From Gammaproteobacteria bacterium (GTDB lineage Bacteria; Pseudomonadota; Gammaproteobacteria; Steroidobacterales; Steroidobacteraceae), in the NCBI GenBank assembly GCA_028293805.1, contig JAQGOC010000083.1, positions 1 to 36,252 on the forward strand: a DNA stretch of 36,252 nt, written 5' to 3'. This document shows, in pieces, positions 1 through 36,252 of this stretch. A model generated the notes under the pieces. The model did not search any database. It saw only the letters and a list, made by a program, of their open reading frames with translations, and was not told the origin of the DNA. A program made the translations under genes and the position numbers. Position 1 is the first letter of the stretch. The number at the start of each line of letters is the position of its first letter.

Positions 1-40
1 TTGTTGACGTCACGGTCGCGATCGGACAGAGTCGGCCCAG

Positions 41-217
41 CTACCCCCGCGCCCGCTTCGCGGTAAAGGTAACGTGAGTTTCACCTGCGCATGCTGACTG
101 CTCCAATTCATTCAGGAGCCGCCGTGCTGCTCTGAGGTCGGACGTCTCGAACCCCTCCGTGAATCGATCATAGACGGCCGCAAGCGCACCGTGTGCCTCA
201 TCAGGACAGCCTTGCTT
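41..217 (-). pseudogene. C-terminal remnant of a TPR/cyclase-type ATPase protein
   Basis: Reading the minus strand gives an open frame of about 58 codons that ends at a TAG at 41-43 and has a stop, not a start, at its upstream end. It contains the stretch AAVYDRFTEGFETSDLRAAR followed by RLLNELE. That resembles the conserved last residues of adenylate-cyclase/AAA-TPR regulators (PVYGWFTEGFDTPDLKEAK type). Nothing of the catalytic or ATPase part is present, so this is a 3' remnant left by rearrangement. The family assignment rests on this tail motif alone. Confidence 0.5.
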
Positions 218-229
218 GCGCCTAGTGCT

Positions 230-1360
230 TCAGCGCGGCACCGCCGCGTGAGCTGCGAGCCGCACGCCCAGCCGACGTGCGCCCCAGACTCCGGGCGGCC
301 CCGCGAACACTCCGGGAATGGGCGTCCCGCAACTTTTGCAGGCGCCGGTGTCGGTGAGCCGCCATGCGCCGAGCTCGTACCAGTCGCGCTCGATCACGCG
401 CGTGCCGCAGTGAGGACAGTACGTGCTGCCCCCTTCGCTGTCGTGCACGTTACCTGTATAGACGTAGTGCAGGCCGTTCGCGAGCGCGATACGCCGAGCG
501 CGCGTCAGCGTCGCTGACGGTGTGCACGGTTTGTCGAGCAACTTCCAATCCGGGTGAAACGCCGTGAAATGTAGTGGCACGTTGGGGCCGAGCTTCTCAG
601 CGATCCATTGCGTCATCTGATCGAGCTCGCCGTCGGAGTCGTTCTCCCCCGGAATGAGAAGCGTCGTGATCTCGAACCACACGGTGGTCTCACGTTTCAA
701 GTACTCCAAAGTTTCGAGCACCGGCGCGAGCGCGCCGCCGCAGATCTTGTAGTAGAAACGCTCGCTGAACGCCTTTAGATCGACGTTTGCGGCGTCCATG
801 TGGCGGTAGAACTCGGCGCGCGGCCCGGCGCACATGTAGCCCGCGGTCACGGCGACGCTTCTGATGCCGCGCGCACGGCATGCCTGCGCGGCGTCAATTG
901 CATACTCCATGAACACGACCGGATCGTTGTACGTGAACGCGATGCTCGCGCAACGGAGCCTTTCGGCGGCGTCGGCGAGATCCTCGGGACTCGCGCTGTC
1001 GGCAAGCGTGTCCATCTCACGCGACTTCGACATATCCCAGTTCTGGCAGAACTTGCAGGCTAAATTGCAGCCGGCCGTACCGAAGGACAGCACGCTCGTT
1101 CCGGGCAGGAAATGGTTGAGAGGCTTTTTCTCGATAGGGTCGACGCAGAAGCCGCTTGAGCGGCCATAGCTGAACAGCTTGATACGCCCTGCTTCCGCGC
1201 CACGTACGAAGCACAGGCCTCGTTGCCCATCGCGCAGCTTGCAGGCGCGCGGGCACACGTCGCATTGCACACGGCCGTCGTCCAGCGCGTGCCAGTAGCG
1301 CGTTTCAATGATCGAGCCTTCCGCCGGTCGTACGACCGCGCTTTCCGCCGCTTCGCTCAT
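230..1360 (-). CDS. amrS: AmmeMemoRadiSam system radical SAM enzyme (AmrS)
   Basis: 376-residue radical SAM protein. The [4Fe-4S]/SAM motif CNLACKFC is at residues 98-105 (C98, C102, C105). It is preceded by an N-terminal cysteine-rich segment (CDVCPRAC, about residues 33-40) and followed by the family segment QNWDMSK. A C-terminal cysteine pair region (YCPHCGT, then CKSCGTPIPG) completes the usual length of this family. The product belongs to the radical SAM branch found with Memo and AMMECR1 proteins; the biochemical reaction is not established. The ATG at 1360 gives the expected N-terminus. The neighbouring Memo gene is divergent, with about 45 bp between the two starts, so a shared promoter region is likely. 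The AMMECR1 partner is not fused to either gene and is not seen in the window. Confidence 0.93.
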   Translation of the reverse strand: MSEAAESAVVRPAEGSIIETRYWHALDDGRVQCDVCPRACKLRDGQRGLCFVRGAEAGRIKLFSYGRSSGFCVDPIEKKPLNHFLPGTSVLSFGTAGCNLACKFCQNWDMSKSREMDTLADSASPEDLADAAERLRCASIAFTYNDPVVFMEYAIDAAQACRARGIRSVAVTAGYMCAGPRAEFYRHMDAANVDLKAFSERFYYKICGGALAPVLETLEYLKRETTVWFEITTLLIPGENDSDGELDQMTQWIAEKLGPNVPLHFTAFHPDWKLLDKPCTPSATLTRARRIALANGLHYVYTGNVHDSEGGSTYCPHCGTRVIERDWYELGAWRLTDTGACKSCGTPIPGVFAGPPGVWGARRLGVRLAAHAAVPR

Positions 1361-1405
1361 GCGCGCAATTGTGCTCCCGTTCGGGCGGATCGATACTCCC
1401 GCCGC

Positions 1406-2266
1406 ATGCGCGGCGCAATCGAAGTTTCTGGCATTCGTCGACCCGCCGTAGCGGGAGTCTTCTATCCGCGGGACCCACGGACGCTGCGCACGGTGATCGC
1501 CGAATGCTTAGCTCAGGCTATCAGGCCGCAAGCAGCTCCGAACGCCGCAGACGCCGGGCGTCCTGCGCGCGTATCGCTGCCGAAGGCCTTGATTGCACCA
1601 CACGCCGGCTATGTCTACTCCGGGCCCATAGCCGCGTCGGCATTCAGCGCGCTCGGTGATGCCGCGCATGGAATCGAACGCATCGTCCTGATCGGTCCGA
1701 GCCACTTTCTGCCCTTCTCTGGCCTCGCGGTCTCCCGCGCCAAAGCCTTCGCAACACCGCTAGGCGCCGTTCCAGTAGACGACGCTGCTCGCCGTGACGT
1801 TCTGCGCGTCCCTCACGTCGTGACAGCGGACGGGCCGCATGCGCACGAGCACAGCCTGGAGGTGCAGCTTCCGTTTCTGCAAGTGCCGCTCGGTGAATTT
1901 CGGGTGCTGCCGATCGCAACCGGCGACGCGACGGCGCGGGAAGTTGCCGCGGCGCTGGAATGCGTCTGGGGCAATGCGGAAACGCTCATTGTCGTGAGCT
2001 CCGACCTCTCCCATTACCTCGAATACGCCGCGGCACGCAGTGTCGACGCCTCAACGGCCCAGTCGATTCTCAACTGCTCAACCGACCTCGGGGCTGAGCA
2101 AGCTTGCGGCTGTGTCGGCATAAACGGGCTCATGCACGTCGCGCGCAAGCGTGAGCTCGAGGTGAGGCTGCTCGATCTTCGCAATTCGGGCGACACGGCC
2201 GCGGGGCGCTCCCGCGTGGTCGGCTATGGCGCGTTCGCGCTTTACGAGGCGCGTGTCACACGTTAG
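1406..2266 (+). CDS. amrB: Memo family protein (AmmeMemoRadiSam system protein B)
   Basis: 286-residue Memo-like protein. The ATG at 1406 was chosen because homology starts at once (IRRPAVAGVFYPRDP). Upstream in-frame starts would run through the divergent amrS gene. Family motifs seen are PHAGYVYSGPIAASAF (about residues 63-78), VLIGPSHF, HSLEVQLPFLQ and VSSDLSHY, which place the conserved histidines of the Memo fold. This fold is related to non-haem-iron extradiol dioxygenases. Length is normal for the family. Pairing with amrS supports a joint role in the AmmeMemoRadiSam system, whose substrate is unknown. Confidence 0.9.
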   Translation: MRGAIEVSGIRRPAVAGVFYPRDPRTLRTVIAECLAQAIRPQAAPNAADAGRPARVSLPKALIAPHAGYVYSGPIAASAFSALGDAAHGIERIVLIGPSHFLPFSGLAVSRAKAFATPLGAVPVDDAARRDVLRVPHVVTADGPHAHEHSLEVQLPFLQVPLGEFRVLPIATGDATAREVAAALECVWGNAETLIVVSSDLSHYLEYAAARSVDASTAQSILNCSTDLGAEQACGCVGINGLMHVARKRELEVRLLDLRNSGDTAAGRSRVVGYGAFALYEARVTR

Positions 2267-2527
2267 ACGGTGCCGCTCCTTGCGCTCGATCGCGACCTAC
2301 CGAATGTGTGTTGATGCGTGACCGTTTTGCCACGTGGAACCCGGAGATCGGCGAGCTGCGCTGCTGCGCTCCCTTTAACCACAAAGTAAGTATGCTTCAC
2401 TGCGCACGGGGGCCCTCTCATCCAAAACCCTACGGGGACGCAATGCGGAGCCCCTTACCACGAACGGGAATCCGGAAAAGGGTACGCACGCATCCTCCGA
2501 GCGGTGCCCGAATAAGGAATCAATATT

Positions 2528-2683
2528 ATGAATGAGCATCTTTGGGCCGGTGTTGATTTCAAGACTGAGATGGCCACTTTTCATCTCGACAGAATGAGTA
2601 GATCGCTCGAACCGCCGGATCAAACCTATGAAGCAGTACGATCTAGCCGCGCCGGCCCGATCGAGGGAGCCACCACCACCTGA
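2528..2683 (+). pseudogene. Possible IS110-family transposase N-terminal fragment
   Basis: A 51-codon reading frame starts with MNEHLWAGVDFKTEMATFHL, which resembles the DEDD/RuvC-like N-terminus of IS110-type transposases (hydrophobic-G-V-D-x-x-K). The remaining 30 residues show no similarity I recognise and the frame stops at 2681. If correct, this is a stub of a lost element. About 120 bp of non-coding DNA lies upstream, where IS110 elements normally carry their left-end RNA region. The assignment rests on a short motif and is weak. Confidence 0.3.
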
Positions 2684-2832
2684 ACGACGACCATTATGCG
2701 GGGTGCCGCGAAGCGGATGACTAAGGAAGGCACGACGCTACTCGACCGATCAGCTCATCGACGTGACGTGCCTGCCGTTTTGCGGACCAGCTGATTCTTG
2801 AGAAAATGGCTTCCAGGGCGAACGAGGAAGCC

Positions 2833-3060
2833 ATGAAGAAGACCCGGTTCAGCGAAGACGACATGGTGAAGATCCTGCGGGAGGCCGACCTGGCGCCGGT
2901 GGCGGAGGTGGCCAAGAAGCACGGGATCAGCGACCAGACGATCTACCGTAAGCGCTTCGGCAAGCTCGAGGCCGTGGATGTGAAGCGGCTGCGGCACTTG
3001 GAAGCGGAGAACGCGAAGCTGAAGAAGGTGGCTGCGCCGGGAGCCTGGGCGCGACATGAG
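2833..3060 (+). pseudogene. IS3-family transposase OrfA fragment
   Basis: Starting at ATG 2833 the product reads MKKTRFSEDDMVKILREADL, then APVAEVAKKHGISDQTIY, then LEAVDVKRLRHLEAENAKLKK. This is the helix-turn-helix and leucine-zipper part of an IS3 (IS407/IS911-like) OrfA. Two residues are missing after TIY, where the family normally has xW before RKRFG, equal to a 6-bp in-frame deletion inside the HTH. Homology stops after NAKLKK, near 3040, where esterase-like DNA begins on the opposite strand. No OrfB is present. The remnant is surely non-functional as a transposase. Confidence 0.8.
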
Positions 3061-3069
3061 ACCGGCTTC

Positions 3070-3480
3070 CTGCACCGGGCGGTCACAGTTGGCGGCGTCG
3101 AATACCAGCTGCCATTGCCGCCGGCGGAGAAGCCGGTGAGATAGACGCGGTTCGGATTGCCGTGGAATTCGGCCAGCGCGCCGTCACCTGCTTGAGCGCC
3201 GCCTCGACTGGCGGCTGGCCTTTCATCACCCCGCCCGTTCGAGTCCTGCCAGGCCAGGCCGTCGGCGTCGGCGTGCGGAAAGACGACGATGGCCGGGAAA
3301 CGGTCCGGGTGCAGGCGGATGCCCTTGCCCAGTGCGCCCTCCGCGGGCAGGAGGCCGTCGGTCTCGAACGTGCCGCCGCCGTGCAGGGCCAGGATCACGG
3401 GCCAGCGGCGGCCGGGGGTCCAGTCGCGCGGCACATAGACCTCGTAGCGGCTTCCCTTCTTCCCGATCGCGGCAAGGTCT
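3070..3480 (-). pseudogene. Esterase/PHB-depolymerase-like alpha/beta-hydrolase fragment
   Basis: Minus-strand translation from about 3480 gives KKGSRYEVYVPRDW, RWPVILALHGGGTFETDG, FPAIVVFPHADADGLAWQDS and VYLTGFSAGGNGSWY. These include an HGGG oxyanion strand and the GFSAGG nucleophile elbow of LpqC/feruloyl-esterase-like hydrolases. The middle (after WQDSNGR) drifts out of the expected sequence, which suggests a frameshift. Everything beyond the nucleophile elbow is missing at the junction with the IS3 remnant, so the catalytic Asp and His are absent. The N-terminus and signal peptide are also lost. Confidence 0.7.
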
Positions 3481-3821
3481 GTGGGTCGATCTTGGGTATC
3501 GAGTTAGTCGCTCTGGGTCCTCAACTAATCGCCGGTCTCATGTTGGTCGCAGCGACCGCAACTGAATGGCTTGGAGACCGCACGCCTGAAAAGACGGCCA
3601 TTTCGTAGGATCGCTTCCCCCAATGATGCCGCCTCAAGCGAAGGTCCGCTTAGGGTTCCGAAACCAGCCCTTCGAGAAATGCCCCCAGAAGCGGTCATCT
3701 AAGGTTTATCCTCTGGCGTCGAGGCGCGACGCTCCTCGTATTCAAAACTGGCAACGGCTCACGCCTTGCTGTCGATTTCATTTAAGGCGGCATTCGAAGC
3801 AAGAATCTCGTGCGGGCAAGA
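3481..3821. other. Stretch without a recognisable gene
   Basis: Between the esterase fragment and the YihY gene I see no convincing coding frame, RNA gene or repeat. It probably contains the promoter of the downstream membrane protein gene, but no clear -35/-10 pair stands out. Confidence 0.4.
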
Positions 3822-4700
3822 ATGCAAATGTTGGGGCAACGAGCTGCATACGTATTGAATCACCCCGGCGTATTTGCCATTCAGGTGCTGAAGAGTTTTC
3901 GTGCAAATCAGGGGTTGCTACTGGCAGGTGCGGTGGCCTACTACGCCCTGCTGTCGATCGTGCCATTGTTGATCCTTACGGTCATTGCGCTATCGCACGT
4001 CATCGATCAGACCGAATTGCTTCAGACCCTCGGGCGTTACCTGGAGTGGTTGGTTCCTGGACAGTCTGGGGTTCTCATTGTGGAACTCAGCACTTTTCTC
4101 GATCATCGCGAAGTGATGGGTTGGGTGCTATTGGTGACGATGCTGTTCTTCAGCTCCCTGGCATTCACAGTGCTCGAGACTGCGATGTCCGTGATCCTCC
4201 ATCATCGCGTCGCAACTCGCAGGCGCCGCTTTCTTGTCTCGGCGGTGATTCCGTACTGCTACATTCTTTCGCTCGGTCTCGGACTGTTGCTGGTGACCCT
4301 TGTTGCTGGGAGCCTGAAGGCCATGGGACAGGAACAGGTCGAGTTCCTCGGACGCAACTGGTCGCTTGGTGGTGTGTCGGGCATGCTGCTGTACCTGCTT
4401 GGCGTGGCCGGCGAGATCTTTATCCTTACCTCCATCTACATGGTGATGCCGGTGGGACGCCCGTCGCTACTGCACGCACTCATTGGCGCCATAGCAGCAA
4501 CAATACTGTGGGAGTTGACACGCCATGTACTTGTTTGGTACTTCGCGACGCTTTCTCAGATTGGCACGGTCTACGGATCGCTGACGACAGCCATCGTCGT
4601 TTTGCTGAGTCTCGAACTTGCGTCGACCTTGCTTATGTTCGGCGCCCAGGTGATTGCGGAGTACGAGCGAATCGGGAGAGCCCGTAATGTCCAGAAATGA
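3822..4700 (+). CDS. YihY/BrkB family inner-membrane protein
   Basis: 292-residue polytopic membrane protein. The N-terminal pattern FRANQGLLLAGAVAYYALLS is the hallmark of the YihY/virulence-factor BrkB family. About six hydrophobic segments follow, ending with GSLTTAIVVLLSLELASTLL, the usual last helix. The molecular function is not established; BrkB was once thought to be a ribonuclease and is now viewed as a membrane protein of unknown, possibly transport, role. ATG 3822 or 3828 and GTG 3810 are all possible starts, and none has a strong ribosome binding site. The last codons (RNVQK, stop at 4698-4700) lie inside the first copy of the 96-bp repeat described separately. Confidence 0.88.
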   Translation: MQMLGQRAAYVLNHPGVFAIQVLKSFRANQGLLLAGAVAYYALLSIVPLLILTVIALSHVIDQTELLQTLGRYLEWLVPGQSGVLIVELSTFLDHREVMGWVLLVTMLFFSSLAFTVLETAMSVILHHRVATRRRRFLVSAVIPYCYILSLGLGLLLVTLVAGSLKAMGQEQVEFLGRNWSLGGVSGMLLYLLGVAGEIFILTSIYMVMPVGRPSLLHALIGAIAATILWELTRHVLVWYFATLSQIGTVYGSLTTAIVVLLSLELASTLLMFGAQVIAEYERIGRARNVQK

Positions 4701-4778
4701 AACAGGAGACGGTTCAAGCGGCTTGACGATGATAGTAGCTCAGCATTCCTCCTAGTCGCTGACGCCGTCTGGCTGCAC
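4683..4778 (-). repeat. 96-bp imperfect direct repeat, copy 1
   Basis: Aligns without gaps to 4879-4974 at a fixed offset of 196 bp. On the minus strand it encodes RLGGMLSYYHRQAA followed by a TGA stop. Its left end overlaps the last 18 bp of the YihY gene. Sequence similarity continues past the stop codon to the conserved edge TTTCTGGACATTACG (minus strand). Confidence 0.8.
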
Positions 4779-4828
4779 GGTAAGGCTCGCCAATGTCGGC
4801 GAGAGGCTTCAGCAGAGCGAACTCAAAC

Positions 4829-5089
4829 CTAGCATGTCTCGCCTTCGCGGGGACAAGGGGCGCAGATCACATGCCGGGCGTAATGTCCAGAAATCGAGTT
4901 GGAGGCCGGCCAGGCAGCTTCGCGATGATAGTAGCTGAGCATCCCTCCGAGTCGCTCGTGCCGCTTGGTTGCACCTTGAGACTTCCATAAGTGAGTGACA
5001 TGTTTTGCAACACCAAAGCGACAGTACTCCTGCGCTTCCGTGCGGCTCCTCATGTTTGCGAGGACGTTGTATCTGGCTCTTGGCAACAC
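4829..5089 (-). CDS. Unknown small protein with RLGGMLSYYHREAA motif
   Basis: An 86-codon frame covers repeat copy 2 and its upstream extension (ANMRSRTEAQEYCRFGVAKH, then VTHLWKSQGATKRHE). I recognise no domain. The motif RLGGMLSYYHR[QE]AA is shared with copy 1 at 4683-4778, and the two differ mainly at third codon positions, which suggests that this frame was once under protein-level selection. In copy 1 a stop follows directly after AA, so the natural C-terminus is probably there and the last 27 residues here are read-through. The start is uncertain. It overlaps the end of the SDR gene by one base. It may be a remnant of a mobile or cassette-borne gene. Confidence 0.35.
   Translation of the reverse strand: MLPRARYNVLANMRSRTEAQEYCRFGVAKHVTHLWKSQGATKRHERLGGMLSYYHREAAWPASNSISGHYARHVICAPCPREGETC
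4879..4974 (-). repeat. 96-bp imperfect direct repeat, copy 2
   Basis: Second copy of the repeat at 4683-4778. On the minus strand it encodes RLGGMLSYYHREAA. Where copy 1 has TGA this copy has TGG, so the frame reads on for about 27 more codons. Most differences in the shared 14-codon motif are synonymous. Confidence 0.8.
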
Positions 5090-5841
5090 TATGAGGTGCT
5101 GGCCCGCGAGCCCCGGCTGGACCCGGACGTTTCATGCGACTGAGACGTGTGGGGACGAAACCAGAAGCTCCGCGCGTCGACAGCGGCGAAGATCTGCTCT
5201 GCAACCTCTTCGGGTGGCAGGGAGTTCAGCGGAACGCAGCGCATCGAGAGCGGGGCGGAATTCCGGTATTCGGGAGCGCTCGCGATAGTCGTATTGCCGA
5301 GCGCGGGGCAGACTAACGTCACTCCGACCCGCGACCCCATCGAATCCAGCTCGCGATAAAGCGACTCCGACAGACCCACGATTGCGTGCGTGATCGCCAC
5401 GTCGGGCGCTGCACCGCGAATTCCGAACACTTCCGCGGCAGCAATGTTGACGATATGTCCTCCATCGCGCTCGACCATATCCGGCGCGAAGACCTGCACG
5501 CCGTTAACTACGCCCCACAGAGTCGCCTCGATACTCACACCGGGATTGTTGCAGATCAGCCACGGCGGACCTAGCTCAGCCGCGCTGCGTCGGGCCAGCT
5601 CACAGACGGAAGCGAAATCGCGCATCTCGCTGTAGACCGCGATGGCCTCAACATCCTTCGCCTTGACTTTCGCGAGAGCAGCGGCCAGCAGGTATTGATT
5701 CGCATCAGCGAGCGCTACCATCATGCCTCTATCCGCGGCATACAACGCCAGCGCCAACCCGATGTCACTCGCTGCGCCTGTGATCACCGCGACCTTACCT
5801 GTCAGGTCAGTCTTGGGTCCCATGGCAAACGTGTCACTCAC
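5089..5841 (-). CDS. SDR-family protein without catalytic residues (probably decaying)
   Basis: 250-residue short-chain dehydrogenase/reductase fold. The nucleotide-binding TGAASDIG is at about residues 21-28 and NNPG stands in place of NNAG. The catalytic set is gone: the usual IAS is IAA, and the usual Y-x-V-A-T-K region reads PDVAITHAIVG, so Ser, Tyr and Lys are Ala, Asp and Thr. The PG motif after the sixth strand is PA. The fold framework (IVGLSESLYREL, SRVGVTLVCP) is well kept. The C-terminus from about residue 225 is low-complexity Ser/Thr/Arg and unlike family members. It is either a non-catalytic SDR-like protein or an early pseudogene; I favour decay because the neighbours are also damaged. 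Confidence 0.75.
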   Translation of the reverse strand: MSDTFAMGPKTDLTGKVAVITGAASDIGLALALYAADRGMMVALADANQYLLAAALAKVKAKDVEAIAVYSEMRDFASVCELARRSAAELGPPWLICNNPGVSIEATLWGVVNGVQVFAPDMVERDGGHIVNIAAAEVFGIRGAAPDVAITHAIVGLSESLYRELDSMGSRVGVTLVCPALGNTTIASAPEYRNSAPLSMRCVPLNSLPPEEVAEQIFAAVDARSFWFRPHTSQSHETSGSSRGSRASTS

Positions 5842-5951
5842 TTACGTAATCCTCCGTAATCCAGCCTAGAGCAATTGAACGTCCTAAAAGGACATTCGGT
5901 CTGGCGAAGCGCACATCGTTTTAACCGTGAGCGCGTTCTCCAACATGCGCG

Positions 5952-6320
5952 TCAGATAGCTCTCCAGTTGGCGCGCTTCAGCAGCTGCCCCAAATCGGCG
6001 AGCCAATCCTCCACTTCCCTGTACGCGGTACCGACGGTGGCCCGATAGTTGGCGACCTGCTCGTCGTACGCGGCGCGGGCCTGGTCCGTTTGGGCATGGC
6101 GACGACCGCCATCAAAAGGGGTGACCCGCGCCGACAATCCGGTGTAACCCCAGATGGCGACGACCACCGGGATGTTGATACTGGGAAAGATATCGACGGG
6201 GATGCGCAACGTGGTCAAGACGCCCAGCAGCAGGATCAGCAGGGCCAGCACCACGAATGTATATGAGCGTTGCAAAGCGATCTTAGCGATCCACATGGCC
6301 CGCACTCCCGCCGAGTTCAT
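5952..6320 (-). pseudogene. RND efflux pump/NodT outer-membrane factor fusion scar
   Basis: The first half reads MWIAKIALQRSYTFVVLALL, then LGVLTTLRIPVDIFPSINIP and VVVAIWGYTGLS. This is the N-terminal cytoplasmic end and first transmembrane helix of an AcrB/MexB-type RND transporter. After a short junction (about residues 65-78) it becomes QARAAYDEQVANYRATV, then YREVEDWLADLGQL, which is the C-terminal helical part of a NodT-type outer-membrane efflux protein. More than 1,000 codons of the pump and the front of the outer-membrane gene are missing. A large in-operon deletion has fused the two ends. It cannot act as a pump. Confidence 0.75.
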
Positions 6321-7183
6321 CGGACGTTGCGTTATGGACTGATCGTCACCGCGTCGCCGGGAGTCACCGTATCGATGGGAAATGTCCGGACGATTGCAGC
6401 TCGCTTCGAATCGCGTTTCAGTTGAAACGTTAATCGAATGGCGTTGCGTTTACGCTACTGACCCCATCAACGTAAGTCGCAACCGACGCTTCATTGCCAA
6501 TGGCAAGCGCGACGGTCGTCGTCCGATGCCGGGGATAGATGGGGTTGCGGCGTTGGCTCCTTGGGTGTACGACAGTCTTGGCGCGGCTGCGGACGGCGCG
6601 CTGGGCCGCGGCAGTGGAACTCGCGCCACCCAGGATATCGCCATCGCCCGTGGGCAGCACAGACGCTGGCCAAGCCATTCAAGCGCCGCGGCGTTACTCG
6701 AGTAAGCCAGGGCCGAAATCGCGCACCCTTCGCCCGGTCGCTGGAGCAGCCCGAGACGCACGTGAGCATGAACTGTCTGCGCTGCATTGGGTTGAGCACC
6801 AAATCCCGATGGATCGGCATTCCCTCCAGATAGCTCACAATGAACCTCTGCCAGACCCCCCGCTTCGCACGAGAAATCTAGCAACGCTCGCAGACGCAAA
6901 TGGCGGCGCCAGGATAGAAGGCGAACCTTGCCGGAGTGTCGAATGACCCATTCGCCGTTCTGACGCGCGGCATCCTGCTCCCAAAGCAGAGGGTCGGCAC
7001 CTCCGCCATCAGTGGCCGTAACGGGTAGTTGCACCGATTTGCCAGCCTCTGCGGGCACCGCGCCCGGGCGTTACGGTGTGTAGTAACCCACGCCGAACAC
7101 AAATTTTCCCGCTCGCTTGACGCTAGCAGGAACATCGTTACGCGATACGAGAGATGCCGCCGGACCGCCCGCCCCCAGGCGAC
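6321..7183. other. About 860 bp without a recognisable gene
   Basis: Several long open frames exist on both strands (for example minus 6450-7058), as expected in GC-rich DNA, but none shows a domain, signal peptide or conserved motif I can identify. Minus-strand 6360-6400 can be read as a short PGDAVTISP-like tail, possibly the end of a lost membrane-fusion protein upstream of the RND remnant. That is speculative. The rest looks like eroded coding DNA. Confidence 0.35.
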
Positions 7184-7474
7184 CTAGACTCCGGGAACGA
7201 TCCGCAGATCGCGTACTACGCCGCCGTCGAGCGCCGCCAAGGCAGCTTGATAGCCCGCACTCGCGTGCACAGCGAAAGCCTGTTCCACGGAATCAAACTC
7301 GATGAGCACGGTGCGCTCCAGCTGACCGGCCTCAAAGACGCCGGCGGGCACACTGCGCGCCAGAAAACGCCCCCCACCCCCTTCAATCGCCGGAGCAGCG
7401 AGCTTCGCGTAAGCGGCCAGTTTGGCCGGATCTTTCACCTCTCGGTAACAGGAAATCCAATACGCCTTCGGCAT
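7184..7474 (-). CDS. DUF1330 family protein
   Basis: 96-residue protein of the DUF1330 family (dimeric alpha/beta-barrel, ferredoxin-like fold). It begins MPKAYWISCYREVKDP and keeps the family landmarks: AAYAKLAAPAIEGGGGRFLA, then RTVLIEFDSVEQAFAVHAS and GYQAAL. The length is normal and the frame is intact, in contrast to its surroundings. Family members are small stand-alone proteins without an assigned reaction. It appears to be a monocistronic gene. No regulatory signal is evident. Confidence 0.85.
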   Translation of the reverse strand: MPKAYWISCYREVKDPAKLAAYAKLAAPAIEGGGGRFLARSVPAGVFEAGQLERTVLIEFDSVEQAFAVHASAGYQAALAALDGGVVRDLRIVPGV

Positions 7475-7633
7475 GGCTCCTTCCTTCTGTCGAGCCGGTT
7501 GGAACAGAGAGTCTACCGTGTCCGCGACGGGGGTCCCCGCCGTCGATCGTGCGATGAAGTGCGGACAAAATGCGCCTCTATCACGGCTACAAACTCGAAA
7601 TCCTGGCGTGTGGAAGACTCAACCGCATTCGTG

Positions 7634-7723
7634 GAGGCTACGTAAAGGCTACGAGGCAATTAGGGACCCGCCAAACTCCTGATCCGCAAAGTTTCCGGCC
7701 TAGGCGGCCCAGTCCATCATAGG
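7634..7723 (-). other. dusA-type attachment site repeat, copy A
   Basis: A core at 7697-7723 (minus strand CCTATGATGGACTGGGCCG) and an arm at 7634-7652, in which GTAGCC occurs twice 10 bp apart on the minus strand. The same core-plus-arm layout is found at 20605-20696 in the same orientation: 24 of 27 core bases and 18 of 19 arm bases match. The core encodes APMMDW, the start of tRNA-dihydrouridine synthase A, a known integration target of tyrosine-recombinase islands. Confidence 0.65.
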
Positions 7724-7786
7724 CGCAATCGATACCTTTCTGGATATCGATTTGTTTTCTCTATCAGTCACTCTCATTTCGGACAT
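7700..7786 (-). pseudogene. dusA: 5' end of a dusA-like gene, cut at the attachment core
   Basis: Minus-strand frame beginning MSEMRVTDRENKSISRKVSI and continuing APMMDWAA to a stop. The segment KVSIAPMMDW matches the N-terminus of tRNA-dihydrouridine synthase A ([RK][FV]S[VI]APM[ML]DWTD). The frame ends within the attachment core, so only 28 codons are present and no catalytic domain follows. Elements that insert here are known to carry a replacement 5' end for dusA. This fragment could therefore be the host gene start or the element's own substitute start. Confidence 0.6.
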
Positions 7787-7814
7787 GTGTCGGTGGTAGC
7801 CGCGCAACCGATTC

Positions 7815-7837
7815 CTTACAATCGGGTAGATTGTAAG
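7815..7837. promoter_or_regulatory. Inverted repeat upstream of vapB (probable autoregulatory operator)
   Basis: CTTACAAT and ATTGTAAG form a perfect 8-bp inverted repeat with a 7-bp spacer, ending 16 bp before the vapB start codon. VapB/AbrB-type antitoxins commonly bind such palindromes in their own promoter, alone or with VapC. The position and symmetry are seen; the binding is inferred. Confidence 0.6.
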
Positions 7838-7853
7838 AATGAAAGGAGCCCCC

Positions 7854-8063
7854 ATGGCCTCTGCGACGGTGACGAGCAAGGGACAGACTACCATCCCTAA
7901 GGAAGTCCGGGAGGCTGCCAAGTTGCGCTCCGGAGATCGAATTCATTTTACCGTACTCGAGGACGGGACGATTCTCGTACGCGTCAAAAACCGAAGCGTA
8001 CGCGACCTTGCCGTAAAGCCCCCTCGCGGCAAGCACGTTTCTGCGGATCAGATGAACCGCTAA
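7854..8063 (+). CDS. vapB: AbrB/MazE-type antitoxin (VapB-like)
   Basis: 69-residue swapped-hairpin AbrB protein: MASATVTSKGQTTIPKEVRE, then AAKLRSGDRIHFTVLEDGTI. This is the classic SpoVT/AbrB DNA-binding fold. ATG 7854 is preferred over ATG 7839 because AAAGGAG lies 5 bp upstream of it and homology begins there. The C-terminal tail (KPPRGKHVSADQMNR) is the flexible toxin-neutralising part. It lies 9 bp upstream of the PIN-domain toxin gene and would be co-transcribed with it. The palindrome before it suggests autorepression. The pair sits just inside the left border of the proposed dusA island, a typical place for addiction modules. Confidence 0.9.
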   Translation: MASATVTSKGQTTIPKEVREAAKLRSGDRIHFTVLEDGTILVRVKNRSVRDLAVKPPRGKHVSADQMNR

Positions 8064-8072
8064 GTCAGATTG

Positions 8073-8468
8073 ATGCTGGGCATCGACACCAATGTCCTCG
8101 TTCGTTTGCTGGTGTCTGACGACCCAGCTCAAACCCGCCGTGCGCGCACCCTGATCGAGAAGGCGGCCGCAGACGAGGAACCGGTTCTGATTTCCACTCT
8201 CGTTGTTTTGGAAACAGAGTGGGTATTACGCAGCCGCTACGGGTTCGACCGTGCAGGAGTGCACGCGTTATTCCGACGCATGCTCCAAGCGCGGGAACTA
8301 TCGTTTGAGGATGAGGAAGGAATCGAAGAAGCCCTCTTCAACTGGGAAACCAGTTCCTGCGGATTTGCCGACTGTTTGATCGCAGCCCATCATCGCCGGA
8401 TCGGATGCCGTACGACGGCAACATTTGATGCCAAGGCAGCCAAGCTTTCCAGCATGCTTTTGCTTTAG
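8073..8468 (+). CDS. vapC: PIN-domain ribonuclease toxin (VapC-like)
   Basis: 131-residue PIN-domain protein. Acidic active-site residues are present: D5 (GIDTNVLVRLL), an acidic residue in VVLETEW (E47/E49), D100 (GFADCLIAAHH) and D119 (TFDAKAAKL). These would coordinate Mg2+ for RNA cleavage. ATG 8073 is taken rather than the overlapping TTG at 8070. The gene follows its cognate AbrB-type antitoxin after 9 bp. Length and motif order match active VapC toxins, and nothing suggests damage. Confidence 0.92.
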   Translation: MLGIDTNVLVRLLVSDDPAQTRRARTLIEKAAADEEPVLISTLVVLETEWVLRSRYGFDRAGVHALFRRMLQARELSFEDEEGIEEALFNWETSSCGFADCLIAAHHRRIGCRTTATFDAKAAKLSSMLLL

Positions 8469-8664
8469 AACCGAACTGTCGTCAATGGCTACCGCTCGTG
8501 ATCGTCGATACTGACTTAGTCGCCGATCCCTACGCGGTGCCTGGTCCAATGGTCACGCGCTGCCTGGATGAAGACGTCAATCCTGTATACCTCCGCGCGA
8601 TGAGATGCCACGCGGACCGGGCGGTACGGCCGCCTTCGCTGGCTGAACAATCTGTGATCAGGTA

Positions 8665-10674
8665 TTACCGCAGTTCTCGATCTTCTGCAGACTCGATGAT
8701 TGCTATCGCGGTGTCTGCGGCGGACGCGCGGCAAGAGCTCTCAGCCTTGAGATACGGAGTACGGAAGAGGTGTTCTGTTGGATTCGTCTGCTGCAATTCG
8801 TCGAGTAGCGCCGTGGCAGTCATGAGATCGGCAGTCGCGAAGCCCTCTGCGAACTGAGCAAGGACGGGCGCGAGGACGACACGTGCTTCCTGGGTTCGGT
8901 GCTCGTTCCTCCACAAACGACCGAGGCTTGTCGCGCAGCGAAGCTCCCACGACAGAGCGCCTTGCGGGGGAGCGCGATCAAGGCCAGCTGAGAAAGGTTG
9001 TTGTGCCGCGCGGGCGCCGCCGGTCTCGCGATGGAGCAGCCGCAGCTCGCCTTCGATGCGTAGCAACTCTGGCTCGCACCAATGCTGCGAGTTGCGCCTG
9101 CATCTCGCGAGCGCTGCCTCGATGACGTCAAGCCCCTGCGCGACCTGTCCTGCCATTCCCAGCGCTGCTGCGAATTCTCCCATGAACGCCCGATAGCGCA
9201 GACCGCCCGGATCACGATCACGAAGTGCATCGAGCGCAGTGCGCAATAGACGCAATCCCGAATCGCCAGCCCCTCGCATGATCGCCAGTACTCCTTCGAA
9301 GTATCGACCCCAGTCGCTCCAATTCTGGAAACCGGGGCGAGTTGACACTTCGAGGAGCAATGTCACGAAGTGCTCCGCCATGGAGAGATCGCCGACCCAA
9401 AGCGCGACGGGGCACGCGCCGAACGCCAGGGCCAATGAGAGTGAAATCCCATGATCGACGGTACGCGCATCCTCAACGTTGCTGCGAGCGAGGTGTAGCG
9501 CCTGATCGGGGAGACCTTGCAACCACAGCGCCCGTGCGAGGATCGCGCGCGCGGTAAGTCGCTGATCGACCTGAAAACGGACGATGCGCGAACGTCGAGT
9601 CGGAGGAACGTACCCATCGAGCATGCGCTCGAGGTGGGGCCGCGCACCGGCGTGGTCTCCCCGTTGAAGCACGTTCGCACACGCGTCCACCGTTTCCGGG
9701 ACAGGGCCTTTCGAATTGTATAGCGACCAGGCGCGTGCGGCCCAAAGCTGCATTTCGTCGCGTGTACCGCGACTCGATGTCCTATCGAGATTGGCGAGCG
9801 CCCGATCGACGCCTTCGCGGCACTCGTCCCGCAGTGATAGCTGTATCCACAGAGGCACAGCCGCGGCGGTGAGCGCGACGCCAATGGCGACGTCGCCGCG
9901 GGCAGACCACGCCCAGTCGAGAGCGGCGCGCAGGTTATCGATGATTCCGGCATAGGCGGCGAGCCATTCATCGGTTGAACGCGCCTCCCATTCAGCCGCT
10001 GCACGCTCAAAGACCGCGCGGTAGTACTGAGCGTGGCGTCGGGCAGTCGAATCAAACTCGTCGCTGCCGATGAGCTTTTCGAGCGCATAGGCGTGGGTCG
10101 TCTCAAGCAGACGATAGCCGGACAGAGTCGCGGCGATCATGGATTTGGACACCAGATTGGAAATCGAGTCGATGACGTCGCATGCGGTGATGTCTCCGTC
10201 CACCGCAACTGTACACGCTGCCTCGAGCATGAAGGGTCCTGGCAGCACTACTAGGCGACGCAGGACCACGCGCTCGGTTTTCGGAAGCAAGTCATAGCTC
10301 CAATCGAGCGTGGCCCGCAATGTCTGGTGGCGGGGCAGCGCTGTGCGCCACCCATCTGTGAGCAGCCGAAACAGATCGTCGAGCCGCGCCGCCAGGTTCT
10401 CGACGCCAAGCGTGGTCGCGCGAGCCGCAGCAAGCTCGATCGCGAGGGGTATTCCGTCGAGGCGCCGACAGACCTCCGCTATCGCGGCCGTCACGCGACC
10501 GCCTGTCGAGAATTGCGGCTCGGCCGCGCGTGCCCGTGCAACGAAGAGCTGTACTGCTCCGTGTCGCAGCACCTCGTTCGGGTCTTCGGTACCCTTTGCC
10601 GGCACATTGAGGGCTGGTACTCGATAGACCTGCTCTGCATCGACGCGCAGGGGCTCGCGACTGGTTGCCAGCAC
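8665..10674 (-). pseudogene. Winged-helix/NB-ARC ATPase regulator lacking its N-terminus
   Basis: About 669 codons are open. The frame starts at VLATSREPLRVDAEQVYRVP, which in full-length relatives is the middle of the NB-ARC-like ATPase domain. The motifs LDGIPLAIELAAARA and TLRATLDWSYDLLP follow, then a long TPR-like helical region to the C-terminus. The DNA-binding winged helix, the P-loop and the Walker B/LDNCEH part, roughly 270-300 residues, are absent. At 10674-10680 homology switches abruptly to a cytochrome c gene on the other strand. The remaining frame is open, so the break may be recent. It is unlikely to act as a regulator without a DNA-binding domain. Confidence 0.8.
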
Positions 10675-10676
10675 GC

Positions 10677-11182
10677 TACTGCGAGTCGAAGCCGGATCAA
10701 TACGGATACACCCCCAATCCGCTGGGCTTCACATTCTTCGATCTGGGAGTGGGCGCCACGCTGAGCGGTCCGACTAACCCGAACCCGTTGCAATGGAAGC
10801 ACCTGGCGCCGTTGTACAACGGGAAGTTCCAAGTGCCAACATTGCGTAACGTCGACAAGCGACCGCGCGCGAATTTCGTAAAGGCCTATATGCATAACGG
10901 GTATCTGAAGAGTCTTGCCGAGGTGGTGCACTTCTACAACACGTCGCAGGCGCTGCCGCGCTGTGCTCAGGGTCGCCGGGCGAGAAAAAGACTTGCTGGC
11001 CGCTGCCGGAGGTCCCTGAGAATGTAAGCACTTTGATCGGCAATCTTGGGCTTTCGGTCCAGGAGGAGAGTGACATTGTGACGTTTCTGCAGACGCTTAC
11101 CGACGGTTTTGTGACGACTCCAGCGGCGCCGCTGGGTAGCCTACCGCAGGCGGTGGAGCCGGCTACGCATAGAGACAATTAG
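10677..11182 (+). pseudogene. 3' part of a cytochrome-c-peroxidase-like gene, frameshifted
   Basis: Frame 1 reads YGYTPNPLGFTFFDLGVG, then PTLRNVDKRPRANFVKAYMH and NGYLKSLAEVVHFYNTS. This is the C-terminal haem domain of a MauG/cytochrome c peroxidase-like protein, with the axial-ligand methionine region (VKAYMHNG). Near 10972 one base appears to be missing. Homology then continues in another frame as SPGEKKTCWPLPEVPENV and GLSVQEESDIVTFLQTLTDG, ending at a TAG at 11180-11182. The CxxCH haem sites and the whole N-terminal part are absent beyond the junction at about 10677. Confidence 0.8.
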
Positions 11183-11203
11183 GAGTTGGTGGGTTCGATC
11201 GGT

Positions 11204-11234
11204 CGGGAGCGGCGCTGGCTCAGTGCCGCTCCCG
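11204..11234 (+). terminator. GC-rich hairpin after the cytochrome c gene
   Basis: CGGGAGCGGC and GCCGCTCCCG form a perfect 10-bp stem with an 11-nt loop, 21 bp after the cytochrome stop codon. There is no strong T-run after it, so termination may be inefficient. Confidence 0.5.
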
Positions 11235-11699
11235 ATTGCTAAATGCAGCAGATGGTGCGTCCTGAAAGACTGGATTTTCTCCAGGGTGCAAGACCCGTCC
11301 GGGCCGAATTCGATGTTAGGACCCGTGCTGCCCATATGGTGACTGACGCCGCGTACGCTGGGAAAGATGTCCGAGCCATGACGGCGCCGCCCTGCTCTTC
11401 CTGGTGATGGGAGTGGAATCTGGAGCGAGCGTGAACGCTCATTAATTCGTTCGTATACAAGGGTTGGGTGCTTCGGTTACAGCTGTAAATGAGTAACGGT
11501 ACTCATGCGTGATGAGCTCCCATCAGAACTGCTTCAGCTCGAGCTATTTCGGGGCGAATTCTCGATCGATTGCGTAGAAAGGCCGATCGAGCGCACCCGA
11601 CAACTGATCCCTGGATGGCCCCAGTTCAGCCTGAGAGGAGATTTCGCCGTCTCGCTCAGGTCCTTGGCATCAGCACGGTGCAGGCGTTTGCTCAGTTGC
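11235..11699. other. Intergenic region between convergent genes
   Basis: No recognisable gene. A perfect 7-bp inverted repeat, ATGAGTA-acgg-TACTCAT, lies at 11489-11506 and could be a small operator or RNA hairpin. Short open frames here show no known domain. Confidence 0.35.
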
Positions 11700-14600
11700 T
11701 CAGGCGCGCCCAGTGGACAAGTTGCGCGCCTGCAGCGCACGCGCGACCGGTACAGCGATATCGCGGCGCACGAGCGGTTTGCGGAGCACGTCGATGACCC
11801 CCGCGGCCTGCGCGCGTTCGGTCAGCTGCGTACTGCTGTACCCGCTCATGAGTATGATTGAAATTTCTGGTCGCAACTGCCGCAACTCACGCGCAAGCTC
11901 GGTCCCCGTAAGGTCGGGCATCGTCTCATCAGTGAGCACGAGATCGAAGCGCTTCGGCTCCGCGCAAAATGCCTGCAAGGCGGCGACGCTCGAATCAAAC
12001 CCCACCGGCTCGTAGCCCAGCTCGGCAAGGGTCTCTTCCGCGAGCGCAACCAGCGCAGGCTCGTCGTCCACGATCATCACGGTCTCGCCGTTGCCCCGCG
12101 GCACTTCGCCCGCAGGGCTCGGCGAGAGCAATGCCGTTTTGTCAGTGCCCGGCAGCCAGATCGTGAACGTGGTGCCCATGTCTACCTGCGTCGCCACGTC
12201 AATTAGACCGCCGACGTCGGCAACGATGCCGTGCACTAACGCAAGACCAAGGCCGGTGCCATCGCCGACGCGTTTGGTGGTGAAGAAAGGATCGAACATG
12301 CGTTCGAACACCGCGGGCGGGATCCCGCTGCCGGTATCGCTGACCGACAGGCGCACGTACCGGCCGGCGGCCAGTGTGCCGTGCGAAAGTAACCGGCGCT
12401 CGCCGACGTCTACGCGCTCTAGCACTACTGTGAGCACACCACCCCGCTCCATTGCGTGTACCGCATTCGTGCAGAGATTCGTGACGACTTGGTGAAATTG
12501 GGTCGCGTCGCCCACGACCGCCGTGTCGAAAGCATCGAGTCGCCTCTCGAGACGCACTTCAGCCGGCAGTGATCCTGCAAGCAACTCGAGCGTCTCTTCG
12601 ACCACCGACTGCACACGAAGCGGCAGGCGCTCGCCCATCCCGCTGCGGCTGAAAGCGAGGATGCGGTCGACCAGCGCCTTCCCACGCGTCCCTGCCTGCA
12701 TCACCTGATCGGCCTTTCGGCGCACGGCGGTGCCTTCACGCAGGCTAGCCTGCACCAGCTCGCCGTAACCGAGTATCGCACCGAGTATGTTGTTGAAGTC
12801 GTGCGCGATGCCACCGGCGAGCCGCCCGATCGCCTCCATTTTAGCTGCCTGCTGCAGCTGCTGCTCGAGCCGCTCGCGCTCGGCCTGGGCCCACTTCTCC
12901 TCGGTGATGTCCTTCACCGCGCCAACGAAGTCGACGTCGCCCGTTTCAGTTCGGATGGCATGGGCAACGACATGGAGATGTTTGACCCGGCCACCCGGCA
13001 TTCGTAATCGATACTCATGAGCAAAATCCTGCCCGTCGTGCGTTGCGCGCTCGACCACCTGCCGCCAATTGGCAACATCTTCCGGGTGAACCCGTTGACC
13101 TATGATCAGGTCCACGGTAGGCGTGGTCGCCCGGTCGCACTCAAAGATCCGAAAGGTTTCCTCTGACCAGTAGATTTCTCCGCTGGACGGTCTCCAACTA
13201 AAACTGCCCGTACGGCTGAGTCGCTGGGCCTCACTCAGATAGGACTCACTCCGCCGTAGTTCCTGTTCCGCACGCTTGCGCTCGCTGTTTTCGTGCTGCA
13301 GTTCGTCATAGAGTCGGACGTACTCCAGCGAAATAGCCGCCTGCGAGGCCAACAACGTAAGGACTGTGAGCTTGGCCGACGTGAACACGCGCGGCGTCAG
13401 ATTGTTCTCGAGATACAGCGCGCCGACGAGGTTGCCTTGTTTGATAAGGGGAAGACAGAGCACGGAGCGGGCGCACTTTTGGCGGACGTATTCGTCCGCA
13501 GAAAATGGGATTCGGGCCGAGGCATCGTCCAGGATCACGCCCTCGCGCGTCCGCAGCGCGGTGTGGAGCACGGACTCGATCAGTTCAGTGGGTGTCACCG
13601 CCGAGTTTCGCAGCGTCACCTCAATGTTGCCGTCGCCAGTCGTCGCCTCCGCTACGATCCGCGGCGCGTCGCCCCTGAAAAGGATGAGCACACCCCGCTC
13701 GGCCCCCGCATGCTCGACCGAGATACTCATGAGCGTCTCGATGAGCTTGCCCAGCTCGATCTCGCTCGACACCGCCTGTGAAGCCTTGACCACTGTCCCG
13801 ACGTCCAGCTGCTCAACGGGCGCATTGATCGTCGCGCTCAGCACAGAGGCAGCTGATTCCTCGGCGAGCCATGGGTTGAGGCGGTCGAGTTGCCGCACCT
13901 TGCCGAGCGCGCCCCAGCGCAGATAGCAATGGCGAGCGTTGCGCAGATAGTCGTGGGCAATGCTCTCGACGCCGCGCGCCGCGTAGAATCGCGCGGCCAC
14001 CTCATGGGCCACGCCCTCGTTCTGCACGAAACCGTGCTCACGGGCCGAACGAATGGCCTGCTCGTACAGACCCATGGCGTCGCCGTACCGCCCTTCGAGG
14101 CGGGCGATCTCGGCCGACACCAGCGCATGCTTGTCGCTGAACGTCGGAGGATTGTTGTCGGCCCACTCGCGCAGTTGTCCAAGGTGTTGTGTCAGGAGGT
14201 CGCGCCACCGCGCCTGTTCACCGGCGGAGACGTTTTCGTAGCACGCCGCCATCGTCAGCGCGGCATAGTAGAAGTAGTCGAGTAGCTGAATCTGAGGGGT
14301 TGGGACCGCAAGGAACGGCTTCACCTTGGCGGCTGCCGCGAGAGCCTCGGCGTAGTCGCCCGACAGGAGCCGCGCCTCCAGTTTAAGGATCCAGTACCAA
14401 CAGACCATAGGGATCATCCGGTCCGGTGGCAACTGCGCCTCGAACGTCGCCTCGTCGAACTGCGCGTCGCTGAAGGTGGAGAAGGTGGTGGTCCGGCCCT
14501 GCATGGTCGCGATGAAGCGTTGCTGGCTAATGACGATGTCGGTGGCGTCGCCATACCTGGCTTCCCGGGCGAAGTCCAACGCCATCTCCGATTCGCGCCA

Positions 14601-17600
14601 CACCGCGTCGAGCGGGTCACTCCGCAAAAGAAGGCCTGTGACAGATTGGTTCATACCGTAGCAAGCGAAGGTCAGATCACCCGTCTCAATCGCGGCGCGG
14701 AAAGTCGCCCGCATGAAATGGATTGCGGTCCCGATCGGCTGCGTCCAGAAGGCAACCGTTCCCGTCGCATGGTAGATCTTGGGCTGGTAGGCGATGAAGG
14801 CGTGCTTCTCGACGAGGTCGCATGCAACCTTGGCGAAACGATACCCGTCACCGTAACGGTGAAAGACCGAGCCGAGGATGGTCCCAAGAAGGGACCAGCC
14901 GTGCGCAGTCGCGCCGCAGATCCCGTGCTGTATGCTGACGTTCACCATGCGGCACGCGAGCAAGCAAAACAACTGAAAGTCCGTCATTGTGGCGGGGGCA
15001 GCAAGGACCGAGAGCACCTGCATGGCGGCCTGCACTTGCGGATCGGTCATCAGCGGCAGATCGATCAGACTCTCGATCGGGCGTCCATCAAGGGTTTGCG
15101 ACACCGTCTCGTATTCGTCCTGGACCTGCTCGATGGTCGTGTGTGCCGGCAGGTCAATGCCGAACAGGCGCAGGCCCGTGAGCGCGCTGTCGATGGCTTG
15201 CGGGTGATCGCGCTTCAATACATGCAAATTGATCTTCAGGCAGGAGGCGTCCGCGAACTCGACGTTTGTAGCCGCGCGCTTTAGCAACTCCACAATCAGT
15301 TGCTCGGCCAATTCGAGGTTACCGCCCAGAAGCTCGCACTCTGCTCGTTCGAGGGACAGGCTGAATGTCAACTCGTGCCGGCTCCCCCAGTCCCGCTCAT
15401 CTAACAGCGCGATGCCCGACGCAAAATACGTGCGGGCCGACGCGTAGGCCGCCGACGCCTTCGCCTTTTGCCCGGTACGCAGGTTGAGTGTCGCGACGTC
15501 CGCCTTCTCAGTGCGGTCGACCAACAGTGCGGTACCCCGATTGAACTGGTTCGCGACCTCGAACAGCTGCTCGGTGAGCTCATCCGGCGTCAGGCTCGCC
15601 AGCAGCACGCGGCCGATGCCTAAGTGAACTTCGGCGCGTTGCATTTCGGGAATCAGCGAATACGCCGCCTGCTGGATTCGGTCGTGCAGGAATTTGTAGT
15701 TATTACCCAGATGGACAACAAGACCAGCGCGGACAGCCTCCCAGAGCGCCGCATGCATCGCTTCCTCTGTTTGCCGGTACACTATGCTGAGCGTGCCGAT
15801 CTCGGCCATGTTGCCCAGGCAGGCGAGCTGCTTCAGGGCATCCTGCGTCCTCAGCGGCAATCGCTTAAGTTTCCGGACCACGAGATCCACCACGTTGTCC
15901 GTATAGTCCTTGGACTCGATACGATCGATGTCCCATACCCAAGCGAGTGCCGCTCGGTCAAACACGAGCAGCTCTTCTTCGGCCAACGTCGTTAAGAACT
16001 GGATCGCGAAGAACGGATTGCCCCCGGTCTTCTCCTGCACTAGCTGCGCCAAGGGCTTCGCGCGCTCGGGCTCGCAGTGCAGAGTATCGGCGATGAGCCG
16101 GCCGACATCGCCGAGCCCGAGCGGCACAAGCACGATCTCGTGCACCCCAACATCGATCTTGCGGATCGCCTCGAGCGTCCCCATGAGTGGATGTGACGGA
16201 CCGACCTCGTTATCCCGATAGGCCCCGACCAACAGGAGGTGCAGCGCCTCAGAGTGTGTCACCAGGTGCTCGAGCAGGTCGAGCGTCGCGCTATCGAGCC
16301 ATTGCAAATCGTCAAGGAATAACGCCAGCGGGTGCTCCTTGCGCGCGAACACGCCGAGGAAGCGCCGGAATATCATCTGGAAACGGTTCTTGGCCTCTTG
16401 CGGTGGCAGGTCCGCGACCCGCGGCTGTTTTCCGACGATATGCTCCAGCTCCGGAACGAGGTTTACGATGAGTTGACCATTCGATCCCAGCGCCTCGCTG
16501 AAGGATTGCCGCCACGGGCCTAACTGCGCCTCGTCCAGACTCAGAAGCGAGAGCACCAGGCTCTGGAAGGCTTGGGCCAACGTGGCGTACGGAATGTCGC
16601 GCTTGTATTGGTCGAATTTGCCGGACGCGAACAGACCCCGCGAGGGGACTAGCACCTTACGCAGCTCGTGCACCACGGAGGACTTGCCGATCCCGGAATA
16701 TCCAGACACCAGCACGAGTTCCGGTGCGCCGTGGGCCACAACGCGGTCGAAACAGGCGAGCAGCGTTTCGATCTCGCGCTGGCGCCCGTACAGCCGCTCC
16801 GGGATCAGCAAACAGTTCGACACGTCACGTGTGCCCAGCTGGAACCGATCGATGCGGCCGTCTGATTCCCATACCGCCAGGCACCGCCGCAGATCGGCCT
16901 CCAAACCGGCGGCGGTCTGGTAGCGCTCCTCGGCAGTCTTGGCGAGGAGCTTCATCGTGATGACCGATAGCACCCCGGGAATTTCTGCGGTCTTCTTGTC
17001 GGGCGGAACAGGCTGCCTGGCAATATGACAGTGTACCCATTCCAGCGGATCGCCGGCGCTGAACGGCAGCCCGCCCGTCAGCATTTCATAGAAGGTGATG
17101 CCAAGAGAGTAGAGATCACTTCGGCAATCGATCGAGCGGTTCATCCGTCCGGTCTGCTCCGGCGCCATGTAGGCGAGCGTTCCGGCGATTGCGCCGGGCG
17201 GCTCGGGGTTGGGGCTCTCGCGGGGCAGGTGGGAGGCAATGCCGAAGCCGGTGAGCCAAACATCGCCGGTTCCCACATCCACCAGGATGTTCGCCGGCTT
17301 GATGTCCTTATGGATGAGTCCGCGCGCATGCGCTTGGCGCAGCGCCCCTGCGAGCGAGATCGCGATGCGCAGAAAGTCCGCTATTCCCAGTGGCCGGCCG
17401 AGCAGCCGATCGAGGACCGCACCTCCGGGATCTTCGAGCACCAGCGCCAAGCGGTTGCGGTGGCGGGAGAGTTCGATTGGGTGCGCCGCCCACGCGGCAT
17501 CAAGGTCGGCTCGGAGCGCGTATTCATGTTCGAGCCGCGTGAGACAACCGAGCGAGCTGTTCTGCGCTGCGACCAGCAGAATTGGCGGCAGCCCCTTGCC

Positions 17601-17669
17601 GGAACCCCGATACAGCGTCAATTCGCCGTCCCGCAACGTTGAAAATGCGTAACTCGAAAGATCCGTCAC
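11700..17669 (-). CDS. Kinase-like/AAA ATPase/GAF/PAS/histidine kinase/receiver hybrid
   Basis: 1989-residue multidomain signalling protein. In order: a protein-kinase-like domain (HKDIKPANIL at 120-129, MAPEQTGR at 168-175); an AAA/MalT-like ATPase (GYSGIGKSS at about 323-331, FLDDLQWLD near 445); a long TPR-like helical region; GAF (about 1290-1430); PAS (about 1470-1580); a histidine kinase with phospho-acceptor H1623 in GGIAHDFNN; the ATPase motifs DTGSGIPP and GDGTGLGLALVHG; and a receiver with D1914 (LTDETMPD) and K1964. The kinase-like domain has GFG in place of DFG (141-143) and no obvious beta-3 lysine, so it may not phosphorylate. GTG 17669 is chosen: a GGGAG lies upstream, and longer frames overlap the receptor gene. 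It starts 29 bp after the receptor stop, so the two probably form an operon. Confidence 0.9.
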   Translation of the reverse strand: MTDLSSYAFSTLRDGELTLYRGSGKGLPPILLVAAQNSSLGCLTRLEHEYALRADLDAAWAAHPIELSRHRNRLALVLEDPGGAVLDRLLGRPLGIADFLRIAISLAGALRQAHARGLIHKDIKPANILVDVGTGDVWLTGFGIASHLPRESPNPEPPGAIAGTLAYMAPEQTGRMNRSIDCRSDLYSLGITFYEMLTGGLPFSAGDPLEWVHCHIARQPVPPDKKTAEIPGVLSVITMKLLAKTAEERYQTAAGLEADLRRCLAVWESDGRIDRFQLGTRDVSNCLLIPERLYGRQREIETLLACFDRVVAHGAPELVLVSGYSGIGKSSVVHELRKVLVPSRGLFASGKFDQYKRDIPYATLAQAFQSLVLSLLSLDEAQLGPWRQSFSEALGSNGQLIVNLVPELEHIVGKQPRVADLPPQEAKNRFQMIFRRFLGVFARKEHPLALFLDDLQWLDSATLDLLEHLVTHSEALHLLLVGAYRDNEVGPSHPLMGTLEAIRKIDVGVHEIVLVPLGLGDVGRLIADTLHCEPERAKPLAQLVQEKTGGNPFFAIQFLTTLAEEELLVFDRAALAWVWDIDRIESKDYTDNVVDLVVRKLKRLPLRTQDALKQLACLGNMAEIGTLSIVYRQTEEAMHAALWEAVRAGLVVHLGNNYKFLHDRIQQAAYSLIPEMQRAEVHLGIGRVLLASLTPDELTEQLFEVANQFNRGTALLVDRTEKADVATLNLRTGQKAKASAAYASARTYFASGIALLDERDWGSRHELTFSLSLERAECELLGGNLELAEQLIVELLKRAATNVEFADASCLKINLHVLKRDHPQAIDSALTGLRLFGIDLPAHTTIEQVQDEYETVSQTLDGRPIESLIDLPLMTDPQVQAAMQVLSVLAAPATMTDFQLFCLLACRMVNVSIQHGICGATAHGWSLLGTILGSVFHRYGDGYRFAKVACDLVEKHAFIAYQPKIYHATGTVAFWTQPIGTAIHFMRATFRAAIETGDLTFACYGMNQSVTGLLLRSDPLDAVWRESEMALDFAREARYGDATDIVISQQRFIATMQGRTTTFSTFSDAQFDEATFEAQLPPDRMIPMVCWYWILKLEARLLSGDYAEALAAAAKVKPFLAVPTPQIQLLDYFYYAALTMAACYENVSAGEQARWRDLLTQHLGQLREWADNNPPTFSDKHALVSAEIARLEGRYGDAMGLYEQAIRSAREHGFVQNEGVAHEVAARFYAARGVESIAHDYLRNARHCYLRWGALGKVRQLDRLNPWLAEESAASVLSATINAPVEQLDVGTVVKASQAVSSEIELGKLIETLMSISVEHAGAERGVLILFRGDAPRIVAEATTGDGNIEVTLRNSAVTPTELIESVLHTALRTREGVILDDASARIPFSADEYVRQKCARSVLCLPLIKQGNLVGALYLENNLTPRVFTSAKLTVLTLLASQAAISLEYVRLYDELQHENSERKRAEQELRRSESYLSEAQRLSRTGSFSWRPSSGEIYWSEETFRIFECDRATTPTVDLIIGQRVHPEDVANWRQVVERATHDGQDFAHEYRLRMPGGRVKHLHVVAHAIRTETGDVDFVGAVKDITEEKWAQAERERLEQQLQQAAKMEAIGRLAGGIAHDFNNILGAILGYGELVQASLREGTAVRRKADQVMQAGTRGKALVDRILAFSRSGMGERLPLRVQSVVEETLELLAGSLPAEVRLERRLDAFDTAVVGDATQFHQVVTNLCTNAVHAMERGGVLTVVLERVDVGERRLLSHGTLAAGRYVRLSVSDTGSGIPPAVFERMFDPFFTTKRVGDGTGLGLALVHGIVADVGGLIDVATQVDMGTTFTIWLPGTDKTALLSPSPAGEVPRGNGETVMIVDDEPALVALAEETLAELGYEPVGFDSSVAALQAFCAEPKRFDLVLTDETMPDLTGTELARELRQLRPEISIILMSGYSSTQLTERAQAAGVIDVLRKPLVRRDIAVPVARALQARNLSTGRA

Positions 17670-17698
17670 GAGTCTTTCTCCCGACGCTCCCGCGATTC

Positions 17699-19939
17699 TT
17701 AAAACTTGAACCGGAACTCCCCTCCAACAGTACGCGGAGCTGCAGCGGACGCGGCGAATCCAGCGGGCCCCTGCTCCTCGAACTCTATGCTGTAATACTT
17801 CTTGTTCGTTAGATTCCTGGCCCACAATCGGATACTCAAAGCTTCTACGCGCCGCGGAGTAAAAGTCGCAGATGCGTTGATAATCGTAAGCGGTCCTTCC
17901 GATATGACGTTGTCTGAGTCCCAATAGAACTTGCTGGAATATACAACATTCGTGTCGAAGGCGAGCTTGCCCACGCCTGCGACATCTACTCCATAGTTCA
18001 GGCCCGCGTCCATGGATTCTCTTGGCGCGCGAGGCAGTACATTGCCCCTGGCATTCATGCTGTCCAGGCCATTTCCGCCAGCCGGTCGTTGGTAAAAATA
18101 CGGGGCGTCGCTGAAGTCGAGAAATTCCGATTGTAAATAGGTTGCGCTCAGCCGCGCCGTGAGTCCTCGAGTTAGAAGCGCGGTACTTTCAACCTCCACA
18201 CCTTGACTCCGCGCCGAACCGGCGTTGATGACAGTCTCAATACCCATCTGCGAGCTTTGTACTTGAGGGTCCTTGACGTCATTGCGAAATACTGCCCCGT
18301 CGAGGCGCAATCGATGGCCGAGCAGTTCCGTTTTCAGACCAAACTCGTAAGTCGTTACGGTCTCGGGGCTAAGTGGCCCCGAACTAATTGAATCGACGTT
18401 ATATGTACCGGACTTAAAGCCCGTGCTGACCAAGGCGTAGGCCATGACATCGGGACTAAAATGGTGATCCAGACTAATCTTGTAAGTCAGTTTCTCGAAG
18501 TCTCGTGTCTGATCGGGAGGCGGCGCGGCCAGGAATGATGGTCCCAGACCCGATAGCGGGCCACCAGGATATGTGTAGATAGTTGTTGAGCCGAATCCGC
18601 GCAGATGATCCTTGTTGTACCGCAGCCCCGCCGTCAAGTTCGTGTCCGGCAATATGGGATACGTAACCTGTCCATAGGGAGCGAACGAATTGAGCCGCTG
18701 CTCTCCTATCTGATCAATGGAATTGATGCCTCCGGCAATGAAGGTATTACCCTGGATATGGATCGGATTGTATCCTCCGAGAGTGTTCAAATAGAAGAAG
18801 CCGCCAATCCATGATATGGGCGCGCCGGGCTTCGACTTTAGCTGCAGCTCCTGCGAGTACTGCTGATCGACAGGACGCAGGTCATAGTTAGCCAGCGGAT
18901 ATGGCGTAAGATCGCCATCAACCATATACGATTCATGTGTCTTTCGCGCCGCGCTTATGCTGGAGAATACGCCAAAACCAAGCTCCTGATCGACGCGAAT
19001 TGACCCGCCATAAGTTTCAGTTGTCACGCCGGGCATGTGATCCAGGTTGATATCGTAAAAGCGTGGTTGGGGCGGCTCAGGGAGCGCCGTTATTGCGCCA
19101 GAATTATCGACCCCGCCGCCGACAGTACCGGCGTAGGGAGTGGTGAGTTCGCCCTGCAGACTATTTTGTTCTGCGTAATAGCCTATGAACTTAACCGTCG
19201 TGCTATCAGTCGGCCTCCATATGATCTTGGAGCGTGCGTTGAAGTAGTAATTGAGATAGGTTTGAGCTCCATTGTAAACATTCCGACCCCAGCCGGATGC
19301 TTGGTTGTATTCGCTCAGCGAGATGTCAGCAGCAAGCTTGTCAGTGATTGGCACCGAAGCGTAGAGCTGTGCAGTGGTTGTGGCGTAGTTCCCATAGCCA
19401 ACCATGCCCTCAATGACCGGGGTGTTTCCCGGATCCCGAGTATAAATTGAGATGACACCCGCACTCGCGTTACGCCCGAAGAGCGTCCCTTGCGGGCCCT
19501 TCAGTATTTCGACGTTATCTACGTTGACGAGATCAAAGAAGCTCGGCGATAAGCGCGAGTAATACACGTCATCAATGTACATTGGAACGCTAGCTTCATT
19601 TCCTAATGTGGCAACCGGGTTGCCGAGCCCGCGCATGAAAACTGTCGCGATGCCACCAATGGCACTGAATTGTAGTGTCGAATCTATCTCGCCCAGATCG
19701 CTGACAACAGTTACACCCGCGGCTCTTAGAGTAGACCCGGTGAAAGCTGTCACCGAAAGGGGCGTATCTTGAATATTCTGGGATCGCTTTTGTGCTGTCA
19801 CAACAATCTCTGCCAGTCGATTGTCTTCGCTTTTTATCGATGCGCTCTGTGTCTGTGCGACTGCCGGCGATGAGGTTGCAATTACGCAAGTCACGATTAA
19901 CCATAGCGTAAGCGCGCAATGTCGAAGTCCCGCAAACAT
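17699..19939 (-). CDS. TonB-dependent outer-membrane receptor
   Basis: 746-residue TonB-dependent receptor. ATG 19939 gives a good signal peptide (residues 1 to about 28, ending AVAQ). The TonB box EIVVTAQKR is at about 44-52. Then come the plug domain (IDDVYYSR, VEILKGPQGTLFGRNASAGV) and a 22-strand-type barrel ending in the terminal aromatic EFRFKF. The frame is open further upstream, but that part is antecedent kinase-gene DNA, not a receptor leader. The style resembles receptors of Caulobacter, sphingomonads and related organisms for carbohydrates or other large substrates. The ligand cannot be told. The hybrid kinase gene directly downstream could sense the same signal. No clear Shine-Dalgarno is visible before the start. 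Confidence 0.9.
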   Translation of the reverse strand: MFAGLRHCALTLWLIVTCVIATSSPAVAQTQSASIKSEDNRLAEIVVTAQKRSQNIQDTPLSVTAFTGSTLRAAGVTVVSDLGEIDSTLQFSAIGGIATVFMRGLGNPVATLGNEASVPMYIDDVYYSRLSPSFFDLVNVDNVEILKGPQGTLFGRNASAGVISIYTRDPGNTPVIEGMVGYGNYATTTAQLYASVPITDKLAADISLSEYNQASGWGRNVYNGAQTYLNYYFNARSKIIWRPTDSTTVKFIGYYAEQNSLQGELTTPYAGTVGGGVDNSGAITALPEPPQPRFYDINLDHMPGVTTETYGGSIRVDQELGFGVFSSISAARKTHESYMVDGDLTPYPLANYDLRPVDQQYSQELQLKSKPGAPISWIGGFFYLNTLGGYNPIHIQGNTFIAGGINSIDQIGEQRLNSFAPYGQVTYPILPDTNLTAGLRYNKDHLRGFGSTTIYTYPGGPLSGLGPSFLAAPPPDQTRDFEKLTYKISLDHHFSPDVMAYALVSTGFKSGTYNVDSISSGPLSPETVTTYEFGLKTELLGHRLRLDGAVFRNDVKDPQVQSSQMGIETVINAGSARSQGVEVESTALLTRGLTARLSATYLQSEFLDFSDAPYFYQRPAGGNGLDSMNARGNVLPRAPRESMDAGLNYGVDVAGVGKLAFDTNVVYSSKFYWDSDNVISEGPLTIINASATFTPRRVEALSIRLWARNLTNKKYYSIEFEEQGPAGFAASAAAPRTVGGEFRFKF

Positions 19940-19952
19940 GGATTCGCGATGG

Positions 19953-20497
19953 TGCTTGCCCGGCTCGATCTCGCTCGACACCGCCTGTGGAGCGTTGACC
20001 ACTGTCCCGACGTCCAGCTGCTCAATGGGTGCATTGATCGTCGCACTCAGCACAGAGGCAGTTGATTCCTCGGCGAGCCCTGGGTTCAGTCGCTCGAGTT
20101 GCCGCAGCTTGCCGAGCACACCCCATCGCCGATAGCAGTGGCGAGCGTTGCGCAGACAGGCGTGGGCAATGCTCTCAAGGCCGCGCGCGGCGTAGGATCG
20201 CGCGGCCACCTCATGGGCCACGCCCGCATTGTGCATGAAACCGTGCTCACGGGCCGATCGAATGGCTTGCTCGTACAGACCCATGGCGTCACCGTGCCGC
20301 CCCTTCGAGGCGGGCGATCGCGGCTGGCACAAGCGCATGCGTGTCGCTGAACCTCCGAGGGTTGTTGCCTATGACAGATTGGTTCATAACGTAGCAAGCG
20401 GAGGTCAGATCACCGGTCTCAATCGCGGCACGGAAAGTCGCCCGCATGAAGTCCATCGCGGCCCGATCGGCTGCGTCCAGAAGGCAACCGCTCCCCG
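19953..20497 (-). pseudogene. Internally deleted second copy of the middle of the hybrid kinase gene
   Basis: 19953-20369 matches 13744-14158 of the intact kinase gene, and 20370-20497 matches about 14637-14765, both at high nucleotide identity. The roughly 480 bp between them are missing, so an internal deletion has joined two parts of the TPR-to-GAF region. Peptides such as GDAMGLYEQAIRSAREHGF and ASVLSATINAPIEQLDVGTV are shared with the intact protein. The copy stops 14 bp before the receptor start codon. It indicates that a second kinase gene once lay upstream of the receptor, or that a repeated receptor-kinase unit recombined. Confidence 0.88.
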
Positions 20498-20604
20498 TGG
20501 TGGCACACCAGCGAAGCCTTAACCGAAGCTGCGCGTCAGATCCTATGCCGACTGAAGGTACATTCTTTCGAATATCGGTCGCCGACGCTCATGGTTTTTC
20601 TGCC

Positions 20605-20696
20605 GAGGCTACGGAAAGGCTACAGTCGTTTCCGTGTGAAATTAAGTGGTTGATGTGACTGCGTAAAATGGCCTAGTCGGTCCAGTCCATCATTGG
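20605..20696 (-). other. dusA-type attachment site repeat, copy B
   Basis: Core at 20670-20696 (minus strand CCAATGATGGACTGGACCG) and arm at 20605-20623, in which GTAGCC occurs twice on the minus strand, matching copy A at 7634-7723 in order, spacing (65 versus 63 bp) and orientation. The core reads PMMDWTD and then a stop in the dusA frame. It marks the right border of the proposed 13-kb island. Confidence 0.65.
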
Positions 20697-20953
20697 ACCG
20701 CTGCATCGAGTCGCTTCGCGGCACCTTTATGTCGCCGCCGCGGACGGCGCATACGAAAGCGCTCCGCCCGCTGTGCACCGCACCGCCGACAACGCCATCG
20801 ATTGCCGCCTTCCGCGAGAACAAGGTTGCCGGGCTCAAGAGGATGTCCTCGGCCGCAAGTGGCTGGTATTGTTAGGGTTCTGGGCGCCGCTGGACGAACT
20901 GAGAGGCAGACAACTTGAGTTTTGGTGGCTTCAAAGCACGCCCCCGCTACCAT
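20690..20953 (-). CDS. Possible small zinc-ribbon (HNH-like) protein
   Basis: Minus-strand frame of 87 codons with TCGRGHPLEPGNLVLAEGG then RWRCRRCGAQRAERFR. This C-x2-GH...C-x2-C arrangement is typical of small phage- or island-borne zinc-ribbon and HNH-type proteins. The first 30 residues have no similarity and the ATG at 20953 lacks a ribosome binding site, so the true start may be lost. The stop codon lies inside the attachment core of copy B, so the gene ends exactly at the island border. It could be a remnant. Confidence 0.4.
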   Translation of the reverse strand: MVAGACFEATKTQVVCLSVRPAAPRTLTIPATCGRGHPLEPGNLVLAEGGNRWRCRRCGAQRAERFRMRRPRRRHKGAAKRLDAAVQ

Positions 20954-21195
20954 AAAAAATCTCAGAGCCTCCAGTCGCTTGCACGAGCTGCGCAAGGTCG
21001 AGGCCGACACGAGCGACGAGATGCCTGCCCGACTCGTGCGGGGTGACCCGAACCTCATCGCCGAGAATCTGACGAAGTGCTCGACGAGCTGCCAGCCGTC
21101 GGCCTCGATCCGTCGCCGGCAGTTACGCGCCTGATCCTCGGTGGAGGCGTCGCGCTGGCGTCCTGCTCCGCGCGACGACCACCTGTCCCCATGAC

Positions 21196-21768
21196 CTATT
21201 TGTAGCAGTAGGTATAGCCGCCGCCGTCGTAGGGATGGAAGGTTGAGGCCCAGTCAGCAGTCGTGTTCGGCGTGATAGTCACCGTGCCCATCGGTTGCCA
21301 GGACGCATAGTAGAAGTCGATACGCACAGAGGCGTAGTAGTAGCGACCGCTGGGGGTAAGCAAATACATTGGGTTCAGGCGATAGGGTGGTACACCTGCC
21401 TTGAGATAAACACCGCCAATATTTGGGCTGGCATTGGGCTTTATGTCGTAAAACGCCCACTTGTCGCCGGGGACTGCCGAAAGCAGATAATTTGTCACGG
21501 TCACTCGGACGTCCATATTCGTCGCCGCCTTCACGGTTACCGGCGTCCATGTGATGTTGCCGCTGGTCGTGCTGCAGCCAAATTGCGGGGTACTGGTACT
21601 TACGAAGGCCCGCATATCGTGCGGACCTGACCATGTGTAGTTGGCAGCACTTGCAGTCTGTACCTCAAATACCCAGCTCACCGCGCACACTGCCAATCCG
21701 GACATCGCAAAAGCACGAAGTGACTTCAGGTTGATCACGCTGGTTTTCACGTTGGTATTCAATTTCAT
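21196..21768 (-). CDS. Secreted protein of unknown function
   Basis: 190-residue protein from ATG 21768 (GTG 21780 is an alternative). The N-terminus has basic residues followed by a hydrophobic stretch (AFAMSGLAVCAVSWVF) and a cleavage site ASA-ANYTW near residue 41, so it is probably exported. The mature part is rich in Tyr, Thr and Pro with a beta-rich look and two cysteines (FGCST, TYCYK) that could pair. No domain is recognised. It is the first gene after the exporter cluster on the same strand, 279 bp downstream of the second ABC gene. It may belong with the cluster, but it could have its own promoter. Confidence 0.75.
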   Translation of the reverse strand: MKLNTNVKTSVINLKSLRAFAMSGLAVCAVSWVFEVQTASAANYTWSGPHDMRAFVSTSTPQFGCSTTSGNITWTPVTVKAATNMDVRVTVTNYLLSAVPGDKWAFYDIKPNASPNIGGVYLKAGVPPYRLNPMYLLTPSGRYYYASVRIDFYYASWQPMGTVTITPNTTADWASTFHPYDGGGYTYCYK

Positions 21769-22046
21769 GGTGTTTCTCACTTGGTTTCGGCCTTCAGGTT
21801 CGGACTGGATGCCGGGAGCAACTCTCCTGGCGCACTTCTACGATGCGCCACGGGAATGCACCGAAGCGTGAAGAGCAGGCGAAGGTTCGCCCAAGAGTCG
21901 GTGAAGGTTGCTGATTGCAGCGGAAAAAAAGGCCGAGTGCCCCAAGCTGTTTGCCACGCGGCGACAAACGGGGGGTTCGGCGACCTAAGTGCGAGAAATC
22001 TCCAAAACATCCGCCGGAAACGCAATGCGGGCGGAACTAAGACCCA

Positions 22047-24158
22047 TCAAGGATGGGCTACCGCCAGCACCGAACGTGACCGTCTCAAAACGCAGCGCAA
22101 GGTGATTTCGAGATTCCCCGGATCCAGCGCCGCGAAACTCTCATCCAAAATGACAAGATCCGCACGCTGCAGCAGGGCCCGCGCGATGTAGATGCGGCTC
22201 TTCTCGCCATGCGAAAGCTGCCAGCCACTCTCCCCCACGATCTGATCGAGTCCGCCTGGCATGCGGTGGAGGAGATCACCGAGCCCAAGCTCCCGACAGA
22301 CCGTCTCCGCTTCCGCATAGTCTGCAGCGGTGGCTGGCCATGCTTTGCCCATGAGGAGGTTGAACGCGAGCGTGGCCGACACGATGTGATTCTCATGGAA
22401 CTGGGCAGCGAGCGAAACGCGGCGACGCCACGCCGACTCACCGAGCGTCGCGAGGTCGAGACCACCCAGCAGCAGTACACCGCGCTCCGGCCGGCGCAAG
22501 CCGGCAAGCACGGCCGCGAGTGTCGACTTCCCGCCTCCGGAGGGACCTTCGAGCAGGATGTGATCACCCTTGCGGACAGACAACGTCGCCTCCTCCAGCA
22601 GCGCGCGATCACCCGAGGCGGTCCGAATCGAAAGATGTTTTGCTTCAATCAGCAGCTCATCAGTGCCCGAATCCGCGGCGTCGAAGTCGACGGAGACAGA
22701 CGGATCACCCTCAGCTGCAGGCTGCCCTGCCGCATCCAACATAGGCCTCACTGCTTCGAGTGCGACCGATGCACCTGCAATCTGGGGCAGCGCGTGGACC
22801 AGGTGACGGAGACTCTCAAATGCCAGCAGGATGCCTGCGATCGTCGTTGCCAGACGCGATGTGGGTGTGCCCACGACGAAGAGCCACCCGAACACCGCTG
22901 CAGCGATGACCAGCCAGGCCCGCGGCAGGAGCGAAGCGAGCCACGTCGTAACATCGAAACGCCGGCTATCATTAAGATAGCTGGCCAGACGACGATCCTC
23001 CTGCGCATGCCAGCTGGCTTGGTCTGACTGAATGAGGTGCGTGCGATGGCCCGCCATATTCTCGATTAGCCGATGTGTGAGTTCGCGCCGCCCGACGGTC
23101 CACTCGCGTCTCTCTAACCAGTGCCATCGACAAAGCAACGCGCACGACGCGGAGAGTGCCACCAACAGAATCGGCAGGGCCCAGGTCGAGCCGGCCCAGA
23201 TCAGGATGACTATGGCGGCCACCCATTCGAGCGTTCCGGTCACCACGTCGAGACCGCCTCCAAAACCCAGTGATTCCAGCGCGTGGGATTCATAGATCCG
23301 TCCAAGGAACTGCCCGACACCGGCACCGCGTGCACTCTGCGCATCCAAACCAAGCGCACCCTCGAGTAGCCGACGGCGCAAAAGCGTGCCGAGGCGCAGA
23401 GAGATGATCGAATGCAATCGATCCGCGCCCACCGAGCAAGCAGCAAATGCTGCGAGCAACAACCCCGCGCCAGTCAGTCGACCCGCGTCAAGTCGACCTT
23501 GCAGGGCATCGGCCCCAATCGCGATCCATGCGCAAATCCACGCGATGTGTCCAACAAAATGCACGAGGAAGAATCGCGCGAGTTTGCCAAGCAGTTTCGC
23601 CTCACGAATTTGTTCCCGCAGTGATCCGCATACCGGATGACGTACGAGCCATCCGACGTTGACACGGACGTCGCGGAGTCGCGCACTCAGCAGGCTATGC
23701 CGAACAGGGATGGTAATCGCCAGCGGTGCATTCTGCTCAGCCAGCAAATCGATGTCACCGGAAACCTGTGCCTCTGTGGATCTGGCGAGGGCGGCATGCA
23801 CCTGATCTAGCCCCACCGACCGTAGTCTGTGATCGGGCCCCAGCACATCCAACCGCCGCCGCCGGCTCGCGACGCATACAAGGAATCTGTCGCAAGGTCC
23901 GTCCTGCACACGCAATATTGCAGTCCCAACGGCCCGCAGTGTGGTGATCAGATCGGGATAGGCGGTCTCGCATGCCACTAACTCCAACCCGAGACGCGGA
24001 GCAGTTGCTTCGAGCCACGCGCCAATGGCGGCGGAGTCCGCGAGAGTTGCGATCGATGGACGCGGAACGACTGGCACGGAGCGCGCGTTCGGCACGCAGG
24101 AAAACAAAGCCTCTCCGAGTCGCTCGCCCGGCCACAGCGATGCGGCGAGGTCAGTCAT
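22047..24158 (-). CDS. ABC exporter subunit with degenerate C39-like domain (NHLM-type ATP-binding protein)
   Basis: 703-residue ABC transporter half. ATG 24158 overlaps the TGA of the upstream gene (ATGA), so the two are translationally coupled. Residues 1 to about 150 resemble a C39-like domain without the catalytic Cys/His. Transmembrane helices follow (about 200-460), then the nucleotide-binding domain: Walker A GPSGGGKST at 538-546, signature LSHGE at about 648-652 (not LSGGQ), Walker B LVILDE at about 668-673, and H-loop His at 702. The protein ends one residue after that histidine, about 25-30 residues earlier than usual. It should pair with the C39 subunit as in NHLM-type export, where a peptidase/ATPase, an ATPase and an HlyD protein work together. 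Confidence 0.87.
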   Translation of the reverse strand: MTDLAASLWPGERLGEALFSCVPNARSVPVVPRPSIATLADSAAIGAWLEATAPRLGLELVACETAYPDLITTLRAVGTAILRVQDGPCDRFLVCVASRRRRLDVLGPDHRLRSVGLDQVHAALARSTEAQVSGDIDLLAEQNAPLAITIPVRHSLLSARLRDVRVNVGWLVRHPVCGSLREQIREAKLLGKLARFFLVHFVGHIAWICAWIAIGADALQGRLDAGRLTGAGLLLAAFAACSVGADRLHSIISLRLGTLLRRRLLEGALGLDAQSARGAGVGQFLGRIYESHALESLGFGGGLDVVTGTLEWVAAIVILIWAGSTWALPILLVALSASCALLCRWHWLERREWTVGRRELTHRLIENMAGHRTHLIQSDQASWHAQEDRRLASYLNDSRRFDVTTWLASLLPRAWLVIAAAVFGWLFVVGTPTSRLATTIAGILLAFESLRHLVHALPQIAGASVALEAVRPMLDAAGQPAAEGDPSVSVDFDAADSGTDELLIEAKHLSIRTASGDRALLEEATLSVRKGDHILLEGPSGGGKSTLAAVLAGLRRPERGVLLLGGLDLATLGESAWRRRVSLAAQFHENHIVSATLAFNLLMGKAWPATAADYAEAETVCRELGLGDLLHRMPGGLDQIVGESGWQLSHGEKSRIYIARALLQRADLVILDESFAALDPGNLEITLRCVLRRSRSVLAVAHP

Positions 24159-26788
24159 CGTCTTTCCGTCAGCTCGCCGCGCTCGAGCCTCAATCGTCGC
24201 CAGCCGGGATCGCCCCACAGGGCCGCACGAGCCTTGGCTTCTTGAGCCAAGAGCGCGGTATAGCGCGAATCCGGATTGCGCTTGAGCACGCTCGGCGTTC
24301 CATCTTCGACGACTCGGCCCCCATCAACGACGATGACACGCTCGAGCTCCTGGGAAACCGCAATGTCGTGGGTCACCAGGAGTAAGGTGGCATTCGACCA
24401 GCGCTGGCGCGCGCACGCGAGGAGCCTCGATCGATCCTCCTGCCCAAGTCCGCGAAACGGCTCGTCGAGCAGCACGAGGCGAGCATCCTCTCGACCGAGC
24501 GCTCGACCGAAGCGCACGCGCTGTCCTTCCCCTCCTGATACCAGCGTCCCCCCCTCTCCGAGTGCGGTTTGGAGGCCACGCGGCAAATGCTGGAGCATGC
24601 TGGTCAGACCCGCGTCCGCGACGTTCGCAGCAACACGCGAATCTGATGCGAACGAACCGTAACGGAGGTTCTCGTACAACGACCGATTCCAGATCTGCAC
24701 GGCCGGATCGACCCATGCCGTCTCGCGGCGGAGTTTTGCCAGTACGGGGCCCGTGAGCTCTTGACCATCGAGGCGGCAGGAGCCAGCAGACGGCACGTGC
24801 CAACCCAGTAGCAGACCGAGCAACGAGGACTTGCCAGCGCCGGAGGATCCGACGATGGCGATGTGTTCTCCCGAATCGATTCGCAGGCTTATCTTTTCCA
24901 GCACTGTATGCCCTCCCGCAAGAACATCGACCTCTGCCATCTCAATTGCCACCCCCATCTGATCCCCCGTTGAACGATTGATTGGAGCCGATTGCTCCCC
25001 GGCCTCCGGGATCGCAGCTGTCAACGGCTCCAGTAGTCGCAGAGTGAGGGTGTGAACCTGAGGGTAGCGTCGAACCAGCGAGGCGAGCTCGTGACTGAGC
25101 AGAAGGACCTTGATCCCCCAATAAATCAGCAGCAGAGCCGCAGGATAATCCTGCGCGCCAAAATGCCGACTGACGAGCCAGGCAATGAGTGCGAGCCCAA
25201 CAACCCACTGAGCGGCATTGAGCAACGTGGTGAGCTGCGCAAGACGCGACCCTGCCCTGAACCACTCGACGAGACGATCCTCGTGCGCGAGCCGAAACGA
25301 CTTCTGCGCGCCAAGCGAACGCACGGGCACCAACCCGAGCAGCGCATCGAGGTGGAAGCGCGCCAGAGCTCCACCGTGAGTCGCCCACTTCAGATCCGCA
25401 CCCTTGAGCATTGGAAGCGCGGCAAGCGGCACAAGAAAAGCCAGACACACAGCGACGCATGCCCAGAGCCATGCGCCGTCGAGCCATACGATTGCGGCAG
25501 CTGTGAGCACCAGCTCGAGACTTACGCGCAGCGCCTGTCCCGCAAGATCAGGCAGCTCGCGAAGTTGTGAAGTGCGGTGAGCCCGTTCCGCCATGTCAGA
25601 CGTGAGGCGGCTCCGAAAGTGACGATCAGGAAAACGCGGCAGTCTTTCTTGCACGATGCTGCGCATCCGCACTTCGAGATGGCGCCCCATCCGCGACAGC
25701 AGGACGGCGAGCGAGCCGTCTACACACAATGCCGCGATCAGCACTCCCAGCAAAATCAAACTCGGTACAGCGCGTTGTGAAGCCAGCGTGATCTGCTCGC
25801 CGATATCGAGAAAGCTGTAAAACAGGAGTGCCTCGAGCAGCACAACGATGGTCGCCGTCACGGCCGCGAGAATGATCGCGCGGGGAATCATTCGTCCATC
25901 GGCCTCGATCAAGCGCCAAAGCGTTCGCAGCGGCTGCGGGACGGGAGCAGACAAAGCCGCGGCGAGTTCGGGGGGAAGCAAGGTACGTTCGACCGCGTGA
26001 ACTCCTCGACACCTAACGACGACGGCGCCACGGACGATCACATTCTCTGTATCTGCCTCAACTGGGGCGGACGAAACGTGGCGGTACGAGTCCAGCACTG
26101 CATTCATCTCGCCGGGGATCGAAGCCTTGAAGAGTTGAGTGACCAGGTTTTGCGCCGCAGATCCTTTACGTAGTGCGCCGGCCTCGCACAAAGAATCGGC
26201 GAGGCGGGTGAGCGCATCGAGCTGTCCGAGGCGGCGCCAGTCGGGAACAGCGAGCGCCTGGTCGGTCATCTCGGTGGTCTTAGCGCTCAGAGCAAGTCGA
26301 TGCATGCGCGACTTCAGCGGCGCAATGAATTCATCCCCGGCAGCCCATTCCCGCCATTGCGCCGCCGGAACCTGCATTGAATGCTCATACAGCTCAGACA
26401 GCAGTGTGCGTCGCGTCATCCAACGGCGGCCGACCGCCGGATCCATCACTTCTACCAGCGATCCATGCACGCGCCATATCACGACGAAATGCAGCTCGTG
26501 TGTGGGCAGGCGGACCACTGCGATGCAGGGAAGCGCAGCGGCTTCCGGCAGCAGGAGGTGGTCAGCCGGAAGTAAAATCTGCTCAGCGTCGAGGCCCAGT
26601 GAAACCGCGATCTCCTCGAGCGTGTCGATGGTCGTGCCATCGACATCGGTTTGGCAGGCTTCGCGCAGGCGATCGTAGCTTGCGTGTACGCCAAATCCTT
26701 CCAGCAAACACTTGAGGGTTGCCGGACCGCAGTCCATCGCCGAAGTCTGGAGGACCTCCGGCGCGCGCCAGCGGCGCCGGCTCATCAT
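24155..26788 (-). CDS. C39 peptidase-containing ABC exporter (NHLM-type peptidase/ATP-binding protein)
   Basis: 877-residue peptidase-containing ABC transporter. The C39 cysteine peptidase is at residues 1 to about 130: Q14 (oxyanion), C20 in MDCGPATLKCLL, H100 in ELHFVVIW and D116 in MDPAVG, all present, so the domain should cut double-glycine-type leaders. A linker and six transmembrane helices follow (about 270-580). The nucleotide-binding domain has Walker A GSSGAGKSS (647-655), signature VSGGE (about 750), Walker B LVLLDE (771-776) and H807. It overlaps hlyD by a few bases at its start and the second ABC gene by an ATGA at its end. The natural substrates are very likely the peptides encoded just upstream. 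Confidence 0.93.
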   Translation of the reverse strand: MMSRRRWRAPEVLQTSAMDCGPATLKCLLEGFGVHASYDRLREACQTDVDGTTIDTLEEIAVSLGLDAEQILLPADHLLLPEAAALPCIAVVRLPTHELHFVVIWRVHGSLVEVMDPAVGRRWMTRRTLLSELYEHSMQVPAAQWREWAAGDEFIAPLKSRMHRLALSAKTTEMTDQALAVPDWRRLGQLDALTRLADSLCEAGALRKGSAAQNLVTQLFKASIPGEMNAVLDSYRHVSSAPVEADTENVIVRGAVVVRCRGVHAVERTLLPPELAAALSAPVPQPLRTLWRLIEADGRMIPRAIILAAVTATIVVLLEALLFYSFLDIGEQITLASQRAVPSLILLGVLIAALCVDGSLAVLLSRMGRHLEVRMRSIVQERLPRFPDRHFRSRLTSDMAERAHRTSQLRELPDLAGQALRVSLELVLTAAAIVWLDGAWLWACVAVCLAFLVPLAALPMLKGADLKWATHGGALARFHLDALLGLVPVRSLGAQKSFRLAHEDRLVEWFRAGSRLAQLTTLLNAAQWVVGLALIAWLVSRHFGAQDYPAALLLIYWGIKVLLLSHELASLVRRYPQVHTLTLRLLEPLTAAIPEAGEQSAPINRSTGDQMGVAIEMAEVDVLAGGHTVLEKISLRIDSGEHIAIVGSSGAGKSSLLGLLLGWHVPSAGSCRLDGQELTGPVLAKLRRETAWVDPAVQIWNRSLYENLRYGSFASDSRVAANVADAGLTSMLQHLPRGLQTALGEGGTLVSGGEGQRVRFGRALGREDARLVLLDEPFRGLGQEDRSRLLACARQRWSNATLLLVTHDIAVSQELERVIVVDGGRVVEDGTPSVLKRNPDSRYTALLAQEAKARAALWGDPGWRRLRLERGELTERR

Positions 26789-27963
26789 GGTGAAGGAGCA
26801 GATGCGAGCGCCTGTTCGCCCGCCAACTGACCCAAAGCACGAACCAGGAGCTGCGCAGGCCGAACCTGTTCCACTTCGACATCGACGCTGGCGCTCAATC
26901 CATGCTCCAGCCGCGCGGCAATGGGTGATTGCCGAGTTACATCGAGCTCGACACGGGCTACGCCCTGGCGTCCTTCAGTCGCAACACGAGTCACGGTTGC
27001 CACGACGCTGCCGTATTGACCCCATGGCAGACCTTCGAGACGCAGCCGCGCGTGCTGCCCCGCCCGAATGCGGCCGACGGCGCGACCAGCAGGGAACTCT
27101 GCGATCGCCTGAACTTCTCCAGCCGGTACGATGGTGGCGAGCACAGCTCCATCGCTGACGTAGGCGCCTGGCCTCAGCACCGTGAGATCCCCAACAACGC
27201 CGTCAATCGGTGACCTGATCGTGCGGCGCTGGACCTCGAAGGCGAGCTGGGAAATTTGTGCTGCAGATGTGGCGCACTCTCCCTCTAGAGTCTTCAGTTG
27301 ATGGTGCAATTGTTCAATGGTGCTCAAGCGGTCGCTCTGGCGCGTACTCATCTCCGCCCCAACGCGGGCAACAGCCTGCAGCGCTGTCCGTTCGTTCAGA
27401 CGGTCACGCTCGGCTTCCGAACGCCTTCGCAGATAGTCGACTTGGGAAATAAGGGCCTTTTCCCGCATTTGTTCCAGTCGCTCGATCTCGGTCTCTGCAA
27501 AGCGTGACAGGGGCCGGGCTGCATCTGCCTGGGTGCGGGCTTCGTCTATTGTGGCTCGCTTTGTGAGCCGCTCGGAATCGAGGGTCCTTTCCTGAGCACC
27601 TATCTCGGCTTCGACTGCAGATATTTCACGAACGCGGGCTTCGTGGCGCGCGCGTTCCACGTCGAGCTGCAAGCTGGCAGCGCTGCTGTCCAGGACTACG
27701 AGCGTGTCTCCTTGTCGAACCGCCCTCCCGAGCTGGAGGTGGGAGGCTGTGACTTCGCCAGCAACGGGGGCCTGAATGACATTGCTCGATGCACCCGCTT
27801 CGAGGTGCGCCGCGCGGCTGGTTTCATACAGCGATACACGCGCGAAGCACAGCCAGGCGAGTCCGGCGAGCATAAACGCGGACACCAGGCCGAGCGCCAG
27901 CAAGGGTGCGCGGGCGGATTCGGCTTCCATCGCGCGAAAGGTTCGGGAGAAGGGGGTGGACAT
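26785..27963 (-). CDS. HlyD-family secretion adaptor (NHLM-type)
   Basis: 392-residue periplasmic adaptor. One N-terminal membrane helix (about residues 20-43, LLALGLVSAFMLAGLAWLCF) is followed by a lipoyl-like half (VIQAPVAGEVTASHLQLGRA), a long coiled-coil hairpin (about 85-235), the second lipoyl half (RTIRSPIDGVVGDLTVLRPG) and a beta-barrel domain. It would bridge the two ABC subunits to the outer membrane. Its stop overlaps the start of the C39 exporter gene, showing operon structure. It begins 86 bp after the last micropeptide gene, with a strong hairpin in that gap. Length and domain order are normal. Confidence 0.92.
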   Translation of the reverse strand: MSTPFSRTFRAMEAESARAPLLALGLVSAFMLAGLAWLCFARVSLYETSRAAHLEAGASSNVIQAPVAGEVTASHLQLGRAVRQGDTLVVLDSSAASLQLDVERARHEARVREISAVEAEIGAQERTLDSERLTKRATIDEARTQADAARPLSRFAETEIERLEQMREKALISQVDYLRRRSEAERDRLNERTALQAVARVGAEMSTRQSDRLSTIEQLHHQLKTLEGECATSAAQISQLAFEVQRRTIRSPIDGVVGDLTVLRPGAYVSDGAVLATIVPAGEVQAIAEFPAGRAVGRIRAGQHARLRLEGLPWGQYGSVVATVTRVATEGRQGVARVELDVTRQSPIAARLEHGLSASVDVEVEQVRPAQLLVRALGQLAGEQALASAPSP

Positions 27964-28006
27964 GAGCTTGCTCGACTCGTTGTTTGCGGCCTTCGTGTTC
28001 GGGGAA

Positions 28007-28035
28007 GTCCTGCCGGGAGAGTGTCCCGGCAGGAC
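28007..28035 (-). terminator. Perfect 12-bp hairpin between the peptide genes and hlyD
   Basis: GTCCTGCCGGGA and TCCCGGCAGGAC form a perfect 12-bp stem with a 5-nt loop, 13 bp after the last peptide stop and 43 bp before the hlyD start. No T-run follows in the direction of transcription. It is more likely an mRNA-stabilising or partial-termination hairpin that raises peptide over exporter expression. The structure is seen; its effect is inferred. Confidence 0.65.
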
Positions 28036-28048
28036 GCCTTGAGCGGAT

Positions 28049-28099
28049 TCAGCCCTGTCCCTTGTGTCCGCCCGCTTTCACTTTCGTCTTGGTCTTCAT
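28049..28099 (-). CDS. Micropeptide 6 (MKTKTKVKAGGHKGQG)
   Basis: 16-residue peptide, last of the array and nearest to the exporter genes. It shares MK-x-K-T-x-x-K-A-G-G with its paralogues. After the GG only HKGQG remains. The first 33 nt are identical to micropeptide 3. The upstream AGAAAGCA is also shared with micropeptide 3, but the stronger AGGAG seen there is changed, so translation may be weaker. A C39 peptidase could cut after GG, but the 11-residue leader is shorter than known ones. Confidence 0.8.
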   Translation of the reverse strand: MKTKTKVKAGGHKGQG

Positions 28100-28115
28100 T
28101 GCTTTCTGCGGCAGG

Positions 28116-28166
28116 TCAGCCCGGGCCCTTGGCGCCACCAGCCTTCAAGTTGGTCTTGATCTTCAT
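28116..28166 (-). CDS. Micropeptide 5 (MKIKTNLKAGGAKGPG)
   Basis: 16-residue peptide, near-identical to micropeptide 2 (one residue differs, V to A after GG; the other base changes are silent). AGGAG lies 8 bp upstream of its ATG, inside the tail of micropeptide 4, and the two are in the same frame. It may therefore be made alone or as the C-terminal part of a 37-residue fusion. The following gene starts 16 bp after its stop, the same spacing as between micropeptides 2 and 3. Confidence 0.82.
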   Translation of the reverse strand: MKIKTNLKAGGAKGPG

Positions 28167-28229
28167 TTGAGTGCTCCTGTGTTGGGGCGGCTTGCGGCCG
28201 CCCGCCTTCAGAGTGGATCTGATTTTCAT
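28116..28229 (-). CDS. Micropeptide 4, reading through into micropeptide 5
   Basis: Begins MKIRSTLKAGGRKPPQ and continues HRSTQ directly into the start of micropeptide 5 without a stop, giving a 37-codon frame with two KAGG motifs. Comparison with micropeptide 1 shows the intergenic spacer is 2 bp longer and the stop codon (TAG, overlapping the AGGAG of the next gene) has become CAG. No good ribosome binding site is visible before it. It could be a tandem precursor giving two products or a decaying copy. Confidence 0.65.
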   Translation of the reverse strand: MKIRSTLKAGGRKPPQHRSTQMKIKTNLKAGGAKGPG

Positions 28230-28240
28230 GCCGTATCTGC

Positions 28241-28288
28241 TTAGCCGGGGTGGTATCCGCCCGCTTTCACTTTCGTCTTGGTCTTCAT
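28241..28288 (-). CDS. Micropeptide 3 (MKTKTKVKAGGYHPG)
   Basis: 15-residue peptide with AGGAG 9 bp before the ATG. It keeps the constant front MKTKTKVKAGG and has only YHPG after it. Compared with micropeptide 6, the front 33 nt are identical while the tail differs in every residue but the last glycine. Such a constant front with a variable tail is the pattern of precursor families whose front is recognised by shared machinery. Confidence 0.83.
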   Translation of the reverse strand: MKTKTKVKAGGYHPG

Positions 28289-28304
28289 TGCTTTCTCCTG
28301 AGGT

Positions 28305-28355
28305 TTAGCCCGGCCCCTTGACGCCGCCAGCCTTCAAGTTGGTCTTGATCTTCAT
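28305..28355 (-). CDS. Micropeptide 2 (MKIKTNLKAGGVKGPG)
   Basis: 16-residue peptide with AGGAG 8 bp before the ATG. That AGGAG overlaps the TAG stop of micropeptide 1. Lysine-rich front, GG, then VKGPG. Paralogue of micropeptide 5. No cysteine, serine or aromatic residue is available, so common lanthipeptide-type chemistry on this peptide is unlikely. The conserved lysines, threonine and asparagine remain as possible modification or recognition points. Confidence 0.83.
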   Translation of the reverse strand: MKIKTNLKAGGVKGPG

Positions 28356-28365
28356 GGTGTGTCTC

Positions 28366-28416
28366 CTAGCCGATCCGGATTCGCGGGCCGGCCTTGATCT
28401 GCGTTCTCACTTTCAT
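28366..28416 (-). CDS. Micropeptide 1 (MKVRTQIKAGPRIRIG)
   Basis: First of the array, 16 residues, with GGAG 6 bp before the ATG. It differs from the others in having AGP in place of AGG and a tail alternating Arg and Ile (PRIRIG). Loss of the second glycine would disfavour standard double-glycine cleavage, so it may be processed differently or not at all. Its promoter must lie in the 203-bp gap shared with the divergent peptidase gene. Confidence 0.78.
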   Translation of the reverse strand: MKVRTQIKAGPRIRIG

Positions 28417-28619
28417 GATCTGCTCCGTCTTTGGTATGCGGGGGAGGTCCCCCGGCGCCGGGAACATCCCGGGCGCGGCACAAAGATGCCGGCAAGCGCT
28501 CCGCGCGACATGAAGGTTGGACAAAGAATCGTCAAAGCCTTCGTGAAGGAGTAGGTTCGGACTTAAGTCTCACAACAACAGGGCTTAGTTATAAGGGCCA
28601 TTTCAGTACAGGGGGGCTT
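28417..28619. promoter_or_regulatory. Divergent promoter region between peptide array and peptidase
   Basis: 203 bp separating two divergent start codons. It contains a perfect 12-bp palindrome CCCGGCGCCGGG at 28451-28462 and an AT-richer patch (TTAGTTATAAGG, about 28584-28595) that could hold the -10 of the peptidase promoter. No match to the 11-bp phased boxes near 34-35 kb was seen. Co-regulation of both sides is inferred from the layout. Confidence 0.45.
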
Positions 28620-31600
28620 ATGAGGTATCTCTGTCTTGCCGCTGCCGTGTCGGCGGCGGCTACTTTGTTGCTCTGCAAAACGGCGGCTGCCGCACTCTCT
28701 CCGGCCCTGCTCCAGCTTGCCCAAGGAGAGCAGGCAGATGTCATCGTGATCATGCGGGATCAGATCGACAGCACACCCGCCACACGAAGCTGGCGTGCCG
28801 CGCGCACTTCGGCGGTTGACGCCGCTCAGGGCGGCGTGGTTGCGCGCCTGCGTGAAATGAGGGCCCAGAAGATTGGCAAATTCAGGCTGATCAACGCGCT
28901 GTCGGCAAAGGTCTCCCGGGAACAGGCTGTGGAGTTGGCCGCGAATCCACTCGTGCAGGCGGTAGTGCCAGACGCCGTGATGCGCGCGCCCCGCCACACG
29001 CCAATGAGGAGGGCATCCCTCCCCTTGGCCATCGGCTCTGCAAGCAATCTTTGTGGGACCCTGGAGCCGGAGGCTTTGCAGCTCACCAATACGGCGTTTT
29101 TGGATTCCCAGGCGTCACAGGCGCAGAGCGTCATCGATGGCAACGGCAAGACGGTGACCGGGCGTGGGGTCAAAGTTGCCTTCCTCGCCGATGGTATCGA
29201 TCCGAACAACCAGGGATTCATCCGCGCGGACGGCTCGAAGGTATTTGTCGATTACAAGGATTTCTCTGGCGACCCGGCCGGCACGCCCACCGGAGGCGCG
29301 GAGGCATTCGGCGACGCCAGCTCCATCGCGGCGCAAGACATGCCCAATGGCAAGCCGCTCATATTCGACATTAGCGCCCAGTCCATTCCGGGACGCCTGC
29401 CTTCCCCCTGCCGGATTCGTATTCGAGGCGTTGCGCCGGGTGCATCGCTCGTGGGCCTGAAGATCTATTCATCGCTCGGTTATACGAACGAGTCGAGTTT
29501 CATCCGCGGGATCGAATACGCCGTACTCGATGCCGACGTTGATGTCATCAACGAATCATTCGCCGGAAATTTCTATCCCGATCGCCAGGACGACCCGGTC
29601 ACGCTGGCGAGTGCCTGGGCGGTGCGGGCCGGTGTGACCGTCGTGACCAGTACCGGTGATGCCGGTACTGCGGGCACGCTGGGCGATCCCTCGACGAGCC
29701 CCGCCGTGATTGCAGTCGGCGCCAGCACTTCATTTCGCGCTTACGCCCAGCTTGGCGGTTTGGGCATCGAGCCACTCGAATCCCTGGGCTATCTCAGCAA
29801 CAACATATCATCGCTGAGCTCGGGAGGTTTTGCGCAGCTCAGTGCCCGCACTGTCGACATCGTTGCCCCTGGGGATGTCGGTTGGGCGCTGTGTTCTACG
29901 AATGTCAAACTTTATCAGGCCTGCGGTGATTTCAATGGCAACCCATCTGCCTTTCAACTATTCGGCGGAACGAGTCAATCCACTCCGTTCACCTCGGGCG
30001 CTGCAGCGCTCGTGATTCAGGCCTATCGCAGCACGCATCATGGCGCGGACCCTTCACCCGCACTCGTGAAGAGAATTCTGATGAGCACGGCGACAGACCT
30101 CCGGGCTCCTGCCTCGGAGCAGGGCGCCGGCCTCATCAACACGCTGGCCGCGGTGAAGGCTGCTCTGGCCATCGCCGATGAGCAGGGCGTGCCGGCCCGG
30201 CGTGGGGACTCAGTCATCATGCAGCCGACCAGCGTAACGGTTGTCGATGACCCGGGCTCGAGCCAGGTTGCTGAAATTGCGCTCACCAACACCGGCACCT
30301 CCATGAAACACGTCGTGCCGCATCTGCTGACACTGAATAAGCCTCTTGCAGGCAACACTCTGAGTCTGAGTCTGAAGCCCGGCGCAACAGCAGCGACGGT
30401 GAGACGAACGTTCATCGTGCCCGCCGGCGCCGAGCACCTGGACGCGGCAATCGCCTATCAGAACGACATCGCATCCATCGCTCTCGTCGATTTGCAACTG
30501 ATCGATCCTCAAGGCCGGATCGCAGCGTATTCGCTGCCTCAGGGGGTAGGTAACGGGTACGGACACGTAGACGTAGTCTCCCCTACTCCGGGCCAATGGA
30601 CGGCGATCGTCTCGACACCACCCGCGGTGAGTCCCGTCAGCTATACGGGCCCTGTGAAGTTCAGCTGGTCTGTTCAACGTTGGATCAGCTTCGGAGCGGT
30701 GTCGCCGGCGACACTTGATCTCCCGCCGGGGGTTAGCAAGTCCTTCAACGTACGTTTTCGTATGCCAGCGAATGCCGGCGACCGCGCTGCGGCGATACGG
30801 TTTGAAGGTACGGACGGCAATGGGCTGCGCGCATCTGTTCCGATATCGGTACGCTCGCTCATCGCCGTAGATGCAGGCGGCGGCACGTTCGTCGGAGAGC
30901 TCACCGGTGGCAACGGGCGCTCATTCGCCGGCCCGACACAAAATTTCGAGTTCGACGTGCCTCGCGGGGCGAGGAACCTCGACCTCACGGTCGATATCGC
31001 GGACAACGGATACGCGTTGCAGGGATTCCTCATCGATCCCCATGGTCTGCCGTTGAGCGTGCAGCCGAATCTCGATCCGACGGGATCCGCTGCCGAATAT
31101 GGGCTGCGGCTTTTGCGCCGGGAGCCTGAGCCGGGTCGATGGCGGTTCACCCTGCTGCAAAACTACAATTCGTCGGGCGAGCGCACATCGCTGCCGTTTC
31201 AGGGGCGCCTCTCCTTTAAAGAGTCAGGTGTGACTGCCTCGGGACTGCCGGATCGTGCGAACATCAAGCTCGCGGCTGGCCGCCCCGTTGATGCGTCAGT
31301 CCGCGTCACGAACAGTGGGCCCACGACGCTCGCGTACTTCGTCGACGCACGGCGAGACGCAGTTGTCACCGCGAGCCTCGCCCCCAAACCGCAATGTGCC
31401 GTCGCCCCCTCTTGTGCGCAGTACTACATTCCGCCGGCGACCGGCGGCGTGGTGTTCGTAGCGCATTCGGACCGCCCCATCGACATGGACGCGCTTCCGG
31501 AAAGCGGCTTCTTCCTGGGCATCACCAACTCACCGGATCTCCTCGGTCATGAGGTCGCGCCCGGCACGTTGGTGGCGTCACTGTTTGCACCGGAGATCCC

Positions 31601-31949
31601 CTATGGACCGTGGGGACAATACCCCGCCTTTGTCGGGCCGTTTGGCCGCGAAGGGGCGCCGGTCGAGCCCATCGATACGGCCGCGTTCATCGTCTATCAG
31701 CCATTTGACCCCGCGGTGACATCCGACCGCGGTAACAAATGGCTCGATCTCATGACCGGTACCAACACCTATGCTCCGCTGGTACTGGCGCCGGGTCAGA
31801 CGGGCACTATTCGTGTGAGGATCACACCTGATGGCTCGCAGGCCGGGAAGCGCGTATCTGGCAATCTCTACGTGGAGACATATAACGACGCGGTGCTCAC
31901 CGGTGACGAGGTCGCGCGCATCCCCTACACGTACACCGTCACACCTTAG
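28620..31949 (+). CDS. Large secreted subtilase-fold serine peptidase, sedolisin-like active site
   Basis: 1109 residues from ATG 28620 (earlier in-frame starts lie in the promoter gap). Signal peptide MRYLCLAAAVSAAATLLLCK (residues 1 to about 24). An I9-like propeptide (about 38-122, ending LVQAVVPDAVM) precedes the peptidase domain (about 180-575). Ser452 is in GGTSQSTPFTSG. The usual HGTHVAG is replaced by EAFGDASSIAAQ, giving E228 and D232 spaced as in sedolisins. The oxyanion region reads TSTGDAG (D347), and ADGID holds D191. About 500 residues of beta-rich, Ig/Fn3-like domains follow. It is divergent from the peptide array and may trim, activate or degrade the exported peptides, or be immunity-related. 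It ends 6 bp from the stop of the convergent regulator gene. Confidence 0.88.
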   Translation: MRYLCLAAAVSAAATLLLCKTAAAALSPALLQLAQGEQADVIVIMRDQIDSTPATRSWRAARTSAVDAAQGGVVARLREMRAQKIGKFRLINALSAKVSREQAVELAANPLVQAVVPDAVMRAPRHTPMRRASLPLAIGSASNLCGTLEPEALQLTNTAFLDSQASQAQSVIDGNGKTVTGRGVKVAFLADGIDPNNQGFIRADGSKVFVDYKDFSGDPAGTPTGGAEAFGDASSIAAQDMPNGKPLIFDISAQSIPGRLPSPCRIRIRGVAPGASLVGLKIYSSLGYTNESSFIRGIEYAVLDADVDVINESFAGNFYPDRQDDPVTLASAWAVRAGVTVVTSTGDAGTAGTLGDPSTSPAVIAVGASTSFRAYAQLGGLGIEPLESLGYLSNNISSLSSGGFAQLSARTVDIVAPGDVGWALCSTNVKLYQACGDFNGNPSAFQLFGGTSQSTPFTSGAAALVIQAYRSTHHGADPSPALVKRILMSTATDLRAPASEQGAGLINTLAAVKAALAIADEQGVPARRGDSVIMQPTSVTVVDDPGSSQVAEIALTNTGTSMKHVVPHLLTLNKPLAGNTLSLSLKPGATAATVRRTFIVPAGAEHLDAAIAYQNDIASIALVDLQLIDPQGRIAAYSLPQGVGNGYGHVDVVSPTPGQWTAIVSTPPAVSPVSYTGPVKFSWSVQRWISFGAVSPATLDLPPGVSKSFNVRFRMPANAGDRAAAIRFEGTDGNGLRASVPISVRSLIAVDAGGGTFVGELTGGNGRSFAGPTQNFEFDVPRGARNLDLTVDIADNGYALQGFLIDPHGLPLSVQPNLDPTGSAAEYGLRLLRREPEPGRWRFTLLQNYNSSGERTSLPFQGRLSFKESGVTASGLPDRANIKLAAGRPVDASVRVTNSGPTTLAYFVDARRDAVVTASLAPKPQCAVAPSCAQYYIPPATGGVVFVAHSDRPIDMDALPESGFFLGITNSPDLLGHEVAPGTLVASLFAPEIPYGPWGQYPAFVGPFGREGAPVEPIDTAAFIVYQPFDPAVTSDRGNKWLDLMTGTNTYAPLVLAPGQTGTIRVRITPDGSQAGKRVSGNLYVETYNDAVLTGDEVARIPYTYTVTP

Positions 31950-31955
31950 GAGTAC

Positions 31956-33989
31956 CTAGGTCGGCAATCCGATCTTCGCAACGAGCGCATCGAATTCGCG
32001 CATGTTGCGCAGCGGATCGAGGAAGGGATCGGTCTTGACAGCGAGCAGGCCGCCGTCCTGGAGCTCGACCGCACGCTTGAGCCACTGCATGGCGTGCGGG
32101 ATGTCGCCCCAGGCGGCGTAGATCTCGACATACTGATAGGCGGCACCGTCCCCCTGCGCAGCCATCGCCTTCGCGAGCATGGCGTCCGCATCGCTCTGCC
32201 GTCCAAGTTTGTGGTACGCGATTGCCAGGCATACCTGATCGGCCCAGTTGTCCTTGTCCGGGCAGTATTTCAGCGCGGAATCCGCATGCCCCGCTGCGAG
32301 CTCGTTGAGGCCCAGCCAGTTCAGAGTTACGCGGTTGGTTCCGAGTCGCAGCGCCTCCTGAAAAGCCGCCCGCGCATCGGAATATTGGTGAGCGTAAAAA
32401 AACACGACGCCGAGATTGGCATGCGCGCCGAGATCGAGTGGATCGAGACTGACCGCGCGTCTCGCCGCAATTAGAGCGTCAGAGCGCCCGAATGCCGCAG
32501 CGTAGCTGGCATAGGTGTGCAGGATCTCGGCATTGCCGGGTTCGAGCTCGATGCTGCGTCGATAGGCGGCATCGACTGCCTTGTAGTCCGGACTCGTGAT
32601 CGCCAGCACCGTGCCCAGAGTGGACCAGGCAAGTGCCGAGTGGGGCGCGAGACTGACCGCTTTCTGTACGTCGGTACGCGCCGCAGTCATGAGGCGCTCT
32701 CGCTCTTTTGGATCTCTCGTGTACATTCCGGCGACCTGCGTCATGACGTCCGCCCGGAACGCGAGCGCCTGCGCATACTGCGGGTCCAAACCCACAGCCT
32801 CATCGAGCGCGGCAAGCGCGCCGCGCAGGCCCGTCTCGTCCTGAATTGCCTCGCCGTACCGGCCACGCAGGTAGGCATCGAACGCCTGGACGTTACGGGT
32901 ACCGCCCGGAGCAAGCTGCTCCTGCTCATCCGCGAGCAGCGTGATCCGAAGCGCGCCAGACACGGCGGTTGCAATCTCGCTCTGCAGCCGGAAAACATCC
33001 GTCAGATCCCGTTCGTATGTCTGCGACCAGAGGTGAAACCCCGTGATGGCGTCAATGAGCTGCGCGGTAATACGCATCCGATCGCCCACCTTGCGAACGC
33101 TTCCCTCCAGCACGGTGCTCACATTGAGTTTGCGTGCCACCGTCGGGATGTCCACGTCCTTCCCCTTGAAAGTGAAGGACGAGGTGCGCGCCGCCACCCG
33201 CAGGTCCTTGATACGCGCGAGCGAGTCGGAAAGCTCTTCCGAAAGTCCGTCGCTGAAGTAGTCCTGCTGGGCGTCGCCACTCATGTTAACGAAGGACAAG
33301 ACGGCGACAGAGTGAGGCGGTGGCCTGAACTGCGGGCCGTCCGCACCTCGATCGGCGAACCTGGTCAACGGGAAGTACAGGGCGGCGCCCCCAATCAGGA
33401 TTACGAGAGCAGCTGCCCAAAAGTATGGGGGTGCCTTCCGGCCGAGGGTGCGCACCGGTGTTGAAGTCTCGGGTGCCGCGGTTTGCGATGCAACATCCAC
33501 GCTCTTCTGAGCTACCGGGGGTATTGCCCGCGTTGCTGTAGCCAACGCGGCCGGCGCGCCCGTGTCCGCAACCTCACCGACCGCGACCTCCGAGGAGTGC
33601 AGATCAGACCGAATGGCCTCCACAGCGGGTGGCGCCGGAGCCGCAATGGCCGGAGGAAGCTCCGGAGCAAGCGGGTTGACCGGGGCGACGAGCTGATACC
33701 CTCTGCCTCGAAGTCCGCCGATGTACCGCGGCGCCTTCGGATCATCATCGAGGGCGTCCCTCAGGAGCTTTACGCGTTGACTGACCGTCTCCGGGCTGAC
33801 GATGAGCCCCGGCCACACTTTGTCCATCAGCGCATCGAGTGAAAGCAGATTGGGCGCGTGCCGGATCAGGACCAGGAGCAACTCAAAGGAGAGCTTCGGA
33901 AGGGCAATCTCGGTCCCGCCGCGCATCACCCGGCCGCGGCCGACGTCGATCGTGAGATCCGATACTTGATAGCGAACAGGATCGTTCAT
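31956..33989 (-). CDS. CadC-like winged-helix transmembrane regulator with TPR domain
   Basis: 677 residues. An OmpR/PhoB-type winged helix (about 5-105, ending in YIGGLRGRGYQLVAPV) is followed by a Pro/Ala-rich linker and one membrane helix (about 180-200, WAAALVILIGGAALYF). A FlgO/TolB-like periplasmic domain follows (SVAVLSFVNMSGDAQQDYFS, ARKLNVSTVLEGSVRKVGDR), then TPR repeats to the end. Such proteins bind promoter DNA while sensing periplasmic signals. It converges on the peptidase gene (6 bp between stops) and its start faces the first of three 11-bp phased elements at 34055-34099, so that element is the most likely operator. Frame and motifs look intact. Confidence 0.9.
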   Translation of the reverse strand: MNDPVRYQVSDLTIDVGRGRVMRGGTEIALPKLSFELLLVLIRHAPNLLSLDALMDKVWPGLIVSPETVSQRVKLLRDALDDDPKAPRYIGGLRGRGYQLVAPVNPLAPELPPAIAAPAPPAVEAIRSDLHSSEVAVGEVADTGAPAALATATRAIPPVAQKSVDVASQTAAPETSTPVRTLGRKAPPYFWAAALVILIGGAALYFPLTRFADRGADGPQFRPPPHSVAVLSFVNMSGDAQQDYFSDGLSEELSDSLARIKDLRVAARTSSFTFKGKDVDIPTVARKLNVSTVLEGSVRKVGDRMRITAQLIDAITGFHLWSQTYERDLTDVFRLQSEIATAVSGALRITLLADEQEQLAPGGTRNVQAFDAYLRGRYGEAIQDETGLRGALAALDEAVGLDPQYAQALAFRADVMTQVAGMYTRDPKERERLMTAARTDVQKAVSLAPHSALAWSTLGTVLAITSPDYKAVDAAYRRSIELEPGNAEILHTYASYAAAFGRSDALIAARRAVSLDPLDLGAHANLGVVFFYAHQYSDARAAFQEALRLGTNRVTLNWLGLNELAAGHADSALKYCPDKDNWADQVCLAIAYHKLGRQSDADAMLAKAMAAQGDGAAYQYVEIYAAWGDIPHAMQWLKRAVELQDGGLLAVKTDPFLDPLRNMREFDALVAKIGLPT

Positions 33990-34054
33990 CGTAATCGCGC
34001 CCGCCCTTCCCCCTAATCGCTCCAGTCAACAGTAACGTCGCAGGCCAAGGCCCC

Positions 34055-34099
34055 CCTTCACGCAATCTTTGGTCCATCTCTTCCCAGCCTTCACGCACG
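34055..34099 (+). promoter_or_regulatory. Phased 11-bp direct-repeat element, copy 1
   Basis: Four 11-bp units; the first is CTTCACGCAAT (34056-34066) and the fourth repeats CTTCACGCA (34089-34097). It lies between the divergent regulator and the secreted-protein gene at 34208, 109 bp before that start. Direct repeats with 11-bp phasing are typical sites for OmpR/PhoB-type winged helices. Confidence 0.65.
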
Positions 34100-34207
34100 G
34101 CCGCCGCAGCGGAGTCACATTCCAGCACACCAGAAGAGGTTTCTGGCGGTGACTGGAAAGAAATTCCGGTCTCAACCCTTCCCTTCAAAAACGCGAGGAG
34201 ATTGCCG

Positions 34208-34777
34208 ATGTTCACCCAGACCATTCGCCGCACGATGCCGCTGCTTGCAGCTCTTACCCTGTCCTTTGCCCAGTCCGCGCTGGCCACGCCGCTCAATGCC
34301 CCGCCCCTGCACAAGCTCGAAGGATACTCGGGATACGAGCTGCGGCCGGTGGCCGTCGATGCCTCAGTCGGTCCAAAGATCCACTTGGATAAGGTCGTTG
34401 CGAGGGTGGACAGCGACATCCGGGAGCGGCTTTACCCGATCCTTCAGGAATGGAACGCCTTTGCAAACAACAAGACCCGGCAGCGGCTGCTCATTGAGCC
34501 GCGCATCACCGACGTGCGCAAGCTGTCGCGTGCCACGCGCATCTTTGCCGGCGCCTTCGCTGGCGACAGCCACATCACCATGAAGGTGCGCATTACCGAG
34601 CTGCCTTCAGGGAGAGTCATTGGTGAGCCGGAGTTCTACCGCCGGACGCCCGCGATGCCGGGAGCGTTGACGCTCGGTGCTCGTGACAACGCGATGCTCA
34701 AGGACGTGGCGGGACTCATCGCAATGTACATCAATGCGAACTACGTCCAGCTGGTTGGCGGCGATACCGGCTACTGA
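34208..34777 (+). CDS. Exported protein, DUF4410-like
   Basis: 189-residue protein from ATG 34208, which has GAGGAG 7 bp upstream (TTG 34202 is less likely). Signal peptide of about 26 residues (MPLLAALTLSFAQSALA-TPLN). The mature part (RPVAVDASVGPKIHLDKVVA, RLLIEPRITDVRKLSRATR, ITMKVRITELPSGRVIGEPE) resembles DUF4410-type periplasmic proteins of unknown role. It is divergent from the winged-helix regulator and preceded by phased element copy 1. A good intrinsic terminator follows, so it is probably monocistronic. Confidence 0.75.
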   Translation: MFTQTIRRTMPLLAALTLSFAQSALATPLNAPPLHKLEGYSGYELRPVAVDASVGPKIHLDKVVARVDSDIRERLYPILQEWNAFANNKTRQRLLIEPRITDVRKLSRATRIFAGAFAGDSHITMKVRITELPSGRVIGEPEFYRRTPAMPGALTLGARDNAMLKDVAGLIAMYINANYVQLVGGDTGY

Positions 34778-34803
34778 TCGAACGGTCAATCAGTTTGCGA
34801 ACG

Positions 34804-34836
34804 GCTGCAGGCGCTCATACGCCTGCGGCTTTTTTT
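34804..34836 (+). terminator. Intrinsic terminator
   Basis: A 10-bp stem GCTGCAGGCG/CGCCTGCGGC (one G-U pair) with a 6-nt loop, followed by seven T residues, 27 bp after the stop of the gene ending at 34777. Classic Rho-independent form. Confidence 0.85.
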
Positions 34837-34901
34837 CCGCGATGGAGGGTGCGCGCATCAGCGCCTCCGAAGTTACTCAGGCTGCAGCGCCAGCCGATGT
34901 C

Positions 34902-34946
34902 CCTTCACACAATCTTTGGCAAATACCTCAGAACGCTTCATGCAGC
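34902..34946 (+). promoter_or_regulatory. Phased 11-bp direct-repeat element, copy 2
   Basis: CTTCACACAAT at 34903-34913 and CTTCATGCAGC at 34936-34946, with two intermediate 11-bp units; the first of these (CTTTGG...AT) matches copy 1. It lies 90 bp upstream of the gene starting at 35036. The internal spacing is identical to copies 1 and 3. Confidence 0.65.
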
Positions 34947-35035
34947 TCCGTGCTGCCTGGCGAGGATGGTCTGACCGCGCGACATCACGCGGTCAATGAT
35001 CTCAACCTCAACAGCGAACACGATCGGAGCAAACC

Positions 35036-35323
35036 ATGAAGACCAAGTTGAATCGAAGGACCCGCGTTGCCCTGGGCAGCCTGCTGCTGGCCGCCGCCAT
35101 ACCTGCGTTCTCGCACCCTTGGTACCCGCATCGCACATTCGACTCGTTCGGCCCGTACGTCCGCGTGGAGCGGGTGTGGATGCCACCAATGTGGGTCGAT
35201 CGGGGAGCAGTGAGGGTCTTCGTGCCGGGCCACTGGATGCACCGTCATTTGCACTGGGCACCCGGTGAATACGTGCGGATGGGTCACCGCGTGTACTTCG
35301 TGCCTGGCCACTGGGAACGCTGA
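35036..35323 (+). CDS. Small exported aromatic/His-rich protein
   Basis: 95 residues with a signal peptide (residues 1 to about 26, LGSLLLAAAIPAFS-HPW). The mature part has repeated V-P-G-H-W units (FVPGHWMHRHLHW, YFVPGHWER) and Trp/Tyr/His/Pro-rich sequence, as in small YXWGXW-repeat-like envelope proteins. GGAG precedes the ATG. Function unknown. The His clusters could bind metal, but this is a guess. Phased element copy 2 lies upstream and a long hairpin lies downstream. Confidence 0.75.
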   Translation: MKTKLNRRTRVALGSLLLAAAIPAFSHPWYPHRTFDSFGPYVRVERVWMPPMWVDRGAVRVFVPGHWMHRHLHWAPGEYVRMGHRVYFVPGHWER

Positions 35324-35336
35324 TCCTGGGGCTCGA

Positions 35337-35370
35337 GTACAGTCCGCCCGTTCGCTCGGGCGGGCTGTAC
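35337..35370 (+). terminator. Long GC-rich hairpin after the 95-residue protein gene
   Basis: GTACAGTCCGCCCG pairs with CGGGCGGGCTGTAC (14 bp, one G-U wobble) around a 6-nt loop, 13 bp after the stop. No T-run follows. It is probably a terminator or mRNA-stabilising hairpin. Confidence 0.6.
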
Positions 35371-35397
35371 CCGGAAGCTCAGACATGTCGTTTGCAG

Positions 35398-35442
35398 CCT
35401 GCACCGAATCTTCGTTCAACCTTTGGGTCCCTTTCACGCAGC
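35398..35442 (+). promoter_or_regulatory. Phased 11-bp direct-repeat element, copy 3
   Basis: CTGCACCGAAT at 35399-35409 and TTTCACGCAGC at 35432-35442, with CTTCGTTCAAC and CTTTGGGTCCC between. Same 33-bp outer spacing as copies 1 and 2. It lies 85 bp upstream of the gene starting at 35527. Confidence 0.6.
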
Positions 35443-35526
35443 GCCGCCCGCCAGAAATCACATTCATATCGCGACCGAAATGCCTCGGCGCCGGCCGCCA
35501 GGCCGAATGATCCAAGGGGAAGCGAT

Positions 35527-36039
35527 ATGAAAGACCTCAACTCTCCTGAACGAAATGCGCACCGTCCTACGAACTGCATTGCGAGGACAGCGGCGCGAGA
35601 TTCTCTTCAGGGTCCGCATGCCCTCGTCACGAGACGCGGCCTTCTGCTCTCGATTGCTTGCATCGCCCTGGTGCCCCGCGTCAGAGCCGCCGCGGAGGAG
35701 CAACAGCCTTCGGTTTCCGACATGGAACATGCGCTTGCTCCGGCGATCATTGTCAACTCTCCGCGGACGTCGTCACCCATCACGGGACCAGTGCGGATCG
35801 ACGTAGAGTTCGTGCCTGCGGGCAAGGTGCCCATTGATCCCGGGAGCTTCAAGGTCAGCTACGGCATGCTGGGGATTGACATCACGGATCGGGTCAGGCG
35901 CTACGCCACGGTCACCGCTCAAGGCATCATGGCGGATCTGCCCTCCTTGCCGAAGGGCAGGCACACATTCGAGATCCAGATTTCTGATGTGCTGAAGAGG
36001 TCCGCGCATATTCGCTTGCGATGCGAAGTGGCCGGATGA
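35527..36039 (+). CDS. Exported protein with Ig-like domain and Tat-type signal
   Basis: 170 residues from ATG 35527, which has GGGGAAG upstream; longer in-frame starts run through phased element copy 3. The N-terminal region carries twin arginines before a hydrophobic stretch (VTRRGLLLSIACIALVPRVR) and an Ala-rich cleavage site near residue 55, suggesting Tat export. The mature part (IIVNSPRTSSPITGPVRIDV, FKVSYGMLGIDITDRVR, LPKGRHTFEIQISDVLKR) looks like a single Ig-like beta domain. No known family name can be given. It probably belongs to the same regulon as the two preceding genes. Confidence 0.72.
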   Translation: MKDLNSPERNAHRPTNCIARTAARDSLQGPHALVTRRGLLLSIACIALVPRVRAAAEEQQPSVSDMEHALAPAIIVNSPRTSSPITGPVRIDVEFVPAGKVPIDPGSFKVSYGMLGIDITDRVRRYATVTAQGIMADLPSLPKGRHTFEIQISDVLKRSAHIRLRCEVAG

Positions 36040-36252
36040 GCCGTGGCAGCTTTTCACACAACACCGTGCGATCGCTTCCACAGTTGCAATGCGCCCGAGG
36101 CATCCCCGGCGCCGGGTGGAAAGCCGAAATGGAATCGGCTCGCGCGCCGGTATTGCGCCGGGACAGAAGCTCACCATTCGTATGAGCACCCGCCGGCGCT
36201 GAATGTTACGAGCGGGTGCAACGACTGACTCTACGAGCGCGTGTGGCGCTCG
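36040..36252. other. Window end without a clear gene
   Basis: 213 bp with no convincing frame. TTTCACACAAC near 36054 loosely resembles one unit of the phased elements, but the partner units are not recognisable. Confidence 0.3.

Follow-up and report, generated by a model that had tools for sequence, protein, structure and literature searches.

A putative ten-residue leader ending in Ala-Gly in an array of very short peptide genes beside a C39 peptidase-ABC exporter

What are six open reading frames of 15-16 residues each doing beside a peptidase-containing exporter? The window, a 36,252-nucleotide stretch of a Steroidobacteraceae contig (JAQGOC010000083.1), carries these MKxKTxxKAG-type frames on its minus strand at 28049-28416, between hlyD and a divergent S8 protease gene (Table 1). 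The array probably consists of six minimal precursors for the adjacent exporter. The first ten residues of each precursor would constitute the entire leader, the C39 domain would bind this leader and cut after A-G, and peptides of about 5-6 residues would leave the cell through the two ABC subunits, the HlyD adaptor and an outer-membrane channel.

Table 1. Coordinates of the array, the hairpin that follows it and the exporter genes, numbered from the first letter of the window. The proposed cut lies between the fifth and sixth columns.
Feature	Coordinates	Strand	Sequence	Proposed leader	Proposed core	Remarks
Precursor 1	28366..28416	-	MKVRTQIKAGPRIRIG	MKVRTQIKAG	PRIRIG	GGAG upstream
Precursor 2	28305..28355	-	MKIKTNLKAGGVKGPG	MKIKTNLKAG	GVKGPG	AGGAG upstream
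Precursor 3	28241..28288	-	MKTKTKVKAGGYHPG	MKTKTKVKAG	GYHPG	AGGAG upstream
Precursor 4	28116..28229	-	MKIRSTLKAGGRKPPQHRSTQ	MKIRSTLKAG	GRKPPQHRSTQ	Lacks both an own stop and a clear ribosome binding site
Precursor 5	28116..28166	-	MKIKTNLKAGGAKGPG	MKIKTNLKAG	GAKGPG	Own start with AGGAG
Precursor 6	28049..28099	-	MKTKTKVKAGGHKGQG	MKTKTKVKAG	GHKGQG	Weak ribosome binding site
12-bp hairpin	28007..28035	-				Between array and hlyD; no U run
hlyD-type periplasmic adaptor	26785..27963	-				PF13437, 2e-15; 392 aa
C39 peptidase-ABC exporter subunit	24155..26788	-				PF03412, 4.3e-23; PF00005, 1.2e-21; 877 aa
Second ABC subunit	22047..24158 (ATG) or to 24218 (GTG)	-				PF00005, 9.5e-22; 703 or 723 aa

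All six starts and five own stops that an earlier note had read from this DNA are present at their minus-strand coordinates, and the ribosome binding sites that it saw before most frames are clear in four of the six, the site before frame 6 having decayed. Frame 4 runs in frame into frame 5 to give 37 aa in total with two copies of the motif. Frames 2-3 and 5-6 form a 103-nt duplication (90% identical). Within the DNA of the ten front codons, one duplicate pair has a single change and the other has none; the tails of the pairs differ, by V/A in one and by YHPG/HKGQG in the other. Five small frames in the window carry the broad motif compared with 0.65 expected from 20 shuffles, counting frames 4 and 5 once for their common stop. 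The hairpin region between the array and hlyD has a predicted folding energy of -33.7 kcal/mol over 89 nt (z = -2.63). It is a possible attenuator or mRNA stabiliser and may determine how much peptide is made relative to the exporter.

Directly after the array, on the same strand and in the order previously described, come hlyD, the C39-ABC gene and the second ABC gene, whose ATG at 24158 overlaps the stop of the preceding gene. The C39-ABC protein has the domain arrangement of a PCAT, with an N-terminal C39 domain containing Cys, His and Asp followed by ABC transmembrane and ATPase parts (Pfam and alignments), the ABC_membrane match lying barely at the Pfam cut-off (28 bits). The N-terminal region of the second ABC protein resembles C39 (hhalign probability 83, E = 8.4e-6, for a profile of the window protein and six relatives), and its relative in genome G351 matches the C39 model itself at 26.3 bits. 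By these profile comparisons, the second ABC subunit carries a degenerate C39-like N-terminal domain; used as a query against 60 relatives, this part matched only the source genome and G038. We take HlyD, C39-ABC and ABC proteins at this locus to be the same kind of set as the NHLM export set, and to this extent the original label of an NHLM-type exporter holds. Strict NHLM membership does not, because scores with the NCBIfam models TIGR03794, TIGR03796 and TIGR03797 are far below the cut-offs (40 of 156.2 bits for HlyD, 167.6 of 853.3 for C39-ABC and 106.7 of 709.4 for the second ABC protein), and the degenerate C39-like domain is a further difference from that set. As a separate observation, hlyD-like frames in G647 and the family of G351 (L045, L055, L057, L059, L060 and L061) extend over ~180-240 codons between stops, about half of the 392 aa in the window, and have an N-terminus (M-A-T-P-F) that is similar by eye to that of the window hlyD.

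The front of the peptides recurs in few genomes. A 29-base degenerate DNA pattern was used to query overlapping genome sets, with one base relaxed for the class-level set. It matched 2 of 296 genomes at the level of the order (the source genome six times and G264 twice), 3 of 369 at the level of the class (the source, G351 with an array of six, and G388) and 1 of 319 at the level of the phylum (the source again). All six matches in the source genome fall in the array, and a reversed control pattern gave none there and none among the matches listed for the genome sets. The G388 match sits within a 1588-aa frame and was set aside as chance. Both of the other pattern-positive genomes hold the exporter at near full length (47% identical in G264 and 43% in G351), and in G351 the array is on contig C170 and the exporter on C76 (5.5 kb). 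The earlier note had let its proposal stand or fall with conservation of the pattern beside related exporters, and the outcome favours it. Searches of open-access literature listed no paper on this leader motif. A hypothetical peptide family with a similar KVKTNVKAG stretch and an NHNE tail is set aside, because plasmid records queried with it had no counterpart.

Variation within the arrays points to translation. The variable motif sites at codon positions 1/2/3 number 4/3/9 in the window, 2/1/6 in G351 and 4/5/8 in G1012, the last array having little third-position bias by itself. In the pooled set, third positions account for 23 of 42 variable sites (one-sided binomial p = 0.0034), a value that is only a guide because the copies within an array are related. 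These counts bear on the idea that what merely resembles genes here is a DNA or RNA element, such as a regulatory repeat or attenuator. Near-identical DNA in the two duplicated blocks, the tiny size of the frames and the strong downstream hairpin would suit such an element, but both between copies and between genomes the frames vary at third codon positions and retain their amino acids, and many frames in several genomes have ribosome binding sites, the frames of G1018 and of the second G1009 locus (G1009b) being without a clear one. A regulatory repeat is rejected on the codon pattern, and we consider any DNA or RNA element of this kind extremely improbable.

Searching from the exporter instead of the peptides gives a wider set of loci. 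Relatives of the exporter occur in 4 of 296 genomes of the order (the source, G264, G038 and G132; E to 1e-20), in 3 of 369 of the class (the source, G351 and G647; E to 1e-20) and in 7 of 42 of the G351 family (G351, G1008, G1009 with two loci, G1010, G1011, G1012 and G1018; E to 1e-80). The genus of G264 (1 of 14 genomes) and the family of G647 (1 of 4) yielded only G264 and G647 themselves. One plasmid among 72,556 plasmid records, from Piscinibacter gummiphilus (SBD 7-3), has a relative, and phage records gave no exporter match at E 1e-30. Two further candidates found with the single exporter protein as query, L003 and L004, were rejected for matches limited to the ATPase part. Not counting the source locus, G351 (which the peptide pattern had already revealed) and the exporter of G132, which is inactive, there are 11 further exporter loci. 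Motif frames are present at eight of them (two in G264, one each in G038, G647 and G1018, three in G1008, one and two at the loci of G1009, and six in G1012), a degenerate form occurs at one (the plasmid) and the remaining two have none. The G038 frame has Ser in place of Thr, and the G647 frame is on the strand opposite to the exporter.

Over 13 stretches (the window and 12 loci), 28 small frames match a broad regular expression, compared with 2.85 in shuffles; the plasmid stretch contributes none, and 11 of the 28 come from the window and the G351 array, which were known beforehand. Loci with a single match are weak taken alone, as 0.05-0.4 chance matches are expected per locus. The exporter might serve other cargo while the small frames spread along with it as bystanders, and no motif frame was found on the exporter contigs of G1010 and G1011 (6.8 and 8.1 kb) or in the 19 kb around the inactive exporter of G132. 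Against this, the exporter is present in both genomes other than the source that have a pattern-positive array, although in one of them array and exporter are on separate contigs, and we regard bystander frames as very unlikely. Linkage, co-occurrence in other genomes and the codon pattern all bear out the initial proposal that very short precursor-like genes are tied to a C39 exporter.

The comparison of 29 precursors from nine genomes, 16 short and 13 long, defines the shared element. The window consensus M-K-[V/I/T]-[K/R]-[T/S]-x-[V/L/I]-K-A-G broadens across the family to [M/L]-x-[V/T]-x-T-x-[V/I/T]-[K/R/H]-A-G. Position -10 is Met in all 16 short forms and Leu or Ile in the 13 long forms; -8 is V/T/I/A; at -7, 22 of the 29 have K/R/H and the other seven T/N/S; at -6, 27 have Thr and two have Ser; at -4, 21 have V/I/L and eight have T; and -3 is R/K/H. 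Each long precursor, from G1008, G1009, G1012 or G1018, has 47-75 aa, with the motif after 6-42 residues (a leader of 16-52) and followed by widely differing cores of 6-59 residues, among which three of the six in G1012 start like FYTWFCAG. Because the same ten residues precede such different cores, the motif is most simply read as a leader, with the window peptides as its minimal form. The Met of the short forms stands at the Leu site of the long forms, and the short gene therefore starts at the motif. One long precursor has MNSTTQ...RAANN repeats ahead of the motif, so that its front part looks like a spacer. In an exporter tree built without outgroup rows and without G132, the short-precursor loci of G647 and G351 group with G1008, G1009b, G1012 and G1018 (long) and G1011 (none) at 100/100. 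Since this well supported clade unites exporters of both precursor lengths, the N-terminal extension is probably dispensable for exporters of this type.

The scanned precursors matched no convincing Pfam or NCBIfam family, with the exception of one 75-aa frame. In this frame (L058:389-616, plus strand, G1009), LPTKTGLRAG is followed directly by a glutaredoxin-like domain (PF00462, E = 1.4e-5), an arrangement one might expect if the exporter also carried a small redox protein. Another precursor (L057:6057-6236, plus strand, G1008) has a tandem motif-like stretch, NKRTVRAG and then IHTSTAIRAG, slightly like window frames 4-5.

Where the leader would be cut can also be approached from this comparison. 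Ala at -2 and Gly at -1 are present in 29 of 29 precursors, an invariance that is partly due to selection with motifs requiring A-G (the plasmid candidate has L-G), and the next residue is Gly in only nine of 29. For this reason cleavage most likely occurs after A-G. Cleavage after G-G, as first considered, is rejected, since the second Gly is not conserved and only A-G at positions 9-10 is invariant. The precursors also lack the other marks of double-glycine leaders: there is no GG, GA or GS end, position -7 is polar or basic, and the 16 short forms are too short to have a -12. The original caution correctly noted a short leader that lacks hydrophobic spacing, and the relatives indicate a different type of leader instead of an absent one. 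If the whole 15-16-residue cationic peptide were the product, exported or active uncut, its front would be part of the active molecule (for example, binding membranes or nucleic acids). The Lys-rich front and the unusually short leader without the usual C39 spacing are in keeping with this, but it is difficult to reconcile with the 13 longer precursors, which place the same ten residues after 6-42 others and before very different cores, or with the retention of the C39 Cys and His, and it seems to us an unlikely account.

The C39 domain would therefore need to recognise a leader of unusual composition, and its groove differs from that of PCAT1. Positions Q14, C20, H100 and D116 are invariant in alignments of the exporter family; C20 and H100 are assigned as catalytic by alignment to PCAT1 C21 and H99, and Q14 and D116 presumably have catalytic roles as well. 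The Cys and His are intact in 13 of 14 exporters, G132 having Ser for Cys and Arg for His. In PCAT1, leader residues L(-7) and L(-12) are described as packing on A55 and I59 (PMC6959990). The position of I59 is Glu in all 13 active exporters and also in inactive G132, and that of A55 is Ile in the family, Phe in the plasmid protein and Val in G132; the comparison outside the family is a single control C39 domain, from G264, which has Leu and Ala at the A55 and I59 positions. We propose that a charge pairing between the basic residue at -7 and this Glu takes the place of the hydrophobic knot.

Leader processing by known enzymes provides a measure of how different this element is. A review describes LahT150 as leaving leaders without hydrophobic residues at -4, -7 and -12 uncut and such proteases as cutting after GG, GA or GS (PMC10885120); for this reason, the motif appears to be a new class of leader, served by an exporter of known type. 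The locus resembles PCAT/AMS systems (PCAT1, LahT and ComA) in its C39 domain fused to an ABC exporter, with Cys and His aligned to those of PCAT1, and in combining a constant leader and variable cores with several precursors per transporter. It differs from them in the ten-residue leader of the short forms and the A-G end in place of GG, GA or GS (PMC10885120), and in a polar or basic -7, nothing at -12 and Glu where PCAT1 has I59 (PMC6959990). Hypervariable cores are shared with the NHLP and Nif11 families, but NHLP leaders are described as long and ending in Gly-Gly (PMC2887384). Biarylitides likewise come from an extremely short ribosomal precursor, described as the smallest reported, but they are cross-linked by a P450 (PMC12951456).

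A more specific model, which we advance tentatively and at somewhat less than even chances, is a separate class of C39 signal in which the ten residues dock as an extended strand, in place of the known amphipathic helix, with their basic residues in an acidic groove, and in which genes of 14-17 codons encode secreted signals of 4-7 residues. An extended strand is suggested over a helix from -10 to -4 because beta-branched residues alternate at -8, -6 and -4. A signal short enough to be the whole leader would mean that a 14-17-codon gene can make a secreted peptide of 4-7 residues.

The plasmid relative raises the question of whether the products are modified. On NZ_CP136338.1, the exporter (42% identical) adjoins a second ABC gene, and its neighbours encode MoeB, a 57-aa hypothetical protein, a DUF692 protein, a carbamoyltransferase and a TfuA-like protein, with MoaD/ThiS across the record start. 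The 57-aa protein contains LKAKVNVKLG followed by PIPFIAGLSNKARQKPW. With a profile of 24 distinct leaders that excluded the plasmid, LKAKVNVKLG is by far the best 10-mer of the protein, and its score is reached by 0 of 29,575 control 10-mers (from long open frames of six loci, in all six frames) and by 14 of 5000 shuffles of the protein. It has other residues in place of Thr(-6) and Ala(-2) and can therefore count as no more than a degenerate relative. According to a preprint, YcaO-TfuA, MNIO and carbamoyltransferase enzymes produce a RiPP by acting on the SNKEWQE motif of StdA (PMC13174530). The core of the plasmid candidate contains SNK, which fits this motif. The resemblance to std-type RiPPs extends to the DUF692, TfuA-like and carbamoyltransferase genes, but the std cluster as described encodes an MFS-family permease (PMC13174530), an incomplete gene table lists no YcaO near the plasmid cluster, and no such enzymes were seen at the window locus. 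Through this RiPP-like cluster, the exporter type is connected with peptide natural products.

The peptides of the window could then be RiPP or antimicrobial precursors that are matured before export by enzymes encoded elsewhere, a reading that is compatible with the proposed leader and differs in the product. Besides the Piscinibacter cluster, the Cys residues in cores of several longer relatives speak for it. However, the window cores have no Cys, and Ser or Thr occurs only in frame 4; many known RiPP modifications cannot act on peptides without Cys, Ser and Thr. No modifying enzyme was recognised among the nine window proteins scanned, two of which have no family match. Maturation by enzymes encoded elsewhere is a serious alternative that we nevertheless consider rather unlikely, and on the same grounds of core composition and gene content the window products are probably unmodified, which is a guess.

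If the leader is cut after A-G as preferred here, the window would yield PRIRIG, GVKGPG, GYHPG, GAKGPG, GHKGQG and a longer product from frame 4, and G351 would yield RTHVKIA, FIKF, DLPWLR, DLPMF, MKLPT and an 18-mer. Our best guess, from their small size, many variants and variable tails alone, is that these products are secreted signal-like oligopeptides; they may also be antimicrobial or metal-binding. No recurrent receptor or regulator lies beside the peptides in five scanned stretches (the window, L005, L010, L011 and L027), and receptors may be unlinked.

Three features of the surrounding window are recorded in their own right. The divergent gene directly beside the array (28620-31949, plus strand) encodes a 1109-aa S8 subtilase (PF00082), and no S8 gene is among the scanned neighbours of L005, L010, L011 and L027. 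A TonB-dependent receptor frame (17699-20338, minus strand) opens with ~130 residues that by eye repeat part of a 2074-aa kinase-like protein (11700-17924); the repeated part precedes a new signal-peptide-like stretch and reads as a partial gene duplication fused in frame. At 2806-3434, a short transposase-like HTH frame on the plus strand overlaps, by eye, an oppositely oriented esterase-like frame at its end, as if an insertion-element remnant had cut the esterase-like gene.

If the proposed ten-residue leader is real, the array would represent a widespread bacterial secretion route with its leader reduced to a minimum, and its motif would provide a sequence rule for finding genes of fewer than 20-30 codons that normal annotation misses. 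C39 substrate recognition would extend beyond the helix model of PCAT1 and LahT, with a specific charge pairing predicted between groove and leader, and the leader would offer a compact export tag for short peptides. Should the more tentative strand-docking class also prove true, these bacteria would possess families of tiny, fast-diversifying secreted signal oligopeptides.
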